A program made the position numbers and the translations under genes. Shown here in pieces: positions 1-64,000 of a stretch of DNA of 64,000 nucleotides. Source of the stretch: Noviherbaspirillum suwonense. GTDB lineage: Bacteria > Pseudomonadota > Gammaproteobacteria > Burkholderiales > Burkholderiaceae_D. The notes under the pieces were generated by a model. The model had not been told where the DNA came from and made no database searches. It worked only from the letters and a program-made list of their open reading frames with translations. The stretch is from positions 1-64,000 of the forward strand of contig NZ_FXUL01000018.1 of assembly GCF_900182955.1 (NCBI RefSeq), given 5' to 3'. How positions within the stretch are numbered: position 1 is the stretch's first letter; the number at the start of each line of letters is the position of its first letter.

Positions 1-2
1 AA

Positions 3-101
3 TTCGTCGAGGTTTACAACCCCGTCTTACAAAAGAATATCAACTTCTTCTGCACCCTACGAAGTCAGCAGACCGGACTTGTGTATAACGAGATGCATTA
101 A
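3..101 (+). CDS. 3' end of an unidentified gene entering from the left edge
   Basis: A frame open from the left edge reads 32 codons and ends at a TAA at 99-101, immediately before the next gene. The residues visible end in GLVYNEMH. No domain can be recognised from so short a piece. It is listed because it is stop-free and abuts the following gene, which fits a transcription unit reading rightward, but it could be chance. Confidence 0.3.
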   Translation, partial: FVEVYNPVLQKNINFFCTLRSQQTGLVYNEMH

Positions 102-131
102 ATGACACGACTGCTCAGGAGAGAGCGTACG

Positions 132-575
132 ATGGCGAGAAGTCTACCCAGAATCGCAACAATATTTGTCGTCGCCGTACTTTTCAATTTTCCGTGGGAA
201 GTAGGGCAAATGTCGCTTTATGTAGAGGAGGGCGATTTGTTGGAATTTGCAGTCCACTGCATCGTTCCAAGTCTTGGCGACGGCATCATCCTCCTGACGA
301 TTTTTGGTATCGGTTTAGGGGTGTCGCGTCGTTCCGACTGGACTGACAAGCCAGGCACAGCTGGATATGCATTGATGCTTTTTTCGGGGTTTTCCATAGC
401 AGTAATCATTGAGTGGGGCGCAGTGTATGTGATTGAACGATGGACCTATACCAACAGCATGCCGCGCTTGCCAGGCTTGGAGGTGGGCCTTAGTCCAATA
501 TTACAAATGATCGTTCTGCCGCCGATCATATTCGGAGTGACTGAATGGTGGCTTAACCTGAGACTGCGGGTGTAA
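132..575 (+). CDS. Hypothetical four-helix inner-membrane protein
   Basis: This 147-residue protein has about four hydrophobic segments (roughly residues 7-28, 38-64, 78-100 and 120-140) and no signal peptide with a cleavage site, so it should sit in the inner membrane. I do not recognise a family. The ATG at 132 was chosen because AGGAGAG lies at 117-123, eight bases upstream. An in-frame ATG at 102 lacks such a site. It stands at the left end of the copper island and reads away from it, so a metal-related role is only a guess from position. Confidence 0.6.
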   Translation: MARSLPRIATIFVVAVLFNFPWEVGQMSLYVEEGDLLEFAVHCIVPSLGDGIILLTIFGIGLGVSRRSDWTDKPGTAGYALMLFSGFSIAVIIEWGAVYVIERWTYTNSMPRLPGLEVGLSPILQMIVLPPIIFGVTEWWLNLRLRV

Positions 576-1075
576 ATTTTCTTCATCGGAAGCACTTAAT
601 TGGTTGCCCTTGTATGGAAATGTCCAGAAACGCAAGCTTTGTAGAAAAGGCTCATACATATATTTATTTTTGTGGTACTGCTCCATAGGTGTAGTTACTG
701 GATCTGTATCTGTTTGCGAGCCAAATCTATAGCAGCATAAAATATCAAGGAATACGGCCTAATTGCAACGGTATTTATCCTGTGGGCTCAGATGGAATTT
801 TCAGGCAAAATTTCTTTCTGAAGAGCGGGCTTGACCCCCCTGACCGTCTGGCGAATTGTCTTTACCTCATAGCACCTTTTGAGCCATCACTTTGCTGCTG
901 CCTGCTGCCCCGTTGCAACACGGCTACATTCAATTTCGATCATGCGGCGCAAACATCATGCCGCGACATTTCATTAAATTTTCATTTAGCCTGATCAAAG
1001 GTCTTCCCTTTGATCAGGACCGCCCAGACATTACCGGCAGGCTTGTCGGCTAGTGCAGCGACTACCATACATATG
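576..1075. other. Gene-free stretch at the left of the copper island
   Basis: No convincing gene is seen here. Short open frames lack ribosome binding sites and recognisable residues. The clearest structure is the perfect inverted repeat at 990-1018, listed separately, near the 3' end of the EF-hand gene that reads leftward. Confidence 0.5.
990..1018. repeat. Perfect 12-bp inverted repeat, possible terminator
   Basis: CCTGATCAAAGG (990-1001) and CCTTTGATCAGG (1007-1018) are perfect inverted copies around a 5-base loop. The repeat lies 57 bases past the stop of the EF-hand gene on the minus strand. On that strand it is not followed by a clean T tract, so it may be an mRNA-stabilising hairpin rather than an intrinsic terminator. 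Confidence 0.5.
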
Positions 1076-1432
1076 TTAACGGTTGGGTTTTCCCATCTCG
1101 TGCTGCGGCATGTTGTCATGCTTGCCCATGCTACCCGTCATCATGCCATGCATCATGTCGCAGTGCTTCGCCATGCTGGTCGCATCGATGACACCATCCT
1201 TGCCCTTCATCATATCGAACATGGCTTCATGCGACTTCATGAACTCGTCCTTGGTGATCTTGCCATCGTTATTGGAGTCCATTTTCATCATGTCCATCAT
1301 CATTTTGCCGGACCCTCTCATCATCCCGCCCATCTTCACTTCGCTTCCAGCTTGCGGCTGTTGGGCCCCTGCTGAAACACAGCCCGCGAGAATGATGGTG
1401 GAGCCAAGAATTAATATGCGTATTTGCTTCAT
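1076..1432 (-). CDS. Met/His-rich EF-hand lipoprotein, probable periplasmic copper-binding protein
   Basis: The 118-residue product starts with a lipoprotein signal (lipobox LAGC, residues 15-18) and so is probably anchored in an envelope membrane. Residues 33-50 are extremely Met-rich. A canonical EF-hand loop follows (D52, N54, D56, G57, I59, E63). The C-terminal third has repeated H-D-M and H-x-M groupings and ends in a His/Met tail. Met/His clusters of this sort bind copper in periplasmic chaperones. The EF-hand would bind calcium or be structural. Family assignment rests on composition and context, near CusF-like and CusCBA genes. It reads leftward alone, with a hairpin beyond its stop. 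Confidence 0.7.
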   Translation of the reverse strand: MKQIRILILGSTIILAGCVSAGAQQPQAGSEVKMGGMMRGSGKMMMDMMKMDSNNDGKITKDEFMKSHEAMFDMMKGKDGVIDATSMAKHCDMMHGMMTGSMGKHDNMPQHEMGKPNR

Positions 1433-1707
1433 TTAAATCTCCTTCAAAAACACTCGGGATTAAAATTACTGCCCTCAGTAAGGCTCGTTTTGTAGAGTGG
1501 CAGTGTTGATGGGGTTACCACTTCCAAGCCATGGCAGTCGAGATTGCCAATCACTGCTATCTTTGCTCATGAAGGCCGTAGCAAGATCCAACGAGGCTTC
1601 AACATCACGCCATTGCAGCTCAAGTGACAATATAACATCCACGTTAGCGACACTTGCCATGGTTGCTCCAAAAAGAAGAAAGGTGGAACGCCTCCGCTTG
1701 GTGCCTG

Positions 1708-1968
1708 TTACCCTCTTTTATCTGTCATATCGATGTTTGGCGATGGTGCTTGAGGCTTTTGTTCGCTGTCGGAAGTGGCGCAGCTCTGGCCATTTTGGCT
1801 ATGCATCATCTTCATGCAAAAGAGCATCGACAGAGGGCAGAGCAGGAATAACAACGTCGGCGAGGCAGCGAGAATCCAATCGCGGAAGTCCGGTAGCGCC
1901 ACATAGGTGATACCTACTACCGCCAACATCACAAGCCCCATTTTCAACATAGTTTTAGCATTACACAT
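1708..1968 (-). CDS. Small DUF2933-like membrane protein of the copper island
   Basis: This 86-residue protein has two hydrophobic segments (about residues 8-24 and 33-52). The second ends in a Cys/Met/His-rich stretch containing CPLSMLFCMKMMH. The tail is polar. The layout matches small DUF2933-type proteins that often sit beside cation-efflux genes in proteobacteria, whose function is unknown. AGGAAA seven bases before the ATG supports the start. The Cys-Met-Met-His run at the membrane face could bind metal, which is inference. Confidence 0.6.
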   Translation of the reverse strand: MCNAKTMLKMGLVMLAVVGITYVALPDFRDWILAASPTLLFLLCPLSMLFCMKMMHSQNGQSCATSDSEQKPQAPSPNIDMTDKRG

Positions 1969-3492
1969 TTTTAATTTCCTCAGGTAGTTTGCGTTTTACA
2001 GCCCAAATTCGCTTCGCCCTCAATGCCATTCAGGACTGCGTTTCACTCGTGTTTTCCAAAGGCGTTTGATTCGTTTGGCGACTGTTCCAAGCGCGTTATA
2101 AAGATGAACGCGTATGTCGATCTTTCCGGCTCCTAGAGCAGTCGACCCATCAATTCCCAGCATGCACTAGCCATCTCTAACGGAGACCCATCATTGTCAT
2201 CATGTTTGTATGCATGAACGCTTTCGCCACGACGGCAACGATTGCCATCAAACCAATTGCGGCAAACAAAACAGAAGAACTTTTATAACTGGCGATTGAG
2301 TCGTCATGTTCCCAACAGGTAAAGATTCCCTTGCTTGAGGTGCTTAAATTGTTGATTCAGAATCGTGAAACAAGTACATAAAAGAATCTCTCATTGCCGC
2401 CAGAGTCAAGGGTTTTAACACCAACAGCAGCAAATATGGCTAAACAATCGGGCACCTTGCCCACGTCGCAAATGTCGGCAATGAAATCGTGCGTTGCTGC
2501 CAAGAACGCCAATTGTCGATGCGCGACGTATATATCCACCTGACCTTGTTGACCGTATCCGCTTAATTAAGTGGGCTCAAAAATTGGGTTTTCGCTCGAC
2601 GAAATCGTAACATTACTCAAGCTTGCATACTGGATCAACCGTAATGAGATTCAAAAATTCGCCATTGACCGTGCTGTACAAATTCAAAAAAAATGATGCA
2701 TTTGCAAAGCATGGAGCATCTGCCGTCTAGCTGATAATTGAAGTAGCGATTACCGGACATATGTAACCCTGCTCCATCATTACTGCCTTCACATACAAGG
2801 GAGGCAGTAACGCCAGCAACCATTGACGGATAATCAACCAGCAAGTAATAACGCGAACTGAAGTAACCTGCTTTATTAGTAAGCATTCCGTGGGATTGGT
2901 TCATTCGCCAATAGGAGATTACAAAACTGTAATTGAACGGTAATCTTCAAGGGTCGCTCCGTTTTGCCTGCGTGCTGATGTGTGCTATACCCATATTGTG
3001 CTTCCTAGTCGATATAGATCGGTTTTCCGAGGGCGCAGGCAGGCAACCATCTTGCCGACGCCGGGCTTCCTGCCACCAGCAGAAGGCACAGCACACCAGC
3101 ACTTAATGACGGCGAATCGCATGGTCACTGCGCACCATGAAGCGAGCCCGGCTAAGCTGATCCTTCATTTGCTTATGCCTTGCTCAACCCAGTGCCGCAA
3201 GCGATATAGAGGACTACTTCTGCCAAGGAGGCCTCAAGCGGCAGGTTGGTCCTCAAGTACCAAGTCGACGGCGCCGGTAAAAATGATGGCTCGTTCCATT
3301 GCCTTGGATATGAATTGTGCCAAACCGAGACATCAACGTTGCCAAGAACATTCTCACGGTCGGACACGGCCGTCTCGCAGTAAGAATCCCCGCCCTTTTC
3401 GCGCACGCGACAGCCCTTCATTGCTGAGGGCGAGGAAGTTGTCAACAATGGCACTTTTAAAGTGCCCAAATTACAACTTATTCGCTGAATGT
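1969..3492. other. 1.5-kb decayed stretch with a candidate copper box
   Basis: No gene can be supported. Two minus-strand frames (2357-2539 and 2635-2904) are open but lack a ribosome binding site and a recognisable family. The plus-strand frame at 2980-3564 has an unnatural composition. A palindrome at 2919-2932 resembles the copper boxes elsewhere in the window, so this stretch probably once held a copper-regulated gene that has decayed. Confidence 0.45.
2919..2932. promoter_or_regulatory. Candidate CusR/CopR box (TTAC-AAAACT-GTAA)
   Basis: The sequence TTACAAAACTGTAA has TTAC/GTAA arms around six bases. It matches palindromes at 11163-11176 and 11579-11592. CusR, PcoR and CopR of the OmpR family bind similar ACA-N4-TGT palindromes. 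No intact gene lies directly downstream on either strand, so this copy may be a relic. Confidence 0.45.
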
Positions 3493-3897
3493 TCAACGAG
3501 CCTCTGTAATTACGTAATTTCCTCCCTCTTTTACAAATTCCACATTGATATTCTTACCAACTGACATCGTTTTAAGCAGGGCTTTGTCGCGAACGGAAAA
3601 ACCCATAGTCATGGCGGGCCATTTGAGACTTTCGACTGGTCCATGTGCCAAAGTGATTGTTCCTTTTTGAGGTTCTACGCTTTTTACGATACCGGTCGCC
3701 TTATGTACCTGACCGGCAGTACCGGAATCGGACATGCTTTTGCTTTCAGTACTCCGGTTCTTCATTTCCATACCTGATTTCATATCCATGTCTTTCTTGC
3801 CCTTCATATCCATATCGCTCATTTTATTATCCTGAGCAAACACTACATTTGAAGAGGCGAGGGCAATCAGAATAGAAGCAACTGCGAACGTTTTCAT
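3493..3897 (-). CDS. CusF-like periplasmic copper chaperone
   Basis: The 134-residue product has a signal peptide (about residues 1-21) and a Met/Lys/Asp-rich linker with DMDMK and GMEMK repeats (about 25-58). A CusF-type domain follows at about 64-134. In that domain the copper site is intact: H85, W93, M96 and M98 in the pattern H-x7-W-P-x-M-T-M, where the Trp caps Cu(I) by a cation-pi contact. CusF hands Cu(I)/Ag(I) to the CusB adaptor in the periplasm. AAGGA six bases upstream supports the start. The Met-rich linker is longer than in E. coli CusF and may add weak copper sites. Confidence 0.8.
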   Translation of the reverse strand: MKTFAVASILIALASSNVVFAQDNKMSDMDMKGKKDMDMKSGMEMKNRSTESKSMSDSGTAGQVHKATGIVKSVEPQKGTITLAHGPVESLKWPAMTMGFSVRDKALLKTMSVGKNINVEFVKEGGNYVITEAR

Positions 3898-4015
3898 AAG
3901 AATCCTTTTCGGTTAGATAAAGTATAAAGTTATTTAATCAATATTTAATGCGGCAGTTATAGAAATTGACTGCGTTATTGTAGCGAATCGCCAATAACGC
4001 GGCCTTTGGCTGTTA

Positions 4016-4240
4016 TCAGCTTTGATTCATCATTGTATGGCACCCTTTCATCATCTTTTGCATTTTCGCGTTTTTACTCTCCTGTTGTTGGGGCGTCACT
4101 TCGTTCGAAGACCCTTGGTGCATCCGCCCAGCATGCACCTTGCGGCCGTCTTCGATCAGCGCCCAATTTGGACCAGCTAAAACAGGAAGCGTCGTGTTAA
4201 AAAGTACAACTCCAATCAATACTAAAAGTGGCTTTTTCAT
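4016..4240 (-). CDS. Small secreted protein downstream of cusA, probable copper accessory
   Basis: This 74-residue protein has a signal peptide (about residues 1-22, ending VLAGP). The short mature chain ends in a Met/His/Cys cluster containing MQKMMKGCHTMM. No known domain is seen. GAGGAG lies about seven bases before the ATG. It follows cusA on the same strand after about 200 bases, so it could be the last gene of the cusCBA transcript. The terminal Met-Cys-His-Met group suggests metal binding, which is inference. Confidence 0.6.
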   Translation of the reverse strand: MKKPLLVLIGVVLFNTTLPVLAGPNWALIEDGRKVHAGRMHQGSSNEVTPQQQESKNAKMQKMMKGCHTMMNQS

Positions 4241-4442
4241 GATCTGCTCCTCGTTACGCTTCTATATATTGGAAAAGATGGCGGCAAATATCTGTTTGCA
4301 TCTTTTCCGCTTCGTATTGAGCCAAAAGCGCGTTCAATACTTGATTTGTAATCGCGCCGCCGTCCCTGCCGGTCTTTGCGGGAAGTAAAGATACGATCCG
4401 GCAATTCAAAGGTCTTTAAATGGATTTTGTGGTTGCTCCTAG

Positions 4443-7400
4443 TCATTGGATCGGCTCGTAGACCGCGTCGATGCGTTGATGAGAGAAAACGTGGGCATGG
4501 CGTAATGTGCGCCTTCTCAGCAACAGATACACGACTGGCACAACGAACATCGACAACAGGGGGGCTGTGATCATCCCGCCAACCATGGGTGCGGCAATTC
4601 GCTGCATGACCTCCGAGCCCGTGCCAGAGCCGACCATAATGGGTACCAAGCCGGCGATAATGACCGCGACTGTCATCGCTTTGGGACGCACACGCAGGAC
4701 AGCGCCTTCTCGGATCGCGTTGAGTAAATCTGCTTCGCTGATTTTTCCTGCTATGAGACGGGCTTCCCAAGCTTGTTTTAGGTAGAGCAGCATAATCACG
4801 CCAAATTCGGCGGCCACACCGGCAAGAGCAATGAAGCCGACACCGCTTGCAATCGAGAGGTTGTGGCCGAGAATCCATTCCAGCCAAATACCGCCTGCCA
4901 GAGCAAAGGGAAGTGTTCCCATGATCAGTGCTGCCTCGTCGAAGCGCTGGAACGTGAGGTAAAGCAGCACAAAAATGATCAGCAAAGTTGCCGGCACGAC
5001 TACTTTCAACTTTTTGCTTGCACGCTCAAGGTATTCGAATTGTCCTGACCAGGAGATTGAATATCCAGGTGGTAATTTCACTTCCTTTGCGACCGCCTGC
5101 TGCATGTCTTTCACGGCTGAGCTTAAGTCTCGGCCACGAATATCAACGTATACCCATCCTGACAGGCGAGCGTTTTCGCTTTTGAGCATGGGCGGGCCGT
5201 CATTAATTTTGATATTGGCGACATCCCCGAGCCGAATCTGCGCCCCGCGCTCTGTCAACACTGGTAACTGTCGCAGCTTTTCAACTGAATCACGTACCTC
5301 GCGTGGGTAACGCAGATTGATCGGGAACCGCTGTAGTCCCTCGATCGTTTCTCCAATGTTGTCCCCACCAATAGCGGAAGAAACGATGCTTTGTACGTGT
5401 GCGATGTTTAGCCCGTAACGGGCGGCTGCATCACGATCGATGTTGACGTCGACATAGCGGCCTCCATTGAGTCGTTCTGCTAGCGCTGAAGAAACCCCCG
5501 ACACTTTTTTTACAACCCGTTCGATCTCGCCAGTGACGCGATCGATTTCTTGCAGGTCTGTACCGGCAACTTTGACGCCAACAGGGCTCTTGATTCCAGT
5601 GGCCAGCATATCAATTCGGTTCCTGATCGGCGGTACCCAGATGTTCGATAAGCCTGGAACTTTGACCGCGCGATCAAGCTCTTCAATAAGCTTGTCTGTT
5701 GTCATGCCGGCACGCCACTGGTCACGCGGTTTGAATTGAATGGTTGTCTCGAACATCTCCAGAGGTGCTGGGTCTGTGGCGGTTTCTGCCCGGCCTGCTT
5801 TGCCGAACACGGTTGCAACCTCCGGAACTGTTTTGATGAGCCGATCGGTTTGCTGCAATAGTTGTGACACTTTGCCGGCTGATAGACCGGGTAACGCAGA
5901 TGGCATGTAAAGTACGTCACCTTCGTCCAGTGCCGGCATGAACTCGCCTCCTAAGCGGGTAAGAGGCCAAACGGTCACGACAGCCAAGACAGCAGCAGCA
6001 AGAAGCGTCACCTTCGGGAATCGCAGGGCCACGTCGAGTAGAGGACGGTAAAGCGCAATCAGGAAACGGTTGAGCGGATTCTTTTGCTCAGCTGGAATGC
6101 GACCACGAATCAGATATCCCATCAATACAGGGATCAGTGTCACGGCAAGGCCAGCAGCGGCGGCCATCGCGTATGTTTTCGTAAAGGCCAGCGGCGAGAA
6201 AAGACGTCCTTCCTGAGCTTCCAAGGTAAACACAGGGATGAATGACAAGACAATAATCAGCAGCGAAAAAAATAGCGCGGGACCAACTTCCGATGCAGAG
6301 TCACCGATGACCCGCCAATGTTCCTCGCCTTTAAGCTTCTTACCCGGATTTGCGTGGTTCCATGCTTCGATATGTTTGTGGGCGTTCTCGATCATAACTA
6401 CAGCGGCGTCGACCATGGCACCGATTGCGATGGCAATCCCGCCAAGGGACATGATGTTGGCATTGACTCCTTGGTAGTACATCACGATGTACGCGGCCAG
6501 TATCCCGAGTGGGAGTGAGATGATAGCTACCAATGCAGATCGAATGTGAAAAAGGAAGATGGCGCATACGACAGCAACCACAATAAATTCTTCGACGAGT
6601 TTATGTTCGAGGTTTGTAACAGCGCGGTCAATAAGATTGGATCTGTCGTAAGTTGGGATAATTTCGACGCCTGGGGGCAAGCTGGATTTAAGGTTTTCGA
6701 GCTTAGCTTTCACCGCTTCAATCGTTTCCAGCGCATTTTTCCCCGATCGCATAACAATTACCCCGCCCGCAACCTCGCCCTCGCCGTTAAGTTCTGCAAT
6801 ACCGCGACGCATTTCTGGACCGACTTGTATGCGTGCGACATCACCCAGGCGCACCGACACGCCAGCATCCGTGGTGGTCAAGGGGATCTTCCGGAAATCA
6901 TCGAGGGACGTCAGATAGCCGGATGCGCGTACCATGTACTCGGCTTCACCAAGTTCCAGTACAGAGCCGCCTGATTCCTGATTCGCCTTTTGCACGGCTT
7001 CAATTACTTTGCCGTGCGGGATATTGTAGGCACGCAGCTTGTCCGGGTCTAAAACGATCTGGTACTGACGCACCATCCCGCCGATGCTGGCTACCTCTGA
7101 GACGTTAGCTACTGTTTTTAGTTCGTACTTAAGGAACCAGTCCTGCAACGTGCGTAGTTGGGACAGGTCCATCTTTCCACTGCGGTCGACCAGCGCGTAT
7201 TCATATACCCAGCCAACACCAGTCGCGTCAGGTCCCAATGCTGTTTTTGCCTGGGGCGGAAGGCGTGATTGGACCTGATTCAAATATTCGAGGACACGTG
7301 ATCGAGCCCAGTAGGGGTCTGTGTTGTCCTCGAACAGGATATAGACGAATGAATCGCCAAAGAACGAGTACCCTCTAACCGTTTTTGCACCAGGCACAGA

Positions 7401-7622
7401 AAGCATCGTCGTTGTCAATGGATACGTCACCTGATTTTCAACGATCTGCGGCGCTTGGCCCGGATAGGTGGTCCGGATAATGACCTGAACGTCTGAAAGG
7501 TCGGGAAGGGCATCAACCGGTGTGCGCGATAACGCCCAGATGCCCCAGGCAGTCATCATCAGCGTGGCAAGTAATACCAAAAAACGGTTGATAATCGACC
7601 AGCGAATTAGCTTGGCAATCAT
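4443..7622 (-). CDS. cusA: CusA-type copper/silver RND efflux pump
   Basis: At 1059 residues this is a full-length heavy-metal RND transporter, the inner-membrane proton-driven pump of a CusCBA tripartite exporter. The TM4 signature reads [20 protein letters not shown], with the essential Asp typical of the Cu/Ag (HME4) branch. The three methionines that line the CusA copper path appear in the contexts LYMPS, LEMFETT and RIDMLATG. This favours Cu(I)/Ag(I) over the Zn/Co/Cd substrates of CzcA. Its start overlaps the cusB stop by four bases (ATGA), which implies translational coupling. The last 15 residues are a polar tail after the final helix. No frameshift is seen. Confidence 0.95.
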
Positions 7623-9244
7623 TTTTTGGCACCTCCTGCACTACGAGGCGCTTCCTGACTTTGTGAGGCGGCTCCCCCCGTATTGCTCTTTGCAGCGCCT
7701 GGCGCAGTACCAGCCGGCGAAATCGTGGCGATCTCATAGGCACCATCTTTAATCGGGCGGATCTCGAACGTCACAGTGTCGCCGACCGCAATAGTTTTTG
7801 GTACGCCGCTTGCCGGGGCTTTGAAACCCATTGTCATTTCGCCCCATTGCAGGCTTGGGATCGGGCCGTGTGAGATTGTGATTTCATCATTGCTAATGCT
7901 TTCGATCTTGCCCCTTCCCGCGTGTGTCTGATTATTTGAGGTTCTGCTCGTGCCGCCCTGGGGGGCGTCGCCCATGCGAGTTTCAGTTCCTTTAAGGCTG
8001 GCCTCCGAGTCAATCAGGAATTGTCCTGAAACGACCACTTTCTGTCCTTCTTCAAGGCCTTTGCGAATCTCTGTCTGCCCGTTTGCCTCGGCACCAATCT
8101 CTACATCGACTGGAGTAAACCCGCCGTTATCTTGGGCGACCATCACAACGCTACGTTTGCCCGTCTGGATTACTGCTTCCGTGGGAATGGTCAAGACCTC
8201 TTGTTTAGTGGCGGGAGTGAAGTTAATGGTGGCAAACATTCCTGGGACCAGACGCCCCTCAGGATTTGCCAATTCCACACGAGCTTTTAAGGTACGCGTC
8301 GCAGAATTTACCTCGGGAAGAATAGCGCTAACTTTTCCCTTGAGCGTCGTGCCTGGCAGAGATGGCGTACGTGCTTGGACCGCTGCACCAGGGCGTACTT
8401 GGGCGGAAAGATTTTCTGGGACGTCCGCATTTACCCATATCGTGCTTAAGCCATTGATGCGGAATAGGGAACCACCAGACATGACGGTCATGCCTTCGCG
8501 CACAGACAACTCAGCAATAACGCCGCTGATAGGCGCAATAATTGTCATTCGTGGCTGGAGCTTTGCTGTAGTCTCAACCAAGCGGATCTGCTCATCGCTC
8601 ATCCCTACCAAGCGCATGCGCTGGCGTGCGGCGTCCAATAAGTCCTTCGTTTCTGGTCCTTGCATCTGTTTTACGGTTAAGTAATCTTCTTGGGCTGCGA
8701 TCCAGTCAGGGACGTATATTTGAACGAGCGGCTGACCTTTTCGAACTGGGTCAAGCGGGGCTCTCACGTAGAGGCGTTCAACAAATCCATTGCTTCGTGC
8801 CTGTATAACGGCTACATCGCGTTCGTTGTAGGCGACACTTCCAACAGCTTCAACGACAGCAGCGACGTTTCCCTTGATTACTTCGGCGGTTCGCACTCCC
8901 AAGTTTTGTTGTACACGAGGACTGATCGTGATTTTGCCGTCGTCACCGGCTTCGCCTGCATACACCGGCACCAGTTGCATGTCCATGAATGGTGATTTTC
9001 CGGGCTTGTCAAACTTCTGACCCGGCACCATCGGGTCATGCCAATAAAGCACTTTCCTCCCGCTCGCTGGATCGACTTTACTGGCTTCTGATGTTCCATT
9101 AGCTGCTTGTTGACCGGTCTTCGCTGGCGAGTCCGACGGAGTCATTTTCATGCCTTGTTGCATGCCGAATGAATACAAGCCGTATCCTCCGGCACCAAGC
9201 GCACCTGTTAATAGAACTACAAGCAAAATCTTTTTGGCGTTCAT
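7619..9244 (-). CDS. cusB: CusB-type periplasmic adaptor with a fused CusF domain
   Basis: This 541-residue membrane-fusion protein links CusA to the outer-membrane channel. An N-terminal membrane anchor (about residues 5-25) is followed by a heavy-metal-binding segment at 66-95 with YWHDPM and SPFMDM motifs. Lipoyl/hairpin and beta-barrel adaptor domains fill about 110-420. The C-terminal part, 441-511, is a complete CusF-like domain with H-G-P, W and M-T-M copper ligands. A Gly/Ala/Ser tail closes the protein. Fusing the chaperone to the adaptor is known in some betaproteobacterial systems. The gene overlaps cusC upstream and cusA downstream by four bases each. Confidence 0.93.
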
Positions 9245-10584
9245 TTTGAGTCTTCAAAAATAGGCATGAATTGATGCGAATCGACCGCATCGATCGGAAA
9301 TAGATAATTGAGTTGTGCCCATAACCGGGCCGTCTCGGCTTCCAGTTGCAGACCTTGAAGCCGCATGTCAATGACATTGCGGCGAGAGGCCAACACCTCG
9401 GATAAAGTCGCTTTTCCACCCCGGTATGCCGCGATTACAGCACCGGTGCGATCGTTGGCAAGGGGTATGAGTTCGTTCTCGTACCTTTGCTGCCGCTCCT
9501 TGCCGTTTTCCCATTCATTGATCATTGCGCGTGTCTGCGCGACATGCTCGCGCACCATGTCGTCACGTTCCGCTTTGGCTTGCTCCACCAAAGCAAGCTT
9601 GGAAGAAAGTTCGCGCTCCTGACGGTTTTTTTGGTCCCATTGCAAAGGAAGAGATATACCTACCGAAACCATGTTTGAATAGGCTGGACCACGTTGTTGG
9701 TATGCTACCTCGACTGACCAATCGGCCCGCTTGTTCGCTTCAGCTAATTTCGCCTCTGCAGCAGCAATTTCGGCTTGCTTTGCCACGATGGCAATTTCAG
9801 GGTGATGCAGAAGCACCGTATCTAAAGTCGCCGGATCGAGTCGAATTTCATTGGTAGGTGGCTTTGCGGCCAAGGGCATATCCGCCGCTTTGCCGATCCA
9901 GCGGGAGAGGATTGTTTTGGCGTTGAGAATGCGTCGTTGTGCTTCGCTACTTTGGTTATCGAAGGTCGCTACAGCACTACGCGCTGCAAAAATGTCTGCC
10001 TGGTTGCCACGACCGGCACGATATGCGCCTTCAGCTGCCTGTATTTCCAGTTTCGCTTGCGTCCTCTGCTCTGTGATGGCAGCGTCGATGGCCTGCGCAT
10101 AGTACAGGTCAAGCCAGGCGAGCGCTGTTGCACGCTCGACAGATGCAACAGCAAACGATTTTTCGGCAAGTCCTTTTTCCGCTTCACGTTCAAAACGTTC
10201 GGAACGGGCCTGCCGCTTGTCTGAACGCGTCAACTCCTGCATGAGGCCAATTCGACGCATGGTCATAAAGTCGTTAGTCAAGCTGAACCGATCAGGTCCG
10301 TTGACTGGAAGGTTATCAATTCCGGCCCTCAGGATCGGGTCGGGCAATTGACCGGCCGCCACAGCCATGTCCCGTGAGGAGCTAACAGCGTAGTCTTTTG
10401 CGGCTACTTGGCGTGAGAGTTCGACTGCCCGCTGCTGAGCAGCGAGTAGGCTTAATGATCCTTCTTGAGACCAGGCGCCTGACGAAAAGGTCAGGGCGGC
10501 TGAGATTGCAAATATGCAACTCCCTCGGCGGAGCCGAGACACGACAACGGGCGTCGAAGATGACGCGGTAAACGGGTAAAGCAT
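9241..10584 (-). CDS. cusC: CusC/TolC-family outer-membrane factor
   Basis: The product of about 447 residues belongs to the outer membrane efflux protein family, which forms a trimeric tunnel. The signal region is followed by two repeats of long helices rich in Ala, Glu and Arg, as in TolC/CusC/CzcC. The ATG at 10584 is preferred because GGAGG lies four bases upstream. An in-frame ATG at 10602 has no such site. It is the first gene of cusCBA, with four-base overlaps between all three. The Shine-Dalgarno sequence lies in one arm of a long inverted repeat (10584-10662) and may be masked. Confidence 0.9.
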   Translation of the reverse strand: MLYPFTASSSTPVVVSRLRRGSCIFAISAALTFSSGAWSQEGSLSLLAAQQRAVELSRQVAAKDYAVSSSRDMAVAAGQLPDPILRAGIDNLPVNGPDRFSLTNDFMTMRRIGLMQELTRSDKRQARSERFEREAEKGLAEKSFAVASVERATALAWLDLYYAQAIDAAITEQRTQAKLEIQAAEGAYRAGRGNQADIFAARSAVATFDNQSSEAQRRILNAKTILSRWIGKAADMPLAAKPPTNEIRLDPATLDTVLLHHPEIAIVAKQAEIAAAEAKLAEANKRADWSVEVAYQQRGPAYSNMVSVGISLPLQWDQKNRQERELSSKLALVEQAKAERDDMVREHVAQTRAMINEWENGKERQQRYENELIPLANDRTGAVIAAYRGGKATLSEVLASRRNVIDMRLQGLQLEAETARLWAQLNYLFPIDAVDSHQFMPIFEDSK

Positions 10585-10662
10585 TAAACCTCCGGAAAGC
10601 ATTGATCATCACCGTTCACACACAGGCGTGACGATGGCGAGCGATACAATCTGGAGGTTTAA
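10584..10662 (-). promoter_or_regulatory. Inverted repeat that can mask the cusC ribosome binding site
   Basis: On the minus strand, TTAAACCTCC at 10662-10653 contains the TAA stop of the upstream 135-residue gene. GGAGGTTTAA at 10593-10584 contains the cusC Shine-Dalgarno sequence and reaches its start codon. The two are perfect 10-bp complements. A ribosome ending at the upstream stop would open the stem, so this looks like a translational coupling switch. The pairing is seen in the sequence; the role is inferred. Confidence 0.45.
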
Positions 10663-11066
10663 ATGCGGAAACAGCAGTTCTGAATAGACAGTGGCGGAGC
10701 GGTACTACGCGCTAATGAAAATGGCTCTTGCCATTGGCTGGACGACAAATTCGGTAGGCCAGATGGATGTAGTGTGGCAATCAATGCAGTGGGTACAAAC
10801 ACTGCCGCTGGAGGCGAGTGCGGCTTGTCGAGAGACAGCTTGCCAGCCTGCTCGCTAGCATGACACAAACTGGGCTGCTCCTGGTCCATGCCCTGGCAGG
10901 GCGTCAGCGAGTCGGAAGCCATTTCCATCGCAGCTTCCCTGATCTCGTGCGTAGTTCCTCGTTCCAGCGTCGGGCAAGCATAGCCCGCCACAGCAAGCTG
11001 CATAAACAGCATGCTGATCAGCGCAACGAATGCTGCGATAACACGTGATGGCCGAGTAAAACGCAT
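10659..11066 (-). CDS. Secreted protein at the head of the cus operon, unknown function
   Basis: This 135-residue protein has a signal peptide (about residues 1-27, AVAG/YACP) and four to five cysteines in the mature part, including a CC pair near the end. Small secreted proteins like this are common at the start of Burkholderiales copper RND operons, but I know of no assigned function. Its stop codon lies in an inverted repeat with the cusC ribosome binding site, which suggests that its translation gates cusC. The upstream region carries a candidate CusR box at 11163-11176, about 100 bases from the start. Confidence 0.7.
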   Translation of the reverse strand: MRFTRPSRVIAAFVALISMLFMQLAVAGYACPTLERGTTHEIREAAMEMASDSLTPCQGMDQEQPSLCHASEQAGKLSLDKPHSPPAAVFVPTALIATLHPSGLPNLSSSQWQEPFSLARSTAPPLSIQNCCFRI

Positions 11067-11162
11067 GATACGGTAAGTCTCCTGTGGTTAGGTCGTTTGT
11101 CTATTATGACACTACCAGCAATAGTATGTAGCAGGGCCAGTGAGACCAAGATGACTTTTTCG

Positions 11163-11176
11163 TTACAAATTTGTAA
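11163..11176. promoter_or_regulatory. Candidate CusR box upstream of the cus operon
   Basis: TTACAAATTTGTAA is a perfect 14-bp palindrome about 97 bases before the first gene of the cus operon. It resembles the E. coli CusR site, which has TGAC-N6-GTCA geometry. The cognate regulator is probably the CusR homologue at 13920-14594. Confidence 0.55.
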
Positions 11177-11574
11177 TCTGAATGCAAAGCATGTTCTAAG
11201 ATTTATCCCGCCTTCACCCGGGTAAAAGCCTAAACAAATGTAAATTGCCGTAAAGCTTGAAACCAGCGGCGTAACCCTAAATTTCAGAATTGAGTTATTT
11301 AGAAAGTTAATTTTTAGTTTAATTTAGAAGAATGAAGTTGTATAGGTCAGAAAGCCAAACAAATACTAGATTAAGTAAAATAGATAACAGCTACTTCCAT
11401 AGTTCGTTACTTCAATTTCATTCCAAAAATTGATGCAAGCAAACATCAATTAGATTTCCTATCCATTAATAAATCTCTTCAAAACCTTTTAAATTCTCAG
11501 GACCATGATCTCTCGAAGTGACTTAGCAGAAAACAGAATTTGCAACAATGGGGCCGATTTCCTTTAAAATTTTA

Positions 11575-11598
11575 TTGCATTACGAAATTGTAATGCAA
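11575..11598. promoter_or_regulatory. Candidate CusR box upstream of the DUF4148 gene
   Basis: TTGCATTAC (11575-11583) and GTAATGCAA (11590-11598) are perfect 9-bp inverted arms around six bases. The core TTAC-GAAATT-GTAA at 11579-11592 has the same spacing as the boxes at 11163 and 2919. It lies about 105 bases before the DUF4148 start, which suggests that gene is copper-induced. Confidence 0.5.
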
Positions 11599-11701
11599 TG
11601 GTCACATGGCTGTTTACGACCGCTCCTTACACTCTCGGTCATGGATTCGCGAACAATGGGTTCCGATCCGAGACACCCATCAATCTCATAGGAACGTACC
11701 G

Positions 11702-12040
11702 ATGAAACCGATCAATATGTCCAGCGTCGTTATTCTTACCGCAGCCCTAGCTGCTTTCAGTACCGGTGCTTTAGCTTCGGACGTACCTGATGTTCAGTCT
11801 GCTCGCGGAGTGAATCAGTGGCAGGACATGACTGGCATTAAATCAACGAAGACCCGCGCGGAAGTTCGATCCGAATTGAGCCAAGGACAAGCGAAAGGTA
11901 CGTCTGGACAGCAAGAATACGTCGAATTTTCTAAAGTTGCAGTGCCAGACGGTACTTCTCGCGCCAACGTAAAATCTGAGTTAGGCAAGTCCAGCGCAAA
12001 TACAGTTTTGCAGCCGAATGATATTTATTATGGCGGCTAA
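11702..12040 (+). CDS. DUF4148 secreted protein, probably copper-regulated
   Basis: The ATG at 11702 gives a 112-residue product with a signal peptide (about residues 1-26, GALAS). The mature chain carries two copies of the DUF4148-like pattern T-R-A-x-V-x-S-E-L, at about 49-57 and 91-97. DUF4148 proteins are abundant in Burkholderiales and have no known function. AGGAA lies about ten bases upstream; earlier in-frame starts have no such site. A candidate CusR box sits in its promoter region, and a CusF-like gene follows on the same strand. Confidence 0.75.
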   Translation: MKPINMSSVVILTAALAAFSTGALASDVPDVQSARGVNQWQDMTGIKSTKTRAEVRSELSQGQAKGTSGQQEYVEFSKVAVPDGTSRANVKSELGKSSANTVLQPNDIYYGG

Positions 12041-12215
12041 AGGGCGAACTTAAACGAGGATTCAGATCCTGGTACATACAGCAGTAGAAGGGGAACTCCG
12101 TGAGTTCCTGTTTTGCCATCATGGGTGCCTTCCCATTTCAAATGGGTAACTTCAAAACCTTTGGCAAGCGTTGCAATAACTTCCCTTTTCATCGATTTTG
12201 TTACGGAGAAATTGT

Positions 12216-12584
12216 ATGAAGCGCTTACTGGTTTTATTGCTTTCCCTTACAGCAGCCGTTGTTCTTCCCTTTGTTAGCAGCATTGCTCACAGCGAAGAGG
12301 CGTGTTATCAAGGTGCCAGCGTAGCAACAGATGCCACCACTGCAAAATACCAGATGGATGGGACGGTTAAAGGGGAAGTTCTGAAGATTGATAACGACAT
12401 GTTAAAGATTGTCATCAAGCATCAAGAACTGAGATGTCTTGGTATGCCGGCTATGACCATGGTGTTTAACGTGCCTGACCGATCGTTGCTCGAAGGCGTT
12501 AAGGAAGGCGGAAAAATAAAATTCGCCGCTCAGGTTACTCCGAATGGGCTTTCGGTTACTAAGCTCGAGTCAGAAAGCAACTAA
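12216..12584 (+). CDS. CusF-like protein with the tryptophan cap replaced by Met
   Basis: This 122-residue secreted protein has a signal peptide (about residues 1-26) and a CusF-like beta-barrel (about 45-122). H69, M80 and M82 match the copper ligands of CusF. The position of the capping Trp is M77 in the run GMPAMTM, and C74 lies next to it. The two other CusF domains in this window keep the Trp. A Met and Cys here could change affinity or redox behaviour. GGAGAA five bases upstream fixes the start. It probably follows the DUF4148 gene in one transcript. Confidence 0.75.
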   Translation: MKRLLVLLLSLTAAVVLPFVSSIAHSEEACYQGASVATDATTAKYQMDGTVKGEVLKIDNDMLKIVIKHQELRCLGMPAMTMVFNVPDRSLLEGVKEGGKIKFAAQVTPNGLSVTKLESESN

Positions 12585-13231
12585 GGTCGCTGCCGGCGAC
12601 GCTGTTTTGATCAGATTGATTCGCCGTACAACTGAAGTTCAGCCTTTTTGGAAATGGTCGGGCTAAAAACTTACGTCGACTAGAACAACCGGCACCGCAT
12701 CAAATCGAAGCTTCGCGGCATGTGCCCGGCGCAAGATCGACTTCAGGCAGCACGCAACTAAAGTCTACCGCCTCAACTTCTGAGGCAGTTCATTTCCGGG
12801 GCGGTTCAAGTACCTTGATCAAACTGAATGCCCTTGCAGTTTTTCATCAAACACCGATGCAGCCTCCTTTTGGGATCAAGGGTGGCACCAGCCGAAGGCG
12901 ATAATTTTTTAATGGCTCCGCGTGCGAAAGCAGAGCCTCAACGCTGCTGAGCAGGCGATCAGCATGATGGAAAAAAACTGCTTTGAGACTAAATATATTT
13001 GCCTTTGGGCTTAAATGCCATTGTTTAGACTGGCCGCAATTTGGTGAAGCATTCTTTAGACTTTAGAGTAAAACATCCATGTGGTGAATCCAGAACGTAG
13101 ATAAAGGATTACTTAGATCATAGGTCCGATAGAAATAGCCCCGTGGGTAACTTTACGGGTTTCATTTTAAAATGAAAAAGCAAAGTGAATTATTTGAGAA
13201 AAAGCTTTTTCGATTTATTTAAGAAAAAGCC
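12585..13231. other. Gene-free stretch before the CopZ-like gene
   Basis: No gene is supported in this roughly 650-base stretch. It ends with two near-identical 16-base repeats and the CueR-type promoter, both listed separately. Confidence 0.5.
13190..13230. repeat. Tandem 16-base direct repeat upstream of the CueR-type promoter
   Basis: TTATTTGAGAAAAAGC (13190-13205) and TTATTTAAGAAAAAGC (13215-13230) differ at one base and are spaced 25 bases start to start, about 2.4 helical turns. The second ends directly before the -35 element. They may be activator sites or an UP-like element. Confidence 0.45.
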
Positions 13232-13263
13232 TTGACCTTCCGATCACTGGAAGCCCATAAAGT
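13232..13263 (+). promoter_or_regulatory. CueR-type copper promoter
   Basis: A -35 TTGACC at 13232-13237 is followed by a long 19-20 base spacer to a -10 at about 13257-13263 (ATAAAGT). Inside lies the interrupted palindrome CCTTCC-GATCACT-GGAAG. Both traits, the long spacer and the CCTTCC/GGAAG dyad, match promoters that CueR (MerR family) activates with Cu(I), such as E. coli copA. No MerR-family gene is present in the window. Confidence 0.65.
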
Positions 13264-13276
13264 ATGGTTTCAGTCC

Positions 13277-13483
13277 ATGTACGAATTGCAAGTTGAGGAA
13301 ATAACCTGCGGCGGGTGCGTCCGGGGTGTGACATGTTCCGTACAAACAGTCGATAGCGCAGCAAAAGTCGATGTCGATCTGAAACCGAAGACGGTGCGCG
13401 TCAACAGCACTGCTCCGTTGGAAGCAGTTACTTCTGCAATTGCAGAAGCAGGATATCCTGTTACTGCAAGCAGCGTTGTCTAA
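13277..13483 (+). CDS. CopZ-like heavy-metal-associated (HMA) copper chaperone
   Basis: The 68-residue protein is a single ferredoxin-fold HMA domain with the metal motif T-C-G-G-C (C11, C14). Such proteins carry Cu(I) in the cytosol to P-type ATPases or regulators. The upstream promoter has CueR architecture, which supports copper as the ligand. The ATG at 13277 is the only sensible start, yet no Shine-Dalgarno sequence precedes it. The predicted transcription start is only a few bases upstream, so the mRNA may be nearly leaderless. Confidence 0.8.
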   Translation: MYELQVEEITCGGCVRGVTCSVQTVDSAAKVDVDLKPKTVRVNSTAPLEAVTSAIAEAGYPVTASSVV

Positions 13484-13531
13484 ACGGCATGGGCAGTCGT
13501 CTGGCTGCTCAGTATTCTAAATGGAGTGTAA

Positions 13532-13866
13532 ATGCCTACTGTAACTGTCTCGCCCCACCCTGACTCTGCTCCTGATGGGGGCGTTTGAGGTGGACAGCAC
13601 TGCATCTGTCTGTGATGCGTTGCTGGATCACGGCGTAGATATCGAACATGCTTGCGGCAAGGTTAGCGCTTGCATTACGTGTCACGTCAACATCAGTGAG
13701 GGTTTTGAGTATTTGAATGTGTCCGATTAAACGAAGAGGATAGGTTCGACATGGCTTAGGTCTACAAGCACAGTCCCGGTTCTCCTGCCAGGCCATCGTT
13801 GGTACTGGCAATCTTGTTGTAGAGATCCCTGAGTATTCCATGAACCACGCCGAGGGAAACGCTTAA
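13532..13866 (+). pseudogene. Broken ISC-type [2Fe-2S] ferredoxin
   Basis: Pieces in different frames match the ISC ferredoxin Fdx in order: MPTVTVSPHP at the start, then IEHACGKVSACITCH, which holds three of the cluster cysteines. RFSCQAIVGTG follows with the fourth cysteine, then VVEIPEYSMNHAEGNA and a TAA at 13864-13866. At least two frameshifts and an in-frame stop after NVSD separate the pieces. Intact Fdx feeds electrons to Fe-S cluster assembly in the cytosol. This copy cannot make a whole protein and shows that the island edge is decaying. Confidence 0.75.
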
Positions 13867-13919
13867 GTTGGCCAGGGTAGCTCATGTCAGCAGGCTGCCA
13901 CTAACGTAGAGAACAAAAC

Positions 13920-14594
13920 ATGAAAATCTTGGTTGTAGAAGACGAAGCCCGAGCTGCCGCCTATCTTCGGCAGGGATTGACTGAACACGGTTACCAAGTA
14001 GAGGTCGCTGCCACAGGTGCAGACGGTTTGTACAGCGCCATGAATGGCGATCATGACTTGATTCTCCTCGACGTCATGCTGCCGGGGTTTGACGGATTTG
14101 CAGTACTTTCAGCCCTCAGAACGACAAAAGGCACGCCAGTGCTGATGCTTACCGCCAAGGGAAATACGAATGACAAAGTGAAGGGATTTGACCTTGGCGC
14201 AGACGATTACTTGGTTAAACCATTCGAGTTTCCTGAACTGCTTGCAAGAGTTCGAACACTACTGAAACGGACTAAGCAAATCACTCCGGACATCATCCTG
14301 CAGGTGGCTGATCTGCAGGTTGATCCGGTGAGGCACCGTGCGGTTCGTTCGGGAAAGCCCATCGATCTGTCTGCTAAAGAATTCGCGCTCCTTGCACTGC
14401 TGATGCGTCATAGCGGCGAGGTTTTATCGCGAACCAAAATTGCTTCTTTGGTTTGGAACATTAATTTCGACTCGGACACGAATGTAGTTGACGTGGCCAT
14501 AAGACGCCTTCGCGCGAAAGTGGACGATCCTTTTCAGGTAAAGCTGATTAATACGGTACGTGGAGTCGGGTACGTTCTCGAAGAGCGAACATGA
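13920..14594 (+). CDS. cusR: CusR/CopR-type response regulator
   Basis: This 224-residue OmpR/PhoB-family regulator has a receiver domain at about 1-115 with phosphoacceptor D51, acidic pocket E7/D8 and conserved K101 in VKPF. A winged-helix DNA-binding domain follows at about 127-222. The sequence fits the CusR/PcoR/CopR/SilR branch of copper and silver sensing. The likely targets are the TTAC-N6-GTAA palindromes at 11163, 11579 and 2919. It overlaps the kinase gene by four bases (ATGA), so the pair is translationally coupled. Confidence 0.9.
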   Translation: MKILVVEDEARAAAYLRQGLTEHGYQVEVAATGADGLYSAMNGDHDLILLDVMLPGFDGFAVLSALRTTKGTPVLMLTAKGNTNDKVKGFDLGADDYLVKPFEFPELLARVRTLLKRTKQITPDIILQVADLQVDPVRHRAVRSGKPIDLSAKEFALLALLMRHSGEVLSRTKIASLVWNINFDSDTNVVDVAIRRLRAKVDDPFQVKLINTVRGVGYVLEERT

Positions 14595-16003
14595 GGGTAC
14601 GAAGTCTTGCCCTTCTGCTTGCGCTGCTGGTGGGTATGCTTGGATTGTTCCAGGCAGTTGCAGTGTTGGCTTTTTCGTACAACACGATGTCTCGTTCGCT
14701 TGATGAGCAAAGAAGGCATTCGCTTGAGGACACGCTCAAACAGGTAACTGAGCTTGTTAATCGGCAAGACAGCAGTGCTGCCATTAGCGGCGCTGCTTAC
14801 CAGCTGGCTGAGGTGCTCGGGCGGCACGAGGGGATGCATGTAGTTGTAGAAAGTGGAAATAAGGGAGAAACGCTGGTTGCTTTCACTAACGTCGGAAAGG
14901 AGTCCCTTTACCAGCTCAAGAATGCAACTTGGGCACCCGACGCCTTCTTGGAGTGGCGTTCTCGCGAAACGGGCACAAAGATGCTTTCCGTCGCGTCCAC
15001 GGGATCCACCAGAAACGGCGACGGCTATGTGATGGTCTTGACTGCTGAACGTCGGGCCGACGATGAAATCCTCAAAAAATTTCTTCTTACGGCGCTCACT
15101 GCTGCACCGTTTGCGCTTGCCTTGGTTTCCTTGGGTGCACTAGCAATCGTCCATATTGGTTTGAAGCCCCTTAACCGCTTTCGAGACGCGGCCGTTGCAG
15201 TGTCCGCCAAAAATATTTCTGCACGAATCAATCCCGAACATCTTCCTTCTGAACTGCTGCCGTTAGGCAAAGCGTTCAATGGGATGCTTGATCGCCTTGA
15301 TGATGGTATAGGGCGGCTATCGCAGTTCTCGGGGGATCTTGCTCATGAGATGAGAACACCGCTTGGGATTCTCCTTGGACGCACGCAGGTCGCGCTGTCA
15401 CAACAACGTACCGAGGAAGATTTGCTTCGGGTCTTGGAAGAAAACGTAGAAGAAATCGAGCGCTTGAATCGTCTCGTTACCGATATGCTCTTCCTCGCTC
15501 ATGCGGACAGTACCAGTTTTGTGTTGGCAGCAAAACCAGTGGACCTCGCCACATTGGTGATCGAGATTGCGGACTTCATGGAGTTACCTGCGGACGATCG
15601 AGGAATGTCCTTTTTAATTTCTGGGAACGCCACACTCACCGTCGACGCATCCTTGGTGCAACGAGCCATTACGAACCTTGTATCGAACGCGATCCGGTAT
15701 GGCACTCCAGGTAGCGTGATCGGCCTAGAGATCATATCTGACGAGTCAACCGTACGGTTTTCCGTGAGCAATTATGGAGAACAGATTCCAGCCGAGCATC
15801 GGGCGCGGCTTTTCGATCGTTTTTATCGAACCGAATTTTCTCGGGCGAGGGAAGCCGGAGGGAGCGGGTTAGGGCTGTCAATTGTAAAAGCAATAATGAA
15901 ACTTCATCGTGGCAGTGTTGAAGTGGGAAGTGATGTGCATGGTAAGACATGTTTTACTTTGATATTTCCAATCCACCTTGCACGCCAAGCTGTACAGGTG
16001 TAA
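14591..16003 (+). CDS. cusS: CusS-type copper-sensing histidine kinase
   Basis: This 470-residue inner-membrane kinase has a first helix at about 6-28, a periplasmic sensor of about 130 residues, and a second helix at about 165-190. HAMP follows at about 190-243, then the dimerisation domain with H252 in HEMRTPLG. The ATPase domain has N, G1 and G2 boxes, including SNAIRYGTPG and GGSGLGLSIV. It senses periplasmic Cu(I)/Ag(I) and phosphorylates the partner regulator. The length is normal for CusS. Its stop is only six bases before the truncated P-type ATPase remnant, which marks a rearrangement junction. Confidence 0.9.
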   Translation: MRVRSLALLLALLVGMLGLFQAVAVLAFSYNTMSRSLDEQRRHSLEDTLKQVTELVNRQDSSAAISGAAYQLAEVLGRHEGMHVVVESGNKGETLVAFTNVGKESLYQLKNATWAPDAFLEWRSRETGTKMLSVASTGSTRNGDGYVMVLTAERRADDEILKKFLLTALTAAPFALALVSLGALAIVHIGLKPLNRFRDAAVAVSAKNISARINPEHLPSELLPLGKAFNGMLDRLDDGIGRLSQFSGDLAHEMRTPLGILLGRTQVALSQQRTEEDLLRVLEENVEEIERLNRLVTDMLFLAHADSTSFVLAAKPVDLATLVIEIADFMELPADDRGMSFLISGNATLTVDASLVQRAITNLVSNAIRYGTPGSVIGLEIISDESTVRFSVSNYGEQIPAEHRARLFDRFYRTEFSRAREAGGSGLGLSIVKAIMKLHRGSVEVGSDVHGKTCFTLIFPIHLARQAVQV

Positions 16004-16009
16004 TGAGCA

Positions 16010-17338
16010 ATGTATGCGGGCACCATCAACGAGCAAGGCGTACTGGATGTCCGGGTGTCGGCCAATAGCGGTGATAGCACGCTGTCGAGGATTGTGCGGG
16101 TCATTGAGGAAACCCAAGGGAGACAGGCGCCGACCCAACGCTTTGTCGATACGTTTGCTCGCTACTACACGCCTGCGGTCGTCGCTGTCGCGGTGCTTGG
16201 CGCAGGGATTCCGCCGCTATTCCTAGAGGCTACGTTTGCGCCATGGCTGTACAAGGCGCTCGTCATGCTCGTGATTGCCTGCCCATGCGCATTGGTTATT
16301 TCGACTCCAGTCACGGTCGTCAGCGGCCTCACTGCGGCAGGCCGCCGTGGAATCCTCATCAAGGGCGGCGAGTTCTTAGAAGTCGGATACCGCTTGAAAG
16401 CGACCGCCATGGACAAGACCGGGACGCTGACCCTCGGCCAGCCAGCCGTGACGTCTGTGCAGCCGCTCGGGGGTCGGACGGAGGAGGATGTTTTGCTGTT
16501 GGCTGCTAGCCTCGATACGCATTCTACTCATCCAATTGCACGTGCGGTCGTGAAAGCGGGGCCGCCAGAAGCAAGATTAATACCGGTTTCCCAGTTTGAG
16601 ACGTTGCCCGGACGCGGTGTGAAAGGCTTGATGGGGGACATAACGTTTTACCTAGGGAATCACCGCCTGCTTGAGGAACTCGGAATGTGCTCGCCGACGA
16701 TTGAGTCACTTCTCGACAAGCTGGAGGAGGATGCCCAAACCGCCATCGTGCTGGTCTCGGAGACCGGCCCACTGGGCATTATCGCGTCTGCTGATGTGCT
16801 CCGTCCCAAGGTTGCCGGTGTTATCCAAGAACTGTACGGGCTGGGCGTGACGACCATCATGCTGACTGGCGACAACGTACGGACTGTCAAGCGTATCAGT
16901 GAGCTGGTCGGCATCACAAGCTTCAAGGGCGAGTTACTGCCGGAAGACAAGTTGACAGCAATCGAATAGTTACAGGCGACTTACGGCGCTGTCGGCATGG
17001 TTGGCGACGGCGTAAACGATTCGCCGGCCTTGGCGCAAGCAGACATCGGCTTCGCGATGGGAGCCGCCGGCAGCGATACGGCGATTGAAACAGCAGATGT
17101 CGCTCTCATGGACGACGACTTGGAGAAGCTGCCGGCGTTCGTTCAGCTGAGCCGGCCCACAAAGAGCGTCCTTGTTCAAAACATCGGAATGGCATTAGGA
17201 ATAAAGGTGGTGTTCTTTGCCTTGGCACTCGCAGGACTGGCGACCCTGTGGATGGCTGTTTTCGCCGATATGGGAGCTAGCTTGCTTGTTGTCTTCAATG
17301 GCTTGCGGCTACTGCGTCGAGCTACTAATCGAGAATGA
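16010..17338 (+). pseudogene. P-type heavy-metal ATPase, 5'-truncated and with an internal stop
   Basis: The frame begins inside the actuator domain at YAGTINEQG, so the metal-binding N-terminus, the first helices and the TGE motif are gone. Present are the CPC metal site in IACPCALV, the phosphorylation motif DKTGT and the TGDN motif. An in-frame TAG at 16967-16969 follows AIE; the same frame resumes [19 protein letters not shown] and runs to 17338. A single G-to-T change of GAG would explain the stop. The family resembles ZntA/CadA exporters for Zn, Cd and Pb. The product cannot function. Confidence 0.85.
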
Positions 17339-17503
17339 CCGTACGCGCGCTTGTCACTGGTGTCCATTCTTGATGATTCGCTGTCCGCGGCTGGTTTGAC
17401 TGCTGTCTACTTGCATATTCCGAAAACTTGTTTAGATGGCATGACTGGAACAAGGACGCGCCGCTTATCGCAAGCCGCTTAAAAACGAGAAAAGGATTTC
17501 CGC

Positions 17504-18243
17504 ATGGCTTTTGGCTCCTCCCTGCTGCACGTAAGCGGCTATGGGGCTCTTTGTGCAGCCTCTCTTGCTATTGGCGGCGTAGTAGCGGCCTTTCGGCCAC
17601 CGCCCGATAAGCTCAGGGGCTACATCCAACACATCGCAGCCGGGCTGGTCTTTGCAGCGGCAAGTGTGGAGGTACTTCCGGATGTCATGCAGCGGGAGAT
17701 GCCCTATGCGGCCGCACGGGTTTCGCCATAGGAATCGCAGTTCTACTGGCGATTCGTGCCTTATCCAAGAAGGTGGAAAAAGGAAGTGGCGGGGGGCAGT
17801 GGGGGCTGATTAGTGTAGTTATCGTAGACATTTTCGTAGACGGTCTACTTATCGGGGTGAGCACTGCTACAGAGCGCGGGCAAGGGCAACAAGCCTTGCT
17901 GGTCACTATTGCGCTGTCCGCTGAATTGCTTACCTTTGGACTTTCCATCGCCAGTGCCCTTGGGCAGGATGGAGTTGCGCGAGTACGCAGTATCCTGACT
18001 ACCAGCTGTATCGCAATCACACCGTTCGTTGGCGCCATGGCCGGCTATTTCCTTGGCGGAAGGTTGACGGGGGCATGGATTGAAGGCGTCCTTGCTTTTG
18101 CGGTGGCAGCCTTGCTTTATCTGGCTGCAGAGGAGCTGCTCACTGAGGCCCACGAGGTTTCGGAGACAAAGATCGGTACAGCGCTTTTTCTTGCCGCCTT
18201 CCTAGCCTTGATGCTTGTCGATATGGTGTCGGCACCAAAGTAG
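17504..18243 (+). pseudogene. ZIP-family metal transporter, frameshifted
   Basis: The first 70 or so codons from the ATG at 17504 encode membrane helices and EVLPDVM. After about 17715 the reading continues in another frame as GFAIGIAVLLAIRALSKK, and then to TAG at 18243 through VDIFVDGLLIG and further helices. The shift lies in about 17708-17722. ZIP transporters move divalent cations such as zinc toward the cytosol, and one often neighbours a P-type exporter, as here. Both neighbours being broken suggests that the Zn/Pb part of the island is no longer under selection. Confidence 0.8.
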
Positions 18244-18419
18244 CCGGGTCCGGAGGGCTGGCATCCGATTCACAAAAACGGACCCTATCGCAGTAGTAGT
18301 AGGAGTACCGAGGCAGTGCGAATCAACCCTGTGGTCATACTTCCAACCGCAGCTGCCGGATGCGTGAACGGCTGTACGTTTCCATGACAAACAGGTCAAT
18401 GTCATGTCCGCACATACTC

Positions 18420-18727
18420 GGCAAGTACTTCCTGATTGTGGATGGCCATCCAATTCATAAGTCCCGGCTCGTGCAGGACTTTGTGGATGGACTGGACGGG
18501 CAACTCAAGCTGGTTTACCTGTCACCTTAATCGCCGCACCTGAACCCGGACGAACAGGCATGAGCTCACGTCAAGCGCCAGTTAGCGAGCAGTCCATACA
18601 GGCCAAAGACGACATGAATAAGTTGGCGTTCGGCGCGCTACGTTGCCTTCAGAAGCTGCCGAGGTTGGTAAAGTCCTGCTTCCAACAGCTAAGTGCCAAT
18701 ATGCCAGCCAGTGACTTTTCTTTGTAA
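18420..18727 (+). pseudogene. IS630-family transposase, C-terminal remnant
   Basis: Residues of the DDE domain can be read: YFLIVDGHPIHKSRL, then LVYLSP-stop-SPHLNPDEQA-stop-AHVKRQLA. A frame change near 18582 leads to DDMNKLAFGALRCLQKLP and a TAA at 18725-18727. The two stops sit where the family normally has Tyr (SPHLNPDE context) and Trp (AHVKR context), so each is a point nonsense change. The N-terminal half and a left inverted repeat were not found. It marks an old insertion between the metal island and the backbone. Confidence 0.7.
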
Positions 18728-18789
18728 AAGGTCAGTATCTGCTGCCAACTAACAAGTTACTCAACACAAAAAATGTTACTTCACTTTGG

Positions 18790-19305
18790 TCCTTTGCCAG
18801 CAGGCATGTAACAGAAAATCGACGATCACAAGATGTAATTGGTGCGGAGGAAAGCTCGGCCAGGGCGAAGTATCAGATCGCGGAGCCTCACAAGACCAGC
18901 AATGGGAAACGCATGGTATGGCAATGGCGTCCTGTCCATCAATGGTCGGAAAAGGAAGTATGGGCGATTCTGGAGCGGCATCGCATCCGGGCGCATCCCG
19001 CATACTTTCTCGGATGGTCGCGTTGCAGCTGCATGACGTGCATCTTCGGCTCGCCGTCTCAATGGGCAAGCGTGGCGCAGATTGCTCCGCGCAAGGTCAT
19101 CCAGATCCGCCAGCATGAGCAGGACTTTGGCGTAACGCTGCGGCGCAATGGTGACATCGACAAGGCGATCGCACGCGGTACGCCCTATGCGATGGATGCA
19201 GAGCATGTCCGGGTCGCGATGGCCGAGGACTATGACCTGCCGATCTTTATGGAAAACTGGGTGCTGCCGTCCGGCGCCTATGGCGAAGCTGCAGGTCCCA
19301 CCTGA
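18790..19305 (+). pseudogene. PAPS-reductase-like enzyme, 5'-truncated
   Basis: The frame reads RHVTENRRSQ, then GAEESSARAKYQ and WQWRPVHQWSEKEVWAIL. A cysteine-containing segment RCSCMTCIFGS follows, and the frame ends at 19305. These are C-terminal motifs of the PAPS reductase / adenine nucleotide alpha hydrolase family found in phages and plasmids. The N-terminal PP-loop motif SGGxDS is missing, and the homology starts about 60 bases after the IS630 remnant, so the insertion probably removed it. The first ATG in frame is at 18913, without a clear ribosome site. A functional product is unlikely. Confidence 0.6.
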
Positions 19306-19328
19306 CAGCTTCATCTAACCACTACCGA

Positions 19329-19356
19329 CCCGCGCCCCCAAAGGCGCGGGGTTTTC
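19329..19356 (+). terminator. Intrinsic terminator
   Basis: CCCGCGCC and GGCGCGGG pair around CCCAAA, followed by GTTTTCTTT. It lies after the truncated reductase gene and before the small-gene array. Confidence 0.75.
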
Positions 19357-19447
19357 TTTGTCTCGGCATTGCTGTTTGCTGTGGTTCATTTCTGCTCACC
19401 AGGAGTACGCATTTCCTGCTTTTCTCAACACAACAAGGAGCTACGCA

Positions 19448-19684
19448 ATGCAACAGGAAGCTGAAAATCTCGAAGTGTTCATCAAGGTGGCCGCCGACTC
19501 GATTGGAGAGTTGCGCAAGGTCGACGTCATGCGGGTGCTCGAGTCGAACTCGATGCGAAAGCGGCCGTTGGCAAACTACATCTGCCAGCACCGGCCCGAC
19601 CTGGCGCGCGAGGTAAGCGAAGTCATGGAAGACGAGTTCGGCATCACGGATTGGCGCACAACGGAAACGCCTGTATACGCCTGA
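19448..19684 (+). CDS. Hypothetical protein, first of the small-gene array
   Basis: AAGGAG at 19435-19440, seven bases before the ATG, supports a 78-residue product rather than a longer frame opening at 19358. The chain is acidic and probably helical, with no signal peptide or membrane segment, and is unfamiliar to me. It stands alone on the plus strand between a terminator and the next small gene, in a series of similarly arranged genes. Confidence 0.6.
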   Translation: MQQEAENLEVFIKVAADSIGELRKVDVMRVLESNSMRKRPLANYICQHRPDLAREVSEVMEDEFGITDWRTTETPVYA

Positions 19685-19810
19685 TTGGGCTTGCCGCTGG
19701 AGCCACACGAAGTGCCGCCTTGAGGCAGTTTCTGCTTCTGGTGAGGCGGCGATCTTCCGTTTCCCTGAAATGCATTTCCCATTATCAGACCAACCTTTCA
19801 GGAGAGCGCC

Positions 19811-20158
19811 ATGCAAGCAGCAGCATTGAAACCCGAGTTCATTTCCAACTACCAGGGAGTTTCAGACTACCGTATCCGCGGGTTGCCCGGCCGTGTTTCA
19901 TGGCGTGGGTTGAACAAGGAACACCAGGCGTTTTATCGCAGCCAGGATGACCCACAGCTGTTAGGTACGGTCGTAAATGGCATCGAGCCGGTTTCGGCCG
20001 AGGTACTCGCCTTTTTTCAACGCAAGCAGGATGAACTGTTCGACCTGATGCAGGATGCCGATCTGTTCTACCTGGATTCGCTGACAACGGCCAAGTGGTA
20101 TCCGCATCTTGGCTGGATACGCTGTGAGCCAACCGCGACCCCGTTGGCTGCGTCATAA
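19811..20158 (+). CDS. Hypothetical protein of the small-gene array
   Basis: This 115-residue cytosolic protein has AGGAGA eight bases before its ATG. No motif is recognised. Aromatic residues and a middle segment FFQRKQDELFDLMQDADLF suggest a compact helical domain. It is followed by its own terminator at 20174-20208. Confidence 0.6.
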   Translation: MQAAALKPEFISNYQGVSDYRIRGLPGRVSWRGLNKEHQAFYRSQDDPQLLGTVVNGIEPVSAEVLAFFQRKQDELFDLMQDADLFYLDSLTTAKWYPHLGWIRCEPTATPLAAS

Positions 20159-20173
20159 ACCTTGATTCACCAT

Positions 20174-20208
20174 GCGCCTCGGACTTCTCGTCGGGGCGCT
20201 TTTCTTTT
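20174..20208 (+). terminator. Intrinsic terminator
   Basis: GCGCC and GGCGC close a stem with an internal TCGG/TCGG-rich loop, followed by TTTTCTTTT. It belongs to the gene ending at 20158. Confidence 0.6.
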
Positions 20209-20284
20209 GTAGTTGCATGTGGCGCATTTGACTGGGTCAGGCCAACGCAAGGCTTGCATCCATTAACCCATTCAGGAGTCACAT

Positions 20285-20848
20285 ATGCCCCGCAGCGTCG
20301 TATTTTCCCGTCCTACCTTGCTTCCTTCGATCTTCCGGGATACTGCCAGCTTCACGGAAAAAAACAGTGGTCGCATCTCGCTCTATGCCATCGGTGTGGA
20401 GCAGGACCGGCATGCTTCCATCGCCCGTATTGCTTACCCAGGTCTTGCCGTCGTGCCGGAGTTCTTTTCGGTGTATGTTTGGACGCATGACAAAGGCGAA
20501 GTCTGCGCCGGCGATTTTGCAACTGGCAAAGAAGCACAGGCATTTTCCGATCTGATCGCCCAGAAAACCGGACAACTTCAGGTCCGCACCGATGCGCTGG
20601 TTCTGTATTCCCCGAACGAACGCGGCTACTGGCACAACGCAGAAGGATGGACCAGCAATCCGCTGGAAGCCACCCTCTACGACTCAACAGACCTGACGCC
20701 GGCCACGATCGCGGCGGTTCAGTTGTCGGCGCCAGGAACGATTGCCGTGAGTTTGTTTGATGCCGAGGTAACGGATCTGAACTTTGATCCACCGCCGGCC
20801 TATTCCCAACCCGCCATCGAGCGAGTAGCTGAGTTAGCCGCTGCTTAA
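20285..20848 (+). CDS. Hypothetical protein of the small-gene array
   Basis: This 187-residue soluble protein has AGGAG ahead of its ATG and no signal peptide. No domain is recognised. Several Trp/Tyr-rich beta-like stretches (for example FFSVYVWTHDKGEVCAGDF) are seen. The gene stops eight bases before a strong terminator, so it is a single-gene transcript. Confidence 0.6.
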   Translation: MPRSVVFSRPTLLPSIFRDTASFTEKNSGRISLYAIGVEQDRHASIARIAYPGLAVVPEFFSVYVWTHDKGEVCAGDFATGKEAQAFSDLIAQKTGQLQVRTDALVLYSPNERGYWHNAEGWTSNPLEATLYDSTDLTPATIAAVQLSAPGTIAVSLFDAEVTDLNFDPPPAYSQPAIERVAELAAA

Positions 20849-20857
20849 CTACCACGA

Positions 20858-20885
20858 CCCCGCATCATGCCGATGCGGGGTTTTT
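20858..20885 (+). terminator. Strong intrinsic terminator
   Basis: CCCCGCATC and GATGCGGGG form a perfect 9-bp stem around ATGCC and are followed by TTTTT. Confidence 0.85.
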
Positions 20886-21013
20886 CTATGGCCTGACACA
20901 TCAATTTGCTCATTCACAATATCCTACGCAGTAATCCGAATTTCGCTGACTGTCCGCATGGTTCCATTTTGCTAGGATGAACTTGCCAAATTCAATCCCT
21001 GGAACATGGCTTC

Positions 21014-21042
21014 AGCCCGCCCTTGATCGGGTGGGCTTTTTT
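21014..21042 (+). terminator. Terminator directly before a gene, attenuator-like
   Basis: AGCCCGCCC and GGGTGGGCT pair (one G-T) around TTGATC and run into TTTTTT. It ends only 14 bases before the ATG of the gene at 21057, leaving no room for a promoter in between. It would therefore stop or attenuate the transcript that expresses that gene. Confidence 0.65.
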
Positions 21043-21056
21043 CATAGAGGGATGCG

Positions 21057-21326
21057 ATGGATACCAAAACACGGCCCGAAAAGGTAAATGCGAAGGTCAC
21101 CACCTCATTGGAAACGGCCCGCAAGAATAAAAATAAACTGAGGGAGCTGGTCGAAACTGCTGGGCTGACCGACGCGCAAATCGTCCACATTGTCATGGCG
21201 GAGTCAATGCGACCGTGCGGGGTGCGGACATTGAAATGGTGGCTCAGCGGCGACGAGCAAAAGAAGCTGCAGCGCTGTCCTACTAGGGCAATTGAGGCTC
21301 TGGAAAAAGGACTCAGACGGCGATGA
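21057..21326 (+). CDS. Small basic helical protein, possible DNA-binding
   Basis: This 89-residue protein is rich in Lys/Arg at both ends and has a central segment (about residues 36-66) that could form a helix-turn-helix-like fold. That is a weak inference, and no family is recognised. GAGGG lies six bases before the ATG at 21057. A terminator hairpin stands just upstream, so expression may be controlled by readthrough. Its stop overlaps the next frame by four bases (ATGA). Confidence 0.5.
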   Translation: MDTKTRPEKVNAKVTTSLETARKNKNKLRELVETAGLTDAQIVHIVMAESMRPCGVRTLKWWLSGDEQKKLQRCPTRAIEALEKGLRRR

Positions 21327-21547
21327 ACGTGCTCTCCGTGCCGGGTACCCAAGACCAGCTGCGCCACTGTTTACTTCGGTTGTGTCGCAAAAATTCCTAC
21401 ACTGGGTTCATCGATACGCCTACTTCCAAAAGACCAAGCACTCGTTACTATGTGACTGTCTCCTCCGTTCCCTGCGAATGGATTGAAACCCGCCGCGGCC
21501 ATGCCAGGCGGGTTTTTTTTGGACCGATGATGGTGCGCTGCACATAG
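21323..21547 (+). CDS. Possible small protein coupled to the preceding gene
   Basis: A 74-codon frame starts in a four-base overlap with the preceding stop (ATGA), and codons in its first two thirds use G/C third bases like its neighbours. Against it, a good terminator (21487-21520) lies inside its 3' end, so full-length mRNA would be scarce. The residues match nothing I know. Confidence 0.35.
   Translation: MNVLSVPGTQDQLRHCLLRLCRKNSYTGFIDTPTSKRPSTRYYVTVSSVPCEWIETRRGHARRVFFGPMMVRCT
21487..21520 (+). terminator. Intrinsic terminator
   Basis: AACCCGCC and GGCGGGTT form the stem, followed by a run of T to 21520. It probably ends the transcript of the 21057 gene. Confidence 0.75.
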
Positions 21548-21619
21548 ACACATCGGGGTTTTCAATGCATCATCGCATCAAAATCCAGACCTGAGAGCTG
21601 GGGACGAGAGAAGACAGGG

Positions 21620-21655
21620 AAACCCGCATCGGTATCGATAGCGGGTTTTTTCTTT
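21620..21655 (+). terminator. Intrinsic terminator without an obvious gene
   Basis: AAACCCGC and GCGGGTTT pair around a 13-base loop with a following T run. It lies about 100 bases after the previous terminator, with only 100 bases of sequence to serve. That sequence may hold a small RNA, or this may be a backup terminator. Confidence 0.55.
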
Positions 21656-21674
21656 TGGCGCGGGAAAAATAGGC

Positions 21675-21708
21675 AAAAAAAAGCCCACCGGAATAATCGC
21701 GGTGGGCT
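21675..21708 (-). terminator. Terminator on the minus strand
   Basis: AGCCCACCG and CGGTGGGCT pair, and on the minus strand the stem is followed by a run of T. It would end the transcript of the DUF4148 gene at 21941-22162. Confidence 0.7.
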
Positions 21709-21940
21709 AAATCCATCCTTTGGGAGGGTGGAGGAGACAAGGTCACTATAGCCAGTTTCCCGGCATAAAGTAAATTTCAAATAGGCATACCGGCCATATG
21801 TTTTGTGAATGTCAAGGGCGATTGCGGTAACAAGATTGCGCCACAGGCCGACAACTACCTTAAGCGCCGAAATACAGGTCGTTCACATTGCCGGCACGGC
21901 GAGACTGAGCAGAGCGGGTCGCCTCAGTACGGACTTCCTG

Positions 21941-22162
21941 TCAGCTGCGGTTGCTGGAAACATAGACGCTGTCTTGGCCATCATGTTGGCGCTGGGCGAT
22001 CGCACCCAAGTTCGCAGCTTGGGCCAGATCTTGGCGCAATACTGCGCGGGTCTGGGTGGACTTAAAGCCAGCGTCCGGAGCGACGAATTCGGTTTGTTGG
22101 GCAAAGGCAGAGCCGGCAGCAGCAAACACAGCAACAGCGGCGATCAGATTCTTGACGTTCAT
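21941..22162 (-). CDS. DUF4148 secreted protein
   Basis: This 73-residue protein has a signal peptide (about residues 1-21, GSAFAQ). A DUF4148 motif T-R-A-V-L-R-Q-D-L-A-Q-A follows at about 38-49. GGAG before the ATG at 22162 favours this start over an upstream TTG. The family is typical of Burkholderiales and has no known function. The gene is transcribed against the flanking small-gene array. It is a second DUF4148 copy in the window, here without a copper-box palindrome nearby. Confidence 0.7.
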   Translation of the reverse strand: MNVKNLIAAVAVFAAAGSAFAQQTEFVAPDAGFKSTQTRAVLRQDLAQAANLGAIAQRQHDGQDSVYVSSNRS

Positions 22163-22891
22163 GATTTTCTCCAAAGTTAGTAGGTGACTCGGGGCTCGGC
22201 GGTCAAGGCAGGAATGCTTCTCGTCGGGTCCGGCCTCGCTAAGTCACACCGGTTCGTTTGTGTGCTCATCGATGGAATGCAGTCTATTGGCTATTCCAGT
22301 CGGGATAAAGAGGCCTTCTCCGAATACACTGTTCCATTTATCGCACTAATGTGACAATAGAGGCTCAGCAAAGTATTCTCCAGAAACCAAAAAGCCCACC
22401 TTGTTTAAGGGCGGGCTTCGTGGTCGCAAGTTGAGCCTTTCGGCTCTTTTCCTTCAACTCAGGAGAGGGAAATCGGTGCAGCTATTCGGTCTGGACGGTT
22501 GCTGTTGCGCGTCTCAGTGATTGGTATTAGACCGGAAATATTGGCGTAGTGCAAGTGATTTATACGGCTTGTATCAAATAAATCTTTTATAAGTGCGTGT
22601 CGTTGTAAGTGCACTGGTCGCATATCCCTTAGCAAAGTTTATTTCCCACTCCGGGATCGTGCATCCATGCACTCAACGTCCCTGTTACGCACTCCATTAA
22701 TCTGGCTACTCTTGCCAGTCGCGCCTTGCCGCGTTGATTATGTCTCTTTCGAGACTTCGATAACCTGACTACTTCTGTCAGCATCAACCACGACCCGGAT
22801 CAGACATTTGTCTTTTCCGGGTTTTCTTTCGCCTGTCAGTTATTGACGCGTGTGATGCATCTCTCGGGTACAACTCAACCAGGAGAACTGA
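22163..22891. other. 730-base stretch without a protein gene
   Basis: No open frame is supported. The left half holds the promoter region of the DUF4148 gene. At 22389-22420 a GCCCACC/GGGCGGGC hairpin is followed by T on the minus strand. A small GAGCC-TTTC-GGCTC hairpin lies at about 22435. The right half contains the structured-RNA candidate. Confidence 0.5.
22655..22830 (+). ncRNA. Candidate structured RNA with four hairpins and a terminator
   Basis: Four short perfect hairpins follow one another: GTGCA-TCCA-TGCAC (22659-22672), CTGGC-TACTCTT-GCCAG (22702-22718), GTCTC-TTTC-GAGAC (22742-22755) and CTGAC-TACTTCT-GTCAG (22765-22781). A terminator follows in which CCCGGA and TCCGGG enclose an inner AGACA/TGTCT stem (22794-22826, then TTTTC). 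The second and fourth hairpins have the same shape and a TACT loop start. The spacing suggests a small RNA or structured leader for the gene at 22892. No known RNA family is recognised. Confidence 0.35.
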
Positions 22892-23047
22892 ATGCCTTCC
22901 CATGATTCCAAGACCTTTTATTTCGCTTCCCGTTCCGACCAGCCAAGACGCTTTGATCCACGCTCTCCCGTATGGGGAACGATCGGCTATGCAGTGCTTT
23001 CGGCGGTTGCCATTGGCATGGTCTTCTACCTCACCTTTGCAGCATAA
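22892..23047 (+). CDS. Single-helix membrane microprotein
   Basis: This 51-residue protein (MPSHDSKTFYFAS...) has a polar, Arg-rich N-terminal half and one C-terminal membrane helix at about residues 30-50. AGGAGA stands five bases before the ATG, and a terminator begins eight bases after the stop, so this is a complete one-gene unit. Its length puts it below common gene-finding thresholds. A tail-anchored topology with a cytosolic N-terminus is likely. Confidence 0.6.
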   Translation: MPSHDSKTFYFASRSDQPRRFDPRSPVWGTIGYAVLSAVAIGMVFYLTFAA

Positions 23048-23054
23048 CCTCCAC

Positions 23055-23082
23055 AGCCCGCCCATCCCCGGCGGGCTTTTTT
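23055..23082 (+). terminator. Intrinsic terminator
   Basis: AGCCCGCC and GGCGGGCT form a perfect 8-bp stem around CATCCCC, followed by six T. It ends the microprotein transcript. Confidence 0.8.
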
Positions 23083-23166
23083 AATATCCATACTGTATAG
23101 AAACAATACAATCAAAGTAAAATAGCGATCTGCACCACCTACACCAACACAAGAAAGGGGAGTTAC

Positions 23167-23487
23167 ATGGGCTGGATCTTTGTTCTGATCGTGGGTTTTT
23201 TTGGATACCAGTATGTCGCCAATAGTCCGACCGTTACAGCTGGCCTGCAAACGATGAAATCAGTGGCTAGCGGCCTCGAATCCGTTACCAGCATCACAAA
23301 GCAGATCGCCGGCACCGGCATGGCCGAAGCAGGTAATGCGGCACAGATGCTGCCGCCCGATGTCCGGTCACAGATGCAAAGCGCAAGTCAGCAAGTCACA
23401 TCCACCTTGCCGACGCGGTCCGGATCCCTATCAGGGTGCGGCCAGTCTGATTCACTGGGAAATATCAAGTATTGCTTCAACCAATAA
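23167..23487 (+). CDS. Hypothetical membrane-anchored protein
   Basis: This 106-residue protein starts with a hydrophobic anchor (about residues 2-18, GWIFVLIVGFFGYQYV). A Ser/Thr/Gln-rich exported or cytosolic tail follows, with two Cys near the end (SGCGQ and YCF). AAGGGGAG precedes the ATG. No family is recognised. It has its own AT-rich upstream region with TACTGTAT and ATACA elements and its own terminator at 23513. Confidence 0.6.
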   Translation: MGWIFVLIVGFFGYQYVANSPTVTAGLQTMKSVASGLESVTSITKQIAGTGMAEAGNAAQMLPPDVRSQMQSASQQVTSTLPTRSGSLSGCGQSDSLGNIKYCFNQ

Positions 23488-23512
23488 GGCCAGCTGTCAT
23501 GCCCGATGCAAG

Positions 23513-23538
23513 CCCCGCCGGCGACCGCGGGGTTTTTT
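23513..23538 (+). terminator. Intrinsic terminator
   Basis: CCCCGC and GCGGGG close the stem and are followed by six T. Confidence 0.75.
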
Positions 23539-23672
23539 ATTCCCGGCGCGGCGTTGGCATCCCAGCGCATAAGGCCAGGGCGCAGCGTAGCAGCTTACGT
23601 TTTGATGTCTGCCATTTCCTCGGTATCAGGCGAACAGTTTGCCTGCATTTCACCAACAAAGGAGTCTCACAC

Positions 23673-23990
23673 ATGGCACATCAGAAAAACAAAAAACCGC
23701 TGTGGAAGGTACTGGTTCTCGTCATGGCGCATATCGCCGTGGCTACGCTCTGGTTCATCGGAATCGGCTTGGGCGCTTACGTCCTGTCCGTTTTCGTTGA
23801 ATGGCTGACCCGCGAAACGCACGTTTCCCGGTTCGTCATCAAGGGGTTGGTCGGCCTGGAGAATTTTGTCGCAGTCCTGGACATCATTCTCTATGTCGTC
23901 TACCTGCTATCTTCTACATATAACGAAATTAAGGAGTTTCTCAAGAATGAAAACAACGACACAGGCCCTGGTGGAGATAGCGAAGAATAG
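23673..23990 (+). CDS. Hypothetical two-helix membrane protein
   Basis: This 105-residue protein has a basic N-terminus, a first helix at about 12-38 and a second at about 60-83. The tail is acidic. AGGAG lies ten bases before the ATG at 23673. The layout recalls small inner-membrane proteins found near integrating-conjugative-element transfer genes, but I cannot name it. Its 3' end contains the start of the next gene in another frame (44-base overlap), so the two are probably co-expressed. Confidence 0.65.
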   Translation: MAHQKNKKPLWKVLVLVMAHIAVATLWFIGIGLGAYVLSVFVEWLTRETHVSRFVIKGLVGLENFVAVLDIILYVVYLLSSTYNEIKEFLKNENNDTGPGGDSEE

Positions 23991-24114
23991 CCACAAGCTG
24001 TTTTTCGCTCCCGTAACTGGGATCATCCAGGGTATCAAGTCCGAGTTTCACAGCGATAACGCCGCAACTGCGGTTGATCCATTGCGCAGGACTTCTACGC
24101 TTTCACGTCAATAA
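23947..24114 (+). CDS. Microprotein with FAP-x2-G-x-I motif, copy 1
   Basis: This 55-residue protein starts inside the 3' end of the preceding gene; AAGGAG about 11 bases upstream supports translation. Its core reads IAKNSHKLFFAPVTGIIQG with IKSE after it. A second small gene at 24236-24361 has the same pattern, I-x-K-x-S-x4-FAP-x2-G-x-I and then a charged E-containing stretch. The two look like diverged duplicates. A hydrophobic patch of about 10 residues suggests membrane association. The function is unknown. Confidence 0.5.
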   Translation: MKTTTQALVEIAKNSHKLFFAPVTGIIQGIKSEFHSDNAATAVDPLRRTSTLSRQ

Positions 24115-24120
24115 CCGCAC

Positions 24121-24156
24121 AAGCCCTGATTCTCATCTCGAGATCAGGGCTTTTTC
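24121..24156 (+). terminator. Strong intrinsic terminator
   Basis: AAGCCCTGAT and ATCAGGGCTT form a perfect 10-bp stem around a 12-base loop, followed by TTTCTT. Confidence 0.85.
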
Positions 24157-24235
24157 TTATTTGCTGCTTGATAACTTGCTTGCAAAGGGCTATTGTGTGG
24201 ATGTGTATTACAAAATAATGTTATGGAGTCCGAGC

Positions 24236-24361
24236 ATGTCCAAGCTGATCAATGAAGTCATTGCCATCGTCAAATCCAGCCCGCGGCGCTACTTTGCCCC
24301 GATTATCGGCGCCATCGCCGCCGTCCGTGCCGAGTGGAGCAGGGTCAAGCGCCAGGCTTAG
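24236..24361 (+). CDS. Microprotein with FAP-x2-G-x-I motif, copy 2
   Basis: This 41-residue basic protein (MSKLINEVIAIVKSS...) shares its core with the product of 23947-24114: IVKSS-x3-YFAPIIGAIAAVRAE against IAKNS-x3-FFAPVTGIIQGIKSE. GGAG lies six bases before the ATG. It is the last gene of the array and has its own terminator. Two such products from separate transcripts suggest either dosage or heteromeric pairing. Confidence 0.5.
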   Translation: MSKLINEVIAIVKSSPRRYFAPIIGAIAAVRAEWSRVKRQA

Positions 24362-24397
24362 GGGTCCCCGCGCCGCTGGCGCCGCACACGCTGATAA

Positions 24398-24421
24398 AAG
24401 CCTGCCTCGCAGGCTTTTTTT
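24398..24421. terminator. Bidirectional terminator
   Basis: AAGCCTGC and GCAGGCTT pair around CTC, with T on the plus side and A on the left, so it can serve the microprotein gene and the converging SprT-like gene. Confidence 0.75.
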
Positions 24422-24436
24422 ACGTCTTCCTGAGCG

Positions 24437-25312
24437 TCAGGCTGCAGCGGCAAAGCGGGTGTCGCAGGCTTCGCAACGCAGGCGCAAGCCTGGCCTGCCC
24501 CAGATATTGTTCTTGCAGCCGCAAACATATTTCGTCCGGTTGCTGCCATCGGCTTTCTTCACTCCCACCCCTCCCGATCCGCCAGATTGCGGCCGCTCCA
24601 CATCAAGGCCACCATCTATGGGAGGTGCGGAATACAAGGGCACGGCAACGGCAGCCACTTTCTGAGCCGGGCTTGCGATGCCGGTGACGGGCTCTCCGTC
24701 ATCGTCGGCCGGCATGCCGCTGGCCGCCTCCGTCGCCGCCATGGCCGATACGCCGGTTGGCTGCTTCACGGTAACGGTCGTTCCCGCCGCGAACTCATAC
24801 TCCTTGACCATCTGCACCGGGAAGCGGTCGTACCAGACAATAACAAACGACGTCTGCAGGAGTTCCTTGCATGCGTGAATGAAGGGGCCGTCGGCCATGA
24901 TGTAGTGGCTCATCTTCTCGCCGGTGGTTTTGCCACCAGGTGTGCCTGTATTGCTTGGCATGAGGCCAATTGCTTCCATTTTGGCCGCGAATTCCTGGTC
25001 GTGATAGCCGCGCCGGGGCGGGGTGCCGAACCGCCTCTGCCACTGATGGACTTGCTCATGCACCAGCGTGGAAAGTACATCTTCCACGGGCCGGGTTGCG
25101 AAGTACTCCGGGTTCAGCGCGATCTCATCGCTCTTTGTGTCATCCCGGTTGACGAACCGCTCGAAGCTGAAATAGCCCATCGAGCGCGACTTGCGCTGCA
25201 GCGTGAACAGGCAGCCCGGCAGCTCTCCGCCAAATAGTCGCCGATTAAAAAAGTCGTACGCATGCGACAGCTCATCGTAGTTCTGTTTGGTCGGGAGGTT
25301 CTTCAGGCTCAT
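24437..25312 (-). CDS. SprT-like zinc metalloprotease
   Basis: This 291-residue protein has a SprT-like domain at about 10-125 with the zinc site H85-E-Q-V-H89 and a likely third ligand H104 in GYHDQEF. A flexible Ala/Pro/Gly-rich linker (about 185-255) leads to a C-terminal zinc ribbon at 263-288 with Cys groups CGC and CEAC. This arrangement resembles SprT/Spartan-type proteases that digest DNA-protein crosslinks. It is carried on many plasmids and ICEs and may clear protein from transferred DNA, which is inference. It reads against its neighbours. Confidence 0.8.
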   Translation of the reverse strand: MSLKNLPTKQNYDELSHAYDFFNRRLFGGELPGCLFTLQRKSRSMGYFSFERFVNRDDTKSDEIALNPEYFATRPVEDVLSTLVHEQVHQWQRRFGTPPRRGYHDQEFAAKMEAIGLMPSNTGTPGGKTTGEKMSHYIMADGPFIHACKELLQTSFVIVWYDRFPVQMVKEYEFAAGTTVTVKQPTGVSAMAATEAASGMPADDDGEPVTGIASPAQKVAAVAVPLYSAPPIDGGLDVERPQSGGSGGVGVKKADGSNRTKYVCGCKNNIWGRPGLRLRCEACDTRFAAAA

Positions 25313-25513
25313 GGCGGCAGTGGATTGTGCAATCCAATTGGGATCGCCGTATTTTAGAGATACATGTGACGTAGCGCCATCCGTTTTGTATATTTATACT
25401 GTATTTCACTTGACTCCCATAACAGGTAATTCTAAGATGCTGCACGGAAACAATATTTGATACTCGTTTGGCCCCTCCGGGCTGCCGCACACCGACCTCT
25501 CAGGAAAAACCAC

Positions 25514-26236
25514 ATGAAAAAAACTCTGCTCGCCCTGGCGCTGGCCGTCACCTCACTAACCGCCCTGGCTGCGCAACCGGCCATGGACCCCGATACCGCG
25601 ATGGTTCTCAACAAGCTCAAGCAAAGCTATCCGTCGACCACGTTCGGCAATATCGAGAAATCGGCCCTGCCAGGCGTCTACGAGATCACGATGGGCAAGA
25701 ACATCGCCTATACCGACAAGGAAGGCCGCTATTTCCTGTTCGGTAGCGTCTATGACATGCAGACCCGCCAGGACCTGACCGCGCCCAAGCGCGAAGCCCT
25801 GAACAAGATCGATGTCACCAAGCTGCCGCTGGCCGATGCGTTTGTCACCAAGCGGGGCAACGGCGCACGGACCATTTACCTCTTTACCGATCCGGACTGC
25901 CCGTACTGCAAGAAGCTGGAGCCGGAACTGGCCAAGCTCGACAACGTGACGATCTACACTTTTCTGTTTCCGATCGACTCGCTGCACCCGGATGCGCGTA
26001 ACAAGGCCGAATCCATCTGGTGCGCCAAGGACAAGCAGGGTGCCTGGAACAGCCTGATGATCGCTGGCCAGGTGCCGGAGTCGAAGAAGTGTGCCAATCC
26101 GGTGGAGCGCAATGTCGCGCTGGCCGAGAAGCTCAACATCCGTGGCACCCCGTTCCTGATGAGCGCGGATGGCCGCTCCCTGCCGGGCGCAGCGCCAGCC
26201 GAGAAAATCACCGCCTGGCTCGAAGGTAGCCAGTAA
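25514..26236 (+). CDS. dsbC: DsbC-type periplasmic disulfide isomerase of the transfer system
   Basis: This 240-residue protein has a signal peptide (residues 1-20), an N-terminal DsbC dimerisation domain (about 25-85) and a thioredoxin fold with active site C129-P-Y-C132 followed by KKLE. It also has the cis-Pro loop in RGTPFL. DsbC isomerases shuffle disulfides in Cys-rich transfer proteins such as TraU. The ATG at 25514 begins the signal peptide; earlier in-frame starts do not fit. It shares one base with traW and starts the operon dsbC-traW-traU-trbC. Confidence 0.88.
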   Translation: MKKTLLALALAVTSLTALAAQPAMDPDTAMVLNKLKQSYPSTTFGNIEKSALPGVYEITMGKNIAYTDKEGRYFLFGSVYDMQTRQDLTAPKREALNKIDVTKLPLADAFVTKRGNGARTIYLFTDPDCPYCKKLEPELAKLDNVTIYTFLFPIDSLHPDARNKAESIWCAKDKQGAWNSLMIAGQVPESKKCANPVERNVALAEKLNIRGTPFLMSADGRSLPGAAPAEKITAWLEGSQ

Positions 26237-26865
26237 TGCGGCACGCGCGGACAACCCTGCTGATCGCGGCGGCTGCGGCGGCGATCCTGACCCCGGTTGC
26301 TCGCGCAGAGCAGCTAGGCACCTATGGCAATACGTGGGAAATCGCCGAGCAGGATGGGGTCGAGTCCATCAAGAACCGCCTGACCAAGATGGACAAGGGC
26401 GGCAAGATGAAGGAATTCTGGGAAGACTACCGGGACAAGCAGCTCGATGGCGTGAACAATCCGCAGCCGATCCCCGGCATTTCCAAGGTCAAGGAAGCAA
26501 AGACCTGGACCTTCGACCCGACCTACACGTTCACCGAGACCGCCAAGGATAACCTCGGTAATGTGCTGGTCCCGGCCGGCACCAAGATCAATCCTCTCGA
26601 CTACACGCAGCTGTCCAAGGCCATTGTGTTCATTGACGGCCGCGACGAGGCGCAGGTTGCCTACGCAAAGCAGCGCACCGACGCGAACCCGAAAGACAAG
26701 GTCGTGCTGGTAGGCGGCTCATACGTGAAGCTCACGCGGGAATGGAAGCGGCCGGTGTACTTCGATCAGCGCGGCATCCTGGTGAAGCATTTCAATATCA
26801 AGCGCGTTCCGGCTGTCTTGTCGCAACGTGGCAAGCAACTGATGATCGAGGAATTGGCATTATGA
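26236..26865 (+). CDS. traW: TraW, F-type pilus assembly protein
   Basis: This 209-residue periplasmic protein has a signal peptide (about 1-25) followed by the TraW opening LGTYGNTWEIAEQD. Its C-terminal part carries the family's IVFIDGRDEAQ and FNIKRVPAVLSQ segments. In F plasmid, TraW works with TraU and TrbC in pilus extension and mating-pair formation. It overlaps dsbC by one base and traU by four. Confidence 0.92.
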   Translation: MRHARTTLLIAAAAAAILTPVARAEQLGTYGNTWEIAEQDGVESIKNRLTKMDKGGKMKEFWEDYRDKQLDGVNNPQPIPGISKVKEAKTWTFDPTYTFTETAKDNLGNVLVPAGTKINPLDYTQLSKAIVFIDGRDEAQVAYAKQRTDANPKDKVVLVGGSYVKLTREWKRPVYFDQRGILVKHFNIKRVPAVLSQRGKQLMIEELAL

Positions 26866-27902
26866 AAAGACGATTGGCGGCATGGCTGCTGGCCGCGTGT
26901 GCGGTCCTGCCCGGCATCTCCCGTGCGGACGACCTGTGCACCGGCAAATTCCCCAACCTGATCACAGAAGTCTGCTGGTCCTGCATCTTCCCGATGAAGA
27001 TGTTTGGCAGTGTCACCCTGATGAGCGGCGGGCAGGAAGATTATCAGTCCGCTCCCAGCCAGGCCATATGTGCCTGTACCAATGGCGGCGTGCCCAAGGT
27101 TGGTGTGCCCACCTCCTTCTGGGAGATGGACATGATGACGGACGTGACATCCACGCCGGGATGCTTCCCGATGCTGGGCGGCGCGCGGGTCAACATCGGG
27201 GTGAACTCGGATGCCTTCGGTACGGACCAGAAGTACCGCCGTGGCGCGTCAGCCTCGGGGAAGTCGTCGTTCAGGCAGGTCAACCTGTACCTGAATCCAG
27301 CCATGTATGTGCTTGGCGCGGTGCTGGACGACCAGTGCCTGGACAACCGCGGGATGGACGTGCCATGGGTCTCGTTTGCCGACCCGACGCACAACGATGA
27401 CGAACTGGCTGGCATCCTGACGCCCTATGCCTTCCCGTTCGGCAGCCTGCTGGCCATCGGTGCCAACACGGCCGATGCGGTCGCGGCAACCGCCGGCTTT
27501 CCGATCCAGGAAATCTTCTGGGCCGCTGGCGCCTATGGCCATATGTATCCCCTGACCGGCACCAATAACAGCCATGTCAGCAACGAGCAGTCGGCGCGGC
27601 TGCAAACGGCCCGTATCCTGGCCAAGCTGCATGCGGCCGGCACCCAGTGGTCGGCTGCCGGCGAGCATGCGATGTGCGGCTACTACCCGCAGATCATCAT
27701 GGACAAGCGCCAGTACAAGTTCCAGCGCCTGGCCCCGATCCCGCAGACCAAGAAAATCAATGGCCGCTGCTGCGATCCGATTGGTCGCTCGACCATCCTG
27801 GTTGAGTCCGGCACGCAGGCCCCTTTACCTAACCTGAGAGACTTTTCCTATGCGATTTTCCGCAAGCGCGATTGCTGCAGCGGCGTTACTCCTAGCAATT
27901 GA
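26862..27902 (+). CDS. traU: TraU, conjugal transfer protein
   Basis: This 346-residue protein is periplasmic, with a signal peptide (about 1-21) and the TraU signature CTGKFPNLITEVCWSCIFP, followed by Cys-rich segments including CACTNGG and RCCDP. The many cysteines make it a likely DsbC client. TraU is needed for DNA transfer more than for pilus growth in F. The start at 26862 overlaps the traW stop (ATGA). Its 3' end overlaps trbC by 53 bases, which is long for this operon. Confidence 0.92.
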   Translation: MKRRLAAWLLAACAVLPGISRADDLCTGKFPNLITEVCWSCIFPMKMFGSVTLMSGGQEDYQSAPSQAICACTNGGVPKVGVPTSFWEMDMMTDVTSTPGCFPMLGGARVNIGVNSDAFGTDQKYRRGASASGKSSFRQVNLYLNPAMYVLGAVLDDQCLDNRGMDVPWVSFADPTHNDDELAGILTPYAFPFGSLLAIGANTADAVAATAGFPIQEIFWAAGAYGHMYPLTGTNNSHVSNEQSARLQTARILAKLHAAGTQWSAAGEHAMCGYYPQIIMDKRQYKFQRLAPIPQTKKINGRCCDPIGRSTILVESGTQAPLPNLRDFSYAIFRKRDCCSGVTPSN

Positions 27903-28581
27903 AATCACGGGATTCTCCGCCGGCGCGCAGGCGCAGGGACTGCCAGGCGAGGCGGACATCAAGGCGCAGATGGCGAAACAGCGTGCCGCTACCATGGAAG
28001 CCCTGAAGATGAGTCCGGGGCAGGGCGTTCAGGCAGGCGGCTTCAGGACCGAGGTCCCCAAGGTGACGCCGGCGCCACAGCGCACGCAGGATCTGGATGC
28101 ACTGGTCAAGCAGTACCAGACCGGCAAGCCGGTCGACCTGCCCAAAAGCAGCCATGACTTGATCGTGTTCGTGTCGTTCTCGATGCCGCCCGACATCCTG
28201 AAGGAGCTGGCGCGGCAGGCGAAGGAGACCGGCGCGGTGCTGGTGCTGCGTGGGTTCAAGGATGAGTCGCTGGCCGCGACCAAGCAGGCGGCGCTCATCC
28301 TGAATCAGGCGGGTGCGGAATGGGACATTCATCCCGACCTGTTCAAATCCTTCAAGGTGACCAAGGTGCCGACCTTTGCAGTGGCTACAGCAGATGCCAG
28401 TTCGGTGCTGGAGGAGGGCTGCGCCCCCGAAACTACCTACGCGACCATTTCCGGAAATATTTCCATCCAGGTGGCGCTGGACACGATCCGCCGGCGGGCA
28501 AGCAAGCCGATTGCGACGCTGGCCGAAGCCCGTCTGGAACGCATCAGGCTGGCGGGCCGTCCGGGTTCCGTAGTGCGGTAA
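27850..28581 (+). CDS. trbC: TrbC, F-type pilus assembly protein
   Basis: This 243-residue protein has a signal peptide (about 1-28) and a C-terminal TrbC_Ftype domain (about 90-225) with DLIVFVSFSMP and a thioredoxin-like layout without a CxxC pair. In F, TrbC cooperates with TraW in the periplasm. It begins inside traU, so its synthesis is probably coupled to traU. Confidence 0.88.
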   Translation: MRFSASAIAAAALLLAIEITGFSAGAQAQGLPGEADIKAQMAKQRAATMEALKMSPGQGVQAGGFRTEVPKVTPAPQRTQDLDALVKQYQTGKPVDLPKSSHDLIVFVSFSMPPDILKELARQAKETGAVLVLRGFKDESLAATKQAALILNQAGAEWDIHPDLFKSFKVTKVPTFAVATADASSVLEEGCAPETTYATISGNISIQVALDTIRRRASKPIATLAEARLERIRLAGRPGSVVR

Positions 28582-28612
28582 GCCGTTAACCCTATCGAGA
28601 AGCGAACAGACC

Positions 28613-29107
28613 ATGAAAATTGTTCTAATGGCCGTGCTTGCCGCTGCTGTAGCTGCCTCCTTCAGTGCATGCGCGCAAACGAACCAAACTGTTCCGGCTG
28701 TCGCGTCTGTCGCTGCGACGCGCATGACCACGGACTCCTATATCAACGGCCGGCCGGCCCAAGTCGTCTATGTCGGCCGCGCTGGCGCCTGCGAGGCGGT
28801 CAGCGTTAAATGGACAGAGCGGCGCATTGAGCACTTTAGGGTATGCGATCAGGAAGTAAGTGCGCGCAACACGGTAGCACCAGCCTGGTCGGATGAACCG
28901 TCTACGCGGCTGCTGCTGTCATCCACGATCAGGAATGCCGTGCTGTATGGCGAGGCGCGGCAAACGGACAGCAATGGCTACCAGTACGTCGCTCGCACCC
29001 TGCCGGCCGTGTCCGCGCGCTGCAGCAACATCGAAGTGATCATTTCCTATGACGGCGACCTGGTTGACCGGGCGCTGCGCGATGTCTGTGGCAAAGCAGG
29101 CTTCTAA
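28613..29107 (+). CDS. Secreted protein of unknown function in the transfer operon
   Basis: This 164-residue protein has an N-terminal export signal with FSAC at residues 18-21, a weak lipobox. Four more cysteines lie in the mature part. No family is recognised. It follows trbC after 31 bases on the same strand, so it is likely part of the same transcript. An envelope role in transfer is inferred from position only. Confidence 0.65.
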   Translation: MKIVLMAVLAAAVAASFSACAQTNQTVPAVASVAATRMTTDSYINGRPAQVVYVGRAGACEAVSVKWTERRIEHFRVCDQEVSARNTVAPAWSDEPSTRLLLSSTIRNAVLYGEARQTDSNGYQYVARTLPAVSARCSNIEVIISYDGDLVDRALRDVCGKAGF

Positions 29108-29127
29108 TTTTTAACCAAAAAAGTACC

Positions 29128-30009
29128 ATGAAAAAATCCATTCTCCTCGCATCCCTGATCGGCCTAACAACCGTCGCTTCTGCACAGGCAAACGCTCTGC
29201 GTGAAAATCTCGTCGCCCATCCCCTGACGGATCTGGTCGTGCCATTCGGCTCGAAAGCGACCCTGGTATTCCCGGTCCAGCAGGGTGGTGGCTTGCTGCG
29301 TCCTGAGATCACCAAGGAATTCAGGACGCAACTTGCCTCGATGTGCCCGACAAAATGGCAGATCGAGCGTTCAGTGCATGACGACGACAAGGGCCAGCGC
29401 ATGGACTGGGTGGATGCCGACAAGGTCTACGATGCTGATACCCTTGCCGATGGCATGGTGCTGCTGATATCAACGACCTACGGCAAGCTCGATCGCCAGG
29501 AGTACCGGATCAACGGTTCGCGCTGTGTGGGCGAGTTCACCATTCGCGATGTGTACTCCACGGGCGGAAGCGGACGGTATCCGACTGGGTTCTTTGTCAT
29601 CCACGACAAGGAGCAGCCAGCGCTCATCAAGCATCCGGCGCTTAACCAGGCGCCGGCTGATGCGACGTTTGAATCGGGTCCGCTGCCGGAAACCACCTTT
29701 TTGAAGTCGGGCACGACGGACCCATGGGATGTAGTGGTCTGGGCCATGGATCTTTGTGCCGCTCGCAAGGGCACGCCGACGCTTGCCATGGAAGACGCCA
29801 ATACCAAGGCGGTGAAAACCTTCACAGACCCGGCCACATTTAATGCGCTGATGCGCAAGATCCGGTTCATGAAGGGCGTGGCGGCAAATCCGTACGCACT
29901 CTCCTGCAGCGGCGAGAAGGCGTTCTCCGTGCGCGGCACTAAAGCTGCCTATGGAAAGCCTGTTGTGACCTTCGTGAACGGCATGCCGGCTTTGGCTTCG
30001 AATCCCTGA
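29128..30009 (+). CDS. Secreted protein of unknown function ending the transfer operon
   Basis: This 293-residue protein has a clear signal peptide (residues 1-22, ASAQANA) and four cysteines in the mature chain. No domain is recognised. It is the last gene of the dsbC-traW-traU-trbC block, 20 bases after the preceding gene and 46 bases before a strong terminator. TraN, which sits beside traU/trbC in many F-type clusters, is absent from this block. This protein is much shorter than TraN and does not resemble it. Confidence 0.65.
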   Translation: MKKSILLASLIGLTTVASAQANALRENLVAHPLTDLVVPFGSKATLVFPVQQGGGLLRPEITKEFRTQLASMCPTKWQIERSVHDDDKGQRMDWVDADKVYDADTLADGMVLLISTTYGKLDRQEYRINGSRCVGEFTIRDVYSTGGSGRYPTGFFVIHDKEQPALIKHPALNQAPADATFESGPLPETTFLKSGTTDPWDVVVWAMDLCAARKGTPTLAMEDANTKAVKTFTDPATFNALMRKIRFMKGVAANPYALSCSGEKAFSVRGTKAAYGKPVVTFVNGMPALASNP

Positions 30010-30055
30010 TAGGTTACTGACAAGTTCGTGTTGACCCGAAATGATCGCTAGAAAG

Positions 30056-30084
30056 TCAAAAGCCACCTTTACGGTGGCTTTTGA
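30056..30084. terminator. Strong terminator after the first transfer block
   Basis: TCAAAAGCCACC and GGTGGCTTTTGA form a perfect 12-bp stem around TTTAC. T and A runs within the arms allow termination in both directions. Confidence 0.85.
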
Positions 30085-30454
30085 CTCTATGCCAACATGG
30101 CATCACCGGCTTAGGTCCCTGAAAGGCAGGGGCGGGAGTGGGTTCACATTGGGCTATGGGCTAATTTTAACCCTGAACCGGTTTGCTGAAACGTTTATTT
30201 ATCAAACGCAAGTTCCTTTATAGTCGGCCAAATTCGAATGGTATAGTGATTATGCGAAATAGAACTTTGGCAATAACAATTGCTAATCAAAGGAAACCGG
30301 CAAAAAAAAGCCCCGCGTCGCAGGGCTTCTTTCGAATAACTGGGGGAACGAGCCAATTGGACTGACCAGTCAAACTGCAGTATCCGCTCGGGTCGAACCC
30401 CACCTAGATGGTGTACTAGCAAGTTATAAAAACACGCCTACTAGCCGAATTTTA
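30085..30454. other. Gene-free stretch before the HEPN-like gene
   Basis: No gene is seen. A GCCC-rich hairpin at about 30309-30326 is flanked by a run of A, so it would act as a terminator on the minus strand, yet no minus-strand gene lies to its right before 32.2 kb. The HEPN-like gene presumably has its promoter here. Confidence 0.5.
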
Positions 30455-32032
30455 ATGATATTCACTATGACCCCCTCTGTCAACCCTTCAGAAAACCTTG
30501 CTGTCGTACGACTTCTCGAGTTCCTATCCGACCGAAGCCCCTGGCACCGTTCGCTTTGGGGGATCGGCATAGTTTTAGCGCTGGAAGAGCTTCATGAATC
30601 ATGCACAGTGTTGGCGCAGGGCCATCTCAGCGAAGCCTCGGTCAAAAGGGTGATTTCATCGTTGAACAAGCGCATTGGCCACCACCCTGGGTTTTCAGGC
30701 GAGGAGAAACGGCTGCTTCAACAGCAGCTTCAACAGGTGCCGCGTCCCGATAGCGTAGCGCATCATACGATCCGGCGAATCTCGACCATTGTTTCTGCCG
30801 ATTATTTATCCAGATGGGGGCGCGTCGTTGATTCCGGGAATTTTACCGTCGAATTGTTTGCCCGCAGTGTTGCAGGTCACCTGCTCGATGCAGGGTTTTC
30901 TGGACAATACCTCCGTGATTTCATCAACCAACGTCTTCAGGAAGCCAATCCGTTTTCGCTGGGACAACTCTGTAATGACCTGCAGCAGGAAATTACGGCT
31001 AGCCCGCCGCGCGATTTTGAAGTACTGCTTGCGTTCGGGGCGGTACCGAGACTTCTCAACGGCGTGCCGACATCTTGGCTACAGGGGCCCGGAGTGACTA
31101 ACTGGCTGAAAGCACAAGGCTTTGACACAGCTGGCGTACGCGCTCCCGCAGCGATCATTCGTCGGGTCAGGGCACGTGACACCATTGGAGCCGCACAGGC
31201 CGCAAGAAGCGAATCTGATCGGTATGCCGCAAGAACATTGCTGGCGACTGGCCTTCCTTTGAATAGGCTACCTAAGTTGTGGGTCTCAGGCAGCGCGGCG
31301 CCCTTCGATCTGGGCCATGATCGTCGTGGGGTCGAAGTGAGGGAACTATATCGAGAGGACCGAATATTTACCGATGACGCAAACAAAAGCGTCGATGCAG
31401 CCTTGGAACTGCTTTCCCATCTGGACAGCAGCTCGCCAGTAGCGGCTGTTGCAGGGGGATGGGGAGCAATAGAAGGATTGCTAGCACCTTCCAATGACCG
31501 CTCCACGGCGGCGGACAATCTGGCTAGCTTGGTAACTTGTTCGTTTCCCCGCGCCGAACTTACACGGTTGGCATACTTGGTCCAGCAGAATAAACCTGGC
31601 GAATATCGGGTGCTCGAAGACGCGGGAAGCAACCGTGAACGGTCGCGCATCATCGGAAACATGATTCTTGAAGGAACCATGCCGGCTTTACAAGGTTTGA
31701 GCGACCAGGCGGCCGCGACAAGAATGAGAAAGTTGTTCCTCAAACCCAAAGTTGAATTAGAAATAGTCCGAGAGGTCATTTCCGACTCTTTCCACCGTCT
31801 GTACCGGCAGCGCAATCTGATTTTGCATGGTGGCAAACTTGATAGTGTGGCGCTCACTCCAGGATTGCGCACCGTAGCAAAACTCGCTGGGGCAGGTATG
31901 GATCGTGTCACGCACGGACATTATGTCCAGAACTTAGAGCCGCTTGATCTCGTTGCCAAAGCCAATATAGCGCTCGCGCTGGTAGATGCATCAAATCCGC
32001 TTGCTTGTGTCGAATTGCTCGAGACCAGTTAA
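30455..32032 (+). CDS. Large protein with a C-terminal HEPN-like R-x4-H motif, candidate defence RNase
   Basis: This 525-residue soluble protein has no signal peptide. Near its C-terminus it carries LYRQRNLILHGG, where R453 and H458 make the R-x4-H catalytic signature of HEPN ribonucleases, with N after R as is usual. The preceding helix and following helix fit a HEPN bundle (about 425-520). The N-terminal 400 residues match nothing I recognise. Such proteins serve in abortive infection and toxin systems. It stands alone between terminators, at the boundary between the transfer and DNA-metabolism regions, a common place for cargo. No clear ribosome site precedes 30455 or the next ATG at 30467. 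Confidence 0.55.
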   Translation: MIFTMTPSVNPSENLAVVRLLEFLSDRSPWHRSLWGIGIVLALEELHESCTVLAQGHLSEASVKRVISSLNKRIGHHPGFSGEEKRLLQQQLQQVPRPDSVAHHTIRRISTIVSADYLSRWGRVVDSGNFTVELFARSVAGHLLDAGFSGQYLRDFINQRLQEANPFSLGQLCNDLQQEITASPPRDFEVLLAFGAVPRLLNGVPTSWLQGPGVTNWLKAQGFDTAGVRAPAAIIRRVRARDTIGAAQAARSESDRYAARTLLATGLPLNRLPKLWVSGSAAPFDLGHDRRGVEVRELYREDRIFTDDANKSVDAALELLSHLDSSSPVAAVAGGWGAIEGLLAPSNDRSTAADNLASLVTCSFPRAELTRLAYLVQQNKPGEYRVLEDAGSNRERSRIIGNMILEGTMPALQGLSDQAAATRMRKLFLKPKVELEIVREVISDSFHRLYRQRNLILHGGKLDSVALTPGLRTVAKLAGAGMDRVTHGHYVQNLEPLDLVAKANIALALVDASNPLACVELLETS

Positions 32033-32171
32033 CGCTTAGTACGATCCAACACCACGAAAAATTGCTGCACCATCCTAATGAACAGGAAGCGGTATTGGGG
32101 TAAGCACGGCGGTTCAGGATGCCATATTTACAGATGTATGAGTGTGGATGTGCTGTAAAGGCATCATCCAC

Positions 32172-32207
32172 GAAAAACCCCGGCATCGCATGAGCGAAAG
32201 CCGGGGT
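32172..32207 (-). terminator. Terminator on the minus strand
   Basis: ACCCCGGC and GCCGGGGT pair, followed on the minus strand by TTTTT. It ends the transcript of the gene at 32222-32533. Confidence 0.8.
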
Positions 32208-32221
32208 AGGGTGGTTGAGCA

Positions 32222-32533
32222 TCAGACAGAACGTGCTTCCTGATCGGTCAGACGGTTGCGAATGGAAAGCCATTCACGCGCGTCCATCGTTTCGCTCCAG
32301 GTCGAGACTGCCTTGCCGTTGATCCAGTGGCGAAAGGCCACGCGATAGACGTTGGGTTTGACGGAAGGGACCGCGGTGTACTCGTACTCGTTGAAGCCGC
32401 GGCCGTCGATGTTGATGACCGAGACGGTTTGGACATTGAACAGCCAGTTGTAGAAGTCGCAGATCATCCGAACAGCGAGGATCAGCAAGGTGCGAGCGGC
32501 GAAGCAGGTTCTTTTTGCGGAAGCAGAAAACAT
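32222..32533 (-). CDS. Hypothetical protein with a hydrophobic N-terminus
   Basis: This 103-residue protein begins with a hydrophobic stretch (about 8-30) that may be a membrane anchor. The rest is polar and aromatic (INIDGRGFNEYEYTAV). AGGAG precedes the ATG by about seven bases, and a terminator follows the stop. I recognise no family. It is divergent from the frame at 32580, with which it shares a mirrored ribosome-site sequence. Confidence 0.55.
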   Translation of the reverse strand: MFSASAKRTCFAARTLLILAVRMICDFYNWLFNVQTVSVINIDGRGFNEYEYTAVPSVKPNVYRVAFRHWINGKAVSTWSETMDAREWLSIRNRLTDQEARSV

Positions 32534-32537
32534 GTGG

Positions 32538-32581
32538 ATCTCCTGATGGGGCCCGTAAGGGCGTTAGCGATATCAGGAGAT
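32538..32581. repeat. Inverted repeat carrying two mirrored ribosome-site sequences
   Basis: ATCTCCTGAT (32538-32547) and ATCAGGAGAT (32572-32581) are perfect 10-bp inverted copies 24 bases apart. Each contains an AGGAG in the direction of the gene reading away from it. The repeat may be an operator between divergent genes or a relic of duplication. Confidence 0.5.
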
Positions 32582-32867
32582 GCACAACATCGAAAAACAA
32601 TTACTCGCCGTGGTAGAGCGCGCGAGGTGGCAAGCATCAATGCGCGTGAGCATTCACGCAGGCGAAAGAGGCGACTGGATCAGGTCGGAGGCACCGACGC
32701 CCGAAGGCCGGAGCAACGTGAGCTTTTACAGGGACCGTGCCCGTGCCGCGTGTGCCTTCAGATCGGAAATGGCGTGTAGGTGCAACGAGTTGCCCAGCGC
32801 GTCGCTCACAGCGTTGACGAAGTCGCTCAGCGAAAAGACCTTGAGCAGGATAGAAGCGTTCGGCTGA
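32580..32867 (+). CDS. Possible small protein divergent from the 32.2-kb gene
   Basis: A 95-codon frame begins at an ATG that touches an AGGAG, too close for good initiation. The first 65 residues look protein-like, with mixed charge and three Trp/Tyr. The last third overlaps the 3' end of the receiver gene on the opposite strand. Evidence for expression is the mirrored ribosome-site sequence and composition only. Confidence 0.3.
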   Translation: MHNIEKQLLAVVERARWQASMRVSIHAGERGDWIRSEAPTPEGRSNVSFYRDRARAACAFRSEMACRCNELPSASLTALTKSLSEKTLSRIEAFG

Positions 32868-33217
32868 GCCCCGCTTTGCCGGCGGGCCAGGTCATCAGGG
32901 AGGCCGGTGATAAACAATGCCTGCAGCGAAGGCTGAAGGGATTGCGCCTCGTTGGCCAGTTCGAAGCCATTCATGTCATGGTCCAGCCGGACATCGGTCA
33001 CAAGCAGGTCAACATGGGCACTGCGCAGGATCGCCAACGCTTCGTCAGGAGCCGCTGCACCATGGACCGTAAAGCCGGCCGCCGCCAGAATTTCCGTGAA
33101 CAGGCTGAGTTGATCCGGGTCGTTCTCGACGACCAGCACATCCAGACGGCCGAAGTTCGGCGCAGCGTTAATGGAGACCAATTTTAGCCAGGGAATTTTC
33201 TTGGAATGGATGAGCAA
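32726..33217 (-). CDS. Stand-alone response-regulator receiver protein
   Basis: This 163-residue protein is a single receiver domain (about residues 24-145) with the acidic pair E31/N32/D33, phosphoacceptor Asp in LLVTDVRLDHD, and conserved Thr/Ser and Lys positions in FITG and LLKVF. There is no output domain, and no kinase gene is nearby. Lone receivers act as phosphate relays or by binding partners. The gene has a long upstream gene-free stretch. Confidence 0.75.
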   Translation of the reverse strand: MLIHSKKIPWLKLVSINAAPNFGRLDVLVVENDPDQLSLFTEILAAAGFTVHGAAAPDEALAILRSAHVDLLVTDVRLDHDMNGFELANEAQSLQPSLQALFITGLPDDLARRQSGAQPNASILLKVFSLSDFVNAVSDALGNSLHLHAISDLKAHAARARSL

Positions 33218-33846
33218 TTATGTACCTCGCCGCGTAAATCAATGAAAGCGAGTCGTTAGACGCACATCAAGCAGCGAGTGCCCCATTATTACATTCTGTT
33301 TCATTCCGCACAGAAACTTTACAGATTTTTGCAACAATCAATCCATCAATACAACACCCCTATATCCCGGCTCCGACGACCTCCCGGGCCGCTCCGCCGA
33401 CGGCCCCGTCTCCCTTCGATCCCCTTTATTTTCTTCTCTTTCTTTTCTCTCTGGCGCAAGCGCCACCCCCGCGACCTGTGCCGTCGACCAGCTGCGGATC
33501 GTCCCTGGACCGGCCGCGGCGGCTCTCTGAATTCTCTTTTTCCTTTTGATCGGTCGTCTCGATCCTGTCCCTGAGGCGGGAATCTCGGCTCCGCTTACCT
33601 GCCGGCGCTTTGCTCTGGTCGTGTATTTGCGGCCGACCTGGTGGCCACGGTCCGTTGAATCCCTTTTTTTCTTTTTTCTTTTTGTATCCTCTCGGGCGCG
33701 GCGGATCCGGGGAGGGGGGAGCCAGGCGGGTTTTACGGACCGTCAAAATGCCCGGTCCTTTTTATAGGGTGGGGTGGTCGATCGACCGGGGTTATGGTCT
33801 GGTTGCGGTGATGGATAGATTGTTGCGTTCTTGTCTCTCCCACCCT

Positions 33847-33872
33847 AATTACTGTATGCTTGACCAGTAATT
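33847..33872. repeat. Inverted repeat AATTACTG / CAGTAATT
   Basis: AATTACTG (33847-33854) and CAGTAATT (33865-33872) are perfect inverted 8-bp arms, 10 bases apart. Centre-to-centre the spacing is 18 bases, short of two helical turns. It could bind a dimeric protein, for example the recombinase homologue encoded 125 bases downstream. Confidence 0.5.
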
Positions 33873-33954
33873 GTGCTTTCGAAACGGTAGGAGTCTTTCC
33901 CTCCCCGTCCCGGATGGCGGGGTCGATCAACCAGCCAGGGCAGAAGAAATAAAT

Positions 33955-33977
33955 GCAGGGCGGCTACGCCGCCCTGC
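33955..33977. repeat. Perfect GC-rich hairpin upstream of the recombinase-like gene
   Basis: GCAGGGCGGC and GCCGCCCTGC pair perfectly with a TAC loop, ending four bases before the AGAGGAG ribosome site. There is no T tract, so it is not a standard terminator. It may control translation or mRNA life. Confidence 0.55.
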
Positions 33978-33995
33978 TTGCAGAGGAGTCCTCAG

Positions 33996-35045
33996 ATGGA
34001 TATGAAAACGCTCGGTTTATACGATCACCCCGATGGCTGGCGACGCGAGCCCATCGAGGCCTTCGCCGAGTTCGTCAAGTCCGAGGCTTACCTCGAGCAC
34101 GGCCGTCGCCCGCCGACTGTCGACGTCAACAAGAAAAAACGTCCGCTGCGCGACTCCACCCGCAAGAACCTCATCCACATGTTCGGCAAGTTCGTCAAAT
34201 GGATGGCCGGCGAACAGGTCAACCTGTTTACCGTCACGCCCGACCATATCCTGCGGTTTCTCGACGCCCAGGTCACCGGCCGCGGCAAGGGCGACAAGGA
34301 TATGGTCAGCACCATCCGGACCCGCCATGTGCGGCTGCTCGAGCGCGTCTACCGGCATCTGGAAATCGCGCCCAACCCTGCCTCGATGGCTGCGCACGGC
34401 ATGTACCGCAACCGGGAGACCGGCGCCGCCGGCGTCGACAAGCCCACCATTGCGCTCACGCGCGAGCAGGAGGCGGCGTTCCTGAAGGCGCTGCCAGGCG
34501 AGCCGGGCGACCCGCGACAGAACTGGAAGCGCCGGCGCGACCGCGCCATGCTGGCGCTGGCGATCGGCGCCGGATTAAAGGTCTCGGAGATCCGCGGCCT
34601 CTATGTCGAAAACATCGGCCAGCCGATGAGGGATGGCTACATCACCATTACGGTCAATCCCGCCGCCACGGACGGCACCAGCCTGCCGCATGACACAGTT
34701 CTGCGCCAGGAGTATGTCTCCTACCTGCAGCCTTGGATGAAAGAGCGTGCCGGCCTCGATGTCCCCGGCAGGCTGCTTTTCCCTTCCGGGTTACGAAAGG
34801 AAGAAAAGATCGACCAGGTCACGCTCTATCGCCAGATCAAGGCCACCTTCGAGCGGGCCGAGATGACTTCCGTCGACCATCAGGGCGGCCGCACCCTGCG
34901 CAACACATTTGCCGTGCGCGAGCTGGCGCTGGGAACGACCGTGGAGCAGCTGTATGACCTGATGGGACACCGCGACATCAAGACGACCGAGACTTTTGTT
35001 GGGTTGGTATCAAAGTACCGGCCCATCCGCAGCCAGGATTCTTGA
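33996..35045 (+). CDS. Tyrosine-recombinase homologue lacking key catalytic residues
   Basis: The 349-residue product has an N-terminal SAM-like DNA-binding domain (about 15-120) and a C-terminal catalytic-type domain (about 150-340). Aligned by motif to XerC, the first Arg is Lys (GLKVSEI in place of GLRxSEL). The H of H-x-x-R is Arg (RTLRNTF), and the nucleophile Tyr is Phe (TTETFVGL). Only the second Arg and the LMGH His remain. Strand exchange by the usual chemistry is therefore doubtful, though Tyr in VSKY lies a few residues on. It may bind DNA as a regulator or structural factor. AGAGGAG seven bases upstream sets the ATG at 33996. Confidence 0.75.
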   Translation: MDMKTLGLYDHPDGWRREPIEAFAEFVKSEAYLEHGRRPPTVDVNKKKRPLRDSTRKNLIHMFGKFVKWMAGEQVNLFTVTPDHILRFLDAQVTGRGKGDKDMVSTIRTRHVRLLERVYRHLEIAPNPASMAAHGMYRNRETGAAGVDKPTIALTREQEAAFLKALPGEPGDPRQNWKRRRDRAMLALAIGAGLKVSEIRGLYVENIGQPMRDGYITITVNPAATDGTSLPHDTVLRQEYVSYLQPWMKERAGLDVPGRLLFPSGLRKEEKIDQVTLYRQIKATFERAEMTSVDHQGGRTLRNTFAVRELALGTTVEQLYDLMGHRDIKTTETFVGLVSKYRPIRSQDS

Positions 35046-35055
35046 GGTCCAAATG

Positions 35056-35084
35056 GAAATGGCCCACCGAAGTGGGCCATTTCA
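35056..35084 (+). terminator. Hairpin terminator after the recombinase-like gene
   Basis: GAAATGGCCCAC and GTGGGCCATTTC form a perfect 12-bp stem with a CGAA tetraloop. The T tract is only that within the arm. Confidence 0.65.
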
Positions 35085-35217
35085 ACTCTCTTGTTCCTGG
35101 GGGGAGGCATAGCCAACAAGTCCCAGAACGCACAAAAAGATTATATCCTCGAAGCGGGTTTTCGATCACCATGACCACCGTGAAACAATGAACTGCAGCT
35201 AACAGGAGAATAGAATC

Positions 35218-35469
35218 ATGGGCCCATACGAACGAAAACTTAATGAACTCGTGGCCATCACGAATTCGCTGGAAGGAACCGGTGGCAGCCGCGCCTTGAG
35301 GGCCATCATCAAGGATCTATCGGGCCATGGCCCGATCTCAGAACTGCTCTATACCTTGGACCGGCAGAATTTCGATAAGGTGATCGAACTCCTGGTGGAA
35401 TTCCGCGACAGGGGACGAAACGAGCCATTCAATGACCTGCATGAACAAGCTGTGCAAAGGCTGAAATAG
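35218..35469 (+). CDS. Hypothetical small soluble protein
   Basis: This 83-residue helical, charged protein has AGGAGA about nine bases upstream of its ATG. No family is recognised and no membrane segment is seen. It lies 32 bases before the next gene on the same strand, so the two probably form an operon. Confidence 0.6.
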   Translation: MGPYERKLNELVAITNSLEGTGGSRALRAIIKDLSGHGPISELLYTLDRQNFDKVIELLVEFRDRGRNEPFNDLHEQAVQRLK

Positions 35470-35501
35470 GGCGCTGTACCAAGATAGGAAGAGTGACAAA
35501 G

Positions 35502-35834
35502 ATGAACCAGGCAGTCGAAACACAAAACCAAACCCCATGCAATTGCCGTCGCTGTGGCTTCGATCTCGAAAGCGACGACTTCGAATATCAGGAGCGGCTC
35601 GAAATCAACTTCCGGGCCGGCTACGCCTCGGTGTTCGGCGATGAGAACGTCGTTCGCACGGTGCTATGCCAGAACTGCGTGAAAGACGTACTTGGCCAGT
35701 GGCTGGAGATCGTCGAAGATGACGATAGCCATCAGGCCGCCGTGTCTCAACCAGTGGGCGCGTATCAGCCCCACCAGGTCAGGGAAACCGACGTCAGACA
35801 AATCGACATCGACTTCGAAGCGGACAAATCCTAA
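35502..35834 (+). CDS. Hypothetical protein with two Cys pairs, possible zinc ribbon
   Basis: The ATG at 35502, with AGGAAG ten bases upstream, gives 110 residues; a GTG at 35493 touches that site and is unlikely. CNCRRCGF near the N-terminus and LCQNCVKD about 45 residues later could bind one zinc. The C-terminal 45 residues are acidic and probably disordered. No family is recognised. Confidence 0.6.
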   Translation: MNQAVETQNQTPCNCRRCGFDLESDDFEYQERLEINFRAGYASVFGDENVVRTVLCQNCVKDVLGQWLEIVEDDDSHQAAVSQPVGAYQPHQVRETDVRQIDIDFEADKS

Positions 35835-36023
35835 CGCCCCCATGCCGGCGTGCGTCGGCGCCGGTCCCGTGCTATTCGAAATGCCACGCCCAAAGGCCGG
35901 TTTACGGCCTTGTGCGTGCGGACTGCCAACATGAAATCAGCGAATAAATTCAGCATTTCATACCTCCTCAAAACAGATAGTTGATAAAATAATAATATCG
36001 ATTTCAACCAGCTCAAGCAAGCA

Positions 36024-36058
36024 TTAAAAAACCTCCAGCGTCCGAAGACGTGGAGGTT
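36024..36058 (-). terminator. Terminator of the MazF/PemK-like gene
   Basis: AACCTCCA with GCGTC pairs with GACG and TGGAGGTT around a CGAA loop. On the minus strand it is followed by TTTT. Confidence 0.8.
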
Positions 36059-36066
36059 GGTACTGG

Positions 36067-36477
36067 TTAAAACCGGGCTGCGCGCATTGTTTCGACTGCG
36101 CGAGCCATGTGCGGAGCCAGTGACTCCGACAATTCGCCCATTTTCGGGCATTGTCCAAACCGACGCTTGTGAGGAACAACGAACCATTCCTCATTCAGCG
36201 CCAGCCAGTGCTTGCGGCACAGGGCAAACTTGGTCGGCTTGCACAGGCCAGCCATTTCCATCGACGCCGCATCATCCACCCGGAATTCACCAGGATAGAG
36301 CTGCTCGGTCCTTTGCGACGTGCCATAGGCGACGTACACGCGGTTCCCGTCTTTGGACACGTCCACCACCAGCGCCGGCCGGATCTTCGGGCCAGGGCAG
36401 GTTGCAGCAAGTGCTTCAGGGAATTTGCAAAATACGATGTCGCCAGGGACAGGTTGGAAGGGAGTAGCTCGTTTCAT
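36067..36477 (-). CDS. MazF/PemK-fold protein, possible toxin without a visible antitoxin
   Basis: This 136-residue protein opens with PVPGDIVFCKFP, then GPKIRPALVVDV and VYVAYGTSQ. This is the order of the conserved strands of the MazF/PemK SH3-like fold, whose members cleave mRNA. The basic residue after the KIRPALVV strand is consistent with activity. No small antitoxin gene is visible next to it on either side, only terminators and other minus-strand genes. It may instead be a benign PemK-like relative. Confidence 0.6.
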   Translation of the reverse strand: MKRATPFQPVPGDIVFCKFPEALAATCPGPKIRPALVVDVSKDGNRVYVAYGTSQRTEQLYPGEFRVDDAASMEMAGLCKPTKFALCRKHWLALNEEWFVVPHKRRFGQCPKMGELSESLAPHMARAVETMRAARF

Positions 36478-36616
36478 GATGCATCCTTAGGAGAGAGACA
36501 ACACCAGCGAAAATTCGCGTTAGTCAGATAACCGGGGATGCACAACGCCTTTGTATAAAGCGAAGAAACGAAATACGGCAGCAGGCTTACCAACTCAAAG
36601 AGTGTTGGGCGTGACA

Positions 36617-36651
36617 AAACAAAAGCCCTCAACGTCCAGGACGTGAGGGCT
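36617..36651 (-). terminator. Terminator on the minus strand
   Basis: AGCCCTCA and TGAGGGCT pair with inner ACGT/ACGT bases. On the minus strand the stem is followed by TTTTGTTTTG. It ends the gene at 36707. Confidence 0.75.
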
Positions 36652-36706
36652 GCGAATTGATTGTGTTTCGGCAGGACCGCGGCTGTGGTGGGCGGGCTTT
36701 GTGGCC

Positions 36707-37099
36707 CTAGAATTCCAGTGTGTCGAGTGTGGTCTGCTGCGCCGCGTCGATGGCAGCAAAATGCGCCCGTTGCAGCCGCTCGATCTCGGCGGCAATCAGT
36801 GCGCCGGCAACCACCAGCTGACGCATCCGGGTATTTTCACCCAAAATCTCCCTCGGCCATTCCGCGGGCCAGAGGTTGCAGGCTTCACCACTTTCTTTTG
36901 CGTCTGTCACGTCAGTGCTGCCGAGCGCAAAACAGGCCGCCGCCGCCGCCAGTTCGCCAGCGGCATGCTGATCGTCATGGCTGGCGTCGTATCCCATGGC
37001 GACCTGCGCCTGGCGTTCGGTAGCAATCATCTCAAGAGGAGATTTCCCGGTGGTGCGATGCGTTGTACCAACCCTTTTCTGGTCCACGGCCTTCAACAT
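36707..37099 (-). CDS. Phage/plasmid-type conserved protein of unknown function
   Basis: The product (130 residues from the ATG at 37099; a TTG at 37114 is an alternative) carries IATERQAQVAMGYDASHDDQH, then ELAAAAACFA, LWPAEWP and QLVVAGALIAAEIERLQR. This set of motifs is common to a family of phage and plasmid hypothetical proteins of unknown role. It follows the next minus-strand gene after about 20 bases and is probably in its operon. Confidence 0.65.
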   Translation of the reverse strand: MLKAVDQKRVGTTHRTTGKSPLEMIATERQAQVAMGYDASHDDQHAAGELAAAAACFALGSTDVTDAKESGEACNLWPAEWPREILGENTRMRQLVVAGALIAAEIERLQRAHFAAIDAAQQTTLDTLEF

Positions 37100-37117
37100 T
37101 GTTTGCTCACTCAATAA

Positions 37118-37492
37118 TCAGATGTACTTTGCATTCGCGTTCGCGGCTTCGGACGCTTCTGCCACTTCTGCCTTGCGCTTTTCGAAGAAAGCCCGTCTTC
37201 CATCCCTGTTGTCCGGAATCGTCAAATCACGACTTGCGGGATCACCGTGAAGTTCATACACCATGGCCTGTGCCAAATCATGAAAGGCAGTCCGTTCGGC
37301 AGCAACTTCCAGAATATGCCGGTTCGCAATACGTATCGACTCCTCGAGGCTCTGCACCAGAAGCTGGCTTCGCGCCAGAGACCGCTGGGCGTACGCAAGC
37401 TGTTCCTCTGCGTCGGAAGCTCTTTGTCTGGCTTCGTTTGCGCTACCTTCTGCTGCGTAATACAGCGAGCTGTAATCAAATCCATCATTCAT
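37118..37492 (-). CDS. Coiled-coil protein of unknown function
   Basis: This 124-residue protein is mostly helical, with heptad-like repeats at about 14-65 (NEARQRASDAEEQLAYAQ) that predict a coiled coil. The C-terminus is Ala/Glu/Lys-rich. GAAGG lies nine bases before the ATG. No family is recognised. It shares a transcript with the gene at 36707. Confidence 0.55.
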   Translation of the reverse strand: MNDGFDYSSLYYAAEGSANEARQRASDAEEQLAYAQRSLARSQLLVQSLEESIRIANRHILEVAAERTAFHDLAQAMVYELHGDPASRDLTIPDNRDGRRAFFEKRKAEVAEASEAANANAKYI

Positions 37493-37636
37493 GATTTTTA
37501 CCTTCTATGTTCCCAATGCTCTCAATCCTACGTATTAGACCACTAGCCGTGATCTGCACCGGGTATTTACCTTTTGCAATATTATAACATGCTCGTATAA
37601 TACAAGTTGATTTTCATTTATTTAACTTTGTGGTGA

Positions 37637-39694
<2,058 letters not shown>

Positions 39695-39735
39695 AGAGAT
39701 CGAGCCGCCTGCAAATCAGGCGGCGCAACTCTTGG

Positions 39736-40287
39736 CTACAGTAGAGGAGTAGGGCGGTGGACTACTGTGGCCGCCCGCACCATGTCTTTTGAGCGCCCAT
39801 ATTTTTCGTAAACGCGCGAGCGTACCGCCTCGATTACTTCCTTCCCGTACGGCGTTTCCAACTGCATTTTCAGGGCGTCGTAAAACACTCTGGAGACATG
39901 GGCGGAATACATCACCATTCGTTTCCCCAGCACGATCCCGGTATCCGCGTCGACCAGCACCAGTGCCAGCGACAGGTGCATGCCTGGATACCATTCATGA
40001 AGCTGCCACTGCTCTGGCGGGAGCAGGTTGACCGACGCGGCCTGATCGGACCAGTCGTAAAAACTCTCAATGCGAACCAGGACAAACGGCACCAGGCAGT
40101 CCACAAACAAGCCCATATGAACTGATCCGGCATGAAAGGCGTCGAGCTCGCCTGCGGTTACGTCGCGCTGGTTGATTTGCAATAGATGGTGCCCCTCGAT
40201 GCCTGTGTCATACCGGTATTGCACGGTAGCGGGGTTCCAACGAGCCCGGCCGCTGCAAAACGGCTGCCCGACTTCCATTCCCCACAT
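39736..40287 (-). CDS. Hypothetical protein converging on ligA
   Basis: This 183-residue soluble protein has GGAG eight bases upstream of its ATG. It is rich in aromatic residues and has beta-like stretches such as HLSLALVLVDADTGIVLGKRM. No family is recognised. It is divergent from the primase gene, sharing the 280-base control region at 40288-40568, which carries an ACAGGTGC motif. Confidence 0.6.
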   Translation of the reverse strand: MWGMEVGQPFCSGRARWNPATVQYRYDTGIEGHHLLQINQRDVTAGELDAFHAGSVHMGLFVDCLVPFVLVRIESFYDWSDQAASVNLLPPEQWQLHEWYPGMHLSLALVLVDADTGIVLGKRMVMYSAHVSRVFYDALKMQLETPYGKEVIEAVRSRVYEKYGRSKDMVRAATVVHRPTPLL

Positions 40288-40568
40288 CAGCCAGCACTCC
40301 CAGGTTCGCCCGAGCGTCCGAACCCCACAACAACGCGGCGGGCTTCGCCTGCAATTTCAACGCCCATGCACGTCAACGCCTTGCTTTCTTTTTCATCCAC
40401 GACAATAATCCTCCCTGTATTATTTATGCATTACAGGTGCGCATAATACGCGGCTAATCTGTATCGTGACAAAACATGATTTAGCCACAAGAAACAATAA
40501 GCAATCTTATACATCCACGAAAAGCATCTCCGTCTATCAGGGTTATTTTCTTTTAGAGGGAGGTCAAC
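40288..40568. promoter_or_regulatory. Divergent control region with ACAGGTGC motif
   Basis: This AT-rich intergenic stretch lies between two divergent genes. ACAGGTGC at 40433-40440, followed by GCATAAT, matches motifs in the tra leader at 45399. No gene is seen inside. Confidence 0.4.
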
Positions 40569-41615
40569 ATGACACACAACGCAGGACCACGAATGGAAGA
40601 AGTGAAATTTTCGGAAGTCCGGCAGCTTGTTCAACTGACATGGTTCTTTGAATACGTGTTGGGCGCACCACCCAAGCAGATGAACGGCACGATCCGCTAC
40701 CACATGTGCCCGAACCCGCAATGCGGGGAATCCTCCAAGCATTCGGTGAAGGTCTCCGTGGAAGAAAACCGCTGGCGCTGTTTTGCCTGTGGCGAAAGAG
40801 GGGATGTCATTGATGCGGCGGCGGCGTTCTGGGGGATTTCTCCTCGTGACGCAGCGCTAAAGCTCATTGGCGCCGATCCGGATGTGATGAAATCCTATGT
40901 GCCGCCCAAGCCAAAACCAGTCGTTCCCAGGGACGATACGGCAATCGGTGTCGTGGTGGATGCATTGCTGGCGGCCGGGCGCAAGCCCGACGATGGGATG
41001 CTGGCTTATCTCAACGGACGGGGGATCTCGACGCCACTGGCAATGGAAGCAATCCGGCGCGGCATCATGGTGACACTGCCGACCAATCCGAATTCTGCCA
41101 AGGAGCTGTTGTACGACCTGGTTGGGGAAGCGGCATTGATCAAGGCTGGAATGCTGCGCGAAGACGCCAAGGCGCCAGCGATCGCGTTTCGGCCCCTGGT
41201 TTTCATTTCCAAAGGCAGTCGGACCGCAGAATTTCGCCTCTCCCGCCCCGCAAAGGAGGATGAAGTGAAATCGTTGCGGTACGGCGATGTGACGCCATGG
41301 GCATGGAAAGGTGCCGATAGCAGTCGCGTCATGATTACAGAAGGTTGTATCGATCTGTTGTCAGCGGTGCAAATGGGTACCAAGCGAAGCATCATCGGCT
41401 TGCCGGGATGCGTCAACTGGCAGCCGGAGTGGTTTCACAAGCTCAAAGGCCGTAACGTTCTTGTGGCGCTGGATAACGATGAGCGTGGACAAAGTGCCAC
41501 GGCAAAGCTGGTTCCCGTACTCCAGGCAGTCGGAGCGGAAGTCGGCGTCTATGGTCTACCGGCCGGTGTGGGTGACTTGAACGAGCAGCTGCAGGCACAA
41601 CTGGGGCTGTCTTAG
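40569..41615 (+). CDS. Compact DnaG-type primase (zinc finger plus TOPRIM)
   Basis: This 348-residue protein has a CHC2-like zinc finger with C47, C52, C71 and C74 (WRCFACGERGDVID). A linker follows, and then a TOPRIM core with the catalytic Glu in VMITEGCIDLL and the metal-binding Asp pair in LVALDNDERGQ. It lacks the helicase-interaction domain of chromosomal DnaG. Such primases can start lagging-strand synthesis on transferred single-stranded DNA or during element replication. GGAGG lies six bases before the ATG. Confidence 0.85.
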   Translation: MTHNAGPRMEEVKFSEVRQLVQLTWFFEYVLGAPPKQMNGTIRYHMCPNPQCGESSKHSVKVSVEENRWRCFACGERGDVIDAAAAFWGISPRDAALKLIGADPDVMKSYVPPKPKPVVPRDDTAIGVVVDALLAAGRKPDDGMLAYLNGRGISTPLAMEAIRRGIMVTLPTNPNSAKELLYDLVGEAALIKAGMLREDAKAPAIAFRPLVFISKGSRTAEFRLSRPAKEDEVKSLRYGDVTPWAWKGADSSRVMITEGCIDLLSAVQMGTKRSIIGLPGCVNWQPEWFHKLKGRNVLVALDNDERGQSATAKLVPVLQAVGAEVGVYGLPAGVGDLNEQLQAQLGLS

Positions 41616-41647
41616 TACTCGTCTTTTAACTGCATCACAGTAGTTCA

Positions 41648-41685
41648 AATGCCCCGTGGTCTTCATGACTCACGGGGCATTTTTT
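41648..41685. terminator. Strong bidirectional terminator
   Basis: AATGCCCCGTG and CACGGGGCATT form an 11-bp stem, followed by TTTT on the plus side. It lies between the converging primase and 41704 genes. Confidence 0.85.
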
Positions 41686-41703
41686 ATGCGCAGCGCAGGT
41701 GTG

Positions 41704-42372
41704 TCAGAACATCCTTGACCATGAGACGTTGTGAATCGCCCGCTTGTAGGCCGAGGTTTCAAGATCATGGCCGCGGACAATCGGATTTCTTCCTGTCAGG
41801 TACCAGTAATCGCCCTGCTGCGACATGAAATACTTGTTGCCCAGCAACTCGAGCGCGCGGATGTAATTGTCCGGCGCCTTTTCCATGCCAGACGCGATCC
41901 GGAGCAGTTCGACGGCGCGTATACCCGGCTTCATCCATGCGGCCCTAGCCAGGTCAATTCCCTCATCGCCGCACAGCATGTAGATTTCATCAGCCACAAT
42001 CGGCGGCAGCGGCTCGATCAGGAAAGGGAATTCAATCGGCAGGACGTACCAGGTGCGCCAGAACTCGTAATGAATGCGCAGGCGCAGCACATCCTTGCGC
42101 GTGCCCAGGTTGGCGCAGCATCGCTCGAACGTAAAAGGCGTATCGGGACGCCCGAAAACCCACTCGGCTGCTTTCAGCACTTCGGCCGGCTTACGCTTTT
42201 TGTCGAACAGCGCCAGGATGTTGGCCCGCACCATCATGAAGGAGATCCGCTCCCCGCCTTCTTCAAAGTCTTCCTCTGTGAAGGTCCTTAGGGTGTCTTC
42301 CTTTTTTCTTCTTTTGGATCCTCCAATGCCTGATAGATTACTGAGCGCGGCGATAGCAAGTTCTTGATCCAT
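41704..42372 (-). CDS. Hypothetical protein downstream of traD
   Basis: From the ATG at 42372 this is 222 residues of soluble protein, rich in Trp, Arg and Leu, with two Cys in ERCCANLG. No family is recognised. The same frame is open to 42600, where an ATG overlaps the traD stop (ATGAATAA), giving 298 residues. But 42400-42566 in that frame uses few G/C third bases, while the overlapping membrane-protein frame uses many. The shorter form is therefore preferred, although no ribosome site precedes 42372. It is probably made by coupling to the overlapping gene. Confidence 0.6.
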   Translation of the reverse strand: MDQELAIAALSNLSGIGGSKRRKKEDTLRTFTEEDFEEGGERISFMMVRANILALFDKKRKPAEVLKAAEWVFGRPDTPFTFERCCANLGTRKDVLRLRIHYEFWRTWYVLPIEFPFLIEPLPPIVADEIYMLCGDEGIDLARAAWMKPGIRAVELLRIASGMEKAPDNYIRALELLGNKYFMSQQGDYWYLTGRNPIVRGHDLETSAYKRAIHNVSWSRMF

Positions 42373-42566
42373 AGGCGATATGCCGACGATGTTTTCTTCA
42401 CCGTCCACAATCCCCACGTCCCCGTCACTTTCCCCATCGCCGAGATCAGCGGCATTAAGACCTTGCCAAAGATCGTCATTATTAAGGCCCGCAAGAAAGG
42501 CACGCACAGCATCAGGAGCAGTATCACCGTCCCGATGACCAGTATCACTTTCAAATCCGAATTCAT
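42288..42566 (-). CDS. Small membrane protein downstream of traD
   Basis: This 92-residue protein has one strong membrane segment (about 6-30, VILVIGTVILLLMLCVPFL) and a basic, helical C-terminus. GGAAGA stands about eight bases before the ATG. Third codon positions are G/C-rich like the genuine genes around it, which argues that this frame, not the one sharing the same bases, is the coding one. It lies 27 bases after traD on the same strand and overlaps the next gene by about 85 bases. A role in docking the coupling protein is a guess from position. Confidence 0.6.
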   Translation of the reverse strand: MNSDLKVILVIGTVILLLMLCVPFLRALIMTIFGKVLMPLISAMGKVTGTWGLWTVKKTSSAYRLWIKNLLSPRSVIYQALEDPKEEKRKTP

Positions 42567-42592
42567 GTGTCATTTCTTCCATGGTTGTTGCG

Positions 42593-44356
42593 TTATTCAT
42601 TTGCCAATTCCCTTGCCATTTCCCGGCTGCTTTCCTGTTTGCCGCCACCGAGGTACTTGTTGCTGTTCTTGAAGTAGTCGGCACCGACCACCGCCTTTTT
42701 CCGCTTGTGCGCAAGGTCGAGCTTGCCCATCGCGGCTCCCGTTTTTTTGTCAATCGCGATCATCGGCACCCGTATGTTAAAAAGCGTGTCGCCGCCATAA
42801 AGGACTATGCATTCCCCCTTGCCGAGGGACTTGAGTTCATCCGGCGAGACGCGGTGTCTTTCTTCCAGTTTCGCCGTCGTCGTCATGCCGGCGCCGTCGC
42901 CCACATTTCCGCTTGGCGCAATCGTCGCCGCCGCCTGGCTCTCCGAGGAGCTTTGGGACGTGGCCATCTGCATCGTCTCGGCCATCTTCATCCCGATCAG
43001 GTCGGCTGCTTCTTCGGCCGACTTTTGGGAACCCAACTTGAAGAAAATCTTGGTCCAGGTATTACCCATGACCATTTCCTTGAAGTCGTCTGACACCACT
43101 TCGAGGTTGGCCAGTGTTTGCGCGGCCGGGAAGAGGGAAATCGCCGCAGAACGCGCCTGCTCGAAGGGACGTGCCAGCGACTGGACCGCATAGCTGCCCA
43201 CCTCATCCATGAAGCTCAGGAAGGGCGGGTTCGGGCGCTCTGCTTCCGGCAGCGCCTGCACCCAGGAGATGGCCGTGCGAAGGTCGCCCAGGAGCATCTT
43301 GCCGAAATTGGATGCCGCTTCGTTCTTGCCCATGGTGGGCAGGGCCGCATAGATGATCTTTTTGGACCGGATTGCCTCAAACAGGTCAATCTCCGGGGTG
43401 TACGTATTGAGCACAGTGCCGAATTTTCCTGTGCCGAACATGTACATCCTGCCGCCAACGCCACCGAACGTCTCCTTCATCCGTTTGATGTCGACCATGT
43501 TTTCCGCGCCGCTGCCCGGTTTGCCGCCGCCCTTGTACTGCTCCAGAAAGAGCGACAGGTTCTTTGTTGCGGAATGGTTCGGCACGGTTTTCTTGAGCTT
43601 TGTCTCCAGCTCCTCGATCGCCTTGTGATTCATCAGCAGAATCGTGAAGTCAATAAAGTTGTACGACAGGCCCGCCGCCTGCAGGGCAGCCACCAATGTC
43701 GTGATCCCCTGATTGGCCGACTGCTTGTAATGGTCCGCGCCCGGATTGTTTTCCGTCGACGGTATCAGCGACAGGATGCGGGCGGCAATCTCGTCCGGAT
43801 CACCTCGCAGGATGGGGTTGTAGGTATGGCTGGAATCGGGGTCGCCAGGATTGAGGATCAACAGGTCATCCTCGCGGCCGGCCCACCGGCAGTACTGGTA
43901 GATGGTCTGGATGTCGTCGGCATTCATTTTTCCGTCAATGAACATCAGGCCGCCGCCGCGCTGGATTTGCTGAAACATGAGCAATTTGCCAAGAACAGTC
44001 TTGCCGACGCCCGACTGCCCGAGTATGAAACCGTGGCGCATCAGGTCTTCATCGGGAATGTGCACCGGCTGGCCAGTGTCCGTGCTGAAACCAACCAGTA
44101 ACCCATCAGGGCGCATCAGCTCTGTCGCGGACTGGAGGGACAACGACGACCCGAGCAGGTTTTTCGCACGCCACTTTTCAAACATCCGGTTGGCGATCGA
44201 GGCACTGCCCAATGCCGCCAACGTCGCTCCGCAGCCAACGAAACCTCCCGCGAGCGCCGAGGCCGTCGTGACCAGAGAACTCGCGCCGATGGCCGACAAC
44301 GATGCCGTGTCGGACGCGCCGCCCAGTCGCACCTTGTAAAAATCTTTCAAATTCAT
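42593..44356 (-). CDS. traD: TraD-type conjugative coupling protein
   Basis: This 587-residue protein links the relaxosome to the secretion channel. Two membrane segments near the N-terminus (about 20-60) precede a VirD4/TraD ATPase domain with Walker A GQSGVGKT at 113-120, GGGLMFIDGKMNADD, and a Walker B-like PFLSFMDEVG. The chain is shorter than F TraD and lacks its long C-terminal tail. The ATG at 44356 follows AGGAA by six bases; a GTG and ATG upstream lack a site. No relaxase gene is found next to it. Confidence 0.88.
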   Translation of the reverse strand: MNLKDFYKVRLGGASDTASLSAIGASSLVTTASALAGGFVGCGATLAALGSASIANRMFEKWRAKNLLGSSLSLQSATELMRPDGLLVGFSTDTGQPVHIPDEDLMRHGFILGQSGVGKTVLGKLLMFQQIQRGGGLMFIDGKMNADDIQTIYQYCRWAGREDDLLILNPGDPDSSHTYNPILRGDPDEIAARILSLIPSTENNPGADHYKQSANQGITTLVAALQAAGLSYNFIDFTILLMNHKAIEELETKLKKTVPNHSATKNLSLFLEQYKGGGKPGSGAENMVDIKRMKETFGGVGGRMYMFGTGKFGTVLNTYTPEIDLFEAIRSKKIIYAALPTMGKNEAASNFGKMLLGDLRTAISWVQALPEAERPNPPFLSFMDEVGSYAVQSLARPFEQARSAAISLFPAAQTLANLEVVSDDFKEMVMGNTWTKIFFKLGSQKSAEEAADLIGMKMAETMQMATSQSSSESQAAATIAPSGNVGDGAGMTTTAKLEERHRVSPDELKSLGKGECIVLYGGDTLFNIRVPMIAIDKKTGAAMGKLDLAHKRKKAVVGADYFKNSNKYLGGGKQESSREMARELANE

Positions 44357-44376
44357 TGAGGAATTCCTCATCACGA

Positions 44377-44411
44377 CAAAAAAACCCCGCGCGCCAGGAA
44401 GGCGAGCGGGG
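44377..44411 (-). terminator. Terminator between the annealing-protein gene and traD
   Basis: On the minus strand CCCCGCTCGCC pairs imperfectly with GGCGCGCGGGG and is followed by seven T. Confidence 0.75.
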
Positions 44412-44419
44412 TGGTGGAA

Positions 44420-45286
44420 TTACAAGAAGGAACCCATCATGCTGTCTACTGCGGGGATGGAACTCCCTGTGGCAGGCCGGGAAGGCTGGACCTGCATTTC
44501 AGGCATGGACAACAAGGTTGCGCGCTCCATATCCGACAGCTCATTGTCGTTCTGGATAAAGAAACGCTTTCGCTCGACATCGACGACCCCTTTCTGAATC
44601 TCTTCCTTGTAGTACTTGTAGCGTTCCGACAACGCCGAAGCCACGTTCGTACTTTGAGGTGCAGCCGTCGTTGCCCCTTGCGAGGTTGATGCTGAGGCCG
44701 CCGCCGTTGATCCGGCAACCGGCTGTGCTCGACCGCCAATCTGGCCGCTTTCGGCAAAATGCTCCCGAACCGCGCTAACGTACTTCGAATCGTCGTACAA
44801 ACCCATATAAACGTCGGCACCAAACCCCAGCAGGGAAAGACACTTGGACGTCGCCTCCGTCACGCTTTTCTTGGGGGCTTCTTCATCGGTGAACACGCCA
44901 TTGGCGGTACAGCCAACAAACTTCGTCTGGCCGAAATGCTCGATCGCACCGCGCTCGCCATTCCACCTGTACCAGAGCTCGATCCGGACAACGTGGATCT
45001 TTTCCGGTCCGAGGTCAGACCCTTGTGCGTTCCAGCCCATATGCGCGCCTTCTATATAGCGCTCATCCAGGATTTTCACGCCCCAGCCCAAGCCCATCGG
45101 GCCAAATGCTTCGGTCGCCTTCTTTGCCTGGTAAGTGGCGTTGATGGCCGTGCCGCTGAAACCATCGCGGCGGGTGAAGTCCTTGGTGTACTTCGGGTCC
45201 GTCGCCTGGACGATCTCCCACAACGCGATATTGGATGTGCCCTGCGATGCCGACGCCTGCGCGTCCGTTGCTGCCTGATGACTCAT
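44420..45286 (-). CDS. Probable single-strand annealing protein (Rad52-like, phage type)
   Basis: The N-terminal 165 residues resemble phage single-strand annealing proteins of the Rad52-like (Sak/DUF1071-type) groups. A lysine- and aromatic-rich core leads to SVTEATSKCLSLLGFGADVYMGLYDDSKYV, the pattern that closes the annealing domain in several such families. A Ser/Ala/Thr-rich linker (about 185-215) and a helical tail follow. Such proteins pair complementary strands and can recircularise or recombine incoming DNA, as Bet does in SXT/R391 elements. No exonuclease partner is visible nearby. The exact subfamily is uncertain. Confidence 0.55.
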   Translation of the reverse strand: MSHQAATDAQASASQGTSNIALWEIVQATDPKYTKDFTRRDGFSGTAINATYQAKKATEAFGPMGLGWGVKILDERYIEGAHMGWNAQGSDLGPEKIHVVRIELWYRWNGERGAIEHFGQTKFVGCTANGVFTDEEAPKKSVTEATSKCLSLLGFGADVYMGLYDDSKYVSAVREHFAESGQIGGRAQPVAGSTAAASASTSQGATTAAPQSTNVASALSERYKYYKEEIQKGVVDVERKRFFIQNDNELSDMERATLLSMPEMQVQPSRPATGSSIPAVDSMMGSFL

Positions 45287-45543
45287 GTTTGCTCTCCTGA
45301 AGTGCTGCTAAGCGGAATTGCCTTGCTTGCTGATATGACTTACACCCCTGAATAAACGCACTGAGTCGCCGGAAAAGAGAAAAATATTTTTATCCGTAAC
45401 AGGTGCATGTAATTCTACAGGCTTCTTTTTGTTGCGGCAAATCAAAGATACACTTGGAATTATTATCGGCACCTGTTAAAGTTGCTGCACAGTATCAATT
45501 TAATGCAGGTTTCCGGACCGGCTCAGAACGAAGGCATCCAGTA
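45287..45543. promoter_or_regulatory. Control region of the main transfer operon
   Basis: This AT-rich intergenic stretch lies between the divergent annealing-protein gene and the transfer operon. It contains AACAGGTGC at 45398-45406 and its perfect inverse GCACCTGTT at 45469-45477. A transcription factor could bind both and loop or bridge the promoter. Confidence 0.5.
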
Positions 45544-46206
45544 ATGACTAACAAGCGTTTTCAATTGACCGTACTTGGCGCTGTAGCTTGCGTTTCGCTG
45601 AGCGCGGCCTCGGCCGAACTGGGGCACTTGCGTTGGCCGGCAAACAGCACGATAGCGGTGGAGACGGCACACGAAGCACACGTCATCGTCGACCAAGGCG
45701 CCAAGGCGGACGGCGGCGCGGAATTTGCAGGCCGCGACGGTCGGACCATCGAGAAAGTGCGCGGGGGCGTTAACGCCTGGATCGTGACCGAACAGGGCCG
45801 CGAGCAGCCCGTTCTCTATCCGAAGGCAGTGGAGTTGGGCGATGCCGGTTTCGACTCCCGGTCATTCAATCTCAGCACCGATGGCATCGTCTTCTTTGCT
45901 TTCAACAAGACCGCCCCGCAAGATGTCCAGCAACTGCAGCGCATCGTTCAGGCAGCCAGGTCCCGCAACGCCGATGTGCGCGTTGTTGGGCATGCCGATG
46001 AAGTCGGCTCGGACCGCTACAACCAGCGCCTGTCCACCCGCCGGGCCAAGGCGGTCGCCGACTACCTGATCAATGCCGGCATTTCCCCAGACCAGATTAG
46101 CTTTGAAGGCCGTGGCAAGCGGGAACCCGCGGACCTGAATAACCCCGCGAAGAACCGGCGTGCTGTGATTTCCTTTGCCGCCGCCAAAGGAGTGAAAACA
46201 CAATGA
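45544..46206 (+). CDS. OmpA-like peptidoglycan-binding protein heading the tra operon
   Basis: This 220-residue secreted protein has a signal peptide (about 1-24). Its C-terminal OmpA domain (about 105-215) carries VVGHADEVGSDRYNQRLSTRRAKAV, cited here as the family's hallmark for peptidoglycan binding. It should tie the transfer channel to the cell wall. The ATG at 45544 has AAGG about ten bases upstream. Its stop overlaps traL by four bases, so it is the first gene of the operon, ahead of the usual traL. Confidence 0.8.
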   Translation: MTNKRFQLTVLGAVACVSLSAASAELGHLRWPANSTIAVETAHEAHVIVDQGAKADGGAEFAGRDGRTIEKVRGGVNAWIVTEQGREQPVLYPKAVELGDAGFDSRSFNLSTDGIVFFAFNKTAPQDVQQLQRIVQAARSRNADVRVVGHADEVGSDRYNQRLSTRRAKAVADYLINAGISPDQISFEGRGKREPADLNNPAKNRRAVISFAAAKGVKTQ

Positions 46207-46487
46207 ATGAAGTGGATATCCCACGCTACGTCGATAGCCAGCCCCAGTTGTTTTTCTGGGAAATCGACGAGGCCGTGATCTTTATTGGCCTGCTCGGTTG
46301 CGGCATTGCCATTGGCGGTTGGTTCACCCTGCTGTCCATCCTCGCCGGCTACTACGCCGTCAAGGCATTCAAGCGCTTCAAGAACGGTGCACTGGACGGC
46401 ATCCTGCTGCACCTTTGCTACTGGCTGGGCGTCATGAGCCTGAACAAGCACTACCAGGACTCGACCAAGAGGGACTTCCACCTATGA
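46203..46487 (+). CDS. traL: TraL, F-type transfer channel protein
   Basis: This 94-residue protein has the TraL/VirB3-like layout: a short N-terminus, IPRYVDSQPQLFFWEIDE, and two close membrane helices (about 25-60). It sits in the inner membrane and helps TraC/TraB in pilus assembly. It overlaps both neighbours by four bases. Confidence 0.92.
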   Translation: MNEVDIPRYVDSQPQLFFWEIDEAVIFIGLLGCGIAIGGWFTLLSILAGYYAVKAFKRFKNGALDGILLHLCYWLGVMSLNKHYQDSTKRDFHL

Positions 46488-47131
46488 AGCTGTCCTTCAT
46501 GAAGTCGACATGGGAATCGGCCAACAAGGGCACCTCTGTCATGCTGATGTCGAACGTGGCCCTTGCGCTCGCCTTGGGCGCAATGGTAGTCGACAAGCTG
46601 ACGGACCATGAGCGACTTGTCCTGGTGCCGCCGTATATCGACAAGGCAGTCAAGGTCGGCTGGAAGTCGGCGGATGCGGATTATCTGAAATCGTTCGGCC
46701 TGTATTTCGCCACGCTCTCTGCCAATGTCAGCCCGAAGAACGTCACCTTCGTGGCGGACTCCCTGTCCGGCATGGTGTCGGCACGGATTTACCCGGAAGT
46801 GCGCAAGAAGCTGCTGGTGCTGGCCGAAGACCCGGTGTTCAAGGCCAACGGCGGTTCGGTGCGGTTCGAGCCGGACCGCGTGGTCTTCGAAGCCGACACT
46901 TCCAAGGTATTCGTCTCGGGAAATATGACGACCCAGACTGCCGGCGGCAGGCAGGAATCGGCTGCACTGACCTATGAAATGCGCATCGAGATGCAGGCGG
47001 GCCGCCCCCTGGTCGACGCGCTGACCCACTATCCCGGCAACCAGCCGCACACGCTGAAATGGCTGGAAGGAAATCCGAAGGCTGCCGAGGATGCCAAGGT
47101 CGCTTTACAAGTGAAGGAAACGCAAGAATGA
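46484..47131 (+). CDS. traE: TraE, F-type transfer channel protein
   Basis: This 215-residue protein has one N-terminal membrane helix (about 18-40) and a periplasmic VirB8-like domain with VPPYIDKAVKVGW and YLKSFGLYFATLSANVSP typical of TraE. It forms part of the inner-membrane channel platform. The ATG at 46484 overlaps the traL stop, and its own stop overlaps traK by four bases. Confidence 0.92.
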   Translation: MKLSFMKSTWESANKGTSVMLMSNVALALALGAMVVDKLTDHERLVLVPPYIDKAVKVGWKSADADYLKSFGLYFATLSANVSPKNVTFVADSLSGMVSARIYPEVRKKLLVLAEDPVFKANGGSVRFEPDRVVFEADTSKVFVSGNMTTQTAGGRQESAALTYEMRIEMQAGRPLVDALTHYPGNQPHTLKWLEGNPKAAEDAKVALQVKETQE

Positions 47132-47976
47132 AACGTCTGTTAGTCGCGCTGGCTGTCCTGAGCGCTTTTGCCGCCCAAGCGCAAGATCTGCCGCCGCCTC
47201 CGGGTATCCCCGCTGCAGGTACGCCGGTGTCATTCCATGCGAAGGCAGCCGCACCCAAGCGAATCCTGGAGCAGAAACTGCCGGGGCTGGGCCTGATGCC
47301 AGGCGATAAGCAGGCGACCAAAGCCAATGTGGTTCGCGTCTCATCCGACCGCAATGAAATCATTTATGTGTCGGCAGAATATCCGAACCGGATCGCAACC
47401 CCTTATGCCGATCCAAAGGTCATTGATGACGACAAGGCGGTGGTAAAGGCGGTTGGTCAATCGGTATATGTAACGCCGAAAAGCGATGCACCGATTACCC
47501 TGTTCGTCTCCGGTCCGTCGCCAAACGATCCGGTCGTGTCGCTGACCCTGGTGCCGAAGAACCTGCCGTCGCAGACCATCATTCTGCAGTTGGACGAGCC
47601 GCTCGCCGCCGTTGGCGCCAAGCCGGAAGAAGAAGCGCCGTCCGACAACGTCTATACCGACCGGATCCGCTATGTCATGCGCCAGATCGCGCTGGGTAAA
47701 ACGCCCGAAGGCTTCGCCGAAGGTGCGCTGCCAAGAGCCGTGGCGCGCATGGATCAGCTGATGGTCGTGCCGGAAGTGCGTTACTCCGGCTCCAGCTATG
47801 ACGTCTATCGCTACCGGGTCGAGAACGTCTCGGATGCGACGGTCGAGATGGATGAGCAGGCTTTTGCGTCGGATGGCGTGCGCGCCGTGGCGATCTTCCC
47901 GAACGCGATCCTCGAAAAGGGCCAGTCGACGTCCGTTTTCGTCATGGCTGACAAAGCGGCCACGGGAGGCAAGTAA
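47128..47976 (+). CDS. traK: TraK, outer-membrane core secretin-like protein
   Basis: This 282-residue periplasmic protein has a signal peptide (residues 1-18) and the TraK/VirB9-like strands, including TITLFVSG-like and VSLTLVPKNLP segments. It joins TraV and TraB in the outer-membrane core. The start at 47128 overlaps the traE stop; the stop and the traB start share one base (TAATG). Confidence 0.9.
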   Translation: MKRLLVALAVLSAFAAQAQDLPPPPGIPAAGTPVSFHAKAAAPKRILEQKLPGLGLMPGDKQATKANVVRVSSDRNEIIYVSAEYPNRIATPYADPKVIDDDKAVVKAVGQSVYVTPKSDAPITLFVSGPSPNDPVVSLTLVPKNLPSQTIILQLDEPLAAVGAKPEEEAPSDNVYTDRIRYVMRQIALGKTPEGFAEGALPRAVARMDQLMVVPEVRYSGSSYDVYRYRVENVSDATVEMDEQAFASDGVRAVAIFPNAILEKGQSTSVFVMADKAATGGK

Positions 47977-49202
47977 TGGCCACCTTTGGTGAACAATTCA
48001 AGAAAAAGTGGGATAACACCCCGCCTGCAGCGCGCGCTGTAACGGCCATTGTTCTGGTCCTCGGCACGTTGATGATTGGCGCATCCCTCGTGATGGGACC
48101 GGCAAAAGCCCAGCCGCAGAAACGCATGGTTGCGGCGAGCGAAACCAACCTGTTGCTGCCGAAGGGCAAAGACAAGACGGTGGAGAAGGTCGCTGCAGAA
48201 TCGGCCTCCAACGGCCAGGAAATCGACAAGGTCAAGGCAGAGCTGGCCAAGGAAAAGGCCGACAACCAGGCCATGCTGCAGCGCCTTGAGGCGTCGGAAA
48301 AGTCTCGGACGACTTCCTCCGTCGACTCCGAAGTGGTGCAGGAACTCATAGCCCTGAAAAAGCGGCTGGACGAAGTCGAAAAGAACAAGGGTACCGGCCC
48401 CGGTCCGAAGCTGAGCGATCCGGTTCCGACCGGCGCCGCAGGTCTGGCCAACCCGGTGCTGGATGGCGCTACTGCCGCTGCCGGCGATGCGCCAAGGTCG
48501 GATGATGGTCCGAAGCTGCGCGTGATCGGGGGCGACAAGCCTGCTGCGGTCAAGGAATCCAAGAAGGCAGCCAAGGTCTATGCGTACATGCCAGCCGGCT
48601 CGATGGTTGAAGCAGTACTGATGAATGGTATGGATGCGCCTACGAGTGCTGTCTCGCAGAAGAACCCGGTCCCCGCCGTCATGCGCGTGAAGTCCGATGC
48701 CATCCTGCCGAACCACTTCACCCACGATATCAAGGAGTGCTTCGTTCTGGTATCCGGCTTTGGCGTCATGAGTTCCGAGCGTGCGCAGCTGCGTACCGAA
48801 ACCTACTCCTGTATCCGTGAAAACGGACAGGTGCTGGAAGGGAAGCTGGATGGCTATGTGGTGGGCGAGGATGGGCGCGTCGGCGCACGCGGCCGTCTGG
48901 TCAGCAAGCAGGGCAGCCTGATCGCCAAATCGCTGGCCGCAGGTGTGTTGTCCGGTATTGGTCAGGCGATTACCCCGACGAACGTGCCGCAACTGAATCT
49001 GAATCCATCGAGCATGGTGCAGACCCAAACCACCGATGCAAGCACAGTCGCCCAAACTGGTGTGGCGCGCGGCCTTTCGGACGCATCCAAAGCAGCGGCA
49101 CATTTTTATCTGGAAATAGCGCGGGAAATGACACCCGTCGTTGAAATCGATGCCGGCCGCAAGCTGACCATCGTGCTGATCAAGGGAGTGGAATTCAAAT
49201 GA
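47976..49202 (+). CDS. traB: TraB, VirB10-like envelope-spanning protein
   Basis: This 408-residue protein has an N-terminal membrane helix (about 20-45), a coiled coil (about 70-135, KVKAELAKEKADNQAMLQRLEA) and a Pro/Gly-rich linker. The C-terminal VirB10 domain (about 195-405) contains YMPAGSMVEAVLMNGMDAPT and IKECFVLVSGFGVMSSERA. It spans from inner membrane to the outer-membrane core. The overlaps with traK and traV are one and four bases. Confidence 0.93.
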   Translation: MATFGEQFKKKWDNTPPAARAVTAIVLVLGTLMIGASLVMGPAKAQPQKRMVAASETNLLLPKGKDKTVEKVAAESASNGQEIDKVKAELAKEKADNQAMLQRLEASEKSRTTSSVDSEVVQELIALKKRLDEVEKNKGTGPGPKLSDPVPTGAAGLANPVLDGATAAAGDAPRSDDGPKLRVIGGDKPAAVKESKKAAKVYAYMPAGSMVEAVLMNGMDAPTSAVSQKNPVPAVMRVKSDAILPNHFTHDIKECFVLVSGFGVMSSERAQLRTETYSCIRENGQVLEGKLDGYVVGEDGRVGARGRLVSKQGSLIAKSLAAGVLSGIGQAITPTNVPQLNLNPSSMVQTQTTDASTVAQTGVARGLSDASKAAAHFYLEIAREMTPVVEIDAGRKLTIVLIKGVEFK

Positions 49203-49837
49203 AAAACCTCAAACTGAACAATCGCATTGTTGCCATCGCGCTCGCTATCCCTGTGTTACTGACCGGCTGTGCTTCGGCTCTCAATCCAGGTGGAGAATCG
49301 TCCTTTTCTTGCCCCGGTATGCCACAAGGCATCGTTTGCAAGACCCCGACCGCGGTCTACAAGTCGACGAACCAGATGCCGGCAGAAACCGAGAATGATC
49401 TGCCGCTTGGCCAGCACCTTGGCGACAAGTCGGGCCCGCCCGCAGGCATGACCTATGTGCTGCCCAAGTCGCTCGATGTGAAATCCGCGCCTGGCGCGAC
49501 CACCGGCGCCGGCATCGTCAAGACCGGCAAAGCCAAGCCGGTGCGCGAAGCCGCGCAAGTCATGCGCATCTGGATTGCGGAATGGACCGACAAGAATGAT
49601 GACCTGCACTACCCCGGCTATCTGTTCACCGAAATCCAGCCGCGCCGCTGGTCGGTCGGCAAGTCGGAAGCCTCGGGTCGCAATACCACCGTTCCGTTCC
49701 GTGCGGCCGCAGCGCCAGCCGGCGCATCGGGCAAAGAGCAACCTGTCGCCGCCAAGCCTGCCGAGGGTGAGGCGCGTCAGTCGGCGGCGATGAGCATGCC
49801 GGGATTACCGTCACCCTCGGACATCAACCTCAACTGA
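49199..49837 (+). CDS. traV: TraV, outer-membrane lipoprotein
   Basis: This 212-residue protein has a lipoprotein signal with LLTGC at about residues 20-24, then the TraV signature with two cysteines, SFSCPGMPQGIVC. A Pro/Ala-rich linker follows. TraV anchors TraK in the outer membrane. It overlaps traB by four bases and is followed 40 bases later by the pilin gene. Confidence 0.9.
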   Translation: MKNLKLNNRIVAIALAIPVLLTGCASALNPGGESSFSCPGMPQGIVCKTPTAVYKSTNQMPAETENDLPLGQHLGDKSGPPAGMTYVLPKSLDVKSAPGATTGAGIVKTGKAKPVREAAQVMRIWIAEWTDKNDDLHYPGYLFTEIQPRRWSVGKSEASGRNTTVPFRAAAAPAGASGKEQPVAAKPAEGEARQSAAMSMPGLPSPSDINLN

Positions 49838-49877
49838 TTTTTTACCACCACAACCCCCTCACTCTCTGGAGATTTGT

Positions 49878-50216
49878 ATGAAACTGAAACAACAAGCCCT
49901 GGCCGCCCAGCAAAACGTCATTTCCTTCGCCAAGGAACACCATGCCTTCCTGCTGGCGTTCGTCATCGTCGCCGTCCTCTCCATGGGTAGCGCCATCGCC
50001 GGCACGGATTCCACTTTCGCCACCGTATCCACGAACCTGGACGGCTGGATGACCGGCTCGCTGGGCAAGGTGTTCTCCCTCGGCGCTCTGGCGGTTGGCT
50101 TGGGCATTGGCGTGATCAAGCAGTCGATTCTGTCGGTTGCGACCGGCGTATCGATCGCCCTGGCATCGTCCATCGGCCCTGGCGTACTGACCAACATGTT
50201 TTCGGCCACCCTGTAA
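49878..50216 (+). CDS. traA: F-type propilin (TraA-like)
   Basis: This 112-residue protein has a long leader whose hydrophobic segment ends at IVAVLSMGSAIAG (about 27-45), where leader peptidase could cut. The mature chain of about 65-70 residues has two hydrophobic helices (about 66-82 and 86-106), as in TraA-type pilins. Pilins diverge fast, so the call rests on size, layout and position between traV and traC. A terminator-like hairpin follows, which would raise pilin mRNA relative to downstream genes. Confidence 0.75.
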   Translation: MKLKQQALAAQQNVISFAKEHHAFLLAFVIVAVLSMGSAIAGTDSTFATVSTNLDGWMTGSLGKVFSLGALAVGLGIGVIKQSILSVATGVSIALASSIGPGVLTNMFSATL

Positions 50217-50236
50217 TTTAGAACGTGCCGAATTTC

Positions 50237-50264
50237 GGGGAGGCTGCGGCCTCTCCAATTTTTT
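50237..50264 (+). terminator. Leaky terminator or processing hairpin after the pilin gene
   Basis: GGGGAGGC and GCCTCTCC (one G-T pair) surround TGCG, followed by AATTTTTT. It lies between the pilin gene and traC in one operon, so it must be partial. Confidence 0.65.
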
Positions 50265-50293
50265 AGCCAACCAGACAAAATTCACTTTCCGCC

Positions 50294-52738
50294 ATGCTCT
50301 CCTTCTTCAAGTCCTCCAAAGCTGCAAGGCAGCCCGTGCTCATCGATGGCGACCGCAAATCGGTGCCGTTCGAGAAGCTGACCGTGCGCGCATGCGATAC
50401 CGACTCCAATATCTTCTATATGTCGGACGGAAAGGAATTCTATCTGGGTGCCTGCTATACAGGACTGCCCATTGCCGGCGCGGATGCGGCCACGGTCGAC
50501 AAGTTCAAGTCCGCACTGAGCATGCAGCTTCCACCCGGCAGCTTCATTCAGTTTGCGCTCCTCAGCAGCCCGGACGTCGAATCGTATCTGGACCGCTATC
50601 TCACCAATAAGGAATACGCGACACCGATTCTCTCCGAGTTGGCGAAGTCGCATGCGGCGCATTTCCGTGATGGCATCGACAAGGCGCTGGTCAACACGTC
50701 GGGCGTGCTGCTGAACCGCCAGCGCATCATGCTGACCATCAAGGTGCCGTGCCCAAGTCCAATTCCCACGGAAGCCCATATCCACGCAGCGAGGGAAACA
50801 ACCGACCGATTCTACGAAGCCGTACGGGCAACTGGCATCCATCTCGAGGTGGTAGGTCCACAGCAGTACCTGCACATCATGCGGCTCATCACCCATCTGT
50901 GGGAAAAGCCAGAATCCAACTATAACGATCAGGTTCCGCTGCGCGAACAGGTCTATTACCCCGCCGACTCCATCAATTTTAGCGACAAGAATACGATCAG
51001 CTTCCACGAAGACCAGTTTTTCGCCAAGGCCATGAGCGTCAAGTTCTTCCCCAAGCGCGCACGGTTAAGTGTGATGAACCAGCTCATCGGCGACGCCCAC
51101 GGATTGACCAACCAGGTCACCGATCCCTTTTATATGGTCATGACCCTGCACTATCCGGACCAGGTGGCCAAGGGAGAATGGGTTAAGGGAAGGTCGGCGA
51201 TGATCAATCACCAGGTATTCGGGCCGACTGCCCACATGATCCCGGTGCTGGGTTATAAGAAAGCCGGCATTGACACCCTCGTCCATGAAATGGAAGGTCG
51301 AGGGGGAATCCTGTGCGAGATGAATTTCACGGTGTTCCTTTTCTCCAGATCCAAAGAGCGGCTTAATAAGCTCACGGCCGGCTTGCAGGCCTATTATTCT
51401 TCCATCGGATTCGAAATGCGGGAAGACAGGCGGATTTTGGAGCCGCTCTGGAATAACGTGCTGCCCCTGAATACGACCCGGGAAGGCATCAGAAACCTGT
51501 ATCGCTTTCACACCATGGCAATCAGCCACGCTGTCCAGTTTCTGCCGATATTCGGGGACTGGGGCGGCACCGGCCCTTCCGGGGCGACTTTGCTCATGTC
51601 GCGCCGTGGGCAACCAGTCCTGTTCGACCTGTTCGAGTCGCATACCAACTTCAATGCCGTGGTCTTTGCCGAATCCGGCGCAGGCAAATCCTTTTTTACG
51701 CAGCAGTTGGTTTCGGACTACCTGGCAGAAGGGGCCAAGGTATGGGTCATCGACACGGGCCGCAGCTATGAAAAGCTCGCCAACGTCAACGATGGCACCT
51801 TTATCGAGTTCGATACCGAATCCGACATTTGCCTGAACCCGTTCACGCACATCGATGGCAACCTCGACGAGGAAATGGACATCCTCAAGGCCATGATCGC
51901 CAAGATGGCGGCCCCGGAGGAAGTCCTGGACGACTACCGGATGGCGCTTCTGGAGCAGGCCATTACCACCACCTACAAGAAATACGGACCCGCATCGACC
52001 ATTACCGCAGTCGCGGACTGCTGTATCCAGTCGCCCGACCCCGAAGCGCAGCGACTCGGCAAGCAGCTGTTCCCGTTCGCCGGCGGCGCCTATACACGCT
52101 GGTTCGATGGCGAAAACAACCTGAACATGGACAATGCCTTTGTCGTTCTCGAACTCCAGGAACTGAAATCGAAAAAGGCCCTGCAGCAGGTCATCCTTCT
52201 GCAGCTGATGGCCCGCATCAACCATGAAATTTTCCTTACGCACGGCCGGCGCAAGATCCTGATCCTGGAAGAAGCGTGGGAGTCGCTGAATGACCCGGTG
52301 ATGGGCAAGGCCATGGAAGCGGTCTACCGCAAGGCCCGTAAGCACGATGCGGCCGTGATCGTGGTGACCCAGTCGGTAGCGGACCTGTACGGTTCGCCAA
52401 ATGCTCGCGCCATCTACGAAAATTCCGCCTGGCAGCTGATCCTGAAGCAAAAAGGCGAATCGATCGATTCCGCGATAGAAGGCAAGCAGTTCAAGATCGA
52501 CGACTACGGCGCATACATGCTCAAGTCCGTGCACACCAATTCCGGCAAGTACAGCGAGGTGATGATCAAGCAGTCCGAGAGCGACTGGGGCATTGCCCGC
52601 CTGGTGGTGAGCCCGTTCACGCAGGTTTTATTCTCAACCAAAGGCGCTGAGCGCGACGTCATACTCGACGCAATGAAACGCGGCGAAAGTGCCACCAGCG
52701 CCATTCATAACTTCCTCGAACACCGGCAGGCGGCCTGA
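50294..52738 (+). CDS. traC: TraC, VirB4-family ATPase of the transfer system
   Basis: This 814-residue cytosolic ATPase powers pilus assembly. The N-terminal half is the TraC-specific domain. The ATPase half has Walker A ESGAGKS at about 460-466 and Walker B in ILILEEAWESL near 653-663, followed by VIVVTQSVADL. The length matches F TraC closely. It is separated from the pilin by a leaky terminator and followed by a complete terminator, so the next gene needs its own promoter. Confidence 0.93.
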   Translation: MLSFFKSSKAARQPVLIDGDRKSVPFEKLTVRACDTDSNIFYMSDGKEFYLGACYTGLPIAGADAATVDKFKSALSMQLPPGSFIQFALLSSPDVESYLDRYLTNKEYATPILSELAKSHAAHFRDGIDKALVNTSGVLLNRQRIMLTIKVPCPSPIPTEAHIHAARETTDRFYEAVRATGIHLEVVGPQQYLHIMRLITHLWEKPESNYNDQVPLREQVYYPADSINFSDKNTISFHEDQFFAKAMSVKFFPKRARLSVMNQLIGDAHGLTNQVTDPFYMVMTLHYPDQVAKGEWVKGRSAMINHQVFGPTAHMIPVLGYKKAGIDTLVHEMEGRGGILCEMNFTVFLFSRSKERLNKLTAGLQAYYSSIGFEMREDRRILEPLWNNVLPLNTTREGIRNLYRFHTMAISHAVQFLPIFGDWGGTGPSGATLLMSRRGQPVLFDLFESHTNFNAVVFAESGAGKSFFTQQLVSDYLAEGAKVWVIDTGRSYEKLANVNDGTFIEFDTESDICLNPFTHIDGNLDEEMDILKAMIAKMAAPEEVLDDYRMALLEQAITTTYKKYGPASTITAVADCCIQSPDPEAQRLGKQLFPFAGGAYTRWFDGENNLNMDNAFVVLELQELKSKKALQQVILLQLMARINHEIFLTHGRRKILILEEAWESLNDPVMGKAMEAVYRKARKHDAAVIVVTQSVADLYGSPNARAIYENSAWQLILKQKGESIDSAIEGKQFKIDDYGAYMLKSVHTNSGKYSEVMIKQSESDWGIARLVVSPFTQVLFSTKGAERDVILDAMKRGESATSAIHNFLEHRQAA

Positions 52739-52775
52739 CGCCGCATTCTGTTTCCTGCCCGGTTGTACTAAAACC

Positions 52776-52808
52776 AAATGGCGATCCAAACAGGGTCGCC
52801 ATTTTTCT
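52776..52808 (+). terminator. Strong terminator after traC
   Basis: AAATGGCGA and TCGCCATTT form a perfect 9-bp stem around an 11-base loop and run into TTC. Confidence 0.8.
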
Positions 52809-52824
52809 TGCACAAGAGCAATAT

Positions 52825-52839
52825 ATACTGATACAGTAT
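52825..52839. promoter_or_regulatory. Palindrome ATACTG-ATA-CAGTAT before trbI
   Basis: ATACTG and CAGTAT are perfect 6-bp inverted arms around ATA, in the 92-base gap between the traC terminator and trbI. It is a candidate operator in the promoter that restarts the operon. Related TACTGTAT elements precede the genes at 23167 and 25514. Confidence 0.4.
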
Positions 52840-52900
52840 CGGTACTCGTTATGTCGTTGTAAATTCCTACTACAGCAACCCCAATTTAGAAAGACTGCCC

Positions 52901-53326
52901 ATGTCCGATCAGACAAATGCCGCGCCGGAAGCTCCTGCTCCTGCCTCTATAAATACTTCACCAAAGCAGCCCGCAGGCGTATCGCTTGTTACTGCTTGCA
53001 TCATTGCAGCGTTGTTTTCTGCCTTCAGCGGGGCGGCATCATGGCATTTTGCCTCGCAGAATGCCGGTGGCACCCTGGTTGCCACGGTCGATGCGGCACG
53101 ACTGGCGCGTCTGAAAATGAAGACCACGCTGGATCAGCCTGGTGTCACAAACGAACAGGCCACCGCGGAAGCGAAGGCATTCGTGCAGCAGCTCGACAAG
53201 GCGTTGGAAGCCTATTCAAATGAAGGCATCCTGGTGCTTAATTCCGGCGCTGCGATGAACAAACCCGCTGCCAATGACATCACCGCCAATGTCGCGGCAA
53301 ATATGGGCATCAAGTTGCAAAACTGA
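52901..53326 (+). CDS. trbI: TrbI-like F-type transfer protein
   Basis: This 141-residue protein has a polar Pro/Ala N-terminus, one membrane helix (about 30-50) and a periplasmic helical domain with VDAARLARLKM and GILVLNSGAAMN, as in TrbI of F-type systems. F TrbI modulates pilus retraction. It is two bases before the peptidase gene and begins the second half of the operon. Confidence 0.8.
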   Translation: MSDQTNAAPEAPAPASINTSPKQPAGVSLVTACIIAALFSAFSGAASWHFASQNAGGTLVATVDAARLARLKMKTTLDQPGVTNEQATAEAKAFVQQLDKALEAYSNEGILVLNSGAAMNKPAANDITANVAANMGIKLQN

Positions 53327-53328
53327 CC

Positions 53329-53889
53329 ATGGCAGCCTTGGGTATTCATGACTGGCGCACGGTATGGGCGTGTTTCTGGGCAGAGAAAGGGCGGCGTGCC
53401 TTTGCCGGCAAGGCGCTCGCGTTCTGCGCGCTAACATTCGCGATCTTCTATCCGCTGTTGAGTATGGCCACGCATGATGTTCGGATCGGCATCGATATGC
53501 AGGAGGTGCGTTGTCTTCCCTGGCGGGTGTATCTGCTCAAACTGGGCCGACCCACTGAATTCACCAGGGGAGCCTATGTCGCATTCAAGCCGCGAAATGG
53601 TTTGATGGGGCCAAAATTTGAAGGTCGTCTGGTAGGCAAGATGGTCGCGGGACTGCCGGGTGACGAGCTCGTTGTCAGTCACGATGAAGCCTCTGTTAAC
53701 GGGCGTCCGGTCGGCAAACTGGTACTGCTACCAAAACTTGCGGCCAAGCCTGGCTCCTACGACAGGCGCGAAACAGTCCCGGAGGGGAAAATTCTTGTCC
53801 TCGGCACCGACCCGCGAAGCTACGACGGCCGGTACTGGGGATTTCTTGATCAAAGCGACGTCATCGGGAGCGTGCGCCCGATGTTCTAG
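53329..53889 (+). CDS. S26-family conjugative signal peptidase with Cys at the nucleophile position
   Basis: This 186-residue protein has one N-terminal membrane helix (about 27-47) and a periplasmic S26 domain. The Ser motif S-x-P-x-G-x-Y appears as RCLPWRVY, with C62 where Ser is usual. The general-base Lys is K104 in GKMVAGLPGDE, and box E reads VLGTDPRSYDGRYWG. RP4 TraF is a related enzyme that cyclises pilin. Here it may process or circularise the pilin of 49878-50216. A Cys nucleophile would be an unusual active-site change, though it may be normal in this branch. Confidence 0.82.
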   Translation: MAALGIHDWRTVWACFWAEKGRRAFAGKALAFCALTFAIFYPLLSMATHDVRIGIDMQEVRCLPWRVYLLKLGRPTEFTRGAYVAFKPRNGLMGPKFEGRLVGKMVAGLPGDELVVSHDEASVNGRPVGKLVLLPKLAAKPGSYDRRETVPEGKILVLGTDPRSYDGRYWGFLDQSDVIGSVRPMF

Positions 53890-53976
53890 CCGAGGCGGCT
53901 GTGTAAAGCCCGACAGCGCGGGCCGTCATTACTTATTCCCTTTCATACGTATTGGTACGCGTTGTGGCTACTTATT

Positions 53977-54906
53977 ATGCTTAAAAAACTTTTACTCTTG
54001 GCGTTGGTTGCATGCGCTCTGCCCGCCATAGCGCAGGAAGAGGGCGGGACCGGTCGTTTCTTCGACCGAAAGTCGGAAGGCTGGTACTGGTACCTTGATC
54101 CGAAGGATCAGCCGCCTGAGGAAAAAGCGCCTGCTGTCGTTCCATCCGATAAGCCAGCGCATGCAAAGCCGGTGGCTGCGAAAAAGGAACCGTTTTCCGT
54201 GGAATGGCTGCGTGAGAACATGCCAAAGCTGCTTGACGCCGCCGTCAACAACCCGACAAAGGAAAATGTCGAGGCCTATTTTTATGCGCAGCGCGTAGCA
54301 ATGGACAAGTCGCAGCGCTATGCCGAACAGGCGCGGCAAGTGGTGGCAAACGATCCCTTCCTGGATGAAAACAACCGGGTACCCATCGCCTCCTATACCA
54401 AGCCGTTCTTTTTGCGCGAAACGCAGGAAGCGAAGGACGTCGCGCTGAAGCACGTTGCCAGCGTGGGCGGTCTCTGGGTGTTCTTCGATTCCAAATGCAA
54501 GTTCTGCCAGCCACAAGCCAATTCTGTTGCTGAACTCAGCAAAAAGTACGGAATCCTCACCAACTTCATTTCCATGGATGGCAAGGGACTGCCAAACATA
54601 CCGCAGTTCTCGCGAGACAAAGGGCATGCAAAACAGCTCAAGCTGAAGATTACGCCAACCACGGTCCTCGTCGTGCCGCCCAATAATTTCTACATCGTGT
54701 CGCAGGGGATGATGGCGCAGGACCAGCTGGCCGACAGGATACTTCTGGCCGCGGAAAGTAACTCGCTCCTGCCCAAGGACATTTCCACCAAGCTCAACGC
54801 ATACGACCGCGGCGTCCTGACAAACGAAGATACGCAAGACGGTCGCAGTGACGATCCCAAGCAGTGGGTTCAAAAGCTCAAAGAGCGGCTCCAGAGCCGT
54901 TATTAA
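53977..54906 (+). CDS. traF: TraF, thioredoxin-like conjugal pilus assembly protein
   Basis: The 309-residue product has a signal peptide (about 1-19, PAIAQ) and the TraF opening GWYWYLDP. A C-terminal thioredoxin fold carries C-K-F-C in FFDSKCKFCQPQ and the cis-Pro loop ITPTTVLV. F plasmid TraF lacks a CxxC pair, so this one, like some other members, may be redox-active. It is needed for pilus assembly in the periplasm. The ATG at 53977 starts the signal peptide; a TTG at 53962 is less likely. Confidence 0.9.
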   Translation: MLKKLLLLALVACALPAIAQEEGGTGRFFDRKSEGWYWYLDPKDQPPEEKAPAVVPSDKPAHAKPVAAKKEPFSVEWLRENMPKLLDAAVNNPTKENVEAYFYAQRVAMDKSQRYAEQARQVVANDPFLDENNRVPIASYTKPFFLRETQEAKDVALKHVASVGGLWVFFDSKCKFCQPQANSVAELSKKYGILTNFISMDGKGLPNIPQFSRDKGHAKQLKLKITPTTVLVVPPNNFYIVSQGMMAQDQLADRILLAAESNSLLPKDISTKLNAYDRGVLTNEDTQDGRSDDPKQWVQKLKERLQSRY

Positions 54907-54928
54907 TTTCCCTCCTCGATACCACTCC

Positions 54929-56380
54929 ATGAAAAGTTATCTGAAAAAAATCACGGCGTCCCTTATGGCAATCGTGTTGCTTGCCACCGTTCCGGCAAGC
55001 CATGCAGGCCTGCAGGATGCGCTGGACGGCATGTTTGTCAGCAACGGCACTAGCGCAACCGCATTTGAAAGCCAGACGCGCGGCGGCTTCATTGGCGGTG
55101 GGCTGGGCCTGCGCACGCCGATTCGCAATATCAACCTCGTGGCCTTTGATCCCCCGCGTTTTTCAGCCGGCTGTGGCGGTATCGACTTGTTTGGCGGCTC
55201 CTTCAGCTTCATCAACGCTGACCAGATTGTGGCCCTTTTCCGGCAGATCGCGGCCAATTCGGTGGGACTAGCGTTCAAGGCGGCCATCGATGCGATCAAC
55301 CCGCAGCTGGGCAAGCTCATGGAAAACTTCCAGGCCATGGTGCAGTCGCTTAACGAAAACATGAAAAACACCTGTGCCATCGCAAATTCAGTGGTCAAGA
55401 CGGTTGCCGACCCTAGTGCGCGAAAGAAGCTGGCGGAGGATACCGCTGCGGCCGGCGAGGCAGGGGCCGGTGTTTTCAGCGACTTTATGGCCGGTATTAC
55501 CAAGATGTTCGACAGCCCCGGCGAGACGGAAAAAACCGCGAACCTGAATGGCCGGTGCGATGCCTGTGGCAATCCGGTCTGGAAGGCGCTGAATGACTCC
55601 AATCCTGGGCAGATGCTCGGGAATCCGAGTACCAGTCAAACTGACATGGCCGGCGACAATGAAATTATCATGAGCCTGATCGGCGCAGTTGTCATGAACA
55701 AGGCTCAGGGCACGGATACCAACGCGGATGGATCGCGAAAGGTTGATGTGGGTGCGACGTTTGCACCGTCCTTGACGCTCTACGATTTCAAGGATGGAAA
55801 CACGGCGGGCAAGTCGGTCAAGGTATGGCGCTGCCAGGATGGCAAGGAACGTGAAAAATGCACCGTGCTCGAGAGCAGGGACTTTGCATTCGCTGGCACG
55901 CTTGGTTACACGAACCAGATGCTCTTTGGCGACAAGGAAGGACAAAGTCTTCCGGGTAGCTTTGCGAATTCCATTGTGGGCAAACTGTCAACGTGCGACT
56001 CAAATAACTGCGGATTCACCGCCGCGCAAATTGGCTTTGTGAATGCCATCAGTTCCCCAGTGCTCAGCCTGATCAAGCAAGTACAGTCCGAGCCGGGCGC
56101 CATGAGCGTGCTGGCCCGCGACATGGCGCCGGTGATCGCGGACGAACTCGCGGTGCGCTTTGGCGAGGCTGCCCTGCGCGCGGCCAGGTCCACCTATGAC
56201 GGCGTAAAGGTCACTCAGCCGGACTTTGTGCCGGCCGCACTGAAGGAACGTGCCATCGAACTAGCAGCAATCAGGAAATCCGCCGAAGGCAACCAGGAAC
56301 GCATCCTGAAATCCAAGGACATGGTCAAGGCGATTATCGAGGGCAATCCCAAAGTGTTTACTAAAACCTCTCAGTGGTAA
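54929..56380 (+). CDS. traH: TraH, conjugal pilus assembly protein
   Basis: This 483-residue secreted protein has a signal peptide (about 1-27) and the TraH signature RGGFIGGGLGLRTPIRN followed by FDPPRFSAGCGGIDLFGGSF. Cys-rich segments such as CDACGNP and CDSNNCG suggest disulfides made by the encoded Dsb proteins. TraH is a periplasmic/outer-membrane factor for pilus extension and retraction. It lies 22 bases after traF. Confidence 0.93.
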   Translation: MKSYLKKITASLMAIVLLATVPASHAGLQDALDGMFVSNGTSATAFESQTRGGFIGGGLGLRTPIRNINLVAFDPPRFSAGCGGIDLFGGSFSFINADQIVALFRQIAANSVGLAFKAAIDAINPQLGKLMENFQAMVQSLNENMKNTCAIANSVVKTVADPSARKKLAEDTAAAGEAGAGVFSDFMAGITKMFDSPGETEKTANLNGRCDACGNPVWKALNDSNPGQMLGNPSTSQTDMAGDNEIIMSLIGAVVMNKAQGTDTNADGSRKVDVGATFAPSLTLYDFKDGNTAGKSVKVWRCQDGKEREKCTVLESRDFAFAGTLGYTNQMLFGDKEGQSLPGSFANSIVGKLSTCDSNNCGFTAAQIGFVNAISSPVLSLIKQVQSEPGAMSVLARDMAPVIADELAVRFGEAALRAARSTYDGVKVTQPDFVPAALKERAIELAAIRKSAEGNQERILKSKDMVKAIIEGNPKVFTKTSQW

Positions 56381-56389
56381 GACATCATC

Positions 56390-59300
56390 ATGGTTAATTT
56401 TCCGATTTATGTGCTGGGCGACGCCACTTCCTTTTACTCGGTGATCAACAGCGTCGCCATGGTGTTCTCGTCCAAAGGCTTTATTCTCTCCACTCAGCTC
56501 GCGGCAGGATTGATTGCCCTGGTCGCATGCGTGGCGGGGCTTCTCGGTAAGATGGCCGGCGACAGCAAGATGGGACAGCACCCAGTGACCACGCCGCTGA
56601 TGTTCGGCGCCATGGTCGCTTTCATGTCCATCCCCAGCAGCGTGACTGTTCAGGACATCTATACCGGCAGCACCGTGAAGGTCGATAACGTTCCGGTGCT
56701 CATCGCCGCGCCGGCCAGCCTGTTCACCACGGGTGCCTACAAGCTGTTCGACACGGCAAACACGAGTTTCCAAACCGTTAACGGCAGCTATATGGGTGTG
56801 TCCACCTCCGGCTTTGTTATGCCGCTCAAGCTGCTTTTGTCCCTGCGCAGCGGCATAGACAAGGCCGAGCCCTATCTCGCTGCCAGTGTTTCCCAGTTCA
56901 TTATCGACTGCATTCCCGGTTCTACGACCTTCAACCTGACCAATACGGCGGGCGGATTTGGCCGGTCAGAGGATGCAATCAAGTATATCGTCGACAACGC
57001 CCGGCCATCCGGGTTGACCACCTATTACACGGCAAACGCAACAGCAGGCACGGCCATGGCGTGCCAGAACGCTGGCCAGCTGCTGCTCACCGATTCGACC
57101 AAGTTCTACAATAGTCCACAGTTCGTGGATATGATCAATTCCGGGCTGAAGGAGAAGAATCCGAACGATCCGAATGGCCTCTACAAACTCAGCGATCTGG
57201 AGTCGGCCATTACCAATGTCGGACAGACCGGCGGCCTGGTGGCAGGCAGCCAGCAGGATACGCGCGCTTACGCGCTCAACGCGATGTTTTACCATCGCAT
57301 CAACGACACATTCCGCTGCCTCGATAGTGTGGGTAGCCAGAAGGACTTCAATACCTGCACCATGGCGCTAAACCAGGCGTTTGAAAAATGGAAGGCAGAA
57401 GCCGTATCGAACGGTACGTTCTTTGCCAAGATGATGACGCCGGCGATTGTCTTTCTCCAGCTGATGTTCTTCGGCTTTGCTCCCATTGTCATTCTGTACA
57501 GCCTGTTCAAGGGCGCCGGCTCGCTTGGCCTGTACATCAAGTATCTCGGCTTCGGCGTCTGGACCAGTTCCTGGCTGCCGTTTTCCGCCATCATCCAGAT
57601 GTATATTCAGAACAATGTCGCTGACAAGCTGATGTCCATTCAGGCCAAGCATCCGGGCATTCTGACGCCGGCCACATTCGATGCGACGTTCAATGACATC
57701 ATCGGCACCCGGCTTGCACTGGCCTCGGACCTGCTCGCGGCCACACCGATGCTCTCACTTGCCCTCTTGTCTGGTTCGATCTATTCCCTCAGCAGCCTTG
57801 CCAACAAGTGGAACGGACAGGGCCACACCGACCCGAACCTGGTGACGCCGCCGGTGCAATCAGCCGCACCCGTCTTTGCTTCAGGCAGCGCCAACGTCAA
57901 CCGGCTCACCCGCGGCTTTGTTGATGAGGGTGGCGAACAAAACACCATGTCGTTCCAGATCTCCAACGGATCGCAGGAGGCGAGCTCGTTGTCGAGGCGT
58001 GTCGGCGAATCCAACGCTGCGCTCCAGTCAGTCAGCAGTGCGCAATCGGTAATGACACAGAACCAGTTCGCAACGGCCTATGCCAAGACTGCGCAACAGA
58101 TGCATCAATCCCAAAGTGGTGTCCAGTTCATGGACGGTGGCGTAACGTTTAGCAAAGGCTCTGAAAAGGCGATAACGCTTAGCGAAGAGCAATCCAAGGG
58201 CCTTGCTGAACAGACAAAAGGCACAATGTCGCTCACGTCGGGGATCACCGGCGCATTCGTTGGCGGTCTCGCGAAGAAGTTTGGCGGCAAAATCAGCGAA
58301 AAGCAGGCAGAACAAGCAACGCATAAGGCAATCGACAACATTACCCGTCAGGACGCGGGATTTGCTTCCAAACTGTTCTCGCCCGACGAAGGCGTGCGCA
58401 CAAATGCCTGGAAGGACGTCGCAAATGTGGCCATCGATATTGCAGACGGCGCCATGGTGGCTGGAACGGCAATTGCCGTAGGGACAGAGATCGCCACTGG
58501 CGCTGGCGCACTGGCGGCACCTGCTACTGCTGTTGCCGGCATGGCTGCCCGCTCCAGCATGAAAAAAGCGCTGATTGCCGGCGGCGCTGCTGACGGCTTG
58601 GCAAAAGGCGTATCCAGCGTGATCGGCGCAGCAAAAGATGCCCCTTCGAAATTGCAAAAGGCCAATGGTAAGCAACTCACGGAATTGCTGAGCAAGAATA
58701 CTGAGGGTGGGGCTCGAGCTGCATCTGAACTCACCGTAAGTGAAAGCGACCAGTTCAAAACCGCATCGGCTGCACAAAAGAAGGACGCCGTGGGTGTTGT
58801 CGCCAACTGGGGCTACAACACCTTCCATGGCTCAAGCACAACAAACTCAAACACGGACGCTAAGACGAAGTCGGAAACCCACACCGTCGCCAATGGCCAG
58901 ACCCTGGCTAATACCTATCAGGAAGCGGCATCCAGGATCATCAATGCGGAAGAGGCATATATGAAGACCTCGACCTCCGGCACTGGGGAAGCCATGCAGA
59001 TCACCGTCAATCCCCAACAGATGGTGCAACGCCTCAACAGCAGTCCGGAAATGGTAGCGGATATCCAAAAACAGGTAGAGAACTGGAAGCAAAAAGATCC
59101 CATAGGGTTTGAAGCCGCCCGAAAGGAAGAAGTAAATAAGGGCAAGTGGCAGATGGGGAACCATTTCAACGAGCCGACAAAGGAATTTCTTACCGATCTG
59201 GCGACTATTCGAAAGCTCGATCCCAACTTCAAACTGTTCGACAACAGCGGAGGCCGATCGGATGCCAATGCGGGAATTGAGCAACCGCATGGCCCGGATA

Positions 59301-59857
59301 CCAGGAAGATCCATGGCCAGGTCAAGGAAGTGGAAAACGTCACCGCGAAAGCGGCGGGTTCAATCAAAGTCGGCGACGTAGACAAGAACTTGGCCGGCAA
59401 AGTCCATACCGGCTCGGTGGCATCAGCTGATGTCTCGCCAAGCGCGGTGGTCAATGCCGCGTTCAATCCGGGCAACCATGCCTCTCGAACGCTGACGGCC
59501 GCCTCTACCGACACCAGCCCGGTCATCGTCGAAGGAATGAAACTCGATGCGCAACGCCACAGCACCGAATTGCAGGCTCCTGGGGGCGATAAGCCTGCAG
59601 AAATGAGGACCGAAAAACAAATGATGGGGGCGGCGGCGTTTGGGGGCTTTGCCGTCAATGCAGTGGCCAACAGGTTCCATAATCCGGTGAAAGGCGATGG
59701 ACCAGGGCCCGGTTCGGTAGGTGCCGGAAATGCCGCCCAGCAGGGACAGCCGCCGGCGGCCGGTACCAGTGCACCCCAGCCAGGCGGCTCTGCCAACCCC
59801 GCACAAGGCTCGCCATCGCGCCCATCGCGGCCGGCCCGGCAGGGCAAGCCACGATAG
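56390..59857 (+). CDS. traG: TraG, mating-pair stabilisation and entry-exclusion-related protein
   Basis: This 1155-residue protein has a membrane N-terminal domain (about 1-480) with several helices, including a conserved region around IDCIPGSTTFNLTNT. A long, mostly helical C-terminal domain (about 500-1155) ends in a Pro/Gly/Ser-rich tail. F TraG acts in pilus assembly, stabilises mating pairs, and in the recipient recognises TraS for exclusion. It is nine bases after traH and is followed by two terminators. TraN, its usual partner, is not in the window. Confidence 0.9.
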   Translation: MVNFPIYVLGDATSFYSVINSVAMVFSSKGFILSTQLAAGLIALVACVAGLLGKMAGDSKMGQHPVTTPLMFGAMVAFMSIPSSVTVQDIYTGSTVKVDNVPVLIAAPASLFTTGAYKLFDTANTSFQTVNGSYMGVSTSGFVMPLKLLLSLRSGIDKAEPYLAASVSQFIIDCIPGSTTFNLTNTAGGFGRSEDAIKYIVDNARPSGLTTYYTANATAGTAMACQNAGQLLLTDSTKFYNSPQFVDMINSGLKEKNPNDPNGLYKLSDLESAITNVGQTGGLVAGSQQDTRAYALNAMFYHRINDTFRCLDSVGSQKDFNTCTMALNQAFEKWKAEAVSNGTFFAKMMTPAIVFLQLMFFGFAPIVILYSLFKGAGSLGLYIKYLGFGVWTSSWLPFSAIIQMYIQNNVADKLMSIQAKHPGILTPATFDATFNDIIGTRLALASDLLAATPMLSLALLSGSIYSLSSLANKWNGQGHTDPNLVTPPVQSAAPVFASGSANVNRLTRGFVDEGGEQNTMSFQISNGSQEASSLSRRVGESNAALQSVSSAQSVMTQNQFATAYAKTAQQMHQSQSGVQFMDGGVTFSKGSEKAITLSEEQSKGLAEQTKGTMSLTSGITGAFVGGLAKKFGGKISEKQAEQATHKAIDNITRQDAGFASKLFSPDEGVRTNAWKDVANVAIDIADGAMVAGTAIAVGTEIATGAGALAAPATAVAGMAARSSMKKALIAGGAADGLAKGVSSVIGAAKDAPSKLQKANGKQLTELLSKNTEGGARAASELTVSESDQFKTASAAQKKDAVGVVANWGYNTFHGSSTTNSNTDAKTKSETHTVANGQTLANTYQEAASRIINAEEAYMKTSTSGTGEAMQITVNPQQMVQRLNSSPEMVADIQKQVENWKQKDPIGFEAARKEEVNKGKWQMGNHFNEPTKEFLTDLATIRKLDPNFKLFDNSGGRSDANAGIEQPHGPDTRKIHGQVKEVENVTAKAAGSIKVGDVDKNLAGKVHTGSVASADVSPSAVVNAAFNPGNHASRTLTAASTDTSPVIVEGMKLDAQRHSTELQAPGGDKPAEMRTEKQMMGAAAFGGFAVNAVANRFHNPVKGDGPGPGSVGAGNAAQQGQPPAAGTSAPQPGGSANPAQGSPSRPSRPARQGKPR

Positions 59858-59863
59858 CAAAAG

Positions 59864-59886
59864 AGCCGGCTAGCAAACCGGCTCGT
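59864..59886 (+). terminator. Terminator hairpin 1 after traG
   Basis: GAGCCGG and CCGGCTC pair around CTAGCAAA. The T tract is weak. Confidence 0.55.
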
Positions 59887-59893
59887 TCAGACA

Positions 59894-59928
59894 AAAAGGC
59901 TGCCCGGTATATCGCCGGGCAGCCTTTT
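59894..59928. terminator. Strong terminator 2 after traG
   Basis: AAAAGGCTGCCCGG and CCGGGCAGCCTTTT form a 14-bp perfect stem around TATATCG. The symmetrical A/T ends allow termination from both sides. Confidence 0.85.
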
Positions 59929-60037
59929 GCATTGGTAAATTTCTGGCAGTGATTTAAAAGTTTACGACGGCGTTGTGTTATCGATTTAATTAATCAAGAA
60001 TAGTTGTCCTGCTGGAGGGCAGATAGCTGGCCGGTAG

Positions 60038-60658
60038 TTACATGCTTTTTGAAACCATTGCCGACGCAAGCTGGATGAATAGATCTTTATCCCCGTTCGT
60101 ATCGTCCGGCGTAATCACGTAGCGCCCGCCAATGGCCAGGCTCGGCGTTGCGGACACATCGTATGCCAGAAGATCCTCATAGGGCTTTTTGACGGCGCCG
60201 GATGACACTTTCTGCCAGCCGGCGGCAAAGCGCGTAATTCCTGCCATTTTCGCCGCCCGATCCCAGGTCTGCGCATCATCCTGTCGCATCCCCTGCTGCT
60301 GGATGAGGCTATAGGCCGCACCCACAAAATCATAAATTTTGGCAGGATCGGCATGCATGGCCGCAAAGTAGGCGCGGGAGGCAATGATCGTCTCGCGTTC
60401 AGGAAGCGTCACCGGCACGAATTCAAGTTGCCAGCCGCGCGGCAGGGATTCTCCCCACTGCGCGATCGACGCATGGTAGCCGGCGCTGACCGGACAGGTA
60501 AACGAGAAAAAGCAAAAAACCTTCTTCGCATCAGACGACCGCGACGGCACTTCCCGAAACGGCATCTTCACGGAAGGCGATCCGCTCCTCTGCGCGCTGG
60601 CAACGGCCGGCGTCACAAGTAGTACACCTGCCTGCACAAGAAACGAACGACGGTTCAT
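60038..60658 (-). CDS. DsbA-like protein, Tat-exported, with a CPVS active site
   Basis: This 206-residue protein begins MNRRSFLVQAG, a twin-arginine signal, with cleavage near residue 22. The rest is a DsbA-type thioredoxin/helical fold with C55-P-V-S58 where C-x-x-C is usual, and the cis-Pro loop ATPSL. One cysteine suggests isomerase, chaperone or trap behaviour rather than classic oxidation. AGGAAG eight bases before the ATG supports the start, although the start lies inside the 3' end of the ATPase gene. It is the last gene of the minus-strand operon. Confidence 0.75.
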   Translation of the reverse strand: MNRRSFLVQAGVLLVTPAVASAQRSGSPSVKMPFREVPSRSSDAKKVFCFFSFTCPVSAGYHASIAQWGESLPRGWQLEFVPVTLPERETIIASRAYFAAMHADPAKIYDFVGAAYSLIQQQGMRQDDAQTWDRAAKMAGITRFAAGWQKVSSGAVKKPYEDLLAYDVSATPSLAIGGRYVITPDDTNGDKDLFIQLASAMVSKSM

Positions 60659-62198
60659 ACAAATCTTCCTGAGTGATTAAATTCTTGTTGAGTAACATCC
60701 CAAACAACGATTCCCGTTTTGTCTGGGTCTTCCATTCCTGTACGGTGGCCTTCAGGTCCTTGTCGGACAGCTTTGCATGCACGACAAAAAAGTAGGCCAG
60801 GTCCGGTGCGCCTTCGGTCATGCCGAGGGCGTCAACCACCTGCTGGATGCTACAAATACCTTCTTCGATCAGGATTTCGCCCAGCCGGGTCAAGCGACCT
60901 TGCTTATAGCGACGCACCTGGATGTCCAGCGCAGCCGTAATCTGGCCCAGTTCCGCAGCCCGGCTGGCAACCAGAACTTCACCCAATCGTTTGACTTCGG
61001 GAAGAATGGCGTCCTGGCCGACGATTTTTCGGACCTGCTCCATGGTCGTGACGCCTTCATTGGCGAGGCGCACGCCGGCCTGAGCCAGTGTTTCGAACTG
61101 CATCTGCCGCGCCGCGGCATTGAAAATGGGCTGTTCACCCCTGCCCGAGACAATGGCGGCTCGCACTGCCTTGTCCGCCTTGACCATCTCGATGACCGGG
61201 GTCTTGCCGGTAAACTGCTGCCCCCGGTCCAATTTTGGGAAGCACAATCCCTGCGCATCGATGCCGTGAAGTCCGAGCCATGCGCCATCGAATTCGGTCG
61301 GAAACTCCCATTCGAAGCCGTCGTGCTCATCAATCGTTGGAACAAGACGCTGCGCCAGCACTCCACGAAGCGCGGCAGCCAGCGTTTGCGGGTCCACACC
61401 CAGTTCAATCAATCGCGTCAGCGCCAGCGCCGAGTTATTTGCGTGCAGGGTGGACAGCACCAGGTGGCCCGTATTAGCCGCGCTCACAGCGATCTTGGCG
61501 GTCTCCGCATCACGAATCTCACCCACCAGGATGACGTCGGGGTCCTGCCGCAATATCGCCCTCAGCGCATCCGGAAACGACACATGCTGGTCGATGTTGA
61601 CCTGGCCGATGCCCGGGATCACATATTCCACGGGATTTTCAATCGTCATCAGGTTGCGCTTGCCATCGTTCAGTGCGCCCAGCAGGCCATAGAGCGTGGT
61701 GGTTTTGCCCGAACCGGTCGGACCGCATACCAAAAGCAGGCCCTGCGGCTCCTCGATCAGCTCTTCGAGGTAATAGCGGGTCATCGACGTCATGCGAATC
61801 GAATTCATGTCCATGGCGGCATTCGCCTGGTCGAGTAGGCGGCACACGATCTTCTGGCCGCCGACCACCGGAATCACCGAAACACGCACATCGATGCTAC
61901 GGTCAACATAGCGCAGCCGCATCCTGCCATCGAGCGAGCGGTGCCGGTCCGCCTGTGACATCTGCGATCGGGCCCGGATCTTTTCGTCGTACTGCTTGGC
62001 TGTCTGGGCATCGACCACAACGACTTCCTCCAGAACGCCGCCGGCGCGAAAGCAAATCTGGCAACGCCCTTCCTGAAACAGGAGGTGCACGTCAGAGACA
62101 CGCCGCCTGGCCGCGTCATGGAATAGTTCGTTCAACTGGCGCGTCGCATCACGGTCGGTGTGACCGATGGCGATAAAAAGGTCTGGTTCCTTGATCAT
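60531..62198 (-). CDS. GspE/PilB-type secretion or pilus ATPase
   Basis: The 555-residue product from the ATG at 62198 has a central ATPase core with Walker A GPTGSGKT at 159-166, ENPVEYVIPGIGQVNID, RAILRQDPDVILVGEIRD (Walker B) and TGHLVLSTLHANNS. The zinc tetracysteine of many GspE/PilB proteins is not seen in the core. An extra C-terminal region of about 150 residues resembles the MshEN-type N-domains of such ATPases, here at the other end. The last 42 residues overlap the DsbA-like gene and may be poorly conserved. The start overlaps the preceding stop (ATGA). No pilin or platform gene is in the window. Confidence 0.82.
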   Translation of the reverse strand: MIKEPDLFIAIGHTDRDATRQLNELFHDAARRRVSDVHLLFQEGRCQICFRAGGVLEEVVVVDAQTAKQYDEKIRARSQMSQADRHRSLDGRMRLRYVDRSIDVRVSVIPVVGGQKIVCRLLDQANAAMDMNSIRMTSMTRYYLEELIEEPQGLLLVCGPTGSGKTTTLYGLLGALNDGKRNLMTIENPVEYVIPGIGQVNIDQHVSFPDALRAILRQDPDVILVGEIRDAETAKIAVSAANTGHLVLSTLHANNSALALTRLIELGVDPQTLAAALRGVLAQRLVPTIDEHDGFEWEFPTEFDGAWLGLHGIDAQGLCFPKLDRGQQFTGKTPVIEMVKADKAVRAAIVSGRGEQPIFNAAARQMQFETLAQAGVRLANEGVTTMEQVRKIVGQDAILPEVKRLGEVLVASRAAELGQITAALDIQVRRYKQGRLTRLGEILIEEGICSIQQVVDALGMTEGAPDLAYFFVVHAKLSDKDLKATVQEWKTQTKRESLFGMLLNKNLITQEDLYEPSFVSCAGRCTTCDAGRCQRAEERIAFREDAVSGSAVAVV

Positions 62199-62470
62199 GT
62201 GTTTTCTGCCTTGCACACGTTCGGCTGACCGTAGAACTGCTGCGAGAGGAAGCGCTGCGTGCCGGAGTCGGCATGGATGCTGTATTTCAGCATTTCAAGC
62301 CGTGCATCGGTGCTGAGCCAGTTGTGGCCGGCCCAGCGAATGCCATCCATAGCGATGCGAACCGGCGCTGCGCCACGGTCAACGCGCGTGCAGGAGTCGG
62401 GCGAGGCCACGACGTACAGGGCAAACCCGATAGCCAGCGCGGAAGCTGCGCCCCCGATGATTGTTTTCAC
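62195..62470 (-). CDS. Small secreted or anchored protein of unknown function
   Basis: This 91-residue protein has a hydrophobic N-terminal segment (about 4-23) followed by a short periplasmic chain with two cysteines (C27 and one near the end), which could form a disulfide. No family is recognised. It sits two bases after the transglycosylase gene and overlaps the ATPase by four bases, so it belongs to their operon. Confidence 0.6.
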   Translation of the reverse strand: MKTIIGGAASALAIGFALYVVASPDSCTRVDRGAAPVRIAMDGIRWAGHNWLSTDARLEMLKYSIHADSGTQRFLSQQFYGQPNVCKAENT

Positions 62471-62472
62471 AG

Positions 62473-62895
62473 TTAATTTCCTAAGTTAAGGTTTTTCCAG
62501 ACCTTCATGGCGTACACCTCCTGTTTGTCCGTCGAGCGTGCGTTATAGGCACCGACAGCCTTCCAGGTGCGGCCATGCCGAACAAAGTTATTGGCGAGCA
62601 CCCATGCACCCACATTGACGTTCGTGCAGGGATCGAAAAGCCGCGAGCGGTCGATTCCCCACTTTCGCAGCGTGGGCAGCCAACTGTCGTTGATCTGCAT
62701 GAGGCCGATATCTTCGCTGCCGTTGCTGTTGACATTCACCGCATTGGCCCGATAAGAAGATTCGGTCTTTGCAATGGCCATCAACAATGACTTGTCGACC
62801 TTGTAGCGGCTCGCCGCTTCATCGAAGCAAAAGGCATGGGCGCTGAGGGAGAATGCTGCCATCAAGGCAAAAGCACATACAGTTCGGGTATTCAT
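62473..62895 (-). CDS. VirB1-like lytic transglycosylase
   Basis: This 140-residue protein has a signal peptide (about 1-21) and an SLT domain with catalytic E45 in AKTESSYRANAVN, plus GLMQIND and NVGAWVLANN. It cuts peptidoglycan to let the secretion machine through. Similar enzymes are PilT of R64, VirB1 and P19 of F-like plasmids. It is the first gene of the operon with the GspE-like ATPase and is divergent from the Sel1 gene. Confidence 0.88.
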   Translation of the reverse strand: MNTRTVCAFALMAAFSLSAHAFCFDEAASRYKVDKSLLMAIAKTESSYRANAVNVNSNGSEDIGLMQINDSWLPTLRKWGIDRSRLFDPCTNVNVGAWVLANNFVRHGRTWKAVGAYNARSTDKQEVYAMKVWKNLNLGN

Positions 62896-62948
62896 CCGTG
62901 TTATTATACAGAAACAACACAGGTATTTATATCCAACCGGTATCCAAT

Positions 62949-63833
62949 ATGTATTTTTTTAGCAAACGACGACGCGCCATGCTGGCGCTTGGCCTGCTCG
63001 CAAGTCCCTTTGCAGCGGCGCAGGAAGCTGCCGGCATGGCCGACAAAATGATGGCGGTGCTGGGCAGCGCCAAGGAAAGCACGGAAGTCCTGCGTGCCTG
63101 GAGCGCCTACCGCGCCGGCAGCAAGGCGGCAGTCGGGGAGATTTTCTCTCTGGCGCAGCAAGGCAATGCGACTGCACAGAACTTCGCCGGTTGGATGCTC
63201 GATAACGGCAAGGGCGTCAAAAAAGACAGTGCTGCAGCGTTCAATTATTTCGTCGCATCCGCGAAGTCCTATCCGCTGGCCAGGTACAACGTCGGCGTCC
63301 TGTATTTTTTCGGCCGCGGTGTCACGAAGAATGAAGAACGCGCCTATGGCTTTTTCAAGGAGGCGGCGACCGGCGCCGGCGTACAGCAGGCCCAGGTAAG
63401 GCTGGCGCTGCATGCGCTTGCCAAGGGCGACCGGGATGAGGCGTGGAAGTGGGCCAACGAAGCATCCAACCGGGGAAATGTCATCGGCTTCTATCTGATC
63501 GGTCGAATGCTGTTTGAGAAGAAGAGCTACAAGGAGTCCTATGCGTGGCTGATGAAGGCTGCACAGGCTTCCGAGCCCAATTCGCCGGCGCTCCTGTCCA
63601 AAATCTATGAACAAGGCCTTGGCGCGGATAAAAATCCAATCATGGCTGCGGCCTGGTGGATGATTTACACGGGCAAGAACAAGGACAAGGCCGGGGCTGG
63701 TGCCGTTGCTGCTTTCAATCTGGAAGCTGCTGAGAGCAGGGAAGCGACGGCCTTTGCCAACAACTGGCTTGCGGCGCATGGAGACAGCCAGAAGGTCGAC
63801 TACAAGAACACGATCTACGAAGTGTTCGGCTAG
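62949..63833 (+). CDS. Secreted Sel1-repeat protein
   Basis: The 294-residue product has a basic N-terminus and hydrophobic signal (about 10-24, ASPFAAAQ). At least five Sel1-like repeats follow, for example AGWMLDNGKGVKKDSAAAFNYF and YNVGVLYFFGRGVTKNEERAYGFFKEAA. Sel1 solenoids mediate protein contacts in the envelope. The ATG at 62949 is the most sensible start; the 53-base gap to the transglycosylase start serves both. A bidirectional terminator follows. Confidence 0.75.
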   Translation: MYFFSKRRRAMLALGLLASPFAAAQEAAGMADKMMAVLGSAKESTEVLRAWSAYRAGSKAAVGEIFSLAQQGNATAQNFAGWMLDNGKGVKKDSAAAFNYFVASAKSYPLARYNVGVLYFFGRGVTKNEERAYGFFKEAATGAGVQQAQVRLALHALAKGDRDEAWKWANEASNRGNVIGFYLIGRMLFEKKSYKESYAWLMKAAQASEPNSPALLSKIYEQGLGADKNPIMAAAWWMIYTGKNKDKAGAGAVAAFNLEAAESREATAFANNWLAAHGDSQKVDYKNTIYEVFG

Positions 63834-63851
63834 AAGGTGGGTAAGAGACGT

Positions 63852-63880
63852 AAAAAAACCGGGCGAGGCCCGGTTTTCTT
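63852..63880. terminator. Bidirectional terminator
   Basis: AAAACCGGGC and GCCCGGTTTT pair perfectly around GAG, with A and T runs outside. It serves the Sel1 gene and the gene converging from the right. Confidence 0.85.
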
Positions 63881-63888
63881 TTTCCAGC

Positions 63889-64000
63889 CTATTTCACTGC
63901 AGGTAAGATCGGATTATTGACCGTCGGATTATTGGTGGTCCTGGTATTCAAATTGTCTGTCATCCGTTTGCTAATTTCATCTGCATTGGGAATCTGGACG
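63889..64000 (-). CDS. 3' end of a gene cut by the right edge
   Basis: On the minus strand, 36 codons run from the edge to a TAG at 63891-63889. They encode a C-terminus rich in Asn, Thr and Pro (ISKRMTDNLN and then TNNPTVNNPILPAVK). The frame is free of stops and ends just before a bidirectional terminator, which supports a real gene. Nothing can be said about its family. Confidence 0.5.
   Translation of the reverse strand, partial: VQIPNADEISKRMTDNLNTRTTNNPTVNNPILPAVK

Follow-up and report, generated by a model that had tools for sequence, protein, structure and literature searches.

The gene at 33996-35045 of the window, that is, of the whole 64,000-nucleotide stretch of Noviherbaspirillum suwonense DNA that was analysed (contig C18 of its genome), probably encodes a terminator protein that acts in a polar replication fork trap; it would descend from a tyrosine recombinase and no longer cut DNA. 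This reading is built on the loss of catalytic residues, the conservation of the protein, the sites, their order and polarity, and the position of the gene on chromosomes. An earlier note on this DNA had named no function for the gene; the evidence points to replication termination.

A tyrosine-recombinase fold without its catalytic set

33996-35045, plus strand: degenerate tyrosine-recombinase-fold protein of 349 aa (K195, R299, R302, H325, F334), proposed replication terminator protein (PF00589, XerD alignment, AlphaFold, Foldseek)

The open reading frame runs uninterrupted from the ATG at 33996 to the stop at 35045 and is preceded by GAGGAG, in agreement with the earlier description of an intact gene with a good ribosome site. 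The protein matches Pfam PF00589 at 1.1e-13 (51.8 bits, for a cut-off of 27.1), and the NCBIfam Xer models score it far under their cut-offs. Alignment to E. coli XerD (1a0p; sequence match 2.7e-8) places K195 at the position of the first Arg, R299 at the His of HxxR and F334 at that of the Tyr, leaving the R-H-R-[H/W]-Y set incomplete, while the second Arg (R302) and the second His (H325) are kept. The Lys, Arg and Phe that had been read by motif as replacing the catalytic Arg, His and Tyr, with other fold residues retained, are recovered by this alignment. Structure prediction, suggested in the earlier note, gave an AlphaFold model with a mean pLDDT of 85.6 from a 40-row alignment, for which all 50 best rows of 196 Foldseek matches are tyrosine recombinases, headed by Cre (3crx, TM 0.62, E 4.3e-10). 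The fold matches and the three replacements together indicate that the tyrosine-recombinase fold has been kept and the catalytic set lost.

Orthologues of the window protein occur in three other genomes of the genus (97, 89 and 82% identity), and a second copy lies on contig C7 of the window's own genome (84%). K, R, R, H and F stand at the catalytic positions in all five of these copies, whose dN/dS values range from 0.10 to 0.21 over the 10 pairs; purifying selection is acting on them. A further copy in genome G003, on contig C3, is broken: its first half is joined to the last part of the 83-aa ORF that follows the gene. More distant relatives (41-42% identity) are found on the G003 chromosome and on other contigs of the remaining three genus genomes. 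In four Noviherbaspirillum-type genomes (loci L048, L053, L054 and L055), the chromosomal relative has neighbours that were judged by eye to resemble cyanophycin synthetase genes.

The full catalytic set is present in none of the 20 full-length places of the homologue search including the genus genomes, none of the 19 high-scoring loci among 30 fetched and none of the nine plasmid loci read out of 92 plasmid records with a match (three collections that share a few loci), whereas it is present in 11 of 11 lower-scoring Xer-like controls. It is equally absent from the best 80 of 289 loci, which were selected by a TLRN motif, so that their His counts are not independent evidence. Three loci cut or blank in the alignment (L027, L175, L179) are excluded from these counts, and L012, a 25% relative outside the tables, also lacks the full set. 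The family is marked by an LRN motif, in most cases TLRN, and has Arg or Gln where His would stand; LRG occurs in six of the 30 fetched loci. The earlier note had regarded close homologues with the full set as the sign of a recent loss; none appeared among the relatives read, and its proposal that an integrase was exapted into a conserved protein that binds DNA is supported, with the binding suggested by a site kept at the family's own promoters.

An inverted pair of sites upstream of the gene

33330-33347, plus strand: left arm, TGCAACAATCAATCCATC, '+' site of the inverted pair (repeat and site comparison)
33348-33809, no strand assigned: intervening segment, containing pyrimidine tracts (same orientation in an alignment of six copies)
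33810-33827, minus strand: right arm, CGCAACAATCTATCCATC on the minus strand, '-' site (repeat and site comparison)
33831-33860, plus strand: promoter-like TTGTCT-N18-TATGCT, directly right of the right arm (by eye; same spacing in six copies)

The upstream repeats mentioned in the earlier note are indeed there, as two arms inverted relative to each other and alike at 16 of 18 bases. The left arm marks the start of similarity in four of the five other copies compared, and the middle of the intervening segment has diverged in the C7 copy. A promoter scanner reported no promoter for 33831-33860. The sequence CTGTATGCTTGACCAG at 33852-33867, which we take to resemble a LexA/SOS box (CTG-N10-CAG), overlaps the promoter-like sequence, and its counterpart in G001 is CTGTATGCTTGGACAG. 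Just ahead of the ribosome site, at 33955-33977, lies a perfect 10-bp hairpin, GCAGGGCGGC-tac-GCCGCCCTGC, called a leftward terminator by the scanner; its arms change together in G002.

Two inverted sites flanking a segment that adjoins a recombinase-like gene could also be the substrate of an active enzyme with an unusual catalytic set, inverting the 460-bp segment or resolving dimers. The tyrosine of such a set might be Y341 (of 'SKY'), the shifted Tyr proposed in the earlier note, which is constant in the window copy and its four genus orthologues. However, the window clade has lost Arg, His and Tyr alike, and none of the members read has the full set; the six copies align in the same orientation, for which reason inversion of the segment was rejected; and other members have single or direct sites. 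Recombination is thus a very improbable explanation.

A structured RNA of about 500 nt, closed by the two arms and having the protein as its partner, is as hard to sustain and likewise highly improbable. The segment folds better than its shuffles on both strands (z -3.3 and -3.6) and the arms stay paired through changes, but the covariation term gives no support (+1.16 over six sequences), no Rfam match is found in the segment up to E 5, and similar arms recur in relatives 66-202 nt apart or as single sites. The RNA reading was therefore set aside.

A related site at the family's own promoters

Many family members are preceded by a site that is related to TGCAACTAAC and has the core AAYTAAC. 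R-type members carry 89 such sites upstream of 71 non-redundant genes (4.7 expected from shuffles), 57 of the 71 having at least one; Q-type members carry 13 in 21 genes (0.4 expected), in 13 of the 21. These excesses are to be read with the fact that the pattern was chosen after some of the same sequences had been inspected. The single member of neither type has no upstream site, and the pattern is missing in 14 of 71 R-type and eight of 21 Q-type members. Five of the 14 site-less R-type members belong to the window clade and two are chromosomal relatives from the genus, whose sites differ. The recurrence of the site at these positions suggests that the family protein binds it.

Inverted pairs were found in 15 of the 71 non-redundant members (from the best 80 of 289 loci), the first '+' site preceding the last '-' site in all 15; as the scan covered 480 bp, two window-clade loci were scored as single, one arm lying beyond. 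A Rep, ParA or ParB gene is present in the locus of 13 of the 15 inverted-pair members versus two of 46 other R-type members (Fisher 1.6e-9). A search of the four genus genomes gave 12 exact copies of the window-type site, all of them members of pairs, one pair lying beside the broken G003 gene; one-mismatch sites add five occurrences and the reversed pattern gives none. A wide regulon in the window genus was rejected on the grounds that the exact site is present only as pairs.

Polar sites and gene position on chromosomes

On the chromosome of Massilia forsythiae (G020), TCGGTTAGTTGC occurs 13 times and its reversed pattern does not occur. A broader pattern gave no excess over its reversed control in three other genomes (G057, 1 versus 2; G006, 4 versus 3; G047, 2 versus 3). 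Among 62 Massilia genomes, TCGGTTAGTTGC is present in 5-15 copies in 20, all of which carry the gene (E up to 1e-60). The 17 genomes without the gene hold six copies in all (none in 13, one in three, and three in the draft G527). In the other 25 gene-bearing genomes, it is absent from 24 and found once in one; among these 25, the eight for which the promoter was read all have a GTAACTAAC-type site in its place. The reversed pattern occurs 17 times across the 62 genomes. Genomes of the GTAACTAACC type have few sites, and the G003 chromosome has two.

The strand on which the sites lie changes in an orderly way around the circle. In G020, with dnaA at 2.201 Mb, the sites from 2.58 to 5.07 Mb are on one strand and those from 5.22 to 6.23 and from 0 to 0.49 Mb on the opposite one. 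The four complete Massilia chromosomes with full site lists (G020, G491, G499 and G503; G504 and later genomes are uncounted) have 13, 12, 9 and 9 sites, 43 in total, arranged in two strand runs per circle; in all four, dnaA lies inside one strand-switch interval and the other switch falls in the terminus region. The chance of two runs is 0.008, 0.015, 0.107 and 0.071, respectively, or 0.013, 0.033, 0.143 and 0.071 when promoter pairs are counted once. Draft contigs with at least two sites more than 1 kb apart are one-stranded in 15 of 15 cases among the matches listed.

The gene itself lies close to the dnaA antipode, at 0.97, 0.85, 0.17, 1.57, 1.24 and 3.99% of the circle on six chromosomes and at about 3.5% in G514, where the dnaA-like frame at the start of the record was recognised by motif and by eye. 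The antipode falls within the terminal switch interval only in G491 of the four Massilia chromosomes, being about 70-110 kb off it in G020, G499 and G503. In G514, the 1.1 Mb read contain only two full sites, which are separated by 455 kb and do not enclose the antipode; the '-' partner at 3295310 is on the strand expected from the other genomes, and on the wrong strand there is a partial match at 3089692.

A regulator of plasmid and terminus whose sole effect is repression of its own gene (or looping of the two arms), with no action on forks, would account for sites at the family's own promoters and for an exact site that, in the window genus, occurs solely as these pairs. Nevertheless, pure autoregulation gives no reason for dispersed polar sites on both arms of Massilia chromosomes, nor for a gene near the dnaA antipode, and it is considered unlikely by comparison with a fork trap.

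Skew and dif

In the first 400 kb of G000:C2, '+' sites at 135410, 177265 and 197306 are followed by '-' sites at 224251 and 367153, with a further '-' site beyond them at 424188; the family gene is at 197668, and contigs C1 and C20 of this genome have one additional site each. The cumulative GC skew peaks at 198893 in these 400 kb, 1.6 kb from the innermost '+' site. In G514, the peak over 1.1 Mb is at 2845554, 5.1 kb from the '+' site at 2840435, and in G020 that over 400 kb is at 5064021, 7.2 kb from the innermost '+' site at 5071184. The keto skew, computed for two genomes, peaks elsewhere (35152 in G000:C2 and 5039514 in G020). Strand composition was rejected as the cause of polarity, because GCAACTAACCGA has more C than G, yet in G514 the strand that bears it is the one rich in G to the left of the terminus, the skew thus working against the site.

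Searches with a dif consensus placed dif-like sequences at 198833 in G000:C2, 2842885 in G514 and 5190590 in G020, at 0.06, 2.7 and 127 kb from the respective skew peaks. In G000 and G514, the peak is therefore as near dif as it is to the site, and the skew cannot separate a trap from dif there. A dif-like sequence lies between the innermost '+' and '-' sites in G000, G003, G514 and G020. With up to two mismatches, such sequences occur in 10 of 119 loci and in none after shuffling. In nine of nine loci checked they lie 0.15-3.7 kb from the gene and to the interior of its own-promoter site, although gene orientation differs between the two genera; the tenth locus, L080, is the same place as L055, and two of the nine possibly come from one species. 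Placement in the terminus region is thus seen from gene position on seven chromosomes and from dif inside the sites on four; it is not seen for the Burkholderia-type loci.

The proximity and constant side of dif, together with the Xer-like nature of the protein and a skew peak as near dif as the site in two genomes, would also suit a guide or organiser of another terminus process, such as FtsK/KOPS-like orientation, control of dif/XerCD or terminus folding, using polar sites without fork arrest. Such a role is quite unlikely: chromosomes bear only 2 to 15 sites, plasmid-type members have a closed pair with no dif-like sequence in the plasmid-type loci scanned, and the G020 skew peak lies 7 kb from a site versus 127 kb from dif.

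Plasmid context and neighbouring genes

35218-35469, plus strand: 83-aa ORF, kept downstream in related plasmid-type loci (locus comparison)

Of 93 loci plus the window, a count that includes some places fetched twice, 28 have a Rep-like neighbour, 13 a ParB-like, nine a ParA-like and 12 a KfrA-like one; among the neighbours tested, two were confirmed as Rep3 and one as KfrA_N by Pfam. The family gene is beside or a few kb from ParA/ParB or a replication protein in plasmids of Undibacterium KW1, Janthinobacterium HH102, Massilia forsythiae and Polaromonas, and no Par or replication protein is found in the stretches read of the Undibacterium YM2, Thauera K11 and Mycetohabitans plasmids; two plasmid records carried no annotation. 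A replication initiator role for the family protein was dropped because many of the loci contain Rep3-type initiators, recognised by Pfam.

In Burkholderia-type loci, the gene is about 3 kb from rep and beside a KfrA-like gene, with one recognised site. The family gene, a KfrA-like gene and a Rep3-type initiator occur together at 4839-10366 of locus L142 and in similar Burkholderia-type loci, a cluster that looks like the origin of a secondary replicon. The single site next to the replication gene could serve one-way replication, as for R1, or something else.

On contig C18, tblastn found no Rep or Par gene, and no plasmid origin was found. F-type transfer genes are recognised by eye at 25457-30009 and 47059-62216, and the order DsbC, TraW, TraU, TrbC among them is that annotated in the plasmid of Pseudomonas monteilii, where the family gene is 6 kb from F-type transfer genes. 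On this conjugative plasmid contig, the ORF at 37670-39694 resembles by eye an NAD-dependent DNA ligase. The 83-aa ORF has no Pfam match and may or may not be part of the system. In Oxalobacteraceae, 12 of the family loci compared are followed by a gene for some 290 aa that matches Whirly weakly (5902-6810 in L118 and similar loci).

How the trap would work

The protein would bind an asymmetric site of about 12-16 bp, TGCAACTAAC, TGCAACTATC or, in the window, TGCAACAATC. Once bound, it would let a fork pass when the TGCAA end is the first part of the site to be reached, and would arrest a fork arriving from the opposite end. On chromosomes, the sites on both arms would then admit forks to the terminus and block their exit, and the site at the gene's own promoter would provide autoregulation. 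On plasmids, including that of the window, two sites about 480 bp apart, '+' then '-', would constitute a compact trap ending both forks. We infer the binding, the direction of arrest, the autoregulation and the functioning of the window copy like its chromosomal relatives; for the latter, homology, a related site and the same '+' then '-' order argue for the extension.

Relation to known fork traps and recombinases

A close parallel is Tus-Ter of E. coli and of plasmids R6K and R1. There, too, the promoter of the terminator gene contains a ter site, both arms carry polar sites, and dif is enclosed by the innermost ones; versions occur on plasmids and next to the origin of a secondary chromosome. 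These layout features are described in the excerpts available of PMC10331603, PMC8707476 and PMC6549158, and a two-site trap that is not opposite oriC in those of PMC8707476. It is because this known layout is matched that the family is proposed as a terminator class and the window pair as a closed plasmid trap. The proteins differ, however, since that of the window has a tyrosine-recombinase fold, and a Pfam search with it at E up to 1 returned PF00589 alone, hence neither Tus (PF05472) nor RTP (PF02334). They also differ in distribution, the window family being in Burkholderiales whereas tus is reported only in gamma-proteobacteria, according to the excerpts of PMC6549158.

RTP-Ter of Bacillus subtilis is likewise an autoregulated terminator with polar sites, where RTP binds as dimers on two half-sites (excerpts of PMC10331603); for the window family, autoregulation would be a shared trait. 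Fork traps are limited to a few clades and to two unrelated proteins, Tus and RTP, in the excerpts of PMC6549158 and PMC10331603. Titles and abstract openings of the literature matches listed mention no recombinase-like fork trap and none in Burkholderiales. A term search of PMC4948915, on B. cenocepacia, found no Tus, kfrA or fork trap, and the portions available of PMC9345347 hold nothing on inactive recombinases. Among the literature matches listed, as far as their visible parts go, the family thus appears undescribed as a replication terminator.

With XerC/XerD and Cre, the window protein shares its fold and, for XerD, a sequence match. It departs from them by the replacement of the catalytic Arg, His and Tyr and by the sites of its family, which are single asymmetric arms, whereas dif is a 28-bp core of two half-sites. 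Yeast Ndc10 is a DNA-binding protein with a recombinase-like fold and without catalysis, but it acts in the unrelated context of the eukaryotic kinetochore. The core of the family site is, we presume, similar to that of E. coli Ter, and its polarity would be opposite.

Significance

On balance, we favour the view that the family forms a third, independently evolved class of bacterial terminators in Burkholderiales, found as two-site traps on plasmids, beside the replication genes of secondary replicons and near the main-chromosome termini of Massilia and Noviherbaspirillum, in some cases beside dif. Confidence in this view and in the terminator role of the window gene is tempered by the disagreeing keto skew and by the two genomes in which dif confounds the skew test. 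If it holds, fork traps would have evolved again, this time from a recombinase, and their purpose could be approached by comparing independent inventions. The family would offer a natural example of how a recombinase can bind DNA and leave it uncut and would explain many plasmid genes annotated as 'integrase', and it would predict the replication end points of many Massilia species.
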